This document shows positions 1 through 44,890 of a DNA stretch of 44,890 nucleotides, one piece after another. The DNA comes from Parcubacteria group bacterium GW2011_GWA2_40_23 (GTDB lineage Bacteria; Patescibacteriota; Patescibacteriia; UBA11705; JABHMO01), in NCBI GenBank assembly GCA_000996245.1, contig LBYP01000006.1, forward strand, positions 1 to 44,890, read 5' to 3'. Under the pieces are notes generated by a model, which saw only the letters and a list, made by a program, of their open reading frames with translations, was not told the DNA's origin and made no database searches. The first letter of the stretch is position 1, and each line of letters starts with the position of its first letter. The position numbers and the translations under genes are program-made.

Positions 1-153
1 AAATGGAAAAAAGACTTAAAAAAGTATATGATATCCAACGACAATCCGGTACACTCAGAGCATGACTTTTCGGTAACCGTTTATTATGAGCTATATCGTA
101 GGTTACCAATTACGAATATTATTACAAATTTACTAATGGTTACGAATTATTAG
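1..153 (+). CDS. C-terminal end of an unidentified protein (partial)
   Basis: The first base is in an open frame that runs to a TAG at 151-153, so this is probably the 3' end of a gene cut by the window edge. The visible residues begin KWKKDLKKYMISND and include HDFSVTVYYELYRRL. Composition is AT-rich like the housekeeping genes here. The last 20 or so residues are encoded by the TTACGAAT-type intergenic repeat, which suggests the repeat lengthened the C-terminus. No family is recognised, and with only 50 codons the frame could be chance. Confidence 0.4.
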   Translation, partial: KWKKDLKKYMISNDNPVHSEHDFSVTVYYELYRRLPITNIITNLLMVTNY

Positions 154-195
154 TTACGATTTGTAAATTAGTATCAGATTCGTAATTAGTAAGTA
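80..195. repeat. TTACGAAT/TTAGTAA word repeat
   Basis: AT-rich stretch built from recurring words (TTACGAAT, TTAGTAATT, CAGATTCGTAATTAGTAA) in both orientations, so it can fold on itself. The same words recur near 830, 6022, 10630, 11020, 21430, 33870, 38085 and 42833. It borders the GC-rich unit at 196-720. Confidence 0.7.
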
Positions 196-583
196 CAAAA
201 ACAGGAGGCAACGATGTCGTCACCCCCTGTATCTTCAAACCGAGATCACAGCTCCTCGACCAGGTGGCAAAGGTCAGGCGGACCTGGATGGGATCCTTGT
301 CGAAGTCGTGAGCCGAAGTCTCGAGCTTGTTCGGAACCATGTCCGCGTGGCACTGGCACAGAAGTGCCTTCTTGGTGCCCGTGTACTTGCCCCGGCCCGG
401 GACGAGGATGCCGAGGTTACCGATCTTGTCGGTCCGCGCTTCGAACCCGCAAGTTTCGGCCCACTGCGCGAGAACGTCGATGAGCCCACGCTCATTGCCC
501 GAGGCATGCGGCGTGTCGCAGATGACACGAACGAACAAGTCCATCATGCGGCTGCGTTGAAGCAGCTCTTCCAAGGGAGTCAT
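140..583 (-). pseudogene. N-terminal fragment of PepD-like (M20) dipeptidase
   Basis: The first 105 or so residues resemble the start of aminoacyl-histidine dipeptidase PepD: an ICDTPHASGNE segment, a DKIGNLGI segment, and CHADMVPNK where intact enzymes have a metal-binding H-x-D, then HDFDKDPIQV. PepD is about 480 residues; everything after DPI is missing, including most metal ligands and the active-site glutamates, so it cannot be a working peptidase. The frame as read continues through the terminator into AT-rich repeat. A one-base shift near 265 would instead end at a TGA (246-248) just before the terminator, giving about 113 residues. The start has AGAGGTG seven bases upstream. Codons are GC-rich, unlike the neighbours. 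It may be a decayed transferred gene or a retained N-terminal domain. Confidence 0.55.
196..230 (-). terminator. Rho-independent terminator of the PepD-fragment unit
   Basis: On the minus strand ACAGGGG pairs with CTCCTGT (one G-T pair) and is followed by TTTTT. It lies inside the longest minus-strand open frame, which argues that the real gene stops before it. Confidence 0.65.
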
Positions 584-691
584 GAAGCACCTCTATACAG
601 TTTCTAACCGGAACCAGAACCGGTTCCCCACTGCTGCTTTTTTAAAAGCCGCAATCGGAAACCCACAATCAGTTTATGATTATGATTCTTT

Positions 692-720
692 AAATTAGCA
701 CGTTTTTTCTACTTAATCAA
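692..720 (-). promoter_or_regulatory. Promoter of the PepD-fragment unit
   Basis: On the minus strand TTGATT (715-720) and TAATTT (692-697) are separated by 17 nt. The leader between this and the start contains GGAACC/GGTTCC arms that can form a short hairpin. Confidence 0.5.
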
Positions 721-724
721 CACT

Positions 725-858
725 AAAAAAAAGTAACCAGTCCCCAGTAACCCGTAACCAGTAAAAAACTGATTTATTCTGGTCACTGGTCTCTGGTTAC
801 TGGCCTCTGAATATAATTCAAGCTATTCGTAGATTAGTAGCAGATTCGTAATTCGTAT
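725..858. repeat. CCAGT/ACTGG and TTCGTAGATTAG word repeats
   Basis: A block of GTAACCAGT-type words is followed by its inverse (CTGGTCACTGG, CTGGTTACTGG) around a short spacer, then by AATTCAAGCTATTCGTAG and CAGATTCGTAATTCGTA. The inverted words can fold into a long hairpin. No gene is seen. Confidence 0.65.
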
Positions 859-1851
859 TTATTTCATGCCCACAAACTTATCCTCATCAGAAAATTCTGG
901 ATATTCTTTTTTTGCTGGTTGCTGATTATCAAAATTAACTTCTGGCTTTTTTGAAATATCATAACGTGGAGTTTCCAGCCTACGATTAAGCTCTTGATTC
1001 AAATCAGGCACTTCTAATTTCATTTCTGCCACTTCTTCCTTGTTCTCTTCTTGCACCTCGGCTTGATGTTCCGCTTTTTCTAACTCAGGAACCTCTTCTA
1101 ACTCTTTTATTTCTGGAATTTGCGCCATTCTTTCCATGGCTTTTTCCACGCTCGCAGTTTCACTGATTTTATTGGTGTTGACTAAATGTGGTTGAATATC
1201 TGTGCGTCGTGGAATAGCAAACAGTTTATCCTTTTGAGAATCATAAGATAAAACAACATAGGCTATCCCAAAAATAATTCCCAAAACAATGCCCAATAAA
1301 ATATTAACTAAAATGTTCGGACGAACTGGATATTTTGAGACTAAGGGTGTATCCAAGACCTTCAAATCTACATCTTCGATTCCAATATATTCTTTCTTAT
1401 CGCTTGTGATAGTATAAGCGATGGCTTGAGCGATTTGTAAAGCTTGATTTGGATCAGTGTGATAAATCGAAAAAGTTAATTTACTTAAACCAGTCGGCAC
1501 GCTCGCCTCCACGGTTTCAGACCATTTTTTACGTCGTTGATATTCATCGGTCGGGAAATAACTTTCATTAATGTAATATCCAGAGGTAACAACATTCTTC
1601 ATAAAAGAACTGGAATAAACAACTTGCGCCAGTTTATTGGCGATACGTTCTTCTGACTTTGAGGCACTATAAGCATCGATACTAAAACTTGATTTTTGTA
1701 GAACCAAAATACTCACTGTGGCTCGATATAAAAATGGTTGAACCAAGCTATAAACCAATGAAACAAAAACAACAATAAGAGCCACGATTAAAATTTTGCG
1801 CCATTCACGCGTTAAAATTTTTAAATGATTGATAGGACGCACGTTTTCCAT
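859..1851 (-). CDS. Wzz/chain-length-determinant domain protein
   Basis: 330 residues. It has the polysaccharide co-polymerase layout: a short cytoplasmic N-terminus, a membrane helix at about 18-40, an extracytoplasmic region of about 140 residues beginning YRATVSILVLQ, a conserved SKYPVRPNILVNI segment, and a second helix at about 180-203. Wzz proteins set polysaccharide chain length or tether assembly. The roughly 120-residue cytoplasmic tail is unusual: it is rich in Glu/Lys and probably coiled, and has no Walker motifs, so it is not a BY-kinase. No polymerase or glycosyltransferase lies nearby. The start ATG has no SD; a TATAAT lies about 30 nt upstream. Confidence 0.7.
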   Translation of the reverse strand: MENVRPINHLKILTREWRKILIVALIVVFVSLVYSLVQPFLYRATVSILVLQKSSFSIDAYSASKSEERIANKLAQVVYSSSFMKNVVTSGYYINESYFPTDEYQRRKKWSETVEASVPTGLSKLTFSIYHTDPNQALQIAQAIAYTITSDKKEYIGIEDVDLKVLDTPLVSKYPVRPNILVNILLGIVLGIIFGIAYVVLSYDSQKDKLFAIPRRTDIQPHLVNTNKISETASVEKAMERMAQIPEIKELEEVPELEKAEHQAEVQEENKEEVAEMKLEVPDLNQELNRRLETPRYDISKKPEVNFDNQQPAKKEYPEFSDEDKFVGMK

Positions 1852-1891
1852 ATTTTTTTTGGTTACGAATAACTCTATTATATTGATATTA

Positions 1892-1911
1892 CCTGCCTGC
1901 CGGCAGGCAGG
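1892..1911. repeat. CCTGCCTGCC palindrome copy 1
   Basis: Perfect 20-bp palindrome with arms CCTGCCTGCC/GGCAGGCAGG in otherwise AT-rich spacer. An identical copy is at 10996-11015 and a shortened one at 44334-44349. Confidence 0.85.
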
Positions 1912-1914
1912 CGA

Positions 1915-1992
1915 ATTACCTTTTCGGGACTAGAGACTGGTGACTGGAGACTCGTAATTAAAACTAGTCCCTAGTCTCAAGTCCCCAGTCAC
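1915..1992. repeat. ACTAG/CTAGT word repeat
   Basis: Words such as GGGACTAGAGACTGG and GGAGACTCG are followed by their inverses (CTAGTCCCTAGTCTC, AGTCCCCAGTC). The same vocabulary appears near 10725, 11050 and 21360. It fills the gap between the Wzz and HtrA-like genes. Confidence 0.6.
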
Positions 1993-1996
1993 TTAC

Positions 1997-3115
1997 CTAC
2001 TTGTTTATTTTACCAAGAGTCACTTCTACGTCCAACACTTCTGTGCCACGCTTAATTTTCATTTTTATTTTATCGCCCACATGGTACGTGGCTAATAATT
2101 CGCTCAAATTGCGGAGAACACTTAATTCTTCGCGTTCAACCTCTAGGACAATGTCACCAGCCGCAAGAACACCCTTGGCTGGACTATCTGCTTGTATACC
2201 GAGATTTGACGCAATCAAAACACCCTGTTTATCTTTAATTTGCGAATTGAGTATTTCTGATAAATCATAAAAACGTATACCCAAATATGGTCTGGCCCAA
2301 GTTTCATTTTTGATGGCCGCGCGCATTTGCGCCACCAAATGATCTAACGGAAGAACTAAGCCAGTTTTACTGATAACTAAGCCACTGACACGCCCATCCA
2401 AAGTAACAACGGGACTGCCCAAGTCATCATTTAACGCATTATCATTAAGTTGAATAAATTTATAAAAAACTTCACTTTCACGCACCAAGTCATCAGCTGA
2501 TTCTTGAATTGAAAAATTTAAATCTCTAATACTGCTATTAGTAACTGTACGATTTGGACCAAAAACGAAAACTTCTTGATTAACTACTAAGTTTTCTTTT
2601 AAATTAAACTCAGCGACGGACAAACCGTTGGCAGCTATTTTTAAAAACACAACGCCAGTATCAGTATCAGAAACAATTTTTTCTGTTTTCAAAACTTCAC
2701 GATCATTAGTTACAATAAGGACCGGGCTTTTATCATTTTTTAATGCTGCTATATGTGAAACTATCCAGCCATCATTAGTGACAATAATCCCCTGCCCCAA
2801 ATAATCACTAGGCAGAAGACTAGACCCAGCTAACGTGGTAAATTTTTTATCTCGATAGATACTGACGATCGCTGGACGCACTTTATTGATAGCCTCACTC
2901 ACCAGCAAATCTTGTTCTTGTAAATTCTTAGTTTTATTTTGTGTCCCAATCAACTCATCTAATTTATGAGATAAATCAGAATAACTTTTAAAATTAATAT
3001 AAGAGTTTGGCATCAAAAAACTATTGAGCCATAATTCTCCAACAATTCCACTTAAAAAGCCAATAATCAGTACAATTATGACTAAAGCGATAAATGACCC
3101 TCTTGTTTTTTGCAT
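1997..3115 (-). CDS. HtrA/DegP-like membrane pseudoprotease with PDZ domain
   Basis: 372 residues: an N-terminal membrane anchor (about 8-28), a trypsin-like domain (about 70-255) and a C-terminal PDZ domain (about 275-370, with PYLGIRF and SPAKGVLAAGDIVLEVERE). HtrA proteases are envelope quality-control enzymes with an H-D-S triad. His121 (GWIVSHIAAL) is present. Where active members have TDLAVLKI the protein reads DTGVVFLKI, placing Gly154 at the catalytic Asp, and where they have GNSGGPL it reads DDLGSPVV, placing Leu232 at the nucleophilic Ser. Ser234 is two positions off. I infer an inactive binding or scaffold protein. AT-rich, no SD, same strand as the membrane genes upstream. Confidence 0.8.
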   Translation of the reverse strand: MQKTRGSFIALVIIVLIIGFLSGIVGELWLNSFLMPNSYINFKSYSDLSHKLDELIGTQNKTKNLQEQDLLVSEAINKVRPAIVSIYRDKKFTTLAGSSLLPSDYLGQGIIVTNDGWIVSHIAALKNDKSPVLIVTNDREVLKTEKIVSDTDTGVVFLKIAANGLSVAEFNLKENLVVNQEVFVFGPNRTVTNSSIRDLNFSIQESADDLVRESEVFYKFIQLNDNALNDDLGSPVVTLDGRVSGLVISKTGLVLPLDHLVAQMRAAIKNETWARPYLGIRFYDLSEILNSQIKDKQGVLIASNLGIQADSPAKGVLAAGDIVLEVEREELSVLRNLSELLATYHVGDKIKMKIKRGTEVLDVEVTLGKINK

Positions 3116-3201
3116 ATTTTGATTCCAGTTACAAATATTGGATTAAGGGAAAAGGGGGCTGGCATATGGGATTTCCCTTACCCCATAATACTTATCCCTA
3201 A

Positions 3202-3963
3202 CTAGTCCCATCTGGCGGAGATTAACACAAGCAAGAGACAAAGTCCACCAACAATTAAAAAACTGCTAATCTTTTTCTTTGACAAATTTCCGGACAAGGC
3301 CTGTTTGCTTATACCTAAAGTTAGATAGTAAACCACTGTCAAGATTAAAGCATTTACATAATATCCAGTTGGCAAGTACGCCGCGACTGCAAAAAGTTCA
3401 ACCATCAATAAAACAATGACCACAACGAAGGGCCAATTCTTGTTCCAACTATATTTATTGATCCAAAAGTACTGATATGTCAGTAAAAAGAAAAAAACAA
3501 GAAGAGCTAACCCAATCCAGTATTTAGATATTTGCAACAAGATTAAACTGCCAAAACAAGCGACCAAGAAGAATAACGCTGCCAGAATGCTGACATATAA
3601 TGACAAGCTTTCTAGCGAATATGGTTGATATTTAAATGGCACGTAGAAATATAAATAGTATTGATTAATCAAAAAGTATAATAGCAATCCTACTCCAACA
3701 CTAACCAAATGGAAATACAAAGTATCAGCAAAGAAAATAAGACAAAGCCAGGCAGCGACCGTTGTCAGTAGTGGTAAAATTAAAAAATGCCAAAAATTTT
3801 TATTAAACTTAAAACGGCAAACAAACCCCAAAACAAGAAACAAATAAACAATTAAACAAATAATAATGAGCCACCACCAACCTTGTGATGAACGCATCAG
3901 TTCCATGGCCGCAATCCAGAAAACAGGAATTGACCAAATAATTAAACGACGTAATAGATGCAT
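3202..3963 (-). CDS. Polytopic membrane protein, unknown function
   Basis: 253 residues, mostly hydrophobic, with about eight predicted membrane helices and short polar loops rich in Tyr, Trp and Phe. No family motif is recognised. Its ATG overlaps the stop of the 138-residue gene by one base, so the two are translationally coupled, and it is the last gene of a three-gene set beginning with the PerM-like transporter. Starts without an SD. Confidence 0.65.
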   Translation of the reverse strand: MHLLRRLIIWSIPVFWIAAMELMRSSQGWWWLIIICLIVYLFLVLGFVCRFKFNKNFWHFLILPLLTTVAAWLCLIFFADTLYFHLVSVGVGLLLYFLINQYYLYFYVPFKYQPYSLESLSLYVSILAALFFLVACFGSLILLQISKYWIGLALLVFFFLLTYQYFWINKYSWNKNWPFVVVIVLLMVELFAVAAYLPTGYYVNALILTVVYYLTLGISKQALSGNLSKKKISSFLIVGGLCLLLVLISARWD

Positions 3964-4379
3964 TATGGTAATTCTTTAAGTAAAGCTTGGAGATTTTTAT
4001 TCTCCGCACTCACATCGAAAGAAGCTTCTCTTTCTTTAATAATTATTTTTTCCAAATTGGTTAATAGTTTCTCTCGTAATTCCAACTCTGCTTTGTCTTT
4101 AACTGGATAAACAGCTAAACGTAGGGCCTCGACTCGCACAAATTGCAGACGATCACTCTCTTGCATAAAATCTTGAGAGAAATAAACTTTCAAAAAACGT
4201 TGCATCTCGCCGGTGAACGTTAAATCACTATCGATTAGTTGCTCTTTGTTCTGACTAAAAGTCACTCGTCTATCTGGAACATCCGCCCAATAAATTAGAT
4301 AAAAACAGAGTATGCAAACTATGCTAAATATTACTACTATTAAAATCTGAGTTAAAATTCGTTTAGTAGCTAGACGCAT
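3963..4379 (-). CDS. Membrane-anchored protein, unknown function
   Basis: 138 residues with one N-terminal membrane helix (about 9-31) and a charged soluble domain of about 105 residues, partly helical (KDKAELELREKLLTNLEKII). No known motif. It sits one base after the stop of the PerM-like gene and overlaps the start of the 253-residue membrane gene, so all three are probably co-expressed. Confidence 0.65.
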   Translation of the reverse strand: MRLATKRILTQILIVVIFSIVCILCFYLIYWADVPDRRVTFSQNKEQLIDSDLTFTGEMQRFLKVYFSQDFMQESDRLQFVRVEALRLAVYPVKDKAELELREKLLTNLEKIIIKEREASFDVSAENKNLQALLKELP

Positions 4380-4380
4380 A

Positions 4381-5433
4381 TCAGGATTCTTTTTCAGCTT
4401 CAGCTAGTTCTCGTGCTCGATATAACTCACGGACCACGACACTGAGGCCAGTAGCCACTGGAATCGCTAAAAACACACCAAGGAAACCTGCAATCTTTAC
4501 CCCGATAAGTAACGAAATGATAGTTATAATGGGATTTAACCCAACCGCCTTTTGCATTACCTTTGGTGCCACTAAATGATTTTCAACTTGTTGAATAATT
4601 ACATAAAGAATTAAAACACAAAGACCCTTTGTTGGTGATTGAGTCAGAGCCAAGAAAATTGCCGGAACAGCCGAAACAAACGGACCAACGTAAGGAATGA
4701 ATTCACCAATTGCCGCCACAAAAGCCAAAACCAAGGCATAATTAATGCCCAGAATCAGCAAACCGATATAACTCATCAAGCCAATTATCAAACACAAAAC
4801 CAATTGACCTTTGAGCCAATTACCAATTTGCTTTTGCACTTTATCGATAATTTGCAAAACAAGTGGCTGATATTTTTCTGGCAAAATAAATCCTAAACTT
4901 CGCTTTATTGCACTTTCTTCGATAGTCATATAAAACGTGATGACCAAAATCACAAAGAAAGATATTATCCCACCAAAGACTGTAACAACAGAACCAAGGA
5001 CCGAACCGACAGCTGAGGTTAAATTGTCTTTAATAGCTGTAATTCCCTGATTTAAATTATCTAGAACTCCGTGTTCTAAAGAGAAAGAACGTAGCCCCTG
5101 ATAAGTATCGCCCAACTTGGTAAAATATTTAGGAAAATTAGTTGCCAACTGAGTAACCTGTTCAGTCAGAGGTGGGATTAAGGCATAGACGGCCAGAAAG
5201 ATAATCGAGAATAAGACAACATAAATAAGCAAAATAGATACAAAGCGCGGGAAATGCTTAGATTGCATTTTATCGACCCAAGGATCAACGGCCGAAGAAA
5301 AAATAATTGAAACAAAAATAATAGCCAAAACATCTTTTATCACATATAAAAAGAATAAAAGAATCACGACGAGGAAAAATTTGACGATACTCCAAATTGA
5401 AATATCAGTTAGTTGCCGATTGTGCGCCGACAT
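4381..5433 (-). CDS. AI-2E/PerM family transporter
   Basis: 350 residues with the family layout: N-terminal helices, a soluble region after about residue 70 (SAVDPWVDKMQ), and a C-terminal block of helices containing the conserved LVLAFVAAIGEFIPYVGPFVSAVPAIF segment and QQVENHLVAPKVM. Members are broad-range exporters and permeases, some tied to autoinducer-2 or sodium; the substrate here cannot be told. First gene of a tight minus-strand set, divergent from smpB. No SD upstream of the ATG. Confidence 0.88.
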   Translation of the reverse strand: MSAHNRQLTDISIWSIVKFFLVVILLFFLYVIKDVLAIIFVSIIFSSAVDPWVDKMQSKHFPRFVSILLIYVVLFSIIFLAVYALIPPLTEQVTQLATNFPKYFTKLGDTYQGLRSFSLEHGVLDNLNQGITAIKDNLTSAVGSVLGSVVTVFGGIISFFVILVITFYMTIEESAIKRSLGFILPEKYQPLVLQIIDKVQKQIGNWLKGQLVLCLIIGLMSYIGLLILGINYALVLAFVAAIGEFIPYVGPFVSAVPAIFLALTQSPTKGLCVLILYVIIQQVENHLVAPKVMQKAVGLNPIITIISLLIGVKIAGFLGVFLAIPVATGLSVVVRELYRARELAEAEKES

Positions 5434-5568
5434 AAATTTTAAATAATATTAAATTCAGATATTTAAGAACATCTTTTCAGCCATATTATATAACAAATAT
5501 ACTTATCTGACAAACTCGTGCTACAATTCTATTGAATAATTCTTTTATCTAAATTATAATAAAAATCA

Positions 5569-6021
5569 ATGGAAAAGATAATCAACAAACACGCAACTTA
5601 CGATTATGAGGTCTTAGAAACATATGAGGCTGGTCTTATTTTATTTGGTCATGAAGCAAAGGCTATTAAAAACCAACAACTCAACTTCAAAGGGTCTTAC
5701 ATCACGGTTCAATACGACCCCAAGCCCGCCCTTTTTCTAGTTAAAGCACACCTGTCTTTGTACAAGAAAGCAGGCAATATCCCTAGCTATGACCCCGAAA
5801 GACCTCGCAAACTCCTCTTGCATAAGAAGGAAATAGGCTCAATCTTAGGTAAATTAGAGCAAAAAGGCTTGACAATTATCCCCTTATCAGTGTATACTAA
5901 ACGCAATAATATTAAGTTGGAATTCTGTTTGGCTCGTGGAAAGAAGAAATTTGAGAAAAAAGAAGCCAAAAAGAAGGAAGATGTTATGCGTGAAATACGT
6001 AGAACGCTCAAGTATCAATAG
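5569..6021 (+). CDS. smpB: SsrA-binding protein SmpB
   Basis: 150 residues, normal length. SmpB binds tmRNA and carries it to stalled ribosomes. Family segments are clear: NKHATYDYEVLETYEAGLILFGHEAKAIKN, a basic SYDPERPRKLLLHKKEI strand, GLTIIPLSVYTKRNNIKLEFCLARGKKKF, and a lysine-rich tail that enters the mRNA channel. The gene for its partner RNA follows at 6250. A TATAAT lies about 8 nt before the ATG, so the mRNA may be almost leaderless, with no SD. Confidence 0.96.
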   Translation: MEKIINKHATYDYEVLETYEAGLILFGHEAKAIKNQQLNFKGSYITVQYDPKPALFLVKAHLSLYKKAGNIPSYDPERPRKLLLHKKEIGSILGKLEQKGLTIIPLSVYTKRNNIKLEFCLARGKKKFEKKEAKKKEDVMREIRRTLKYQ

Positions 6022-6249
6022 TTACTAATTACTAATCTTTTTACGAATTTACAAATCGTTACTAATAGTGCAAATTACGGACAGTCCCAACTGATAATTA
6101 GTAATTATTAGTAAATTAGTAGCAGATTAGTAATTACTAATCTTCTTACGAATTTACAAATCGTTACTAATAGTGCAAATTACGGACAATCCCAACTGAT
6201 AATTAGTAATTATTAGTAAATTAGTAGCAGATTAGTAATTAGTAATTTA
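6022..6249. repeat. Tandem about 120-bp TTAGTAATT repeat
   Basis: Two near-identical copies of a unit that runs from ACTAATCTTNTTACGAATTT through GTGCAAATTACGGACA to TTAGTAGCAGATTAGTAATT. Each unit is flanked by TTACTAATTACTAATC and its inverse, so each can fold into a long hairpin. It occupies the whole gap between smpB and ssrA. Confidence 0.8.
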
Positions 6250-6635
6250 GGGGATGCTGGTCTTCGACAAGTTACCGCCTTCTTAGGCGCAGGCTGAGGT
6301 GGTGAAACTCAATAAACGCACCGCTTACACAAGTGCAAATCAACTTGTTAGCAAGGCAAAATCATTGTTTACAATGCCAAGCTTTGCGCTCGTAACAGCT
6401 TAATTTAAGCAGTTACCATCGGTCCGTTTTTGCTCGCGGGACGGGCACCGGTGTCATACAGCGAACTCGGTTCTAGACTTTGTCTTTTTATAGAACCTAA
6501 ATACAAAAGACTCGAATTTTCATCTTTCTGTTTACTCTTACAGTTGAAAATTTTAAACAATTAGAGTAAACTATGCCTGTAGATGCCTATTAACAAGTTT
6601 CTTGGACGCGGGTTCAACTCCCGCCATCTCCACCA
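6250..6635 (+). ncRNA. ssrA: Transfer-messenger RNA (tmRNA)
   Basis: A one-piece tmRNA of 386 nt. The 5' end GGGGATG pairs with 3' CATCTCC to form the acceptor stem, followed by A and an encoded CCA (6633-6635). The T-arm reads GCGGGTTCAACTCCCGC. The tag frame starts at resume codon GCA (6335) and ends at TAA (6401-6403), giving 22 residues that start ANQLVSKAKS and end SFALVTA; the small non-polar end is typical of degradation tags, but the length is above the common 10-or-so. It follows smpB on the same strand. The CCA is also the first three bases of a 32-nt hairpin that continues downstream. Confidence 0.95.
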
Positions 6636-6782
6636 TAAAGTACACGCTTCGCGTGACTTTATGGTAAACCATACAATCTAGTTCGAAGTACACGCTTCGC
6701 GTGACTTTATGGTAAACCATACAATCTAGTTCGAAGTACACGCTTCGCGTGACTTTATGGCAAGCCATTCATTATAAGTGTT
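6633..6782. repeat. 48-nt tandem repeat with 32-nt hairpins after tmRNA
   Basis: The first hairpin (6633-6664) starts on the tmRNA CCA: CCATAAAGT pairs with ACTTTATGG, inside it CACGC pairs with GCGTG around a TTC loop. The unit then repeats with a 48-nt period (AGTAC at 6639, 6687 and 6735), each time with the inner CACGC/GCGTG stem and GGTAAACCAT or GGCAAGCCAT after it. Related copies lie at 9062 and 9104. Confidence 0.85.
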
Positions 6783-6796
6783 TTACCGCGTTTACC

Positions 6797-6825
6797 CCAG
6801 AAGTACAAAACCTTTTGACTTCTGG
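6797..6825. repeat. CCAGAAGT hairpin, same family
   Basis: CCAGAAGT pairs with ACTTCTGG and inside it CAAAA pairs with TTTTG. The plan is that of the hairpin at 6633 but both stems have different, still complementary bases. ATAAACC follows. The rest of the gap up to infC holds a half copy (GGGTGACTTTATGGCAAGCC, near 6866) and no gene. Confidence 0.75.
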
Positions 6826-6938
6826 ATAAACCTGAAGTTAAAAAGAGAATACTTTTTATACTGCAGGGTGACTTTATGGCAAGCCATACCAGAACTTCAT
6901 GAGCAAGCCAGATGTTAAATTAAAAAGTAGAAAAACCA

Positions 6939-7484
6939 ATGCGAAAATCCTACAAGTTTAAAAAACGAGAAAAAATCACTAAGAAGTTTTATTTTAATAA
7001 TAAAATTTTGGCGCCAGAAGTAATGGTTATTGATGAATTCAATAAACAATTAGGAGTTTTTGAGACGAAAGAAGCTGTTCAAATGGCTCAAGACAGAGGC
7101 TTTGACCTAGTAGAGGTCTCCCCTGTTGGCAACCCACCTGTTTGCCGCATCATGAATTACGGTAGTTTCAAATACCAAAAGGAAAAACAGGAAAAACAAC
7201 AAAAGAAACAAACTAAAACTTTAGATATTAAGAGTGTCCGTATTTCCATGAAGATTAGCGATCATGATAAAGAAACCAAAGTAAACATGGCTGAACGATT
7301 TCTAGAAAAGGGACATAAAGTAAAAGTTGAATTAATTTTACGCGGCCGCGAATTTGAACATATAGATCGCGCCAAAGAAATAATGAATGATTTTAAGGCC
7401 AAACTCAAAACTCGTGTGCAGGTTGAACAAGACACCTCAAAACAAGGAAACAAAATGTTTCTGATACTCGTACCTGAAAAATAA
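6939..7484 (+). CDS. infC: Translation initiation factor IF-3
   Basis: 181 residues. IF-3 binds the 30S subunit and checks start-codon pairing. The N-domain (NNKILAPEVMVIDEFNKQLGVFETKEAVQMAQDRGFDLVEVSP), lysine-rich linker (KQEKQQKKQTK) and C-domain (KSVRISMKISDHD, KVELILRGRE) are all present. It opens the standard infC-rpmI-rplT cluster. No SD and a plain ATG start; the rare AUU start used by many infC genes is not needed here. Confidence 0.95.
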   Translation: MRKSYKFKKREKITKKFYFNNKILAPEVMVIDEFNKQLGVFETKEAVQMAQDRGFDLVEVSPVGNPPVCRIMNYGSFKYQKEKQEKQQKKQTKTLDIKSVRISMKISDHDKETKVNMAERFLEKGHKVKVELILRGREFEHIDRAKEIMNDFKAKLKTRVQVEQDTSKQGNKMFLILVPEK

Positions 7485-7537
7485 TTATATATAATCAGTT
7501 TCTAGTCCCCCCGTTAACTAGCAACTACCAAATTTAT

Positions 7538-7735
7538 ATGGGTAAATTAAAGACACAAAAATCTGTTGTAAAAAGAATTCGCGTTACCAAGACCGGCAAA
7601 GTTATGAAGAAACATGCTGGCCAGGATCATTTTAATTCACGTGAAAGCGGTAATACCACTCGTCACAAACGTCGCACAACTAAATTGGTTGGCAAAGTTG
7701 CTCAAAACGCCAAGGTACTTATTCATCAATTTTAA
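7538..7735 (+). CDS. rpmI: 50S ribosomal protein bL35
   Basis: 65 residues, normal length, highly basic: MGKLKTQKSVVKRIRVTKTGKV followed by the typical HNRKHKRR-type segment seen here as TTRHKRRTTKL. Middle gene of infC-rpmI-rplT. A short ACTAG-word spacer separates it from infC. Confidence 0.94.
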   Translation: MGKLKTQKSVVKRIRVTKTGKVMKKHAGQDHFNSRESGNTTRHKRRTTKLVGKVAQNAKVLIHQF

Positions 7736-7756
7736 TTATAAAGATAACTGAAATAT

Positions 7757-8110
7757 ATGCCACGAGTTAAAAGAGGCATGGGGCACGTCAAAAGACGTCG
7801 CAACTTGCTGAAGGACGCTAAGGGTTACCGCCACGGACGTAAGAAATTAGTTAAACGTGCCAAGATTGCTGTTTTGAAAGCGGGAAAATATGCTTACCGA
7901 GACCGCAAAGCAAAAAAACGCGTTACACGCCGTTTATGGCAAGTTAAACTAAATGCTGCGCTCCGACCACTAGAACTTACTTACAGCAAATTTATCGATT
8001 TACTTAAGAAAAGCAAAATCGAATTGGATCGCAAAGTTCTTGCTGACATGGCAGAACACAATCCAGAAATATTTGCGAAGTTAATTGCGAAGATCAAATC
8101 CGTCAAATAA
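7757..8110 (+). CDS. rplT: 50S ribosomal protein bL20
   Basis: 117 residues, normal length. It starts MPRVKRGMGHVKRRRNLLKDAKGYRHGRKK and has the C-terminal globular half LWQVKLNAALRPLELTYSKFIDLLKKSKIELDRKVLADMA. L20 is an early 23S-binding assembly protein. It ends the operon, 21 nt after rpmI, and is followed by a strong terminator. Confidence 0.95.
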   Translation: MPRVKRGMGHVKRRRNLLKDAKGYRHGRKKLVKRAKIAVLKAGKYAYRDRKAKKRVTRRLWQVKLNAALRPLELTYSKFIDLLKKSKIELDRKVLADMAEHNPEIFAKLIAKIKSVK

Positions 8111-8114
8111 GCTC

Positions 8115-8146
8115 CAAAAAAGTCCTGTGAAAGCAGGGCTTTTTTA
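8115..8146 (+). terminator. Terminator of infC-rpmI-rplT
   Basis: AGTCCTG pairs with CAGGGCT around TGAAAG, followed by a T-run. A close relative with the same arms is at 8868-8892, on the other side of the GC-rich unit between them. Confidence 0.9.
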
Positions 8147-8159
8147 TTTTAAATATAAA

Positions 8160-8188
8160 TTGACTTTTAGAACTAGATTCAGTAAGGT
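8160..8188 (+). promoter_or_regulatory. Promoter of the T2SF-domain unit
   Basis: TTGACT, 17 nt, TAAGGT. The leader contains CAGT-ACA-ACTG, a small hairpin. Confidence 0.5.
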
Positions 8189-8218
8189 AAAAACAGTACA
8201 ACTGCTTTGAGAGCTATC

Positions 8219-8794
8219 ATGGCGAAGAAGCTCCGAGTCAGCAAAAGCGATGAGATCGAATTCTGCGAACTGATGGGACTGCTCCTCTCCTCCGGAGTAC
8301 CGATCCTCGACGTCTTCGACACCCTCGCTACGCACTTCGAACGGGAGAGTTCGCTCGGCCGAGCAATCCTTCGTGTGAAGCAAGGCGTTTGCGAAGGCAA
8401 GAGCATGAGCGTCCCCATGGAGGAGATGGGTTTTGCGAATAGTCTCTGCGCTACTGTCACCGTCGGTGAGGCGAATGGCCTGCTCGATACCTGCTTCATC
8501 AAGTACGCGGTCCTGCTCCGAGAGCCGAAGCACAGTGACGAGAAGAAGTTCTTCCAGTTCTTCTCCTTTTTCCTTGACCTCGGTCTGAACACACAGAAGA
8601 GTCTCATGCTGACAGCCGAACACTTCGGAAACGCATTCTACAAGAGGATCATGCAAGTTGTTCAGCATATCGACAATCGCCAGCCCCTCGCCCGAGCACT
8701 CAAGCTCGAAGGATTCAGTGTCGTCGCATGCTGCCTCGTCTCCGCGAACAGCAATACCCCCGCCCTGAACCGATACGCTGATCTCATCTCCTGA
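8219..8794 (+). CDS. Compact T2SF (GspF/PilC-like) domain protein without membrane helices
   Basis: 191 residues from the ATG preceded by GAGAG; a TTG at 8207 in frame is an alternative. GspF/PilC proteins are polytopic platform proteins of type II secretion and type IV pili, about 400 residues, with two cytoplasmic T2SF domains. Here the first domain is clear: EFCELMGLLLSSGVPILDVFDTLA, then VKQGVCEGKSMSVPMEEMGF and ATVTVGEANGLLDTCFIKYA. A weaker second copy (FFQFFSFFLDLGLNTQKSLML) follows directly. The membrane segments that normally separate and follow the domains are absent, so it should be soluble. No pilus or secretion ATPase gene is in the window. GC-rich with its own promoter and terminator. 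Confidence 0.6.
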   Translation: MAKKLRVSKSDEIEFCELMGLLLSSGVPILDVFDTLATHFERESSLGRAILRVKQGVCEGKSMSVPMEEMGFANSLCATVTVGEANGLLDTCFIKYAVLLREPKHSDEKKFFQFFSFFLDLGLNTQKSLMLTAEHFGNAFYKRIMQVVQHIDNRQPLARALKLEGFSVVACCLVSANSNTPALNRYADLIS

Positions 8795-8802
8795 GCCCCA
8801 AG

Positions 8803-8836
8803 ACCGCCCTCGTTCACATCGAGAGCGGTTCTTAAT
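8803..8836 (+). terminator. Terminator of the T2SF-domain unit
   Basis: ACCGCCCTCG pairs with CGAGAGCGGT (one mismatch) around TTCACAT, followed by TCTTAATTTATT. Confidence 0.75.
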
Positions 8837-8867
8837 TTATTAATATAACATTAGGCCCACGTTTAAT

Positions 8868-8892
8868 AGTCCTGCACCCGCAGGGCTTTTTT
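8868..8892 (+). terminator. Second rplT-like terminator
   Basis: AGTCCTGC pairs with GCAGGGCT around ACCC, then TTTTTT. The arms are the same as those of the rplT terminator at 8121-8140. Confidence 0.8.
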
Positions 8893-8908
8893 GATCGCAG
8901 AGACCTGA

Positions 8909-8937
8909 TTGACTATTCTTAAAAAGTTAGTTATAAT
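8909..8937 (+). promoter_or_regulatory. tRNA-Asp promoter
   Basis: TTGACT, 17 nt, TATAAT, about 50 nt before the tRNA. Confidence 0.75.
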
Positions 8938-8950
8938 TCTAACAGTTTTA

Positions 8951-8976
8951 TGGGCTAGTGGTGCAGTTTGGCCCGA
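8951..8976 (+). other. Partial copy of a tRNA 5' half
   Basis: CTAGTGGTGCAGTTTGG matches CCGGTGGTGTAGTTTGG of the downstream tRNA-Asp except at three bases, but no anticodon or T-arm follows. It lies in the transcribed leader of the tRNA. Confidence 0.35.
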
Positions 8977-8986
8977 AACAACATAT

Positions 8987-9064
8987 GGACCGGTGGTGTA
9001 GTTTGGTTAACACATCGCCCTGTCACGGCGAAGATCACGGGTTCGAGTCCCGCCCGGTCCGCCA
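8987..9064 (+). tRNA. tRNA-Asp (GTC), CCA encoded
   Basis: 78 nt with CCA. GGACCGG pairs with CCGGTCC. The anticodon stem TCGCC/GGCGA encloses loop CTGTCAC with anticodon GTC at 9022-9024. The T-arm is CGGGTTCGAGTCCCG. Discriminator G and CCA (9062-9064) are encoded. The CCA is the start of a 32-nt hairpin running downstream. Confidence 0.95.
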
Positions 9065-9134
9065 TAAAGTACACACTACGTGTGACTTTATGGCAAGCCA
9101 TACAATGCACGATTCGCGTGACTTTATGGCAAGC
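9062..9134. repeat. CCA-anchored hairpin plus a second partial copy
   Basis: 9062-9093: CCATAAAGT pairs with ACTTTATGG, and inside it CACAC pairs with GTGTG around TAC. The first three bases are the tRNA-Asp CCA. A partial copy follows at about 9104-9134 (GATTCGCGTGACTTTATGGC). Each is followed by AAGCCATACAAT. Confidence 0.85.
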
Positions 9135-9168
9135 CATACAATACACTTCCTGAATGTACAACTAATTT

Positions 9169-9194
9169 ACTTCATATGAATATGAAGTTTTTTG
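9169..9194 (+). terminator. Terminator of the tRNA-Asp transcript
   Basis: ACTTCATAT pairs with ATATGAAGT around GA, followed by six T. Confidence 0.75.
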
Positions 9195-9199
9195 TTTAC

Positions 9200-9604
9200 A
9201 AAAAAATAGGCGCCGGTCTCATGAGAGAGACCGACGCCAGAAGGGGGGAAACGGCACTGAGTACCATGAACTGCTGAAACTTGAGACCAGAAACCTTTGG
9301 TCGACCAGCTGTGAAACAGACAGAGCCTGTTCACCTATTAAGCCGGAAGGGCCTCAGCTAGAGCAGCCATCCGAGGCATCGGTCAGTCCCTTGACGGGAA
9401 CTTAGTCACCTTAGCCATCGGTCTGGGCTTGAAAACTGCGAGACAAGAGCCTCACTACGGACTCTGAAGGACTTCCCTCTCGTCGGCGGTGCAGGACCCA
9501 CAGGAACGAACTCGAAACAGATCTCGAGCAGACTCCTCGGAGCAACACTCCACGTGACCCACGAAGCACCGTCCACCCGACTTTCCTCAGATACCGTTCC
9601 CCTT
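9200..9604 (-). ncRNA. Structured non-coding RNA, possibly a divergent RNase P RNA
   Basis: About 400 nt with no credible gene, bounded on the minus strand by a promoter (9612-9639) and a strong terminator (GGCGTCGGTCTC against GAGACCGGCGCC, 9209-9238, then seven T). The ends pair: GGGGAACGG (9594-9602) with CCGTTTCCCC (9245-9254), then CTGAG with CTCAG. Right after the closing helix is GAGGAAAGTC (9579-9588), which matches the first conserved region of RNase P RNA. At 9333-9348 it reads TTCCGGCTTAATAGGT, close to the last conserved RNase P region. However the two do not pair cleanly across helix P4, about 80 nt lie between the second and the closing helix, and the conserved GGTAAGAG region is not seen. 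An unrelated structured RNA is possible. Confidence 0.5.
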
Positions 9605-9611
9605 TGATTAA

Positions 9612-9639
9612 ATTATATCATTCTATTTTTATAATGCAA
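9612..9639 (-). promoter_or_regulatory. Promoter of the structured RNA
   Basis: On the minus strand TTGCAT (9634-9639), 16 nt, TATAAT (9612-9617), with the presumed start about 8 nt further at the closing helix. Confidence 0.7.
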
Positions 9640-9645
9640 ATCAGA

Positions 9646-9674
9646 TTGACATTTGCACAAAAAACGTTTATTAT
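9646..9674 (+). promoter_or_regulatory. Promoter of the 27-residue peptide gene
   Basis: TTGACA, 17 nt, TATTAT, diverging from the structured-RNA promoter only seven bases away. Confidence 0.7.
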
Positions 9675-9695
9675 CTATATATAAAACAATTATTT

Positions 9696-9779
9696 ATGGC
9701 TACAAAAAAAATTAAAAGAGGTATTGGTATCAAAATTCCAAGACTTAAACACTTAGTACGCGGTGGACGATCACGATAA
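9696..9779 (+). CDS. 27-residue basic peptide
   Basis: A very short gene starting MATKKIKRGIGIKIPRL and ending LVRGGRSR, followed by TAA. About a third of residues are Lys or Arg and there is no acidic residue, as in small ribosomal proteins of the bTHX, bL36 or bL37 type, although the sequence matches none that I know. It has its own near-consensus promoter and a terminator-like hairpin right after the stop, which implies strong independent expression. No SD. AT-rich like the native genes. I infer a small RNA- or ribosome-binding protein. Confidence 0.6.
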   Translation: MATKKIKRGIGIKIPRLKHLVRGGRSR

Positions 9780-9784
9780 CACCA

Positions 9785-9817
9785 AATGAGAAAGGGCTGC
9801 GAAGGGCTCTTTTTTAT
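9785..9817 (+). terminator. Terminator of the 27-residue peptide gene
   Basis: AAAGGGC and GGCTCTTT arms around TGCGAA with one bulge, then a T-run. Confidence 0.6.
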
Positions 9818-9839
9818 TTTACAAATAGAAATTTAACAA

Positions 9840-9925
9840 TAATCAAAAAAACAAGAAAGCAAGAAAACAAACATAGAAACTACAAATTGCTTCATTGCTT
9901 TTTTGCTTTCTTGATTATACCCAAA
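9840..9925. repeat. Inverted AAGCAAGAAAGC word repeat
   Basis: AATCAAAAAAACAAGAAAGC-type sequence is followed about 25 nt later by its inverse (TTGCTTTTTTGCTTTCTTGATT, split over the two lines near 9895-9917). The same words occur inside uvrB at 29662-29695. Confidence 0.65.
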
Positions 9926-9966
9926 GCTACTTTTACGCAATTTTAGCTACAAAACACCCACACCTA

Positions 9967-9995
9967 TTGACTTTTTATATTATATATGCTATGCT
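9967..9995 (+). promoter_or_regulatory. Promoter of the 165-residue orphan
   Basis: TTGACT, 17 nt, TATGCT. A GTTA-CTTAG-TTAAC hairpin follows in the leader. Confidence 0.6.
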
Positions 9996-10068
9996 AATAA
10001 GGTTACTTAGTTAACGAAAGGCTTGCTTTTACCGACCGTTTCAACCAACCTGTCTTGTGGAGGATTCC

Positions 10069-10566
10069 ATGTCCAAGCGTCGCACGTTCGTCCTGGCCAC
10101 CTACCAGACCCGCACCCAGCGCACCCACCGTTCGGACGACGAGTGTCCCGAGGAGCCGCTCAATTTCTTCGCTGGTTGCACCCCCGCGGTGCGCGACGAA
10201 GGATCCGGCCGGTTCATCGCCAACGACGTCCGGCCGCACGGCATCACGGACGACGAGTGCACCGACGACTGCGAGAAGCTGGTCTCGGCCGAGACGCTGA
10301 ACCCGGCGCACGCCAATGGCGCCCACTGGTTCCTCCGCCTCGAGACCACGACCGAGCGTCTGGTGCGCTTCGACCGCCCGCTGGTCGAGATGTCCCCCGA
10401 CGACGTGTTCGACATCACGTCAGACCCACTGGAGGCGCTCTGCCTCCGCGAGGACATCCTCAAGGCCCGCGCCGACGACGCCCACGCGCGACTGGTCCAG
10501 TCCGAGCAGCGCAAGCGCGCCATGAAGCGCATCATGCGCGAAGCCTCCGCCGCCGCCCACGCGTAG
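10069..10566 (+). CDS. Orphan soluble protein (GC-rich unit)
   Basis: 165 residues from the ATG that has GGAGG five bases upstream; a GTG at 10057 overlaps that SD and is unlikely. No family is recognised. The N-terminal half is acidic with two DDEC motifs and further Cys residues (DDECP, FFAGCTP, DDECTDDCEK), which could bind metal. The C-terminal third is a charged helix (LREDILKARADDAHARLVQSEQRKRAMKRIMREA). No signal peptide or membrane helix. It has the strongest GC bias in the window, in sharp contrast with the flanking AT-rich repeats, and its own promoter and terminator. Confidence 0.7.
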   Translation: MSKRRTFVLATYQTRTQRTHRSDDECPEEPLNFFAGCTPAVRDEGSGRFIANDVRPHGITDDECTDDCEKLVSAETLNPAHANGAHWFLRLETTTERLVRFDRPLVEMSPDDVFDITSDPLEALCLREDILKARADDAHARLVQSEQRKRAMKRIMREASAAAHA

Positions 10567-10584
10567 CGGCTCCCTCCGTTCTAT

Positions 10585-10627
10585 AAGGTTCCCGTAACTC
10601 CACCTGAGTTGCGGGACCTTTTCTTTA
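10585..10627 (+). terminator. Terminator of the 165-residue orphan
   Basis: AAGGTTCCCGTAACTC pairs with GAGTTGCGGGACCTT (one T-T and one bulge), then TTCTTT. Confidence 0.85.
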
Positions 10628-10750
10628 ATTTACTAATTACTAATCTAATACTAATCTACGAATAGTTACGAATGGTAATCTACGAAATAATATCATCAAC
10701 AAAAAACTAGCGACCAAATATTTTCTAGTCCCTAGTTTCGAGTCTCTATT
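10628..10750. repeat. TTACTAATC and CTAGTCCC word repeats
   Basis: Mixed words ACTAATTACTAATC, TACGAATAGTTACGAATGG and TTTCTAGTCCCTAGTTTCG. No gene. Confidence 0.6.
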
Positions 10751-10752
10751 CC

Positions 10753-10980
10753 CTAATCTTTTTTAAACAATCCCCACAAATCATAATGATTAATCACATA
10801 CAATCCCAATAACATGATCAAAAGAATAACAAACCAAAACAAAACAATCTTCCACTTGGAACGCCAAAAATCAACGTTCTTAATTACCTTTTCCCGACCA
10901 ACACGATACAAAATTAAACCGACCCAAGCAGCTAGGACTAAGATCACGATGGCGATAATGTATTCGTAGCGAATTTGCAT
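10753..10980 (-). CDS. Small two-helix membrane protein, unknown
   Basis: 75 residues with helices at about 7-25 and 46-65 joined by a basic loop (RVGREKVIKNVDFWRSKWK). No motif is recognised. AT-rich, no SD. It lies downstream of the giant surface-protein gene on the same strand, separated by repeats. Confidence 0.55.
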   Translation of the reverse strand: MQIRYEYIIAIVILVLAAWVGLILYRVGREKVIKNVDFWRSKWKIVLFWFVILLIMLLGLYVINHYDLWGLFKKD

Positions 10981-11080
10981 ATTACTTACTAATTACCTGC
11001 CTGCCGGCAGGCAGGCTAATCTTATTACTAATTTACTAATATTTACTAATTACTAGTCACTGGTCCCTAGTCGCCGGTCA
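10981..11080. repeat. Repeat block with CCTGCCTGCC palindrome copy 2
   Basis: TTACTAATTAC-type words flank the perfect 20-bp palindrome at 10996-11015 (identical to 1892-1911). They are followed by ACTAGTCACTGGTCCCTAG words. Confidence 0.75.
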
Positions 11081-14000
11081 CTAATCTTTCCTCAAAACGT
11101 CAAGATCATAATAACTCTCTTTATCAGTGCCTTCAACTTTCAGCGAATCATGATGCTGTATAACCGGATTATTTAATTGATGCTTAATTTGAGCTATAGT
11201 TAGCCTTGTTCCAGATGAAACGATTGGGATATTTGATGGTGGAACAGCTTCGACTGGTTTCTCTTCAACTACTGGAGCAAGTGCTTCGACGGGTACGTGT
11301 AAGTCTCGACTCACACGTACAGAGTTTACTTCAGCTGGCAACTCCACAGACGCTTCTATCTGTTCCGATTGTAATTGCTCAACTTGATTGATTGTTTCTT
11401 TGTTTAATTGTTTATTTGTTTGATTGTTTACTCGATTACTTGTTTGATTGCTTACTTGTTTATTTATTTGAGCCTTTCGCATCTTAATCTCTTCCGCCAA
11501 ATAAGCAGCCTCTTTCTGTGTTAAATCGAAGATATTACTCTTATAATTTTCATAACCTTCTTTGTCCCCGGTCAAATAATACTCACCTTTGCTAACAAGG
11601 AATCCATATTTGCCTTTGTTGTCTGTGACTTGTGTGTCGAGAAGTTTATTAAACCTCGTATCGAATACACGTACAACTGTTTTTCTCAGTTCCCTGCCTG
11701 TCAAAAAATCCTTAACAGAACCCCAGGTTAGTGGCTTGTGTGATTTTGCTAATCGTCTAAAGACAAAATAGATAATTATTTGAAAAACGACCAAAGCGCC
11801 AACCCAAACACGTGGGTTAACAATAAAAGAAATAATCGCTAAAACAGGACCGATTATAGTTAAAAGTGTTTGTACTTTTTTCCACATTAATCGTTTAAAG
11901 ATAGCTTTATCAGTTTCCATCTTTTTGTCTGGATCCACTGGTATAGCCTTGTTAATAATGCCACTCTCGCCTTCCTTAACTTCAATAATGCCTCCATTAT
12001 AAAGGTTCTGATATTCACCATCAACAATATTTTCATCAATTGGAGCAGATTCACCTCCCGCAATATGTAAACCAATGAGTTGAGGAATAACTTCACTTGG
12101 GAATTTATGTTCTTTCTTACTGACTTCTATATAATACTTACCTGGTTTAACAAAGAAATGGTATCGCCCTTGCTTATCTGTCACTCTAGTTGTTACTAAG
12201 TGATTTGTGTCAAATTCAAAGAGACGGATAATTGCAAGATCAATTGGCTTCTTGGTAATTGAATTATAGATCACGCCCCAATTATGTTTTTTGCGTTTTG
12301 CCAGAATCATGAGCGGTTGAGTAAACAAGAACTGCAAATATGTTAGAAGACCAACCCCAGCCGCACCGGTTGCACCGACAGTTGCGATTGAAGCTACACT
12401 AGCAACAGTAGCAGCAATAGTAATTGGTTCTTGAACAATATCGTTTACTTCCTGAACTACTACGTTATCGATTGTTGCATTCATTATTTGTTTAACGCTG
12501 GCTTTTACTTCAGCAAAATCTTTTTGAGTTAAGCCACTTACTATTGTTGAAATTATATCTGCGGCTTTATCTTCAGTATTTGTTGTCACAATAATTTCAA
12601 TAGGCACTTCAACTATTTCATCTGTTTCATCTGAATCAGTTAAACTAACACAACCCGGATCTGCCGGATAATCTGTTTTCCCATCATTATCATTGTCTAA
12701 ATTATCGCTACAAGCATTCCTGCCTCCATCTGGTATTTCTATCATACAAATTCCACAATCTCCAGCACATGAGTTGCAGGTTTCATTTCCGTTGCAAACA
12801 TTATCTCCGCAAACTGGAATAGAGGGGCAAACACCACAATCTCCAGCACAGGAAGTGCAAGTTTCAATTCCATTGCAAATATTATCGCCGCAGACTGGAA
12901 GAACCGGACAGACACCACAATCACCGGAACATGAATTGCATGTTTCGGCTCCATTGCAAACATTATCACCACAAACTGGGACAACGGGACAAATTCCACA
13001 ATCACCGGCACATGAATTGCATGTTTCGGCTCCATTGCAAACATTATCGCCGCAAACAGGAACAACAGGACAAACTCCACAATCGCCAACGCAGGTTTCG
13101 CATGTTTCAGTTCCATTACATTGTGTGTCACCACAAACAGGTAGCACAACCTCGCCCGCTTCTCTTATGCCTACAACTGAAATAGTATCTGACACAACCG
13201 TTTGGATAGTAAGATCTAAATCATTGAGTGTATTTCCATCACTATCAACACTCTTAATTTCATCTTCATCAAGATTAACGTTAATTGGATCACTGGTGAC
13301 TCGTAGACTTCCTTTCTTAGTTGCTAGTGTTGAGCCTGTTAATTCAACAGCATGCGTGGCGTTATTATGTGAAAATCTAACTTTGGCAGTAACAGCCATT
13401 CTAAAATAATTCCAACCAGGTCCAAGAATAACCTCACATACTTGACCACTAGCACAGGTTACTACCTCACCAATAATTGCATTTGTTGTACTGTTGCTAT
13501 TTGTTGTTCCAGTACCCTCTGTATATGTGACGCTAGCAATGTCAATGATTGTATTACCCACTGAACCAGTAACATTAGCCTTGAACTCCAAAACGCCTTT
13601 AGCATCAGAAGCGAGCTCTCCGACATTACAGCTAATTAAGTTGTTGGCATAAATACATTTACTTCCAGTGCTGGTGAGTGAACCAGCAACATAAGTAGAT
13701 CCACTCGGTATTGGTTCGTTCACAAGAACGCTATGCGCAGTTTGGCCGCCATTATTTAAATATTCAACTTGATAAGTTAGTCTATCACCGGCTTTAACAT
13801 CAACGCCACTTTGATTTTCAAAAGCTTGGACTTGGACTGTGCTGTAAACAAGGAAAGCAGTTATGCAAACCACCACAACTTTCATGCACAAGCCGAACAA
13901 GAAGCCCATGAAACCTAAATTTGTTAATTTATAAAAACGATGGTGGTTTCTGTATATCAACCCATGTTTAGCTGCCTTCTTCCCGTGTAAAAATTCAAAT

Positions 14001-17000
14001 AACAGATCCCCATTATTACCAACAAAATCAGTAAACAATATTTTATGTATATGCTTTAAATGTTTGGCTTTGGGATGTGCATTTAATAATAACAACATCA
14101 GGAACAAAAGAACCATAATCCCGGCAATGAGTGTATAAACATTAGTATAACGTTGGATAAGTGGAACTATTTTAATTTTTTGCGCTGTATCAGTGCCCGC
14201 AAAAACTGCTTGTCCCAAATAAACACCAGCAACAGGAACCGCCAAGTTCACACCGACCTTCTTGCTTAAAACCAAATTTGCATTCGCTGGTCTATAAACA
14301 ACAATACTTTGGCTCGCAGAGAAATCTGTCTCTACATCATCGCCATTTTGCGCTTGGACCTTAAAATCATACATGGCATTGTTCGTCAGTGCAGTAATTG
14401 GGATGCTCGAACCACCAGCTAGCCACTCACTATATGTTTTAAAGATTCTATTTACGCCTAATTTATAATCTCCTTGCAACCACTTACCTAAACTTGTTTC
14501 ATAAATAGCGTATTTTGTAGTATTGGGATTACTGTTCTCGTTGATTGATAGCGCGACGGAAGTATTGCCCGTAACAACCAAGCCGGAAATGCTTGGCGTA
14601 TTAGCATATGTATAAATCGGGCCTAAACTTGCCGAGCTGCTTTCGCCATCACCATTATAAGCAGTGACATTTCTTTGATATCGCGTATTTGGATTTAGCC
14701 CTGTTTCAACTATATACGACAAATTAGCAGAACCAACATCACTTATGAGCGTTGGGGTCTCATCATACAATCTAAAACCATATTCCACTCCGGAAGTGTC
14801 AGCAAAATTCCACTGGATTGAAGTTGGAGAAACAACTGTTGGTTCCAAGCGATTTGGTGTTGTTGGTGGATTTAGATGACAATCAGTGCATGCAATTATA
14901 TCATCCGTTGAATAACTAATGGACACATCATACAAGACTGACGTTTCAGCTGCGTCCTCAGCATTCAATTCTGCTTTCCATAACAATGATGTACCCGTAT
15001 TTTCAAAAGTCCATTTGCTTTCTGGAGTCACTGGACCTTCCCATAAATATTCTACTCCAACATCAACAGGCAAAGAATAAAGTTCATTATCAGCTGTTAA
15101 AATGACGTAGCTTGAAGATTCCCCACTTTCGAAAAGATCACCAGATAAAATATCGACAAAAACACCTACGTCCTGCAAAGTGACCGTTTCGCAAGCATCA
15201 TCACTGGTTAAAACCGTACCGTTTTCACCGACAAGAATACAATATCCATCCGAATCGCAATTTACGGATGTTAAATTTTCCGTTGTTCCACTTTCTATCA
15301 CTACAGGGTCTTCTCCAATATTTTGATGCCAAAGTGTGCCATTATCGCCAACATAAACCCCAAAGTTACCCTCCACATTAACCACAAAATCGTTCATATC
15401 AACGCCTGCAGATAAGTCCTCTTTCGTAAAACTTACTCCATCATCAGAAGTAATAGCAGTTATATTTCCTTCTTCATCAGCATCACCATAAACATAAACA
15501 TTGTCTTCTGTAATGACAACTGCGTTCAAATTAGCTGAAGTTAGAGCAGGTATAATAGAACAAACGGGTGAACCTTCACCACTGCTATCGATTTTCATTA
15601 TAAGCCCATCTTCACCCACCACATACCCATAATCTCCCGAGACAGCAATATCGCGCAAACCTGAAACAGTTAAATTCGTACAAACCTCAACTACTCCCGC
15701 ATCAATCAGATAAATTTTTGAGTCCGTTACCATTCCAGGCCAAGAAACATCAACAATGTCTCCCACTAAAGGATCACTGATGTCTCCCCAAATTGTCAAA
15801 TCAGTTGAATTGTATGATGAACCAGCATCACCATAAAGCAAACATGTGCTATTATCATCTTCATCAAAGCAATCAACACCATTTAATTCTGCTTCCGGAA
15901 GTCCCGCGACACTAATCCAATCCGGTGGCACTTCAACCCCTGCACTCAAATAATAATCAATGCTCGTCTCAGCAGAGGTTAACCCGTTCACCGACAAAGT
16001 CGCCGAAAGAATATCATCGTCCGTTGTTGCAACTACAGCTGACTGAACAATACCAGCAACTTCTGTTGAAAATTCTTGTTTTTGTGTGTAACGATAATTA
16101 ATACCATAATTTTCAGCATTTTTGGTGAAAAAATCCATATCGCCATCAGAATCATAATCACCATAAGCAACTATGCGCGTTGGATCTTCGGCACTAAACA
16201 TACTTTGTTCTTCCACAAAAGACCAATTGCCCTGATTGCGTAAAATATAATTTCTCATGTCGCCGACATTTTCCGTAATAAATATTATGTCGAGATCATT
16301 ATCGTTATCAAGATCAACGCTTTCCGCCGGCCCTCTGCCCATATCAGCATAGTTAAACGACAGAGAAAACTGCCCTGCTCCATTGTTTACAAAGAAATGA
16401 CCATCAGAAAAGATATCTAAATCACTATCATTATCAAAATCGCCTAGAGTGGCATTAGAAAGATTCTCAATAGGACTTTCTATTTCAGCACCAACAAACA
16501 TTCCCGCGCCATTATTCAAATAAACAAACATGGGTCTCTCCTCACCCACAAGCAAAGGTAAAACCAAATCCAAATACCCATCGCCATCAACGTCACCCAG
16601 ATCAAAACTCGTAGTCGCGTCAGTGGTGCCATCAAAAGCATTATGCTCTTCAGTAAAATTACCCAAACCATCATTGAACCAAACCTCCACTTGGTTAGGT
16701 ACCGGCGTGTCTTCACCACTTAAAAAGACAACATCATAATCCCCGTCATTATCAATATCACCAGTGCGCATGTAAGTTGTTTGATAGTCCCCTTGGCCAA
16801 TACCATCAGGAACTAGCGCAAATCCGCCTAATCCATCATTAATAAAAATACTATTTTTGCCACCAGAAACAGCTTCAATCACATCCAAATCTCCGTCATT
16901 ATCAAAGTCCGTTGCCGCGGCCTTATAAACGACACCCACAAAAGCCATACTTCCTTCAACGGCCATCTCAGTATAAGAACCATCACCCTGATTCAATAAC

Positions 17001-20000
17001 AAAATTCGTGAATTATCGTCCCCACCTGCCTGCCAAAGGTCTTGATGGCCATCATTATTAGCATCAAAAACAGCAACCACATAATAATCTGGAGACAAAG
17101 TTTCTTCTTCAAAATAGATGTCTGTTGTATTTAAAACAATAACTGAAGCAAAACTACCAGGTATGTGGAAATCCAAAACACCATCACCATTGTAATCGCC
17201 CACATCAGCCGTATATGCTCCAAAATTCTCTCCATCATACACAGAAGCACTTGTCTCATCAAAAAAACCAGTACCATCATTTACATAGAGATAATAATTT
17301 GATTCCATAATATCAGCCGCCAGCAAATCTTCATCACCATCCGCATCAAAATCACCATGGTTTAATGTATAATTGATATACGGCGTCTCATCTCTTTCAT
17401 CGACAGTAAAACCACCCACACCATCATTGAAATATAAGCTTCCATACTCATAACAATCTAAGTCTCCGTCATTATCAAAGTCAACAATAGCGATGCTTGT
17501 ACTAAATATCTGACTAAAGGATAATTCTACAACCGAGAAAGATGCGTCTTTGTTATTAAGATATAAATTACTTACCGCACCTTTATTAACTATAACAAAA
17601 TCTAAATATGTATCTCCATTAAAATCTGCTATGGCAACATCATCAGTGACAGAATTGATGCCAACCAGTGGGCTATCTCCCATAAAAGAAAACGACCCGA
17701 CACCATCGTTTAAAAATATTTTGCTTTCACCTCCATTATCATCATTAAAATAACCAACGATAAAATCTAAATCACCATCTTTATCAATGTCGCCCATATC
17801 AACACTATCTCCAAAATCGACACTGGCATTAGCAGTCAAAGAAAAAATTCCAGTGCCGTCATTAATAGCTACAACATAACCATCGGCGTGAACCAACAGA
17901 ACATCTAAATCACCATCAACGTCCATATCACCCACTGCGATATCCAAACAGGTCGTTGAGCCTGAATAACCAAGTGCAAAATTACCAGTTCCATCATTAA
18001 TCATTATTTTAAATGACTCAAGATCACCACCATAACATTGTGCAAAATCCAAGTCGCCATCAGCGTCAGCATCAAAACTTTTAGCAACTGCAGCCGCAAC
18101 CTGGTTGGTAGTCGCAAAAGAACCTATAACTGCACTTTGTTTTATCGAGCCATCACTAAAACTTGTAATTGAATTTGATAAATCTAAACCAGCATCAGTA
18201 ATAAAAGTATCTTCAAAGGGAATATCACTTAAATCTGTAGGCGCAGGGTCTGTAATTATAAAACTTCTGACCTCACTATATGCATCCGAAGGAAGGCCTA
18301 ACACATAAGCACGCACGCGCCAATAATATGTTAATCCCGGAGCAAAATAATATCCTGCGGGCAAAGTAAAACTAGCTGTGTCGCCACTGCCATAAGCATT
18401 TATTTGAGACCAACCTAAAGTATTTGTTCTTTGATCAAAATACTTATCTGTAGTTGAAAAAGATTCATCATCAGAAAATTCCAGTCGATAATCAATAACA
18501 GAACTATCAGGATCAACTGCCGACGCAAATTCAAAAGTTGGGTTCAAACTAATTCCCGTAGCCTCATCATCAGGCGAAATCAAGGTCGGTGCAGTGGGTA
18601 TTACTGATAATGTTGAACCATCCGCAGTAGCATAATCAGAATAGCCATTACCATTATAAGCTCTTAGTTGGAATTCATAGTGTATACTTGGGTCTAAATC
18701 ATTAACAGGATATGACTCTTGATCAACCCCCACCCCCAAATCAACCTCAGTCCAGTCTTCAGATCCATAGACACGAACATACAATTCAAAACCGGTTTCA
18801 TCAGTTGAATTATCAGTCCAGGTCAGTTGGATTGACTGGGCGGTGCTGTCAGCAACAGTCAAATCTGTTGGCGCAAGTGGCGCAGCATTAGCAGCATCAA
18901 AAAACATCAAACGCATAGCACCAGTATCTGCAACTATAGCCTGTCTTGACGCACTGACATATTCCACATCAACAGGATCATTTAAACGATTTTGTTCAAA
19001 ATCAGAAAGACTAGTCGTAAATAAGCTTTGTCCAATGACATTCGCAGCCGCTTCTCCATCACTAATGTCCTCCAAATCAAAAACTAAAACTCTATTATGT
19101 TCGCTCAGAGATGCATCAGTAACAAATAAACGATCCTGCCCAGCATCATAATCAATACCTGCCGGAGTAAAGTGCGAAGCATCTAATGTTACAGGTAAAG
19201 AAGCTGTTAAATTTGTTTGTCCTAAAACATTTACAGCCGCTTCTCCATTGACAATCGTATCAACATCATAAATCATAATTCTAGGACATCGAAAATCATC
19301 ATCAGCCACAAAAAGATAATGACGAGTAGCATCATAAGACAAGGAAACAGGATTACCAATAGCGACTTCAGTACAAAAAGAAGTATTATTAGTTACAAAA
19401 TCACCCACGCCCAAAACAGTTTCAGCAATCATACTATTGCCCAGAGCCGAAGTATCAAAAACTAAAACGCGATTATACAATTTGTCGGCTACAAATAAAC
19501 GTCCATCCTCATCTATAGCCAAACTACTTACCTCGAATATCCCCGCGGCCGGACTGGCGGGAAGACCATTAATATCAAGTTCACCACCTTGACCAATAAC
19601 ATAAATAGCATCTTTACCGTCATCAATGGTCGCTGTATCAAAAACCATAATTCTATATTTGTCGGCAACATAAAGGTATCCAGAAGTTGAATCATAAACA
19701 GCATCACGCAACGCAACTGAATCTGACAACTTCGCCACAGTAGGGCCAGAAGGAGAATTGTCTTCGTCTAAATCTTCTGCACCTAAAATATTATCAGCCA
19801 CCGTATCTTCTAACTCGTTTTGGGTATTTAAATCGAAAACCATTACCTGTGGTCCATTGTTTTCATCGCCCACAAAAAGACGGTGGTTAACTTCATCAAC
19901 AGTTACAAAGGAAATCTCATCAAAAGTCCAAGCATTAGGCGTGCCATTAAAAGTACCGCCTAACTTTTGCATCCAACCGCCAGTTTCTCTGTTTATTTGT

Positions 20001-21241
20001 CCATAAACCTCCGCTGTACTTAGATCGGATAAATTCACACCCATAACACGATCATCAAAGTATTCCGTATAATACAAAACATCTCGTGTTTCATTATAAT
20101 AAAGACCGTCTGGACTAGCATTCAAAACACTCGTAGCAGACTCCCCCGTAGCAACAGCCTCTGTATCATAAACTAAAATTCTATTATTATCTGGGGCAAA
20201 AGCATCGGCCAAAAACAAGCGGTTATTTGTTTTATCAAAATAAATTCCAGTTGTGTTGTCTTGCAAATTATCTAAATGCAATTGATTCAATTCACTACCA
20301 GCAGTATTGCTGATAAAATCGGTTTGCCCCAAAACATAATCGGCCGCTCGTCCGCTTGCTAATAAATCCAAAGAAAAGTCATAAACCATAACACGATTAT
20401 TATTCTCATCTGCTATAAAAACACGATCATCACCAAGTATTTCAGTCGCTCCAGTATCATAAGCAACACCCGAAGGACCAAATAAAGTAGTTTGAGACGT
20501 GTCAGAATCACAGGTGATAAAATTCGGTTGTCCCAAAACATAAGTCGGATCTAATCCATCGCTCATGCCAGAAACCTCATAAACAAGAACACGATTATTA
20601 TTTTCGTCTGCTACCAACAAGTATTTATTTATAGAGGTTTCGGCATATTCAAGATCCTCAACATTATCTACATGGTCAATATCGCAAGCAGAACCATCAA
20701 GATCACTCAAATTATACAAACTGGCGGGATTGTTTTCTGTAATTGGCATTGAATAAACCACCACCGAAGATGAGTCCCCATTCCAACCAACAAATAAATA
20801 TAATCCATCAGAAGAAACTTCAACACTGGCAGGGTAATCAAAAGGAAGATTATTTTGATCGCTTACATTAAAATTGGCTTGACCAATAACATAGTCTTGT
20901 ATGTAATCTAGTGGTTCATTATTTTCATCCAAATCATAAACAACTACACGCCTATTAAAATGTTCAGCCACAAATAGTTGGTGGTTAATTTCGTCCACTA
21001 CAAGATCGTGCGGGTCATGAAAGCCATAATTATTGGGCGTCTCGCCTGGTGCTGCACCGCTAGTGTAATCAGGATCAAAATTATCATCATATTGTCCAAC
21101 CATGTTTACAGCATCAGCGCCATCTATTAAAACAGCATCAACCCTTGAAAAATTCTTAACTACAACAAAAATTCCACTCGCTAAAAGTATTAGCAGTGTA
21201 AACGCTAAAATTCGAAAATTTTTCTGGATTAATGCACCCAC
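11081..21241 (-). CDS. Giant mosaic surface protein (3386 residues)
   Basis: Order, with approximate residues: N-terminal signal or anchor (10-30); twelve NHL-like propeller repeats (40-775) of the type LFVADENNNRVLVYD; FN3-type domains (790-1000); about fourteen FG-GAP/VCBS repeats (1050-1715) with calcium-type DxDxDGDLD loops; a propeller-like region with GTVLTSDD-type motifs (1770-2075); a single CTDCH (near 2117); FN3 domains (2130-2310); membrane helices near 2364 and 2450; a DUF11 domain (2478-2590); five Cys-rich repeats of about 31 residues with CGDNVCNGAETCNSC motifs (2700-2835); helix-rich segments near 2940-2977 and 3120-3164, each followed by a carboxypeptidase-regulatory-like beta domain; an NQ-rich tail (3254-3284). 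I infer an envelope-spanning adhesin or receptor. AT-rich, native composition. Confidence 0.85.
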   Translation of the reverse strand: MGALIQKNFRILAFTLLILLASGIFVVVKNFSRVDAVLIDGADAVNMVGQYDDNFDPDYTSGAAPGETPNNYGFHDPHDLVVDEINHQLFVAEHFNRRVVVYDLDENNEPLDYIQDYVIGQANFNVSDQNNLPFDYPASVEVSSDGLYLFVGWNGDSSSVVVYSMPITENNPASLYNLSDLDGSACDIDHVDNVEDLEYAETSINKYLLVADENNNRVLVYEVSGMSDGLDPTYVLGQPNFITCDSDTSQTTLFGPSGVAYDTGATEILGDDRVFIADENNNRVMVYDFSLDLLASGRAADYVLGQTDFISNTAGSELNQLHLDNLQDNTTGIYFDKTNNRLFLADAFAPDNNRILVYDTEAVATGESATSVLNASPDGLYYNETRDVLYYTEYFDDRVMGVNLSDLSTAEVYGQINRETGGWMQKLGGTFNGTPNAWTFDEISFVTVDEVNHRLFVGDENNGPQVMVFDLNTQNELEDTVADNILGAEDLDEDNSPSGPTVAKLSDSVALRDAVYDSTSGYLYVADKYRIMVFDTATIDDGKDAIYVIGQGGELDINGLPASPAAGIFEVSSLAIDEDGRLFVADKLYNRVLVFDTSALGNSMIAETVLGVGDFVTNNTSFCTEVAIGNPVSLSYDATRHYLFVADDDFRCPRIMIYDVDTIVNGEAAVNVLGQTNLTASLPVTLDASHFTPAGIDYDAGQDRLFVTDASLSEHNRVLVFDLEDISDGEAAANVIGQSLFTTSLSDFEQNRLNDPVDVEYVSASRQAIVADTGAMRLMFFDAANAAPLAPTDLTVADSTAQSIQLTWTDNSTDETGFELYVRVYGSEDWTEVDLGVGVDQESYPVNDLDPSIHYEFQLRAYNGNGYSDYATADGSTLSVIPTAPTLISPDDEATGISLNPTFEFASAVDPDSSVIDYRLEFSDDESFSTTDKYFDQRTNTLGWSQINAYGSGDTASFTLPAGYYFAPGLTYYWRVRAYVLGLPSDAYSEVRSFIITDPAPTDLSDIPFEDTFITDAGLDLSNSITSFSDGSIKQSAVIGSFATTNQVAAAVAKSFDADADGDLDFAQCYGGDLESFKIMINDGTGNFALGYSGSTTCLDIAVGDMDVDGDLDVLLVHADGYVVAINDGTGIFSLTANASVDFGDSVDMGDIDKDGDLDFIVGYFNDDNGGESKIFLNDGVGSFSFMGDSPLVGINSVTDDVAIADFNGDTYLDFVIVNKGAVSNLYLNNKDASFSVVELSFSQIFSTSIAIVDFDNDGDLDCYEYGSLYFNDGVGGFTVDERDETPYINYTLNHGDFDADGDEDLLAADIMESNYYLYVNDGTGFFDETSASVYDGENFGAYTADVGDYNGDGVLDFHIPGSFASVIVLNTTDIYFEEETLSPDYYVVAVFDANNDGHQDLWQAGGDDNSRILLLNQGDGSYTEMAVEGSMAFVGVVYKAAATDFDNDGDLDVIEAVSGGKNSIFINDGLGGFALVPDGIGQGDYQTTYMRTGDIDNDGDYDVVFLSGEDTPVPNQVEVWFNDGLGNFTEEHNAFDGTTDATTSFDLGDVDGDGYLDLVLPLLVGEERPMFVYLNNGAGMFVGAEIESPIENLSNATLGDFDNDSDLDIFSDGHFFVNNGAGQFSLSFNYADMGRGPAESVDLDNDNDLDIIFITENVGDMRNYILRNQGNWSFVEEQSMFSAEDPTRIVAYGDYDSDGDMDFFTKNAENYGINYRYTQKQEFSTEVAGIVQSAVVATTDDDILSATLSVNGLTSAETSIDYYLSAGVEVPPDWISVAGLPEAELNGVDCFDEDDNSTCLLYGDAGSSYNSTDLTIWGDISDPLVGDIVDVSWPGMVTDSKIYLIDAGVVEVCTNLTVSGLRDIAVSGDYGYVVGEDGLIMKIDSSGEGSPVCSIIPALTSANLNAVVITEDNVYVYGDADEEGNITAITSDDGVSFTKEDLSAGVDMNDFVVNVEGNFGVYVGDNGTLWHQNIGEDPVVIESGTTENLTSVNCDSDGYCILVGENGTVLTSDDACETVTLQDVGVFVDILSGDLFESGESSSYVILTADNELYSLPVDVGVEYLWEGPVTPESKWTFENTGTSLLWKAELNAEDAAETSVLYDVSISYSTDDIIACTDCHLNPPTTPNRLEPTVVSPTSIQWNFADTSGVEYGFRLYDETPTLISDVGSANLSYIVETGLNPNTRYQRNVTAYNGDGESSSASLGPIYTYANTPSISGLVVTGNTSVALSINENSNPNTTKYAIYETSLGKWLQGDYKLGVNRIFKTYSEWLAGGSSIPITALTNNAMYDFKVQAQNGDDVETDFSASQSIVVYRPANANLVLSKKVGVNLAVPVAGVYLGQAVFAGTDTAQKIKIVPLIQRYTNVYTLIAGIMVLLFLMLLLLNAHPKAKHLKHIHKILFTDFVGNNGDLLFEFLHGKKAAKHGLIYRNHHRFYKLTNLGFMGFLFGLCMKVVVVCITAFLVYSTVQVQAFENQSGVDVKAGDRLTYQVEYLNNGGQTAHSVLVNEPIPSGSTYVAGSLTSTGSKCIYANNLISCNVGELASDAKGVLEFKANVTGSVGNTIIDIASVTYTEGTGTTNSNSTTNAIIGEVVTCASGQVCEVILGPGWNYFRMAVTAKVRFSHNNATHAVELTGSTLATKKGSLRVTSDPINVNLDEDEIKSVDSDGNTLNDLDLTIQTVVSDTISVVGIREAGEVVLPVCGDTQCNGTETCETCVGDCGVCPVVPVCGDNVCNGAETCNSCAGDCGICPVVPVCGDNVCNGAETCNSCSGDCGVCPVLPVCGDNICNGIETCTSCAGDCGVCPSIPVCGDNVCNGNETCNSCAGDCGICMIEIPDGGRNACSDNLDNDNDGKTDYPADPGCVSLTDSDETDEIVEVPIEIIVTTNTEDKAADIISTIVSGLTQKDFAEVKASVKQIMNATIDNVVVQEVNDIVQEPITIAATVASVASIATVGATGAAGVGLLTYLQFLFTQPLMILAKRKKHNWGVIYNSITKKPIDLAIIRLFEFDTNHLVTTRVTDKQGRYHFFVKPGKYYIEVSKKEHKFPSEVIPQLIGLHIAGGESAPIDENIVDGEYQNLYNGGIIEVKEGESGIINKAIPVDPDKKMETDKAIFKRLMWKKVQTLLTIIGPVLAIISFIVNPRVWVGALVVFQIIIYFVFRRLAKSHKPLTWGSVKDFLTGRELRKTVVRVFDTRFNKLLDTQVTDNKGKYGFLVSKGEYYLTGDKEGYENYKSNIFDLTQKEAAYLAEEIKMRKAQINKQVSNQTSNRVNNQTNKQLNKETINQVEQLQSEQIEASVELPAEVNSVRVSRDLHVPVEALAPVVEEKPVEAVPPSNIPIVSSGTRLTIAQIKHQLNNPVIQHHDSLKVEGTDKESYYDLDVLRKD

Positions 21242-21638
21242 AATTATTCTTTACCCAGTACCTTAACGATTAGCGAAAGACACTGGGTCTTTCACGATTT
21301 ATTATAGCATTTTTTTAGCGAATTTCAGAGGATTTTTGAGTTACTTATACACAGAACAAGTGACCAGTGACTAGTGACTAGAGACTAGTACTCAATTGCT
21401 ATGTTTCAATCGCTAAAGAGTAATTCGTAACCATCATATTTATGAAGCTATTCGTAACAACAGATTGCTTCGTCGTCCTCCGCTGCGCCCCGTCTTCCTC
21501 GCAAATCGTCCGTAATTATTCGTAGATTTGCTCGCCTCGCTTCACGTTCGAAGCGGGTCTAACATCAAATCGAGCTGTTAATCATAATAATCATAATAGT
21601 AATCATGGTAATCATAGTAGTAATCATGGATATCATAG
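21242..21638. repeat. Repeat-rich spacer
   Basis: Nothing coding is supported. It holds ACTAG words (21360-21390), TTCGTAAC words (21425-21450), a copy of an element shared with 32601-32700 in the opposite orientation (21467-21545, with CTCGCAAATCG and TCGTAGATTTGCTCGCC), and a microsatellite-like run of AATCATAGT/AATCATGG words (21578-21640). Confidence 0.65.
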
Positions 21639-21675
21639 TAAAAAAAACGAGTCTGCAATATGCACTGCAGACTCG
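21639..21675 (-). terminator. Terminator of pyrE-pyrF
   Basis: On the minus strand CGAGTCTGCA pairs perfectly with TGCAGACTCG and is followed by a T-run. Confidence 0.9.
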
Positions 21676-21685
21676 AACGAATGGA

Positions 21686-22444
21686 TCAGCGACCGCGTAC
21701 GTAAACGTCTTCGATGGCCGTCGCGATCTCGGCGATCGTTTTCTCGGCCGCGGCGCGTGGGTCGTCAGCCTTGGTGATCGGCCGACCAACGATGCAGAAT
21801 CTCGCACCAGCTTCGATAGCCAAGTGCGGAGTCATGGGGCGCTTCTGATCATCCCCAGCGACCAAACTCCACTCTGGCCGAATCGCCGGCGTACCCAGGA
21901 GCAATCCATCTAGTTCCTTACGTGAACGGATCAACTTGGCTTCCTGCCCCGAACAGATGATGCCGTTCAGACCGGCCAGCTTGGCCATACGCGCAAAGCG
22001 CAGAACACCAGCCTTGGTCGAACAGCCGAAGATGCTCTGGCACTCGTCTTCGTCCAGCGACGTCAGTACCGTCACGGCGAAAACCAAGGTCTCGGGTCGA
22101 AGTGCTTCACGCACGGCCATCATGCCCTCGATTCCGGCGTTGGCCATGACCGTCACGATGGACGGATTGTAGTCAGCCAATATTTGAGCGTCGGTACGCA
22201 TGGTTTCCGGGATGTCGCAGAGCTTCAGATCGGCCATGACTTGGACGTTCTTAAGGTGCAGGCGCGGAATCAGTTCTCGAACTCCCTCGCAACGCAAGAG
22301 CGAGTTGACCTTGATCGTCACGCCAGTTCCGTCGAGCTTGTCGACGAGCGTGAACAACGCTTCACGAAGACCAGCAGCACCACCGCAAAGAGCCGGAGCG
22401 AAGTCAGCCGCCACGATCAATGCTTGAGCAGGTTCCAGTTTCAT
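21686..22444 (-). CDS. pyrF: Orotidine 5'-phosphate decarboxylase
   Basis: 252 residues. The enzyme makes UMP from OMP, the last step of de novo pyrimidine synthesis. The TIM-barrel landmarks are present: IVAADF at the first strand, TIKVNSLL, and the catalytic MADLKLCDIP segment (DxKxxD), then TVMANAG and a phosphate-binding VGRPITKADDPRAAAEK end. SD AAGAGGTG is five bases before the ATG. The gene follows pyrE by 20 nt and shares its terminator. GC-rich. No other pyrimidine biosynthesis gene is in the window, so it may serve salvage of orotate. Confidence 0.9.
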   Translation of the reverse strand: MKLEPAQALIVAADFAPALCGGAAGLREALFTLVDKLDGTGVTIKVNSLLRCEGVRELIPRLHLKNVQVMADLKLCDIPETMRTDAQILADYNPSIVTVMANAGIEGMMAVREALRPETLVFAVTVLTSLDEDECQSIFGCSTKAGVLRFARMAKLAGLNGIICSGQEAKLIRSRKELDGLLLGTPAIRPEWSLVAGDDQKRPMTPHLAIEAGARFCIVGRPITKADDPRAAAEKTIAEIATAIEDVYVRGR

Positions 22445-22464
22445 GTTTCACCTCTTTCGTCTGT

Positions 22465-23106
22465 TTACTTCGGGTTGGTCAGGGCGCCCCAATACGCTTT
22501 GGGACGAACAACTTCGGAACCACCTGCGCAGAGCGGGCAGATTTCCTTCGCGGGGTCCCAGGTCGGCAGTTCGCGATCTACGAGGGCAATAAGACCCCTT
22601 CCGTTCAGGGTTGATTTCCCCGAACGGTTCACGAGCACGGCGATGTCGCCCAGAACGTTTCCACCCGCAGCTTCGAGAGCCGCGATGGTCTCGAGGGTCG
22701 TTCCACCGGTCGTCATCACGTCTTCGCAGACGAGAATGTACGTACCGGACTTGAAGCTAAAGCGCTTCAGTTTCATGGACTTCTTCTTCGTGATCTCATC
22801 GACCACTGGCTCGGTGAAACCACAACGCATCCCAGTCTGACGAGCCATCTCGTATGCGAGGGTACTCGCACCAAGCGCTGATCCGAAAACCTGGAAGTCG
22901 CCGGAAGGCAGATCGAGCAGGGCCAAGAGATCCTTGCAAGCCTGTGCGCAAAGACGAGGATCGCTGATGACACCGCTGCCATTGAAGAAGCCGCTGCTGT
23001 GCTTGCCGGAAGTGAGCAGGGCGTGCGGATGCGTGGGGTTGCCGTCGTGGCACCAGTACAGCCCTTTCTCGAGGAAGATCTTTTCCCAAGTTGACATCTC
23101 AGCCAT
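22465..23106 (-). CDS. pyrE: Orotate phosphoribosyltransferase
   Basis: 213 residues. The enzyme joins orotate and PRPP to give OMP, the substrate of the adjacent pyrF. Visible landmarks: LTSGKHSSGFFNGSGV (substrate loop), FGSALGASTLAYEMA, and the PRPP motif ILVCEDVMTTGGTTLE with the acidic pair E-D. The C-terminus carries a CPLCAGG motif. The ATG at 23104-23106 has AGAGGTG upstream; an internal Met at codon 4 is less likely. First gene of the GC-rich pyrE-pyrF unit. Confidence 0.9.
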   Translation of the reverse strand: MAEMSTWEKIFLEKGLYWCHDGNPTHPHALLTSGKHSSGFFNGSGVISDPRLCAQACKDLLALLDLPSGDFQVFGSALGASTLAYEMARQTGMRCGFTEPVVDEITKKKSMKLKRFSFKSGTYILVCEDVMTTGGTTLETIAALEAAGGNVLGDIAVLVNRSGKSTLNGRGLIALVDRELPTWDPAKEICPLCAGGSEVVRPKAYWGALTNPK

Positions 23107-23132
23107 GGAACACCTCTTACGTCATTGAACCA

Positions 23133-23182
23133 ACGGCGCTAAGCCGTCATAGTATCCTAGCTAAAATTATAAACCTTGTAAA
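23133..23182 (-). promoter_or_regulatory. pyrE promoter and leader hairpin
   Basis: On the minus strand TTTACA (23177-23182), 17 nt, TAGGAT (23154-23159), then a leader hairpin ACGGC-TTAGC-GCCGT (23133-23147) before the SD. Confidence 0.5.
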
Positions 23183-23193
23183 CTAAAATAAAA

Positions 23194-23226
23194 AAAACGA
23201 CCGACAATCCGATCGATTTTTCATAG
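23194..23226 (-). terminator. Terminator of the tRNA-Tyr transcript
   Basis: On the minus strand CGATCGG pairs with TCGGTCG (with G-U pairs) around ATTG, followed by eight T. Confidence 0.7.
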
Positions 23227-23262
23227 TGTTTTACCACGAATCGAATTAAGAAACGTGGCTTG

Positions 23263-23294
23263 CCACGCACCTGAGCGTAGCGAATGGTGCGTGG
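23263..23294. repeat. CCA-anchored hairpin at the tRNA-Tyr 3' end
   Basis: 32 nt. On the minus strand it starts with the tRNA CCA and reads CCACGCACC then ATTCGCTACGCTCA then GGTGCGTGG, a perfect nine-base-pair stem. The core CTGAGC-N-AGCGAAT (plus strand) is shared with 25849-25882, whose stem differs. Confidence 0.85.
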
Positions 23295-23377
23295 TGGGCC
23301 GGGCAGGATTCGCACCTGCGAAGGCGAAAGCCAGCAGATTTACAGTCTGCCCCATTTGACTGCTTTGGTACCGACCC
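23292..23377 (-). tRNA. tRNA-Tyr (GTA), CCA encoded
   Basis: 86 nt with CCA. GGGTCGG pairs with CCGGCCC (one U-G). The anticodon stem GCAGA/TCTGC encloses CTGTAAA with anticodon GTA. A long variable arm (TGGCTTTCGCC) is expected for tyrosine. The T-arm is GCAGGTGCGAATCCTGC. Discriminator A and CCA (23292-23294) are encoded and belong to the adjacent hairpin. The 5' end also lies within a hairpin (23375-23406). Confidence 0.94.
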
Positions 23378-23406
23378 AGACGTACAAGCTTCGCTTGACT
23401 TCTGGG
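23375..23406. repeat. Hairpin overlapping the tRNA-Tyr 5' end
   Basis: 32 nt: CCCAGACGT pairs with ACTTCTGGG (one mismatch), and inside it CAAGC pairs with GCTTG around TTC. Same plan as 6633 and 9062. On the minus strand it is the tRNA leader and its last three bases are the first GGG of the tRNA. GTAAACC follows, as at 6665. Confidence 0.8.
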
Positions 23407-23574
23407 TAAACCCCGAGCATCAGACGAAACTTATTATAACATTAAACTACTGACAAATTATATCAGTAAAACAAGACTAGCACAACCGAGCATTTTTTTC
23501 AAGTATCCCAGTTAGTACCTCAAAATACAAAAAATAAAATATTTGATATAATAATATTAATTAAAAATAAATAT

Positions 23575-24045
23575 ATGCGCAACAAAATTATTCAAGTTAC
23601 TTTCTGTTTAGTAATTCCTCAAATCGCGGGGTTGATCGGTGCCCTATTTACAACTTCCCAAATCACAAGCTGGTATGCAACATTAATCCGCCCAACCTTT
23701 GCACCACCAAATTGGATATTTGCTCCAGTTTGGACTTTATTATTTTTATTAATGGGTATTTCATTATTGCCAATCATTAAAAGCAAAATAAAAAACAAAG
23801 ATGTGGCTTATATTGTTTTTGGCACACAACTTGTTTTAAATGTTTTTTGGTCAATTTTCTTTTTCGGTTTACAAAGCCCGGCGATGGCTTTATTCGAAAT
23901 TATTTTTCTCTGGGTTGTTATTCTCATGAACATTTTAATTTTCTTTAAAATTGATAAATGGTCTGGAATTTTACTTATTCCCTATTTCCTTTGGGTAAGT
24001 TTTGCAGGAGTGTTAAATTATTTTTTCTGGATTTTAAACAAATAA
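23575..24045 (+). CDS. tspO: TspO/MBR family membrane protein
   Basis: 156 residues, normal length, five membrane helices. Conserved family segments are present: WYATLIRPTFAPPNWIFAPVWTLLFLLMGISL, NVFWSIFFFGLQSPAMAL, and PYFLWVSFAGVLNYFFWILN. TspO proteins bind porphyrins and related ligands and act in stress responses. AT-rich, no SD; TATAAT lies about 25 nt upstream. No tetrapyrrole genes are nearby. Confidence 0.93.
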   Translation: MRNKIIQVTFCLVIPQIAGLIGALFTTSQITSWYATLIRPTFAPPNWIFAPVWTLLFLLMGISLLPIIKSKIKNKDVAYIVFGTQLVLNVFWSIFFFGLQSPAMALFEIIFLWVVILMNILIFFKIDKWSGILLIPYFLWVSFAGVLNYFFWILNK

Positions 24046-24151
24046 TCATCCAATTTGCGCGACAATAAATAGCACCTTGCCCCCCTACCCCTTTTCCCTT
24101 AATACAATTATCTGTAATTTTAGATAATAATCAGACCTATACACATCTCGT

Positions 24152-24180
24152 TTGACACAATACCAAATAGATTATACGTT
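24152..24180 (+). promoter_or_regulatory. Promoter upstream of the leader ORF
   Basis: Consensus TTGACA (24152-24157) followed by TTATAC (24172-24177) at slightly short spacing; a TATAAT at 24185-24190 is an alternative -10. Confidence 0.5.
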
Positions 24181-24197
24181 AGAGATATAATGAAATT

Positions 24198-24284
24198 ATG
24201 ATAAAGCTTAATTCAAAAATGTACCGACACAGCTTTAGAACATGGCGTTCTAACATTTTTGGGTTATGCGTGTTAATGAATTGA
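24198..24284 (+). CDS. Possible 28-residue leader peptide
   Basis: ATG to TGA encodes a basic, hydrophobic-ended peptide starting MIKLNSKMYRHSF and ending IFGLCVLMN. It lies between a promoter-like sequence and a strong terminator (24315-24350), which is itself just before the GC-rich orphan at 24476. This is the layout of an attenuator leader, but it may equally be a small independent RNA or peptide. No SD. No run of one amino acid marks a regulated substrate. Confidence 0.3.
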   Translation: MIKLNSKMYRHSFRTWRSNIFGLCVLMN

Positions 24285-24314
24285 TAATTATTGAAGAATA
24301 AACTTCCTTAATAT

Positions 24315-24350
24315 ACACGACCCAAGAATACTGGGTCGTGTTCTTTTTCT
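24315..24350 (+). terminator. Strong terminator before the 445-residue orphan
   Basis: ACACGACCCA pairs perfectly with TGGGTCGTGT around AGAATAC, then TCTTTTTCTTC. Confidence 0.9.
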
Positions 24351-24475
24351 TCTTTAGAAAGGTTCAATGTTCGTCACTCAACAACTCCGAGCGGAGGTGC
24401 GTCATGTTCTTTGCCCCAACAACCGAACGAAGCGTGGACAAAATCCCTCAACGCCATCTCGAAAGGAGGCACCCG

Positions 24476-25813
24476 ATGCTGACCGCAGTCAGAGAATTCA
24501 AGAACGAAGTGCTGGATCCTTTCATGGCCTTGTCTCAGAGCCGACTTCCGAACAAACTGGAATCCAAACGTTGGATGGGTTTGGAAGGTGCTGGGTACAC
24601 ATTCGAAGATCTTCCGCCAGAAGAAGCTGAAGAACTGATTCAGCTCATCGGGCCTGGTGCGTTCAAGGTCGTCCGGTTCTCGCGCGATCTCTTGCAGCGT
24701 CTGCGTGCTGCCAAAAAAGCCGGCACGCCGATCATCACTTCCGGTGGTTCGTGCCTGCTCACAGCTGCGGACAAGAACGCCTGGAAGAATTCCCCGCTCT
24801 CGCCAGATGATCTGCGCCGTAACATCAACGCCCTGCCGAACATGATGCAGATCTTTGATGCTTCACTCCCCGTCCTTTGTGCCGACGAGTACGTAAACAT
24901 CATCGAAGACAGTCTCTTCGTGGAACTGGCGCAAGAATGCTCCAATCCGAAACTGACGAACGATGAGCTCGCGCAATTGCTGCGGAACGAAGGCACGCGC
25001 CACTCGGCACACTTTACGAAGTTGACTGCGCTCTTCGGAGCCACAGCGCCAGTCAACGCCACGCACTTTGCCGATCTGCCAGTGAAAGAGTACAGCGATC
25101 GTTTCTGGCAGACGAATGAAGTCTTCGAGTTCCTACGCCGACACAGGATCATGCCCTTCGGAGGCAATCTGAATGCCCAGTTCCAAGTTCTTTTCAGCTT
25201 CAGCGGCGCTTGGGCGAACATGCTGCGTGAACTCGGGCGCATCCCGCAGAACAGTTGCTACTTGGTCGTGGAACCCTTCCACCACTTCACTGAAGCGTCT
25301 GAAAAAGACGAACGCTGCGAAATGTACAGCGAACGCTGGCACGCTTACGCTGCTTTCGACGAGCTCATGACCTCGCACATCTATGGACAGCCTGGTGTGA
25401 ACCAAGGTGTCCAAGGTGCGATCGCTTTTCTGCCGGTTCTCTCGCCCATGGCTCAGCTCGGACACACGAACATGAAACTCGAAGACTGCTGCTCTCTGTT
25501 AAACTTCGATGAGTACCTGAGCCAGCGCGCCGAAGCGCTGACCTCGACCAAGGTGCCGAACCCGCCCGAATGTCTGCTCTTCGTGGATGGAGTGAATTAC
25601 CTCTACCACAAAGCAGAATGTCGGGCAGCTCTCAGCTTCATCATGCAACAAACTGTTGCCATGAGAGCCGAAGCCAACACGGCCAGCAAGAACGACCGCA
25701 AAGATCGGCTCAAGGCCCTGCGGACGAACCCGCAAAACCTCAAAGCCACGCACGCCTGCTACCAAGTTCTTTTCACCGAACTCGAGAACCTCTGCTACTA
25801 CCTCTTCTGCTAG
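24476..25813 (+). CDS. Orphan protein, 445 residues (GC-rich unit)
   Basis: Two in-frame starts have strong SDs: ATG 24404 (GGAGGTG upstream, 469 residues) and ATG 24476 (AAAGGAGG upstream, 445 residues). I prefer the second, which begins MLTAVREFKNEVLDPF. No family is recognised. It is predicted soluble with mixed alpha/beta content, a central FGGNLNAQFQVLFSFSGAWANML stretch, several scattered Cys residues, and a C-terminus ending NLCYYLFC. No signal peptide or membrane helix. Codons prefer G/C in the third position, unlike tspO and the DUF917 gene on either side. The promoter is unclear: the terminator at 24315 separates it from the nearest good one. Confidence 0.75.
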   Translation: MLTAVREFKNEVLDPFMALSQSRLPNKLESKRWMGLEGAGYTFEDLPPEEAEELIQLIGPGAFKVVRFSRDLLQRLRAAKKAGTPIITSGGSCLLTAADKNAWKNSPLSPDDLRRNINALPNMMQIFDASLPVLCADEYVNIIEDSLFVELAQECSNPKLTNDELAQLLRNEGTRHSAHFTKLTALFGATAPVNATHFADLPVKEYSDRFWQTNEVFEFLRRHRIMPFGGNLNAQFQVLFSFSGAWANMLRELGRIPQNSCYLVVEPFHHFTEASEKDERCEMYSERWHAYAAFDELMTSHIYGQPGVNQGVQGAIAFLPVLSPMAQLGHTNMKLEDCCSLLNFDEYLSQRAEALTSTKVPNPPECLLFVDGVNYLYHKAECRAALSFIMQQTVAMRAEANTASKNDRKDRLKALRTNPQNLKATHACYQVLFTELENLCYYLFC

Positions 25814-25848
25814 CTCTGTATCAAAGCTAAGCAAAAGGTGATGGGCTT

Positions 25849-25882
25849 GCCCCGTACCTGAGCAAAGCGAATGGTGCGGGGC
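25849..25882. repeat. Hairpin with CTGAGC-AAAGCGAA core
   Basis: GCCCCGTACC pairs with GGTGCGGGGC (one mismatch) around TGAGCAAAGCGAAT. Same core and the same preceding GGCTTG as at 23263, with a different stem. It may end the transcript of the orphan upstream. Confidence 0.75.
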
Positions 25883-25890
25883 AAAAAGAA

Positions 25891-25959
25891 AAACAGGTAG
25901 GACGCCACCCAAATACTTGCTTGACTTACGTCGAGCTCGTATCCGCGTCCTACCTGTTT
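25891..25959. repeat. 15-bp perfect inverted repeat with 39-nt loop
   Basis: AAACAGGTAGGACGC (25891-25905) pairs perfectly with GCGTCCTACCTGTTT (25945-25959). On the minus strand a T-rich tract follows, so it could terminate minus-strand transcription or be a small RNA. Confidence 0.7.
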
Positions 25960-25994
25960 CCCCAAACATAACAATTTAAATAGTATCTGTCCAT

Positions 25995-27023
25995 ATGGAA
26001 TTAACAAAACAAGATTTACATTCTTTAGCTTTAGGGTCAACCCTGCTAGCAACCGGTGGTGGTTTTCCGTTTGAATCCAAACATCAAAAGTTGCAAGAAT
26101 TGAATAAAAATAATTCTTTACATTTAATTTCCACCAATGATTTGTGCGACGATGATCTGGTCTGCGCGATTTCTGGCATCGGCAGTGCTGGCAATACCCA
26201 AAACTTAAATTTTGATCAAGCTTTAATTGCTGGATTAAAAACAATGCAAGGATTGCTCGGTCAAAACATTAATGCACTTATTCCCGGTGAAATCGGAATT
26301 GAAAATATTATTTTTGAATTAGCCAGCAAATTAAATTTACCAGTTTTGGATGCAGACACAGCCGGTGGTCGCGCTGTACCGGAAATGACACACGACACTT
26401 TTTTTCTTGCGGACGAAACGATCCTACCGGTGGTGTTTGTCTCTTTAACTGGTAAAACCTTCGTGATCGACAACATTGTCGACGAAAGGCAAATTGAGAA
26501 ACTGGCACGAACAAAAGCGTTGGAAACTCCAGAAAAAACAATTTTAATTTTCAGCCACGGTAAGCCGATCCACAAAATAAAAGCGATTGCTTCACTCGAC
26601 TCATTATCGAGAAGCATTGAAATCGGCACATCGCTTAAATCTCAAGATTTAACACAAATTCTGCAAGACTTGAAAAATATCTGTCGCGCAGAATTAATTA
26701 CAACTGCTAAAGTTACCTCTGTTTTCAAAAATAAAGATCAAGATTTTTTAAAAACAATTGTAACGCTCCGCACTCCACAAGGCATTATGGATTTGATTAT
26801 TAAAAATGAAATTCTGGCACTTCAACAAGATTCAAACTTGATTGCACACATTCCAGATTTAATTTGTTTACTCGATTTAAAAACTTTTCTACCAATTCAT
26901 TCTTCCGAGATTGAAAAGGGTTCTTTCTTTGCAATTTTAAGAATCCCGGCAATTAAGCAATGGCAGACAGAGAAGGCCAGGGAGTTGTTTGGGATAAGTT
27001 ATTTAAAAAATACTACTCAATAA
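25995..27023 (+). CDS. DUF917 family protein
   Basis: 342 residues, near the usual length. The N-terminus has the family's ALGSTLLATGGGFPFE segment (usually A-G-x-x-x-L-x-T-GGGG), followed by SGIGSAGNTQ, GEIGIENIIF and the conserved LPVLDADTAGGRAVPEM. DUF917 proteins relate to hydantoinase/oxoprolinase-type and thiohydantoin desulfurase enzymes; the substrate here is not known. AT-rich, no SD, single gene. A palindrome and a strong hairpin follow. Confidence 0.8.
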   Translation: MELTKQDLHSLALGSTLLATGGGFPFESKHQKLQELNKNNSLHLISTNDLCDDDLVCAISGIGSAGNTQNLNFDQALIAGLKTMQGLLGQNINALIPGEIGIENIIFELASKLNLPVLDADTAGGRAVPEMTHDTFFLADETILPVVFVSLTGKTFVIDNIVDERQIEKLARTKALETPEKTILIFSHGKPIHKIKAIASLDSLSRSIEIGTSLKSQDLTQILQDLKNICRAELITTAKVTSVFKNKDQDFLKTIVTLRTPQGIMDLIIKNEILALQQDSNLIAHIPDLICLLDLKTFLPIHSSEIEKGSFFAILRIPAIKQWQTEKARELFGISYLKNTTQ

Positions 27024-27033
27024 ACTCGCATTG

Positions 27034-27061
27034 GTACGTGCAGGTCGCGACCTGCACGTAC
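27034..27061. repeat. 28-bp perfect palindrome, copy 1
   Basis: GTACGTGCAGGTCG followed immediately by its exact reverse complement, with no loop. Its outer eight bases match those of the palindrome at 44224-44251. Confidence 0.9.
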
Positions 27062-27079
27062 GCAATAATTCATTGTAAA

Positions 27080-27116
27080 AAAGTCCCCACGACCTATGCG
27101 AAGGTGTGGGGACTTT
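27080..27116 (+). terminator. Hairpin/terminator after the DUF917 gene
   Basis: AAAGTCCCCAC pairs perfectly with GTGGGGACTTT. It is symmetrical enough to act on both strands, although the T-tract is short. Confidence 0.6.
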
Positions 27117-27790
27117 AATATTATGGAACATAGTACCATCTCTTTTCCGCAACCGGATACCACGAACAACTGTGATCAACGTTTTATCAAAACTACAAAA
27201 AGAAAATTATCTTTCGACCAATCAACGTCACGAGACCACACAGTATTGGATTGAATCACCAAAAACAATTCGTTATGGTTTAGAAAATAAAATTAAAATC
27301 GCTGACAACCTCAACGAACTTTTAACTGCCCTCTATCACACCGAACATCACTTCCCTTTTGCGGAAACGTACGACACTAAATCCAGCATCAAAAAATTTA
27401 TCGAAAAATCTTTAATCAAAATAAAAAAAAGGTGCTACCATTTACACCATTGACCACCCCAGTATTAGCAACTATAATAAAATATATTCAGATGAATTTA
27501 GCGACATTGTTTATTCTTTAAAGAAAAAGAAACAAGTGAAGACCTTTACCTTAGTTCCGTTCGGAGCCTTCAAACAAGTTCGTGCGCAAAAACTCAAACA
27601 ACAAGATATTACTATTAAAGAATTACCTGAAGGGATTGAGTTCAAATCTGCACTTTGGATTATGGACGATTCTGTGGTACATTTTTCCGGGCAATATCCA
27701 TTTATTGTAGCCATCACTCACAAAATAATTGCTGATAGTATAAAAAGTATTTTCAATTATTTGTGGAAAATTTCTACATTGCAAAAATAA
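27106..27790 (+). pseudogene. Broken TrmB-like transcriptional regulator
   Basis: Two fragments in different frames together resemble the TrmB-like regulator at 37314. The first has the recognition helix and wing of the HTH (RIPRTTVINVLSKLQKENYLST, then QYWIESPKTI). The second, after a frame change at the run of eight A (27423-27430), continues KGATIYTIDHPSI and carries the effector half (LPEGIEFKSALWIMDDSVVHFSG). The N-terminal helices of the HTH are missing, replaced by the hairpin at 27080-27116. So it has lost both its start and its frame. One slippage at the A-run would join the two parts. It ends one base before uvrB. Confidence 0.65.
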
Positions 27791-27791
27791 C

Positions 27792-29852
27792 ATGAAATTT
27801 AAACTAAAATCAGATTACAAACCAGCCGGCGACCAACCCCAAGCGATTGAAAAATTAGTCGCTGGTCTTAATGCTGGGAACAATAAACAAACTTTACTCG
27901 GTGTAACCGGCTCTGGTAAAACTTTTACGATTGCCAATGTTATTAATCAAATACAAAAGCCGACGCTCATCATTGCCCACAATAAAACTCTGGCCGCACA
28001 ACTCTGTAACGAGTTTCGAGAATTTTTTCCCGAGAACGCTGTCGAATATTTCGTGAGCTATTATGATTATTATCAACCAGAAGCCTATTTGCCAAGTTCT
28101 GATACTTATATCGAGAAAGAAGCTCAGATCAACGAGGAAATTGATCGACTGCGCCATGCTTGCACCCAAGCACTGCTCTCGAGAAAAGATGTTATTATTG
28201 TCGCTTCAGTCTCAGCGATTTACGGGCTCGGCTCTCCAGTTGAATATGAACGAACTCTTTTGCATTTAAAACAAGGACAAATATTAGAACGTCGCGCGCT
28301 CATGGAACAACTCATCGAAATGCAATTCACACGCACAAATTCAGATTTGAAACGTGGAACATTTAGAATGCATGGACAAATTTTTGATATCATGCCCATT
28401 AACGAAGAAATGATTTATCGTTTTGAAATTGATGAAAAAATTAATTCGATTGAACTTATCGATCCGATTACTCGTGAATCCAAAAAAACTTTACTCGATG
28501 CTTGGTTCTTCCCTGCGCGACATTATGTCATCGGTCAAGAAACTAAGACTCAAGCTCTCGTCCAAGTCAGAGAAGAACTAAAAGAACAACTCGCTTATTT
28601 TAAAAAACAAAAAATGCCTTTGGAATATGAACGCTTATCACGCCGAGTAAAATATGACATGGAAATGATCGAAAATGTAGGCTACTGCAGCGGCATTGAA
28701 AATTATTCTCGACATTTTGATGGACGCTCCCCCGGAGAACCACCATACACTTTGATTGATTATTTTATTCATAGCGTGCCAGACTTTTTAACTGTGATTG
28801 ATGAATCGCATGTCACAGTCTCACAAATCCGCGGCATGTACAATGGCGATCGCGCGCGCAAAGACATTTTAGTTGAACATGGTTTTAGATTACCCAGTGC
28901 ACGAGACAATAGACCGTTAATGTTTCCTGAATTCGCTGCACGCACTCAAAAAACTATTTATGTTTCTGCGACCCCAGCTGAGTTTGAGCTGAAAGCCAGC
29001 GAACAAATTGTTGAGCAAATCGTCCGGCCGACTGGGCTTATCGACCCGGAAGTTATCATTGTACCAATCAACGACAAAAAATCTGGCAAATCGCAAATCG
29101 ATGACCTGCTCATACGAATTGAGAAACAAAATAAAAATAATGAACGCACTCTCGTCACAACTTTAACCAAACGCATGGCCGAAGATCTTTCTGAGTATCT
29201 CAAAGAAAAAAATATTAAAGTTACTTATCTGCACAGCGACATACACACACTCGAACGCATACAAGTAATCAACGACCTCAGAACCGGTAAAGTCGATGTG
29301 GTTATTGGCGTTAACCTTTTACGCGAAGGTTTGGATATACCAGAAGTTTCTCTCGTCGCGATTCTCGACGCTGACAAAGAAGGCTTCCTCCGTAGCGAGA
29401 CGAGTCTTGTTCAAACGATCGGTCGCGCCGCACGCAACGTCAACGGTAAAGTTATTTTGTATGCAGATAATATGACCGGATCGATTGAACGTGCAATTAA
29501 AGAAACTGATCGCCGTCGCAAAATACAATTACAATACAACAAAGACAATCACATTACACCGAAGACAATTCAGAAGTCTATTAAAAACATACTCACGGAG
29601 TTTGGTTTGTCATTAGATAAGATTCAATCCCGGCACTATAAAGTGTCCCCTTTAAGTGCAGGGCAAGCAAGAAAGCAAAAAAGCAAGAAAGCAATTGTAG
29701 AGCTTGATTTGATTGGTGACAAACGACCTTTACCGGAAATCATTAAAGACAAAGAACTTCAAATGCGTGAGGCAGCTAAAAATTTAGAGTTCGAATTAGC
29801 GGCAATTCTGCGCGATGAGATTAGAGAATTAAAAAACAAAATTAAAAAATAA
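27792..29852 (+). CDS. uvrB: Excinuclease ABC subunit B
   Basis: 686 residues, normal length. UvrB is the damage-verifying helicase-like subunit of nucleotide excision repair. Walker A GVTGSGKTF, the beta-hairpin region YYDYYQPEAYLP, the DESHVT box, the motif VI segment QTIGRAARN, and the C-terminal UVR motif (MREAAKNLEFELAAILRDEI) are present. Between the helicase core and the UVR motif, residues ARKQKSKKA are encoded by an AAGCAAGAAAGC word repeat also found between genes at 9840. It starts two bases after the broken regulator's stop and four bases before the Cys-rich membrane gene, without an SD. Confidence 0.97.
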   Translation: MKFKLKSDYKPAGDQPQAIEKLVAGLNAGNNKQTLLGVTGSGKTFTIANVINQIQKPTLIIAHNKTLAAQLCNEFREFFPENAVEYFVSYYDYYQPEAYLPSSDTYIEKEAQINEEIDRLRHACTQALLSRKDVIIVASVSAIYGLGSPVEYERTLLHLKQGQILERRALMEQLIEMQFTRTNSDLKRGTFRMHGQIFDIMPINEEMIYRFEIDEKINSIELIDPITRESKKTLLDAWFFPARHYVIGQETKTQALVQVREELKEQLAYFKKQKMPLEYERLSRRVKYDMEMIENVGYCSGIENYSRHFDGRSPGEPPYTLIDYFIHSVPDFLTVIDESHVTVSQIRGMYNGDRARKDILVEHGFRLPSARDNRPLMFPEFAARTQKTIYVSATPAEFELKASEQIVEQIVRPTGLIDPEVIIVPINDKKSGKSQIDDLLIRIEKQNKNNERTLVTTLTKRMAEDLSEYLKEKNIKVTYLHSDIHTLERIQVINDLRTGKVDVVIGVNLLREGLDIPEVSLVAILDADKEGFLRSETSLVQTIGRAARNVNGKVILYADNMTGSIERAIKETDRRRKIQLQYNKDNHITPKTIQKSIKNILTEFGLSLDKIQSRHYKVSPLSAGQARKQKSKKAIVELDLIGDKRPLPEIIKDKELQMREAAKNLEFELAAILRDEIRELKNKIKK

Positions 29853-29856
29853 ATCT

Positions 29857-31206
29857 ATGATAGATTACTTGTTCCTAGGTTTTGGCAATGAATTTAGTGA
29901 ATTCTTTGGCAGCATGTTCTTTTTTTCGTTTCCACTGATATTGGCCTACATCTTTTTAGTAAGTTTTTTTGCACAAAAAACACTTCTAAAGGGTAAAACA
30001 ATTTTTTATTTCCCTAAACTTTTAACTCTGATTGGGTTGGGCATAGAAGTTCTTCTGGTAATTTTCGCTCTTGTTAGTTGTTCCCTAACTAAATCTGGAT
30101 CCTGTGGCATGATTATCATATTTGTCCCAATCCTCTTGCTGATTCTCGTTTATAATTTTCTGTTGTCTTTATTTATCACTTGGGTCACAAAGAAGATCAA
30201 CCCAACACCAAGGAAATTTATCTACTTTATAATCGGCTTAGTGGTTTTATACCTTGCGCTTTTGATTCCCTATTTAGTTATGTACGGTGAAGCCAGACCA
30301 GAAGACAATGCAGCTTGGACTAAAATGGCCATCAAAGAAAATAATCCAGATCTGTGCAACAAAATTAATACTGGTTTGTTTGATAAAAAACAAAACGATT
30401 GGCGCCGCACGAGTTGTTTGGCTGATGGCGGTAAAAATACCGGCAACATCAAGTTCTGCGAAGCGATCAGCATCAACATTGAAACAGAATGGTTTGCTGA
30501 TGAATGCTTTACTTCAGTTGCAGCCATCATTACTGATCCTACTCTTTGCTATAAAGTCTCTAAAAAAGCACAAGATAATTGTATCCTTTTAGTTCAAAGC
30601 GCCGACTTAATCAAATCAAGACGTTGCCAAAACAAAAAAGACATGAAAACTTGTTTTAAAGATGAATGCCCTGCATATTATGACACTATCGACTCAACTC
30701 ATATCATCAATTGTTTAGCGACTTCAGCTCAATTAACTGGAGATAAAAAATATTGTGAATCAATACCAACGACTATCGCTGATTTCACTTCAGGATATAA
30801 TTATGAAGCGCCAGAAGATTATTTTGAAGGTAATTATCAAGAGAAATGTTTAGCCGGCACAAAATTATTTTCTAACTTCGGGGCAGTCTATTCTTGTCAT
30901 GGCTGGGATGGCTTTTCTTGTTTAAATGGTCTTTGTCGTGAATTTGATAAATCCTTTTCCATTGATTACAATCACGAGAATCTTAAATATGCGATCGAGT
31001 TAGGCGAACTCAGAAATTGCTACAACCAAGCTGCTATAAAATATAAAGAGCCAGCTTTTTGCACAAACCTCTATAATGAACTCTCGATCTATCAATGTTT
31101 AGATGAGCTAATGGTGAACCACAATGACTTAAAAGATCCGAAACTTTGTGAAGTCCTGCGGGATAAAGGTAATTATGTTGACTGTCAAAATTTAATGAAA
31201 AACTAG
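29857..31206 (+). CDS. Membrane protein with Cys-rich repeat ectodomain
   Basis: 449 residues. Four membrane helices fill the first 145 residues. The remaining 300 form a presumably external domain with about twenty Cys residues in loosely repeated units of the kind NPDLCNKI...RTSCLA...IKFCEAI and DPTLCYKV...DNCILL. Such C-x(n)-C units probably form disulfides or a helical solenoid. No function can be assigned. Four bases after uvrB, so likely co-transcribed, though the repair link may be accidental. Confidence 0.7.
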   Translation: MIDYLFLGFGNEFSEFFGSMFFFSFPLILAYIFLVSFFAQKTLLKGKTIFYFPKLLTLIGLGIEVLLVIFALVSCSLTKSGSCGMIIIFVPILLLILVYNFLLSLFITWVTKKINPTPRKFIYFIIGLVVLYLALLIPYLVMYGEARPEDNAAWTKMAIKENNPDLCNKINTGLFDKKQNDWRRTSCLADGGKNTGNIKFCEAISINIETEWFADECFTSVAAIITDPTLCYKVSKKAQDNCILLVQSADLIKSRRCQNKKDMKTCFKDECPAYYDTIDSTHIINCLATSAQLTGDKKYCESIPTTIADFTSGYNYEAPEDYFEGNYQEKCLAGTKLFSNFGAVYSCHGWDGFSCLNGLCREFDKSFSIDYNHENLKYAIELGELRNCYNQAAIKYKEPAFCTNLYNELSIYQCLDELMVNHNDLKDPKLCEVLRDKGNYVDCQNLMKN

Positions 31207-31216
31207 TCAAACAAAA

Positions 31217-31245
31217 GAACGCTGGAATCTGCCAGCGTTCTTTTT
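31217..31245. terminator. Terminator between convergent genes
   Basis: GAACGCTGG pairs perfectly with CCAGCGTTC around AATCTG, then TTTTTAT. It lies between the convergent genes ending at 31206 and 31254. Confidence 0.85.
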
Positions 31246-31253
31246 ATATCTTC

Positions 31254-32048
31254 TTATTTTAATATATCACCAAGTTGCGCCTGAATCTCTGCACGAGCCG
31301 AAGCCACCATTTCGGCCAACGCCTTTGCAGCTTCTACTTTACCTTGTTTTTCTGCTGCTTGTTGGGCTTCCATAAGCGGAACCAAGGTTCGTGCGACTTT
31401 CATAATTAAATTTTGAGCCATTTCTGGATTGTCTTTATTCGCCCCTTTATAGAAATCCATGAAGTCCGGCTTCATCAAGTTTTCTTTAACATAATCATAA
31501 GCACCACCCTTCATCATCAATTCAGATTTGATTTTTGTGCGGCCATCATCAGCAAAACTCACAGTCACAGTTCCCGAAATATGTTCCTCATTAACTTGAA
31601 CTGTTCTTTCTGGGTGCGCCTGTTTCTCTGCCCGTTCTTCTAATTTCAAACAATACATTTCGATTACTTCTAGCTGCTCCTCGGGAGTTCCCAAATTTGC
31701 TAAAGTTTCATCTAAAGCTGAAAGAATTTTTCCTTTTACAGCGGGATCAGCCTGGAAAAGTTCCAGCATATTAGCAAAAGATCTTCTAGCAACACCGACT
31801 TCTTCCGCGCTGGCACTCTTTTGCTCTACAGCACCACCGCTGCCATTATCAAACTTTGGTTTTGCTTCCACGCCTCCAGGGAAACTAACAACCGCCAGCA
31901 AGCCAGCCAAGGCGGCCATACTAAGAGCAATGTAGCGACGACTTCGTCCCAAATATTCGCTCAAAAAATGGCTTTCATTTTCCTCTTTATTTTCAGGTTT
32001 CACAACGGGAGGAGTTACTGGTGGAAATTCTTTTGGTGCTCCAAGCAT
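31254..32048 (-). CDS. Membrane-anchored protein, unknown function
   Basis: 264 residues. A proline-rich cytoplasmic start (EFPPVTPPVVKPENKEE) precedes one membrane helix at about 40-62. The rest is a charged, mainly helical domain (ARRSFANMLELFQADPAVKGK, LEVIEMYCLKLEERAEKQ) with a small beta segment (HISGTVTVSFADDGRTKIKSE). The C-terminus is Ala/Glu/Gln-rich and probably coiled. No family is recognised. AT-rich relative to the GC-rich units; no SD. Confidence 0.6.
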   Translation of the reverse strand: MLGAPKEFPPVTPPVVKPENKEENESHFLSEYLGRSRRYIALSMAALAGLLAVVSFPGGVEAKPKFDNGSGGAVEQKSASAEEVGVARRSFANMLELFQADPAVKGKILSALDETLANLGTPEEQLEVIEMYCLKLEERAEKQAHPERTVQVNEEHISGTVTVSFADDGRTKIKSELMMKGGAYDYVKENLMKPDFMDFYKGANKDNPEMAQNLIMKVARTLVPLMEAQQAAEKQGKVEAAKALAEMVASARAEIQAQLGDILK

Positions 32049-32171
32049 AAATGTTTTGATTAATTTTTATACCCCCATAGTATAGCAAATTCAAGATATT
32101 TAATAAAATTAGAAGATAAAAGGCCATCATCACAGTAAACCTCAAAAAATGATAAAATACTCTCTTAACTA

Positions 32172-32200
32172 TTGACAAAAAGATGTTTTTGCGCTATAAT
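32172..32200 (+). promoter_or_regulatory. Consensus promoter of the 73-residue gene
   Basis: TTGACA, exactly 17 nt, TATAAT: a full consensus sigma70 promoter. The bases before the -10 (TTTTTGCGC) recur before the -10 of the next unit (32779-32787). Confidence 0.9.
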
Positions 32201-32242
32201 ATAAATAGTTGTTTAGAGTGTCAACCATCACTGGAGAACTCC

Positions 32243-32464
32243 ATGACCGGAACTCGTAGAGAAGGCGTCTGGATCGGAATCCTCCTGGCTATCATGGGCC
32301 TGGCGTTCCTGGTGGCGGACCTCTGGACTGTGGTGACCGGCACGGTCAACTTCGCCCAGCACATCCCGTTCCTCGTGCCACTCGCCTGCTTGGGGGCCAT
32401 CATCACGATCGCCGTCGTGGAGGGCTCGCCCGTGTCGGCCGACGCCATCGACATGGACGACTGA
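32243..32464 (+). CDS. Small two-helix membrane protein (GC-rich unit)
   Basis: 73 residues. A basic N-terminus (MTGTRREG) precedes helices at about 9-30 and 40-60, and the tail is acidic (SADAIDMDD). The ATG has GGAGA six bases upstream. No family is recognised. GC-rich, with a consensus promoter and its own terminator. The layout is close to that of the 79-residue gene at 36774, but the sequences are not clearly alike. Confidence 0.65.
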   Translation: MTGTRREGVWIGILLAIMGLAFLVADLWTVVTGTVNFAQHIPFLVPLACLGAIITIAVVEGSPVSADAIDMDD

Positions 32465-32484
32465 CGCTCGTTCAGAACATCTTT

Positions 32485-32524
32485 CCCCCTCAACCGGATC
32501 ATCTGGTTGGGGGTTCATTTTTGC
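32485..32524 (+). terminator. Terminator of the 73-residue gene
   Basis: CCCCCTCAACC pairs with GGTTGGGGG (one bulge) around GGATCATCT, followed by TTCATTTTTG. Confidence 0.8.
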
Positions 32525-32760
32525 TATGATTTTCATGATTAGCCTGATTACTATGATTAGCAGCTTAGATTTGCAGTCGATCCAGCTTCGAACGCGAAAC
32601 GAGGCGAGCAAGGCGGGCACATCTACGAATATTCCGATCCGATTTGCGAACCCCGCATTGCTAAAATATTATGACGGGGTGAAGCAATCTTTTGCAATCA
32701 GTTGCAAAAGATTGCGTCGTCTTTTTAATAGCTTACATCGACTCCTCGCAAATCGACTCG
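32525..32760. repeat. Repeat-rich spacer between two GC-rich units
   Basis: Starts with ATGATT-type microsatellite words, then an element shared with 21467-21545 in the opposite orientation (CGAGGCGAGCAA, ATCTACGAATATTCCG, CGATTTGCGA, GTGAAGCAATC). A TTTTGCAATCAGTTGCAAAA hairpin lies near 32690. No gene is supported. Confidence 0.6.
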
Positions 32761-32764
32761 GTTA

Positions 32765-32793
32765 TTGCTTTTCTCCTCTTTTTGCGCTAACAT
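32765..32793 (+). promoter_or_regulatory. Promoter of the 284-residue orphan
   Basis: TTGCTT, 17 nt, TAACAT, followed by a leader hairpin GTCCG-TTGTT-CGGAC. Confidence 0.6.
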
Positions 32794-32840
32794 AAAAAGT
32801 CCGTTGTTCGGACAGATTAACTACATAAGAGAGGCTGATC

Positions 32841-33695
32841 ATGCAAAGACGATTCGAAGTGACAACCGATGTGCTGGCAGACGCTGCCGTCAAAGCAGCC
32901 TTACTACCAGATCCGCTGGGTCAAAGCTTCGAGGACCTCTGGAAGCAAGCCAATGAAACGCTGGCCATTCTCAGCCGGAGTCGCGTTGCCAGGAACTACT
33001 TGCTCCAAGAGATCGCGAACGGTCCGCTTCCTAATCTCGGAATACATCTAGGCTCTGTCCTACACGCACCGGAAAATCTCTTCCTGAGCTACGACTCGGA
33101 CAGAGAGCAAGGTTTCTACCTCCGTTGCATCAAGAACGGTGCTACCTTCGAAGGTCCTTTTACTGACTACTTCCTCGGCTCAGCGACTGCTTGGTTCAAA
33201 GCCATGCAGACACCAACAGGCGCCTTGCGTGCCATCTTCAAAATGTTCGGCCTGCCCAGCCTCACGGTAGACGACATCGACGTCGAAATGAAGAGAAACG
33301 GTCTGGCCACAGTCGTCATAATCTCGAAAAGTGGAGCAAGTCCCCACCTGCTGGAACCAGGAGCCACCCTTTCGAAGATGCTCCAGACTCTCCAGTTCGT
33401 ACCAGATGTTCAAGCGTTCAACTTCGATGAAGTACTCAAACAGCTGGACCAGCTCCAAGAGGGTAACAACCTCTTCGTACTCGAACTCCGCCCCGGTCAA
33501 GTCACCGAGACCATCGCTCTCTACGATGCCATGCCAGGCTGGATGAAAAGACGTCTCGTCATCCACTGCCAGCTCGATGTCTACATGTACGAAAACATCG
33601 GTTACCCCCGGGTACTGACTGCGCACCTCACCACTGCCACGCTTGTGCTATCGACGGAATTCCTGCTCCAGTTCCTGAACCACATCTGGGGTTAA
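32841..33695 (+). CDS. Orphan protein, 284 residues (GC-rich unit)
   Basis: Starts MQRRFEVTTDVLADAAVKAA with GAGAGG upstream. No family is recognised. Mostly alpha/beta and soluble, with segments such as DIDVEMKRNGLATVVIISKSG and NNLFVLELRPGQVTETIALYDAMPGW. The C-terminus is hydrophobic (TATLVLSTEFLLQFLNHIWG), perhaps an amphipathic helix. No signal peptide. Single gene with its own promoter, leader hairpin and terminator, and GC-rich codons, so it shares the plan of the other GC-rich units. Confidence 0.7.
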   Translation: MQRRFEVTTDVLADAAVKAALLPDPLGQSFEDLWKQANETLAILSRSRVARNYLLQEIANGPLPNLGIHLGSVLHAPENLFLSYDSDREQGFYLRCIKNGATFEGPFTDYFLGSATAWFKAMQTPTGALRAIFKMFGLPSLTVDDIDVEMKRNGLATVVIISKSGASPHLLEPGATLSKMLQTLQFVPDVQAFNFDEVLKQLDQLQEGNNLFVLELRPGQVTETIALYDAMPGWMKRRLVIHCQLDVYMYENIGYPRVLTAHLTTATLVLSTEFLLQFLNHIWG

Positions 33696-33703
33696 TCCCC
33701 AAC

Positions 33704-33740
33704 CCCTGGCCACACACACTGGTCAGGGAATTTTTTTATT
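33704..33740 (+). terminator. Terminator of the 284-residue orphan
   Basis: CCCTGGCCA pairs with TGGTCAGGG (one G-U) around CACACAC, followed by AATTTTTTTA. Confidence 0.9.
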
Positions 33741-33915
33741 GACACCCCAACCTAAAACCGCTACATTACTAGTACCTTCTACTACCCCTAGAACATCTGT
33801 TCTAAAGGGGCTGTTGTGTTTATTTCCTTAATTCTTATTCTTAATTCTTTACCTTAATTCTGCCTAACTATTCTAACTATTCGTAGATTAGTAGCAGATT
33901 AGTAATTAGTAATTT
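33741..33915. repeat. Spacer with TTCGTAGATTAGTAGC repeat
   Basis: Contains an AGAACATCTGTTCT palindrome (near 33789), TTAATTCTTA words, and the common CTATTCGTAGATTAG/CAGATTAGTAATTAG block ending just before uvrA. Confidence 0.6.
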
Positions 33916-36498
33916 ATGCAAAACAAAATCACCATCAAAAACGCGCGCGAACATAACCTCAAAAATGTTAATCTGGAAATTCCACGCAACAAAATGGTTG
34001 TGTTTACTGGCCTCTCAGGCTCAGGCAAATCGAGCTTAGCTTTTGATACTATTTTTGCTGAAGGCCAACGCCGCTATATCGAGAGTCTTTCGTCCTACGC
34101 TCGCCAATTTTTAGGTGGCATGCAAAAGCCCAATGTGGACGAAATTACTGGTCTTTCTCCAGCTATTTCTATTGATCAAAAAGCTCATTCTGCCAACCCA
34201 CGCTCAACCATAGCTACCATCACAGAAATATACGATTATTTGAGGGTTCTCTATGCTAAAATCGGCAAACCGCATTGCCCACTCTGCAACACTCACATGG
34301 AAAAAATGACTATTGATGAAATGGTCGATCACATTTTGAACAAAATATTTGCTCAACCAGAGTCAGCCAAAGATGTTATGGTTCTATCCCCGATTGTCCG
34401 CGGTCGCAAAGGCGAATATTATCAACTTTTGTACGACACCTACAACAATGGTTTTTTAGAAGCCCGCATCGACGGCAAAATGTATAGCCTTAAAGAACAA
34501 GTCATCATTAAAAAAACTACGAAGCACACGATAGAAATTGTCGTCGATAAAATCACTCTTCTTCACCCTATCAAAGAAAATGACAATAAAGGTTTTAAAC
34601 AACGACTCAGTGAAGCAGTCGAAAATGCAGTTGAACTCTCGGACGGACTTTGTACTGTTATTTATCCAGACAAATCAGAAAAGATCTTCAGCACCGAATA
34701 TTCTTGTACCAACGATGGTTATAGTTTCCCGGAAATTGAACCGCGGCTTTTTAGTTTTAACAGTCCATATGGTTATTGCGAATATTGTACTGGCCTTGGA
34801 ACAAAGGAACTTTTTAGCGAAGAGCTCTGCCCTGTTTGTCACGGAAAGAGATTAAACCAGAATGCTTTGAGTGTCCGCATCGCTAATAAAAATATCTGGG
34901 AAATCACAGAAATGAATATTGCCGAAGCTCAAATTTTTATTGATAAATTAAGAACCAAATTAAACAAAAAAGAAATAGAGATTTCTGAAATTATTTTGAA
35001 TGAGATTATCAATCGTTTACAGTTCATGCTTGATGTGGGACTTCATTATTTAACTTTGAATAGACGAGCCGGAACTTTGTCTGGTGGCGAAGCGCAACGT
35101 ATTCGTCTGGCTTCACAAGTTGGAACCAAACTTGTTGGTGCTTTATATGTTTTAGATGAGCCGACTATCGGTTTGCATCAACGTGATAATGAAAAACTTG
35201 TAAACACTTTGCGCAACCTCTGCAATATCGGCAATTCTATTATTATTGTTGAACATGACGAAAATACTATTTTGACGAGTGATTGGCTCGTCGACATTGG
35301 CCCTGGAGCTGGAACTCATGGCGGAGAGATTATTTATTCTGGACCGATTGATAATATTCTTAACACCAACAAATCATTACCAGCCATCGCTGATGATTGC
35401 TTGGTCATGGGCGACCCCAAAAAATCTTTGACTGGCAAATATTTAAGACGCGAAGAAAACATCAAATTACCAGATAAAAGACGCAAGGTTGATGCCAACA
35501 CCCCACGCATTATCATCAAAAAAGCTAATGAGCATAATATAAAAAATCTTGACATTGAATTACCACTACGACGTTTTGTTTGTTTGACGGGCGTTTCTGG
35601 CTCCGGCAAATCTACCTTGATGCACGATGTTCTTTATCGCGCTGTTATGGATGCCACACATCACAAACGACCTCGAGAGAAAAATTATCAAGAAGTCCAC
35701 GGCGCTGACAATATCGACAAGATTGTTAAGATTGACCAAAGCCCTATTGGCCGAACTCCACGCTCTAATCCAGCGACTTACACCAAAGCCTTTGATTACA
35801 TCAGAGAAATTTTTGCTTCAACTCAAGAAGCCAGAATTCACGGGTACAAGGTTGGTCGTTTTAGTTTTAATCGTCCTGGCGGCAGATGCGAACACTGCGA
35901 AGGCCATGGAACTTTAGAAATTGAAATGCACTTTTTACCCAGCGTGACAGTTGAGTGTGATGTCTGCAAAGGAAAAAGATTCAACAAGGAAACATTACAA
36001 ATTCACTATAAAGGCAAAAACATTTCTGACATTCTAGATATGACTATTGAAGACGCTGAAATATTTTTCAAAGACATTCCTTTCGTCAACGACAAATTAC
36101 GTGTTTTGAATGAAGTTGGCTTGAGTTACTTAACTCTCGGTCAATCAGCTAAAACATTATCTGGTGGCGAAGCTCAACGAATCAAACTTAGTCGAGAACT
36201 CGCCAAACGCAGTACAACCAAAACTTTATATCTTCTTGACGAACCAACCACCGGATTGCATTATGATGATGTCAAAAAACTACTTCATGTTTTACAACGC
36301 TTAGTCTCGCAGGGAAACACCATCATGGTTATTGAACATAATTTGGACGTGATCAAATCCGCAGACTGGATCATCGACATGGGACCAGAAGGTGGCAATG
36401 CCGGCGGGCAGATAGTGGCCGCGGGTACTCCGGAAGATATCGCCCGCCGGTCAACCACAAGTTGGACTGGTAAATACTTAAAGGATTATCTCAAATAG
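33916..36498 (+). CDS. uvrA: Excinuclease ABC subunit A, compact form
   Basis: 860 residues against about 940 in most bacteria. UvrA is the ABC-type damage sensor. Both ATPase halves are intact: Walker [10 protein letters not shown] (about 32) and GVSGSGKST, two [10 protein letters not shown] signatures, and two LDEPT boxes. The shortfall lies in one place: between the first CxxC ([11 protein letters not shown]) and the second ([10 protein letters not shown]) of the first zinc module there are about 15 residues, where most UvrA have over 100. The C-terminal zinc module ([17 protein letters not shown]) is complete. Starts directly after a repeat, without SD. Confidence 0.96.
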
Positions 36499-36510
36499 AC
36501 TTTTACTAAA

Positions 36511-36645
36511 AGCGTTGGATAACACGGGTCTGGGTCGACTTCGCCGTCGCGCGAACCACGAATTTGCCAAGCACCACGCGAATTGGAGACCCAGCCACTT
36601 TTTGCTTACTTTTTGGTGGTCAAAAAGTAAGGAGGGAAAAAATAA
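36511..36645 (+). repeat. GGGTCTGGGTCGACT element, copy 1
   Basis: Starts AGCGTTGGATAACACGGGTC and continues through TGGGTCGACTTCGCC, a variable centre, GAATTGGAGACCCAGCC, and a CTTACTTTTTGG/CCAAAAAGTAAG-type hairpin (36605-36631). It then runs into AGGAGGGAAAA. The outer parts are imperfectly inverted. Related copies: 37081 (short) and 44294-44427 (minus). Confidence 0.85.
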
Positions 36646-36705
36646 TTTATTCAACAATTCATAGGGAATCCCGTTAGCGTGGTTCCCGATATTTTTTCCA
36701 ACCAC

Positions 36706-36734
36706 TTGACAACAACAACCAAACAACCTATACT
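36706..36734 (+). promoter_or_regulatory. Promoter of the 79-residue gene
   Basis: TTGACA, 17 nt, TATACT. Confidence 0.8.
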
Positions 36735-36773
36735 CTCCTTTCCTGTATTTCCTAAACCAATCGAGGTATACTC

Positions 36774-37013
36774 TTGAAAGAAGAAACTTGGAGCAAGCTG
36801 ATTCAACTTTCCCTCGCGCTCTTTGCCGCCCTCTTGTTCACCTACGGAATCTACGATCTAATGACGAACCAGTCCGGCCTGCTATATCACAACCTCTTCC
36901 TCCCGTTCTTTCTTATCGGAGCCATCTTCATCGTCCGTAAGTTGGACAAACAACTCGCCGAGATGGAGGCGGAACAGGCGGACACGCCGTACAGAAGCCT
37001 TTTTCACGGTTGA
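36774..37013 (+). CDS. Small two-helix membrane protein (GC-rich unit)
   Basis: 79 residues from a TTG start that has GAGGT seven bases upstream; no ATG fits better. Helices lie at about 8-29 and 38-55, with a charged acidic tail (VRKLDKQLAEMEAEQ). No family is recognised. The complete unit (promoter, SD, gene, terminator) lies between two direct copies of AGCGTTGGATAAC-CGGGTC (36511 and 37081). Confidence 0.65.
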   Translation: MKEETWSKLIQLSLALFAALLFTYGIYDLMTNQSGLLYHNLFLPFFLIGAIFIVRKLDKQLAEMEAEQADTPYRSLFHG

Positions 37014-37021
37014 AAGGAACC

Positions 37022-37056
37022 GACTCTAGCAAGCCAAGCTGCTAGAGTCCTTTTTT
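37022..37056 (+). terminator. Terminator of the 79-residue gene
   Basis: GACTCTAGCA pairs perfectly with TGCTAGAGTC around AGCCAAGC, then CTTTTTT. Confidence 0.92.
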
Positions 37057-37080
37057 ATTTAATTTTAGTTCTTTTATTGT

Positions 37081-37110
37081 AGCGTTGGATAACTCGGGTC
37101 TGGGTCGACT
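37081..37110 (+). repeat. GGGTCTGGGTCGACT element, short copy
   Basis: 30 nt identical to 36511-36540 at 29 positions, same orientation, 570 nt downstream. Confidence 0.85.
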
Positions 37111-37240
37111 CAGCTATTGACCAGGTTAGCCGAAAGCACCCTGCTTTCGACATCAGGGGAATCCGGAGGGAGGAGTGACCACCACTCCACGTTTTGAGGG
37201 GTTCAGCACCGTGTTGCTGGACCTCTCATTTTTTTTCTAA
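37111..37240 (+). other. GC-rich unit without a credible gene
   Basis: It contains the control parts of a GC-rich unit but hardly any coding space. There is a hairpin CGAAAGCA-CCC-TGCTTTCG, a strong SD (GGAGGGAGGAG) and a terminator (37196-37236, GAGGGGTTCAGCA against TGCTGGACCTCTC, then eight T). The only frame after the SD starts at GTG 37175 and gives 21 codons that run through the terminator, so it is probably not a real gene. It may be a deleted unit or a small RNA. Confidence 0.45.
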
Positions 37241-37313
37241 GAATAGAGAAAAAACGATTTTGTTGTTAAGTATCAACAAATTCTGTATAATAGTATTACT
37301 TAACTAAATTTAT

Positions 37314-38081
37314 ATGCCATTGGATAAAGAATTACAAAAAATTGGGCTTTCGGACAAGGAATCGAAAGTTTACTTGGCTGCCCTAGAGTTGGGGCAAGCC
37401 TCGGTCCAGAACATTGCTCGTAAGGCTGATGTTAATCGTGCCACCACGTATTCGATTTTAGAGGCACTAATTAAAAAAGGTCTTTGCAGTACCACGGAAA
37501 AAGAGAAGAAGGTTTTGTATTTTACCAGCCCACCAGAATCATTGTTGTCCATTTTCGAGCTCAAGCGCAAACAAATGGAAACCGAGGAAGATGCTTTTAA
37601 AAATCTTTTGCCAGATTTAAATTCTATTTTTAATAAACAAGCCGATAAACCAACGGTTCGTTTTTTTAATGGTCGACAAGGTCTCTTGAATAGTATTGCC
37701 GAATTTTATCGTGAAAAGTCTGAACCAAACGAACCGGTACGTATGCTTTATAGTAAGGACTTAATTGAAAAAGTAATTGATGAACGAGAGCGTGCCAAGT
37801 TTCGCAAAATTCGCATGACCCGCGAAATTAAATCAAAAGTCATTTATAATTATGAAAATGGAGTTTTAAAAACTAATGTCGATGGACAAAGACGGAAAGT
37901 CAACCTTCAAGAATATCCAATCGCTTGTGACATTGAAATTTTGGGTGATGCTATTTTATTTGTTCCCTTAACAGATAAGCTCCATGCTGTTTTAATTAAA
38001 GATCGACAAATTGCGGAAACGATCAAGGTCTTGTATAACCTGGCATGGCTCGGAGCAGAGATTAAGGAAGAAAAAGAATAA
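37314..38081 (+). CDS. TrmB-family transcriptional regulator
   Basis: 255 residues. The N-terminal winged HTH matches the family (LSDKESKVYLAALELGQASVQNIARKADVNRATTYSILEALIKKGL). A coiled linker (SIFELKRKQMETEEDAFKNLL) follows, then an effector-like domain (about 110-250: TVRFFNGRQGLLNSIAEFYREK, ending AILFVPLTDKLHAVLIKDRQIAET). TrmB regulators often sense sugars; the ligand here is unknown. Single gene after a TATAAT, without SD. The gene at 27106 is a decayed relative. Confidence 0.87.
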   Translation: MPLDKELQKIGLSDKESKVYLAALELGQASVQNIARKADVNRATTYSILEALIKKGLCSTTEKEKKVLYFTSPPESLLSIFELKRKQMETEEDAFKNLLPDLNSIFNKQADKPTVRFFNGRQGLLNSIAEFYREKSEPNEPVRMLYSKDLIEKVIDERERAKFRKIRMTREIKSKVIYNYENGVLKTNVDGQRRKVNLQEYPIACDIEILGDAILFVPLTDKLHAVLIKDRQIAETIKVLYNLAWLGAEIKEEKE

Positions 38082-38084
38082 TAG

Positions 38085-38226
38085 TTACGAATAACTGCAT
38101 AAAAAGGATGTTACGAATTACTGCTTAACAATTAGATGTTAATAATAATTTGTAACTTCCAATTAGAATGTTTTATTCGTAACAAATAATTCGTAACATC
38201 ATAATAAAAGTACTATTCGTAAAAAG
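38085..38226. repeat. Nested inverted TTACGAAT repeat
   Basis: GATGTTACGAATT (38107-38119) pairs perfectly with AATTCGTAACATC (38190-38202). Outside it AGTTACGAATA pairs with the final ACTATTCGTAA. Two stems can therefore form one inside the other. Confidence 0.8.
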
Positions 38227-38227
38227 T

Positions 38228-38749
38228 ATGAAGGGTTTTAAAAACATAATTATTTATATTCTGATAGTCATAGTTTTATCGTTAGCGATCTTCGTGTTAT
38301 TTCAGTATTATGCTGGAGTCGAGACTGTCGATAGGGCAGTTGTAAAAGATGAACCAGAAATAGTGAAGGTTATGATTTATTATTCTAACTCGGTTAAGAA
38401 TCCAGCCATGTTAGATTGTTCCCTGGTTTTTTCTGTTGAACGTGTCGTTACAAGCCGAGAAAAAATATATGAGGCAACAATCAATCAGCTTCTTTTGGAA
38501 CCGACTAAAGAAGAAATAACTCTTGGGTATAAAAATTTGATTCCAGTTGGAACAAAATTAAACTTTGTAAAATTTGATAATGGAATTTTGCAGGCCGACT
38601 TTAACGAAAGTCTTGACCGAGGCGTGGGTGGCTCATGTTTAGTCTCTGCTATCCGATCTCAGATCGAAAGGACAATGCAACAATGGCCTGAAGTTAAGAG
38701 TGTTGTGGTTTCGATAAAAGGGGAGAGTGAAATTATTTTACAACCATAA
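38228..38749 (+). CDS. GerMN-domain membrane-anchored protein
   Basis: 173 residues: an N-terminal membrane helix (about 6-28) and a GerMN domain (about 45-170) with the typical VKVMIYYSN start, ATINQLLLEPTKEE, LIPVGTKLNFVKFDNGILQADFNESL and SAIRSQIERTMQQWPEVKSVVVSI. The domain occurs in cell-wall and spore-germination proteins; here it is outside the membrane with unknown partner. Ends one base before rlmN, so the two are coupled. Confidence 0.85.
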   Translation: MKGFKNIIIYILIVIVLSLAIFVLFQYYAGVETVDRAVVKDEPEIVKVMIYYSNSVKNPAMLDCSLVFSVERVVTSREKIYEATINQLLLEPTKEEITLGYKNLIPVGTKLNFVKFDNGILQADFNESLDRGVGGSCLVSAIRSQIERTMQQWPEVKSVVVSIKGESEIILQP

Positions 38750-38750
38750 T

Positions 38751-39749
38751 ATGGATTTTAAAAAGATAGATAAAATTTTAGAAACAGCACCAAGCTTTAG
38801 ACGAGCTCAAGTGAAGCGTTTTATTTTTAAAAATTTAATTGAGGATTGGGAAGAAGCGACTTCATTATCTAAGGATCTTCGAGCTCTAATGTCTTCAAAG
38901 TTTAGTTTAAATATTGAACATCAGAGATCAGAAAGTAAAGAAAACAATACGACTAAAGAATTAATAACGCTTGAAGATGGTTTTCAGATTGAAACTGTTT
39001 TGATGCGGCATGAAGATGGCCGCAATACTGTTTGTGTTTCTTCTCAGGTTGGCTGTGCCTTGGGTTGTGATTTTTGTGCCACGGGAAAGCTTGGCTTCTT
39101 CCGCAACTTAACAGCCAACGAAATTGTCATGCAAGTCTTGTTATTCAACCGATTGCTCAAAAAAGAAGGCAAGCAAGTCACTAATGTTGTTTATATGGGC
39201 ATGGGTGAGCCGATGCTTAACTATGAGAATGTTATTAATAGTATTCACTTCATGAACAATAAAGATGTCTTTGGTTTGGGTGCACGTAAATTTTCTATTT
39301 CGACTGCTGGGGTGGTTGAAGGTATTAAAAAGCTGATTAAGGAGCCAATGGAAATTAATTTGGCTGTCTCTATTCATGCGCCAAATGATAAACTTCGAAC
39401 AGCATTAATGCCAATTAACAAAAAATGGAATCTAAAACAATTATTTACAGCCATTGATGAGTACATTGCCAAAACCAATCGGCGCGTGATGCTAGAATAT
39501 ACGTTGATTAAAAATGTTAATGATTCACTTATAGAAGCTGCTCAGTTAAAAGAACTAGCTAGAAATAAATTGTGTTTTATAAATTTAATTACTTATAATA
39601 AAACTAAGTTTTACGCACCGCCTTCGTCGGCTGTGGTAAAACGATTCGCAGATTATTTAGAGAAGCACCGAGTCGCTTTTACTTTTAGACAACGCTTTGG
39701 TCATGATATTGCCGCGGCGTGTGGGCAGTTGGCCAGGAAGAAGAAATAA
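38751..39749 (+). CDS. rlmN: rRNA/tRNA adenine C2-methyltransferase RlmN
   Basis: 332 residues from the ATG right after the GerMN stop; an upstream TTG is inside that gene. RlmN is a radical-SAM enzyme that methylates A2503 of 23S rRNA and A37 of some tRNAs. The CALGCDFCATG cluster motif (CxxxCxxC), YMGMGEPMLN, STAGVV, and the C-terminal catalytic Cys in AAACGQL are visible. AT-rich. Confidence 0.94.
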   Translation: MDFKKIDKILETAPSFRRAQVKRFIFKNLIEDWEEATSLSKDLRALMSSKFSLNIEHQRSESKENNTTKELITLEDGFQIETVLMRHEDGRNTVCVSSQVGCALGCDFCATGKLGFFRNLTANEIVMQVLLFNRLLKKEGKQVTNVVYMGMGEPMLNYENVINSIHFMNNKDVFGLGARKFSISTAGVVEGIKKLIKEPMEINLAVSIHAPNDKLRTALMPINKKWNLKQLFTAIDEYIAKTNRRVMLEYTLIKNVNDSLIEAAQLKELARNKLCFINLITYNKTKFYAPPSSAVVKRFADYLEKHRVAFTFRQRFGHDIAAACGQLARKKK

Positions 39750-39788
39750 AAAATGTCGTACTTCGGTAAGCTCAGTATGACATTTTTT
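39748..39788. terminator. Terminator between rlmN and superoxide dismutase
   Basis: AAATGTCGTACT pairs with AGTATGACATTT (one mismatch) around TCGGTAAGCTC, with T-runs for both strands. The inner TCGGTAAGCTCAGT resembles the dispersed CTGAGC-type hairpin core. Confidence 0.8.
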
Positions 39789-39813
39789 TATTTGTGTTCT
39801 TACGATTTGTTAG

Positions 39814-40392
39814 TTAGAAGAATTTTAGTACGTTCCACCAATTTTCGATGTGTTCGGCACGACGATTTTGATATTTAAGATAGTAAGCATGTTCCCAAAC
39901 ATCAAGATTAAATATCGGTGTATCGCCGAGCGTGTAAGGCGAGTCTTGATTGGGAAGTGAATACATCTTTAGTTTTCCTTCTGGGGTTCTGACTAGCCAA
40001 GCCCAACCACTGCCAAATTGTTTGAGGGCAAGGTCGGAAAACAGTTTTTTGAACTCATCAAGAGAGCTAAAGGTTCTAATTATTTCACGCGCGAGATCTG
40101 TATTTTCTTCTTTTTGTGGAGCTAAACTTTCCCAATAAATTTTGTGATTGATGTAACCGCCGCCGTGATTTTTGATTGCTGTTTTTGTGGCCTCAGGAAC
40201 GTTTAATGAGTTTAGGTTCCTGAAGATTTCAACCAATTCCATTTGTTGGATTTCTGGAAAGTCAGTCAAAGCTTTATTAAAGTTGTCAGTGTAGGTCTGA
40301 TGATGCTTAGAGTAATGGATCTCCATTGTTTCTTTGTCGATAAACGGTTCGAGCGCATCGTAGCCATAGTTTAATTTTGGTAGAGTAAACAT
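39814..40392 (-). CDS. Superoxide dismutase (Fe/Mn)
   Basis: 192 residues, normal length. It converts superoxide to oxygen and peroxide. The four metal ligands are in place: His26 (EIHYSKHHQTY), His in GGYINHKIYW, and Asp and His in LDVWEHAYYLKYQNRR. Whether iron or manganese is used cannot be read safely. No signal peptide, so cytoplasmic. Single gene, convergent with rlmN, without SD. Confidence 0.95.
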   Translation of the reverse strand: MFTLPKLNYGYDALEPFIDKETMEIHYSKHHQTYTDNFNKALTDFPEIQQMELVEIFRNLNSLNVPEATKTAIKNHGGGYINHKIYWESLAPQKEENTDLAREIIRTFSSLDEFKKLFSDLALKQFGSGWAWLVRTPEGKLKMYSLPNQDSPYTLGDTPIFNLDVWEHAYYLKYQNRRAEHIENWWNVLKFF

Positions 40393-40507
40393 AATTTTGC
40401 TGTTAGTTACTTATATCTTTATTATCTCATATCAAGACGTGCAATGCTAGATACATGGTAATTTTAGTCAAAATGTGTTAAGTTAATAACAATAAATCAA
40501 TACCATT

Positions 40508-41767
40508 ATGGCAAGAGTCACAATCGAAAAACTAGTCTATGGCGGTCAAGCTTTAGCTCGAAACGAGAATAAGGTCATTTTTGTTTGGGGAGCTTTACCA
40601 GGAGAAGAAGTTGAAGTAGAAATAACCAATCAGAAAAAGAATTTTGCCGAGGGAGTCGTCACTAAGATCTACAAAGCCTCACCAGATCGTCTCGAACCGA
40701 TTGAAGGTCATTATGCTTCGTGCAGTCCTTGGCAAATTATGAAACCTAAGACAGAGGATTATTGGAAAAAAGAGATGACTCTTGAGATGTACAGGAAACT
40801 CGGATTTTTGCCAGAGGATTTAGAAATAGATTTAATTTCAGATCAAAATAAATTTGAACATTACAGAAATAAGATAGAATATAATTTTTGTTTAAATGCT
40901 GATAATGAAATTAGTTATGCATTTTTTGAACGTAATACTAATGACCTGATTGCCATCTCTGATTGTTGCTTGGCGAGTAAAGCGATTGGAATAGCCTCAG
41001 CAAAAGTTTTAACATGGCTAAGACAATCAGGATTGAGTATCGAAATTTTAGCGAAAATTATTTTCCGCAGTAATGAAGTGGGCGAAGTTATGGCTGATCT
41101 TTTTATCAACCAAAAAAAGGAATTGATTAGCACACCAGCTTGGGATGAAAATTTGGTTAGTTTCCAAATATATTTAACAGAAGATAGGGGCGGAGAACGA
41201 ATATTTTCACAAGGCAAGAAGACGCTAGTGGAAAATTTTAATGATTTTACTTTTCGTTTTGATGGTTTAAGTTTTTTTCAAGTTAATTGGCCTATTTTTA
41301 CAAAAGTACTTGAGGATATTCAAGCGGTCGTTGATGATGAATCTCTTGTCGTAGATTATTATTCTGGGGTTGGGGCAATCGGGTTGTCGCTAGCTCATCG
41401 AGTTCAAAAAGTAACGTTGGTTGAATCAGACGATAATGCTATTAACTTAGCGAGACAAAATATTCAAGATAATAAAATAACCAATTGTAATATTCTGAAG
41501 GGCGATTCGAGCGAATTACTCGATTCGATCACAAAAAGTCGCACAGTTATTTTTGATCCACCACGCGCAGGGTTAGATGCACGGGTTATCGATCGCATTC
41601 TTTATCAAAAACCAAAGCAAATTATTTATCTTTCTTGCGACCCGGCTACTCAAGCTCGCGACTGTGCCAAGTTAAAGAATGATTATATTGTTAAAATGAT
41701 TCGACTTTATAATTTTTTCCCAAGAACACCACATGTAGAAGCTCTGTGGGTATTAGAACGAAAGTAA
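40508..41767 (+). CDS. RNA (uracil-5-)-methyltransferase, RlmD/TrmA type
   Basis: 419 residues. An N-terminal TRAM domain (VTIEKLVYGGQALARNENKVIFVWGALPGEEVEVEI) is followed by the SAM-binding core (VVDYYSGVGAIGLSLA, VESDDNAINLARQNI, VIFDPPRAGLD) and the catalytic YLSCDPATQARD. It methylates uracil in rRNA or tRNA. The CxxxxxCxxC iron-sulfur motif of RlmD is not complete: one Cys follows YAS, and the others are missing. Which RNA position is modified cannot be told. Starts a three-gene set with truB and the MazG-like gene. Confidence 0.88.
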   Translation: MARVTIEKLVYGGQALARNENKVIFVWGALPGEEVEVEITNQKKNFAEGVVTKIYKASPDRLEPIEGHYASCSPWQIMKPKTEDYWKKEMTLEMYRKLGFLPEDLEIDLISDQNKFEHYRNKIEYNFCLNADNEISYAFFERNTNDLIAISDCCLASKAIGIASAKVLTWLRQSGLSIEILAKIIFRSNEVGEVMADLFINQKKELISTPAWDENLVSFQIYLTEDRGGERIFSQGKKTLVENFNDFTFRFDGLSFFQVNWPIFTKVLEDIQAVVDDESLVVDYYSGVGAIGLSLAHRVQKVTLVESDDNAINLARQNIQDNKITNCNILKGDSSELLDSITKSRTVIFDPPRAGLDARVIDRILYQKPKQIIYLSCDPATQARDCAKLKNDYIVKMIRLYNFFPRTPHVEALWVLERK

Positions 41768-41768
41768 T

Positions 41769-42413
41769 ATGGAAAATATTTTTGGTGTATATAAACCTCA
41801 AGGACCAAGTTCATTCTCGATAATTTATCAATTACGAAAAATTTTCAATATCAAAAAAATTGGTCATGCCGGCACGCTTGATCCACTCGCTGATGGTGTT
41901 CTTGTTGTCGCTGTCGGTCGCGTTGCCACCAAGCAGTTGACGTCTTTGATTCAAAAAGAAAAAGAATATCTTGCGACAATCAAACTTGGTTTTACAAGTA
42001 CGAGTGACGATGGAGAAGGAACAATAACTCCGCATGTCGTTGAGCAACAACCAACTGTTGAACAAGTTAAAGATATTCTCAAAGATTTTATCGGAGAGAT
42101 AGAACAGGTGCCGCCGATCTTTAGTGCTTTGAAAATAAATGGAAAGCCAGCTTACAAATATGCACGTGCTGGCAAAGAGTTGAAGATGGAATCAAGAAAA
42201 GTCGTGATTAATGAGATCGAGCTGATAAAATATTCTTGGCCAGAGTTAGTTGTCCGTGTTGATTGTGGATCTGGTGTCTATATTCGTTCGTTAGCACGTG
42301 ACATTGGTGCCAAACTGGGCGTCGGTGCTTATATGTCCGGACTTACGCGGACTCGCGTCGGAGAATTTACACTCGATAAATGTATCCGCTTGGAGGAGCT
42401 GACGTCGTCATAG
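41769..42413 (+). CDS. truB: tRNA pseudouridine-55 synthase TruB
   Basis: 214 residues. It makes pseudouridine 55 in the T-loop of tRNAs. The catalytic segment GHAGTLDPLADGVL (Asp in LDP), YLATIKLGFTSTSDDGEG, VPPIFSALKINGKPAYKYAR, and CGSGVYIRSLARDIG are clear. It is shorter than the 300 or so residues of E. coli TruB because the C-terminal PUA-type domain is missing, as in some other small versions. One base after the methyltransferase gene. Confidence 0.95.
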   Translation: MENIFGVYKPQGPSSFSIIYQLRKIFNIKKIGHAGTLDPLADGVLVVAVGRVATKQLTSLIQKEKEYLATIKLGFTSTSDDGEGTITPHVVEQQPTVEQVKDILKDFIGEIEQVPPIFSALKINGKPAYKYARAGKELKMESRKVVINEIELIKYSWPELVVRVDCGSGVYIRSLARDIGAKLGVGAYMSGLTRTRVGEFTLDKCIRLEELTSS

Positions 42414-42497
42414 AACATGGAACATAAAGCAATTAATAAATAATATGTGTTAAGCTTGAAACTTATCTCGCTTAAAACTTGTCTCGCTATAAATAAT

Positions 42498-42827
42498 ATG
42501 ACATTCGATGAATATCAAGTTGAGTCCAAAAAAACAGCGCTCTATCCAAATAAAGGAAGTAACTTTATTTATCCAGTGCTTGGATTGGCTGGTGAATCTG
42601 GAGAAGTTTCGGAAAAGATTAAAAAAATCATTAGGGATGATAATGGTGTTGTGACTGAAGAGAAACGTCAAGAAATAAAAAAAGAACTTGGTGATGTTCT
42701 TTGGTATATTGCTCAGCTTTGTTCGGAGTTTAATTTAGGAATGGATGATGTAGCCAAAGCAAACATCGAAAAATTAATGTCTCGTATGGAACGTGGGGTG
42801 TTGCATGGGAGCGGGGATAATCGATAA
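42498..42827 (+). CDS. MazG-like nucleotide pyrophosphohydrolase
   Basis: 109 residues from the ATG at 42498. An earlier in-frame start would add residues encoded by a CTTGAAACTTATCTCGCTT-type word repeat and is less likely. The all-alpha MazG fold has its two acidic motifs: LAGESGEVSEKI (ExxE) and EIKKELGDVLWYI (ExxxD), which bind magnesium. Such enzymes remove non-canonical or excess NTPs. AT-rich. Confidence 0.88.
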   Translation: MTFDEYQVESKKTALYPNKGSNFIYPVLGLAGESGEVSEKIKKIIRDDNGVVTEEKRQEIKKELGDVLWYIAQLCSEFNLGMDDVAKANIEKLMSRMERGVLHGSGDNR

Positions 42828-42832
42828 AATAA

Positions 42833-42940
42833 AAGTTACGAATAGTACAATTATATGGATGTTACGAATTACTGCTAGCACTTAATCGTAAAAAGTAATT
42901 CGTAACTTCATTATAGAAAAGACTTATTCGTAACTTTTAT
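42833..42940. repeat. Nested inverted TTACGAAT repeat
   Basis: GTTACGAATTACT pairs with AGTAATTCGTAAC, and outside it GTTACGAATAGT pairs with CTTATTCGTAAC. Same design as 38085. The far arm reaches into the last codons of uvrC. Confidence 0.75.
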
Positions 42941-44197
42941 TTTACGTAATTCTCGATTGTATTTGATTGCAAAGCGATGCGCCTCGTCCCGCACTTGAAT
43001 AAGTAGATTTTTGTTTTGTGTTAACCATTTAGCTAGTATCTTTGGTGCAAGAAATTCATTCTTTTTTCTACTGGGTCCTTTGGCAATGCCGATGACGGGA
43101 ATCTCGATTTTATTCAACGTAAGAATTTCTTTAACAGCATTGACTTGCGGTTTGCCGCCGTCAATCAAAAACAGTTGAGGTAGCGACCACTCGGCATGTT
43201 TGAGTCTGCGTGTCAGAATTTCTTTTAAACAATCGACATCGCTTTGTCCAATAACAGTTTGTATTTTAAATTTTCGATATTCCGACGTTTCGGCTTCTCC
43301 ATTTATGAATACAACCATCGAGCCGACTTTGTCAGTTGTGTTGAGGTTGGAGATGTCGTAGCCTTCGATCCGTTTGATATTGTCGCACTTCGGCTCAGCA
43401 CCACTCACTGCGTTCGGATGCTGAGTAAACCTCAGTGTGACAATATCGGTGTAAAAGTTTTTATTTAACAAAGCTACGTCATGAATTTTCTTTAAGTCTG
43501 AGATTTGGTCCCGCAATCGTTGTGCTTCTTCATAATTTTCATCTTTAGAAACTGATTTCATTTGTTTCTCCAAGTCTTTGATCAATTGTTTTTTATTGCC
43601 CTTGAAAAATAATGTCAAAGGACGTACGACTTTTTTGCTGTATTCCTTGGATGTGATCTCATTCGTGCAAACACCGAGGCATTGTTCCAGTTGATAATAA
43701 AAACAAGCACGTGCTTGTGTCGGTGAACAGGATGAGTATGCAAAAAGTTTTCGGAGTAGTTTTAAAATCGCTTGGGTATTTAAACCAGGGAAGGGACCAA
43801 AGACATTGAGAAACTTTTTCTTTTGTTCGGCTAACGAGAGTTGCTTTAAGTCATGCTGGCGAATAGCTTTTAGCGTGGGGAATTCTCTTTTTGTAATCGC
43901 TAAGTAATTCCAGCTTTTATCGTCCTTGCCGAGAATATTGCATTTTGGTTGATATTTTTTGATGTAATTCGCTTCTAGAATGATTGCTTCGAGTACTGAA
44001 TCAGTGACTATCCATTTAATGTTTTTAACTTCGTCGATTAGCGACTCAATTGGACGAGGTGATTTTTGTCCAGCAAAATAGGAGCGAACGCGTGATTTTA
44101 GGCTCGTGGCTTTGCCAACATAAACAAGCTTTTTGTTCTTATCGAAAAAGAGGTAAATGCCGGGTTTGGTTGGGATGTTTCTGATTAGGGATTTCAT
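42911..44197 (-). CDS. uvrC: Excinuclease ABC subunit C, short form
   Basis: 428 residues against about 600 usually. UvrC makes both incisions in nucleotide excision repair. The GIY-YIG nuclease (KPGIYLFFDKNKKLVYVGKATSLKSRVRSYF), the UVR motif (DLEKQMKSVSKDENYEEAQRLRDQI), and the RNase H-like nuclease (EGYDISN, LIDGGKPQ, RDEAHRFAI) are present. The C-terminal helix-hairpin-helix DNA-binding part is absent. About 24 residues just before EGYDISN (TDIVTLRFTQHPNAVSGAEP...) are encoded by a palindromic repeat. Confidence 0.94.
   Translation of the reverse strand: MKSLIRNIPTKPGIYLFFDKNKKLVYVGKATSLKSRVRSYFAGQKSPRPIESLIDEVKNIKWIVTDSVLEAIILEANYIKKYQPKCNILGKDDKSWNYLAITKREFPTLKAIRQHDLKQLSLAEQKKKFLNVFGPFPGLNTQAILKLLRKLFAYSSCSPTQARACFYYQLEQCLGVCTNEITSKEYSKKVVRPLTLFFKGNKKQLIKDLEKQMKSVSKDENYEEAQRLRDQISDLKKIHDVALLNKNFYTDIVTLRFTQHPNAVSGAEPKCDNIKRIEGYDISNLNTTDKVGSMVVFINGEAETSEYRKFKIQTVIGQSDVDCLKEILTRRLKHAEWSLPQLFLIDGGKPQVNAVKEILTLNKIEIPVIGIAKGPSRKKNEFLAPKILAKWLTQNKNLLIQVRDEAHRFAIKYNRELRKIKVTNKSFL
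43376..43447. repeat. Palindromic repeat inside uvrC
   Basis: GATATTGTCGCACT (43376-43389) pairs with AGTGTGACAATATC (43434-43447) at 13 of 14 positions, and inside it GCTCAGCA pairs with TGCTGAG(T). The 72 nt equal 24 codons, so the frame is kept. The core resembles the dispersed CTGAGC hairpins. Confidence 0.85.
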
Positions 44198-44223
44198 AGA
44201 TCTGTATGTGCTTGTCTAGTTTA

Positions 44224-44251
44224 GTACGTGCTAGTCTAGACTAGCACGTAC
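44224..44251. repeat. 28-bp perfect palindrome, copy 2
   Basis: GTACGTGCTAGTCT followed directly by its exact reverse complement. Outer bases are shared with 27034-27061, inner bases differ but still pair. Confidence 0.9.
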
Positions 44252-44293
44252 ATATTGTAGATTGGATAATATAAAATGTGAAGGATTGTTTTC

Positions 44294-44427
44294 TTTTCCC
44301 TCCTTACTTTTTGGCCGCCAAAAAGTAAGCAAACCTGCCGGCAGGCAGGAAGCGGCTGGGTCTCCAATTCGCCGTAGGGAACAAAAATTATTGTTCCCTA
44401 CGGGCGAAGTCGACCCAGACCCGAGTA
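44294..44427 (-). repeat. GGGTCTGGGTCGACT element, copy 2
   Basis: Minus-strand copy of 36511-36645: ACTCGGGTCTGGGTCGACT, then a different centre with its own perfect hairpin (CCGTAGGGAACAA/TTGTTCCCTACGG), GAATTGGAGACCCAGCC, a shortened CCTGCC palindrome (44334-44349), and CTTACTTTTTGG-type hairpin (44303-44329). It lies directly downstream of the GC-rich gene at 44498-44773, in the same orientation. Confidence 0.85.
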
Positions 44428-44454
44428 ATGCAATGTATTTAAAATTTCATTGCA

Positions 44455-44491
44455 ATAAAAAAGCCCCGCACATCCGTGAGGTTGTGGGGGC
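44455..44491 (-). terminator. Terminator of the 91-residue gene
   Basis: On the minus strand GCCCCCACA pairs with TGTGCGGGGC (one bulge), then a T-run. Confidence 0.85.
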
Positions 44492-44497
44492 AGATGG

Positions 44498-44773
44498 TCA
44501 GATCCAGCATCCATTCGTCACTCGCACTTCCTGGTATAGTGCGGGGTGGAGGTTCTCCGGCATCTTGACGAAGTGTCGGTCGGTAACGTTATGTACCTTC
44601 CGACATAAGGTTGCATAGATTCCGTCGGTATGCATGACCCAATAGGTGCCATTTGGCACGCTTTCCGCAGAACCCGGTTTTACTAAGGCCCTGGGGTGAA
44701 TTCTGGCGTTGCTGTACTCGTCCAGGTAACTGATGAGTACAGCCAAGAACACTAAACTAATCAAAAACCACAT
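44498..44773 (-). CDS. Small membrane-anchored or secreted protein (GC-rich unit)
   Basis: 91 residues. An N-terminal hydrophobic helix (MWFLISLVFLAVLISYL) serves as anchor or signal. The rest is a small extracytoplasmic domain (PNGTYWVMHTDGIYATLCRKVHNVTDRHFVKMPENLHPALYQEV) with two Cys. No family is recognised. AAGGAGGT, the best SD in the window, lies five bases before the ATG. The leader has an ACCTTTT/AAAAGGT hairpin. GC-rich relative to uvrC. Confidence 0.7.
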   Translation of the reverse strand: MWFLISLVFLAVLISYLDEYSNARIHPRALVKPGSAESVPNGTYWVMHTDGIYATLCRKVHNVTDRHFVKMPENLHPALYQEVRVTNGCWI

Positions 44774-44880
44774 GACGACCTCCTTGCGTTGGATACCGTT
44801 ACCTTTTGGGTGCTTGAAAAGGTGTTTTCTCCGCTAAATTATGCTAGGATTTCGATGTTTAACTAGTTAAAGTACCAAAT

Positions 44881-44890
44881 ATGACAAAAA
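44881..44890 (+). CDS. Possible start of a gene cut by the window edge
   Basis: ATGACAAAA at the very end, in AT-rich sequence without SD like the native genes. Only three codons are visible, so this is a guess. Confidence 0.2.

Follow-up and report, generated by a model that had tools for sequence, protein, structure and literature searches.

The 30-bp direct repeat that frames a GC-rich orphan gene in this Parcubacteria contig is a fragment of an apparently undescribed mobile element with an unusual, conserved knot-like fold. We think it probable that this is a non-autonomous mobile element of miniature size (about 120-235 bp), and that recombination between its copies led to a chromosomal inversion and to the insertion or duplication of single genes. 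The window considered here is the whole 44,890-nucleotide stretch (contig LBYP01000006.1, positions 1 to 44,890). A preliminary description of this DNA had reported a repeat at 36511-36540 and 37081-37110 in the same orientation, and 29 of the 30 bases are indeed equal (BLAST E 1.8e-6 within the 44.9-kb window). It had also placed a promoter-SD-gene-terminator unit between the two copies, and all of its parts were found (Table 1), with GAGGT preceding the TTG start of the 79-aa ORF. This ORF, with 51% GC in surroundings near 38% GC, matched no family over any curated cut-off. The third repeat copy likewise lies where it had been described, on the minus strand and 3' of the GC-rich 91-aa ORF. 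The element itself is longer, a structured sequence of about 120 nt of which the 30-bp repeat forms only the 5' end. As a separate observation, the stretch between the second repeat copy (E2) and the trmB-like gene (37111-37236) is GC-rich, contains no ORF, and holds several hairpins and a strong terminator; it is possibly a small RNA.

Table 1. Features of the window around the element copies, in order of position.
Feature	Position	Strand	Basis or remark
uvrA	33916-36498	+	NF001503, 1265.9 bits; E1 directly 3'
E1, full element	36511-36636	+	sequence; model R1 131 bits (E1 among the R1 training sequences), R2 72 bits
Repeat copy 1	36511-36540	+	14 bp of 5' flank plus first 16 bp of element core
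E1 hairpin P1, arms	36530-36536 CTGGGTC / 36588-36594 GACCCAG	+	sequence
E1 guide CAC	36596-36598	+	complementary to first three bases of loop GTGGT
E1 T-loop TTTTTG	36599-36604	+	sequence
E1 stem S2	36605-36615 / 36621-36631	+	encloses loop GTGGT
Segment probably inverted between E1 and E3	36637-44297	.	synteny with G002, G006, G009
Sigma-70-like promoter	36706-36734	+	TTGACA-17-TATACT, 11/12 matches
GC-rich orphan ORF, 79 aa	36774-37013	+	TTG start, 51% GC
Intrinsic terminator of GC-rich unit	37022-37056	+	stem 37022-37049, then CTTTTTTATT
E2, truncated element (repeat copy 2)	37081-37110	+	30 bp, then no pseudoknot part
Terminator-like hairpin, strong, 8 T	37195-37236	+	closes ORF-less GC-rich stretch 3' of E2
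uvrC	42911-44197	-	adjoins E3
E3, full inverted element	44298-44431 (repeat match to 44294-44441)	-	models R1, R2
GC-rich orphan ORF, 91 aa	44498-44773	-	50% GC, stops about 70 bp before E3

Two further, diverged copies lie on another contig of the same genome (C13), where they form 227-bp direct repeats that are 84.6% identical and enclose one GC-rich gene of 249 aa. The copy counts in this genome rest on sequence searches; these found only four full copies, which rules out a genome-wide high-copy repeat, and no plasmid copy of E1. E3 carries a 16-nt CCTGCCTGCCGGCAGG insert ahead of its T-loop. The CCTGCCTGCCGGCAGG palindrome of E3 (44334-44349) is present again at 10996-11017 in the window, and in the element copies of the relative G006 the hairpin is split by insertions resembling it.

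The 5' half of the element is a long imperfect hairpin of the GGGGTCTGGGG...CCCCAG type. The 3' half is regular and runs through three guide bases, a T-run followed by G, the stem strand nTTACTTTTTG, a loop usually of four bases, and the opposite stem strand CAAAAAGTAAn. The guide was complementary to the first three loop bases in 50 of 69 pairs, with 23 distinct combinations, while shuffling gave 28.7 ± 3.6 and none of 20,000 shuffles reached 50 of 69. Independent copies from other genomes, picked by a pattern in which the guide was left free, gave 60 of 93 compared to 40.6 ± 4.3, again with 0 of 20,000 shuffles as high. With this guide:loop pairing, the 3' half is an H-type pseudoknot. A consensus fold of 32 pairs fits the four full copies of this genome, with changes on both sides in 7 of these pairs, and across 41 copies 12 of 17 pairs are changed in this way; the fold is maintained through compensatory change. 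In 32 of 41 copies, the loop's T-run and the A-run (purine run) of the stem match each other in parallel register, and a copy in the relative G042 has TCTTT opposite AGAAA, which is the order that Hoogsteen U-A-U and C+-G-C triples would have. The T-rich loop therefore appears positioned for a predicted U-A-U (T-A-T) triple helix. Telomerase RNA and the SAM-II riboswitch are H-type pseudoknots with a U-A-U triplex, and the element resembles them in that a U-rich loop 1 runs in parallel register across the deep groove of an A-U stem. Each of them is a single RNA or riboswitch, however, whereas here the fold, with its predicted triplex, forms the core of an intergenic element found at dispersed sites. 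A known RNA family was rejected as the identity of the element, as a scan of the window and related loci with Rfam 15 returned no family over the gathering score.

Using a covariance model, we found the element in 17 of 55 relatives, a count that includes its own genome as well as two relatives with short partial matches only (G010 and G040). A broader covariance model detected it in all 5 genomes of the family, 9 of 10 of the order (the Falkowbacteria neighbourhood), 77 of 381 of the class, and 14 of 240 genomes drawn across the phylum; by matches to named GTDB records, the close relatives fall among Candidatus Falkowbacteria. The genomes compared are mostly draft MAGs. There were 1-13 copies per genome in the samples scored, and because the large scans scored a capped number of candidates in each genome, their copy numbers are minimum values. 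The 3' pseudoknot core, combined with different upstream hairpins, also occurs in Algoriphagus and other Bacteroidota, in Alphaproteobacteria, in Saccharibacteria, and in other genomes. In Candidatus Parcubacteria 0813_bin18, about 20 copies of the pseudoknot motif were seen on JAHWKN contigs (e.g., L134, L137, L151, and L205), many of them no more than a few hundred bases from a contig end, and a recent high-copy expansion of the motif in this genome is likely.

Copies of the element disperse within and between genomes. In the two congeners G008 and G009, copies of 235 bp that are 84% identical occupy non-orthologous loci, and the flanks of the G009 site are 1475 bp apart in that genome compared to a 67-bp gap in G008, the extra DNA consisting of the element and a 224-aa gene. 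Because the 235-bp copies of the two congeners are at unrelated loci, one of them with an empty allele, we conclude that the element moves, in line with the earlier proposal that the repeat is part of a moving unit. In G003, G004, and G006, paralogues at dispersed loci share about 140-320 bp at roughly 70-95% identity. An examination of copy ends established neither a target-site duplication nor a consistent terminal repeat, and weak imperfect inverted ends were found in G008 (14 nt, 86%) and C13 (34 nt, 74%).

A probable effect of the element on gene order is seen at uvrA and uvrC (UvrA, UvrB, and UvrC were identified by NCBIfam). In the six relatives compared here (G001, G002, G003, G006, G010, and G019), uvrC is adjacent to uvrA on the same strand, and the genome of the window is the only one among those compared in which uvrC is inverted and 6.4 kb from uvrA. 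The gap between the two genes holds neither element nor gene in G001 (19 bp), G003 (225 bp), and G019 (194 bp), an unrelated 542-aa gene in G002, and a GC-rich 250-aa gene with a truncated and a full element in G006; in G010 (L327 6172-6562) it is 390 bp long and contains a decayed GC-rich ORF and no element. Junction alleles that lack the element therefore exist. The full, inverted elements E1 and E3 adjoin uvrA and uvrC and coincide with the breakpoints of the inverted block, and when the flip between them is undone, the order becomes uvrA-element-uvrC as in G006, with mazG(-) rlmN(-) next as in G002, and uvrC-sod as in G006 and G009. The simplest account of the inversion, supported by this synteny, would be that E1 and E3 recombined, which would have flipped about 7.7 kb and parted uvrA from uvrC. 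Alternatively, the elements may have been inserted at breakpoints made by other means. Because E1 and E3 are only 72% identical overall, the inversion would have to be old or to have proceeded via short identical blocks.

The preliminary description had seen in the repeat the boundary of GC-rich units. Part of this stands, as direct copies enclose GC-rich genes here, on C13, and in G042, but the idea that the repeat defines such units was not supported. Around 101 elements, GC-rich genes (10 points above the local median) made up 15 of 185 neighbours (8.1%) compared to 44 of 917 others (4.8%, p=0.07); a first, smaller sample had given p=0.83, and a tie of the element to GC-rich genes as such was rejected. 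The window contains about nine GC-rich ORFs compared to four full element copies in the whole genome, most of its other GC-rich ORFs have no copy, and the decayed GC-rich ORF of G010 is free of the element as well. Two observations had been named as speaking against the boundary idea, namely copies equally frequent next to AT-rich genes and a lack of empty sites; the copies are about equally frequent there, and empty sites do exist. That the GC-rich genes came from phages or other viruses was also rejected, as the best PHROG match (E 0.02) was unconvincing and two genes had no relative on a viral contig.

Among the direct-copy intervals that contain genes (L128, L086, L246, and E1/E2 of the window), 3 of 4 hold a single GC-rich gene compared to a background of 4.8% (p=4e-4; 2 of 3 and p=0.007 without the window). 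The earlier idea is best supported by G042, where the arrangement is cassette-like: two neighbouring units have 217-bp element ends that are 99.5% identical and 188-bp promoter ends that are 76% identical, and their proteins have no detectable similarity to each other. Same-direction copies, such as those at E1/E2, C13, and G042, may recombine or duplicate and thereby occasionally capture, duplicate, or swap the single intervening gene, which would often be a GC-rich orphan; for C13 and G042 we infer this mechanism from structure alone. If the repeat belongs to a recombining mobile element, the GC-rich unit would therefore be a passenger between copies and not a repeat-defined unit. At L086 6876-9238, we observed two adjoining units with near-identical ends, unrelated GC-rich proteins, and a degenerate third element.

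For the E1/E2 pair only, it is possible, if rather unlikely, that the second copy arose by duplication of a short local stretch or is what remains of a second insertion, and that the enclosed GC-rich gene arrived independently; this would not conflict with the main explanation. With only 30 bp, E2 is short enough to have come from a local duplication, and the element-free GC-rich ORF in G010 and the small number of GC-rich genes flanked by the element are consistent with this; however, the 14 bp outside the element core are also common to E1 and E2, and full copies occur in the same arrangement on C13 and in G042.

The placement of the elements is far from random and raises a different alternative. 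Convergent gaps are enriched in elements (26 of 82), divergent gaps rarely have one (8 of 110), and gene 3' ends are preferred, as might be expected of a structured RNA or 3'-end signal, such as a terminator or stability element, that is selected and spread horizontally without being mobile itself. The strong compensatory conservation across phyla and the matching fold shared by distant phyla would also fit. We nevertheless consider this improbable, as the strand that forms the T-loop pseudoknot is mostly antisense to neighbouring genes (the 3'-side gene is antisense to it in 77 of 101 cases, p=1e-7), a conserved upstream promoter was not seen by eye, the flanking genes are unrelated, and the sites of the congeners are non-orthologous.

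This strand bias could instead point to a recombination site similar to integron attC, at which a recombinase acting on the gene-antisense folded strand would insert or swap single-gene units. Like the element, attC sites are imperfect single-strand hairpins in direct repeat after single-gene units, with a folded strand that is mostly gene-antisense. The tandem gene-element array of G042 and the gene between the direct copies of C13 resemble an array of direct sites that each follow one gene, and the element with one gene that is present in G009 and missing from G008 would fit such an exchange. We regard this as quite improbable, however, because most elements are single and located between ordinary genes, most GC-rich genes of the window have none, and the element, unlike attC, has a pseudoknot. 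An integron integrase (intI, TIGR02249) over the cut-off was found in 0 of 55 genomes, and the core boxes RYYYAAC/GTTRRRY are absent at the base of the hairpin, where the P1 arms read as CTGGGTC/GACCCAG-like. GTTGGAT was rejected as an attC motif, as it occurs only in the E1/E2 flank, has no paired partner that we could see, and is not accompanied by an integron integrase. It is very doubtful that the element is the folded single-strand site of an integrase-independent cassette system in Patescibacteria, with a triple-helix pseudoknot site shared across phyla, in which unrelated genes, often GC-rich orphans with their own promoter and terminator, would be exchanged between conserved ends.

We return to the miniature mobile element, which is most likely a dispersed recombination substrate and which resembles REPINs and MITEs in behaviour. 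REP/REPIN elements are mobilised by RAYT (TnpAREP) (PMC3116915, PMC8266576, PMC3733652), and the element is like them in being short, non-autonomous, palindromic, intergenic, dispersed, and multi-copy, in having a folded strand, and in occurring in genomes with Y1 genes. However, REP/REPIN elements of the GTAG or CGTC type carry a conserved tetranucleotide tag at an end of their 20-40 bp palindrome, while the element has no conserved tag (of 102 copies, 18 had GTAG and 10 had CGTC close to the 3' end, and fewer had them at the 5' end). It also differs in its length of about 120-235 bp, its long hairpin with an H-type pseudoknot and predicted triplex, its low copy number, and its location away from RAYT genes. 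Y1 transposases were present in all 15 element-bearing genomes (the partial-match G010 and G040 were left out) compared to 21 of 40 others (p=0.0009), and outside the order the correlation was not significant (p=0.07). The folded single strand may be processed in trans by such a Y1 (HUH, IS200/RAYT-like) transposase, but this mobilising enzyme is a guess because the elements do not flank Y1 genes: when 20 Y1 loci were searched with model R2, a clear element within about 3.5 kb was found at only one (G006, 1.7 kb), and a RAYT-flanking element was rejected. MITEs, other TIR-flanked elements, and "TIRtron" repeats (PMC3733652) are comparable in size, dispersal, hairpin symmetry, and the weak TIRs of G008/G009, and the non-orthologous copies and empty alleles that we found are also MITE-like. 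In contrast to MITEs, the element has a highly conserved internal fold, and neither a parent transposon nor a target-site duplication was found. Because the tag, RAYT adjacency, integrase, and core boxes all fail, we place the element with neither REPs nor integrons. Searches of the literature for integrons, MITEs, or cassettes in Patescibacteria, and for the sequence of the stem, returned nothing relevant.

The window also contains other repeats. Palindromic TTACGAAT repeats lie inside the putative inverted block at 38077-38222, after the trmB-like gene, and at 42828-42944, between the mazG-like gene and uvrC, with direct and inverted copies that are 73-75% identical. A second repeat family, unrelated to the element studied here, has inverted copies at 21499-21617 and 32524-32649 (73% identical), each just 3' of a GC-rich gene (the pyrF-like gene at 21686-22444 and the ORF at 32183-32464). 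The region 21686-23106 encodes an orotidine-phosphate decarboxylase and a phosphoribosyltransferase-like gene at about 57% GC in an AT-rich genome, a GC-richness that resembles that of the orphan GC-rich ORFs. Short AT-rich TTAGTAATTAGTAA-like repeats (148-205, 816-862, 6022-6249, 10617-10676, 11016-11060, and 33867-33916) are located at several gene boundaries, including those 5' of tmRNA and uvrA, and the minus strand of 11081-21241 carries a 3386-aa ORF with internal tandem repeats near 12746-13141.

A structured mobile repeat family of this kind was not found in Rfam 15 or in the papers searched. As a correction to the preliminary description, the repeat does not mark GC-rich genes as such. 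The Patescibacteria have small genomes and poorly known routes of gene gain, and in the element they have a specific repeat, predicted to adopt a tertiary fold, whose copies are found where a chromosomal inversion and single-gene inserts occur. Because its pseudoknot core is also present in Bacteroidota and Alphaproteobacteria, structured mobile repeats of this family appear to be widespread.
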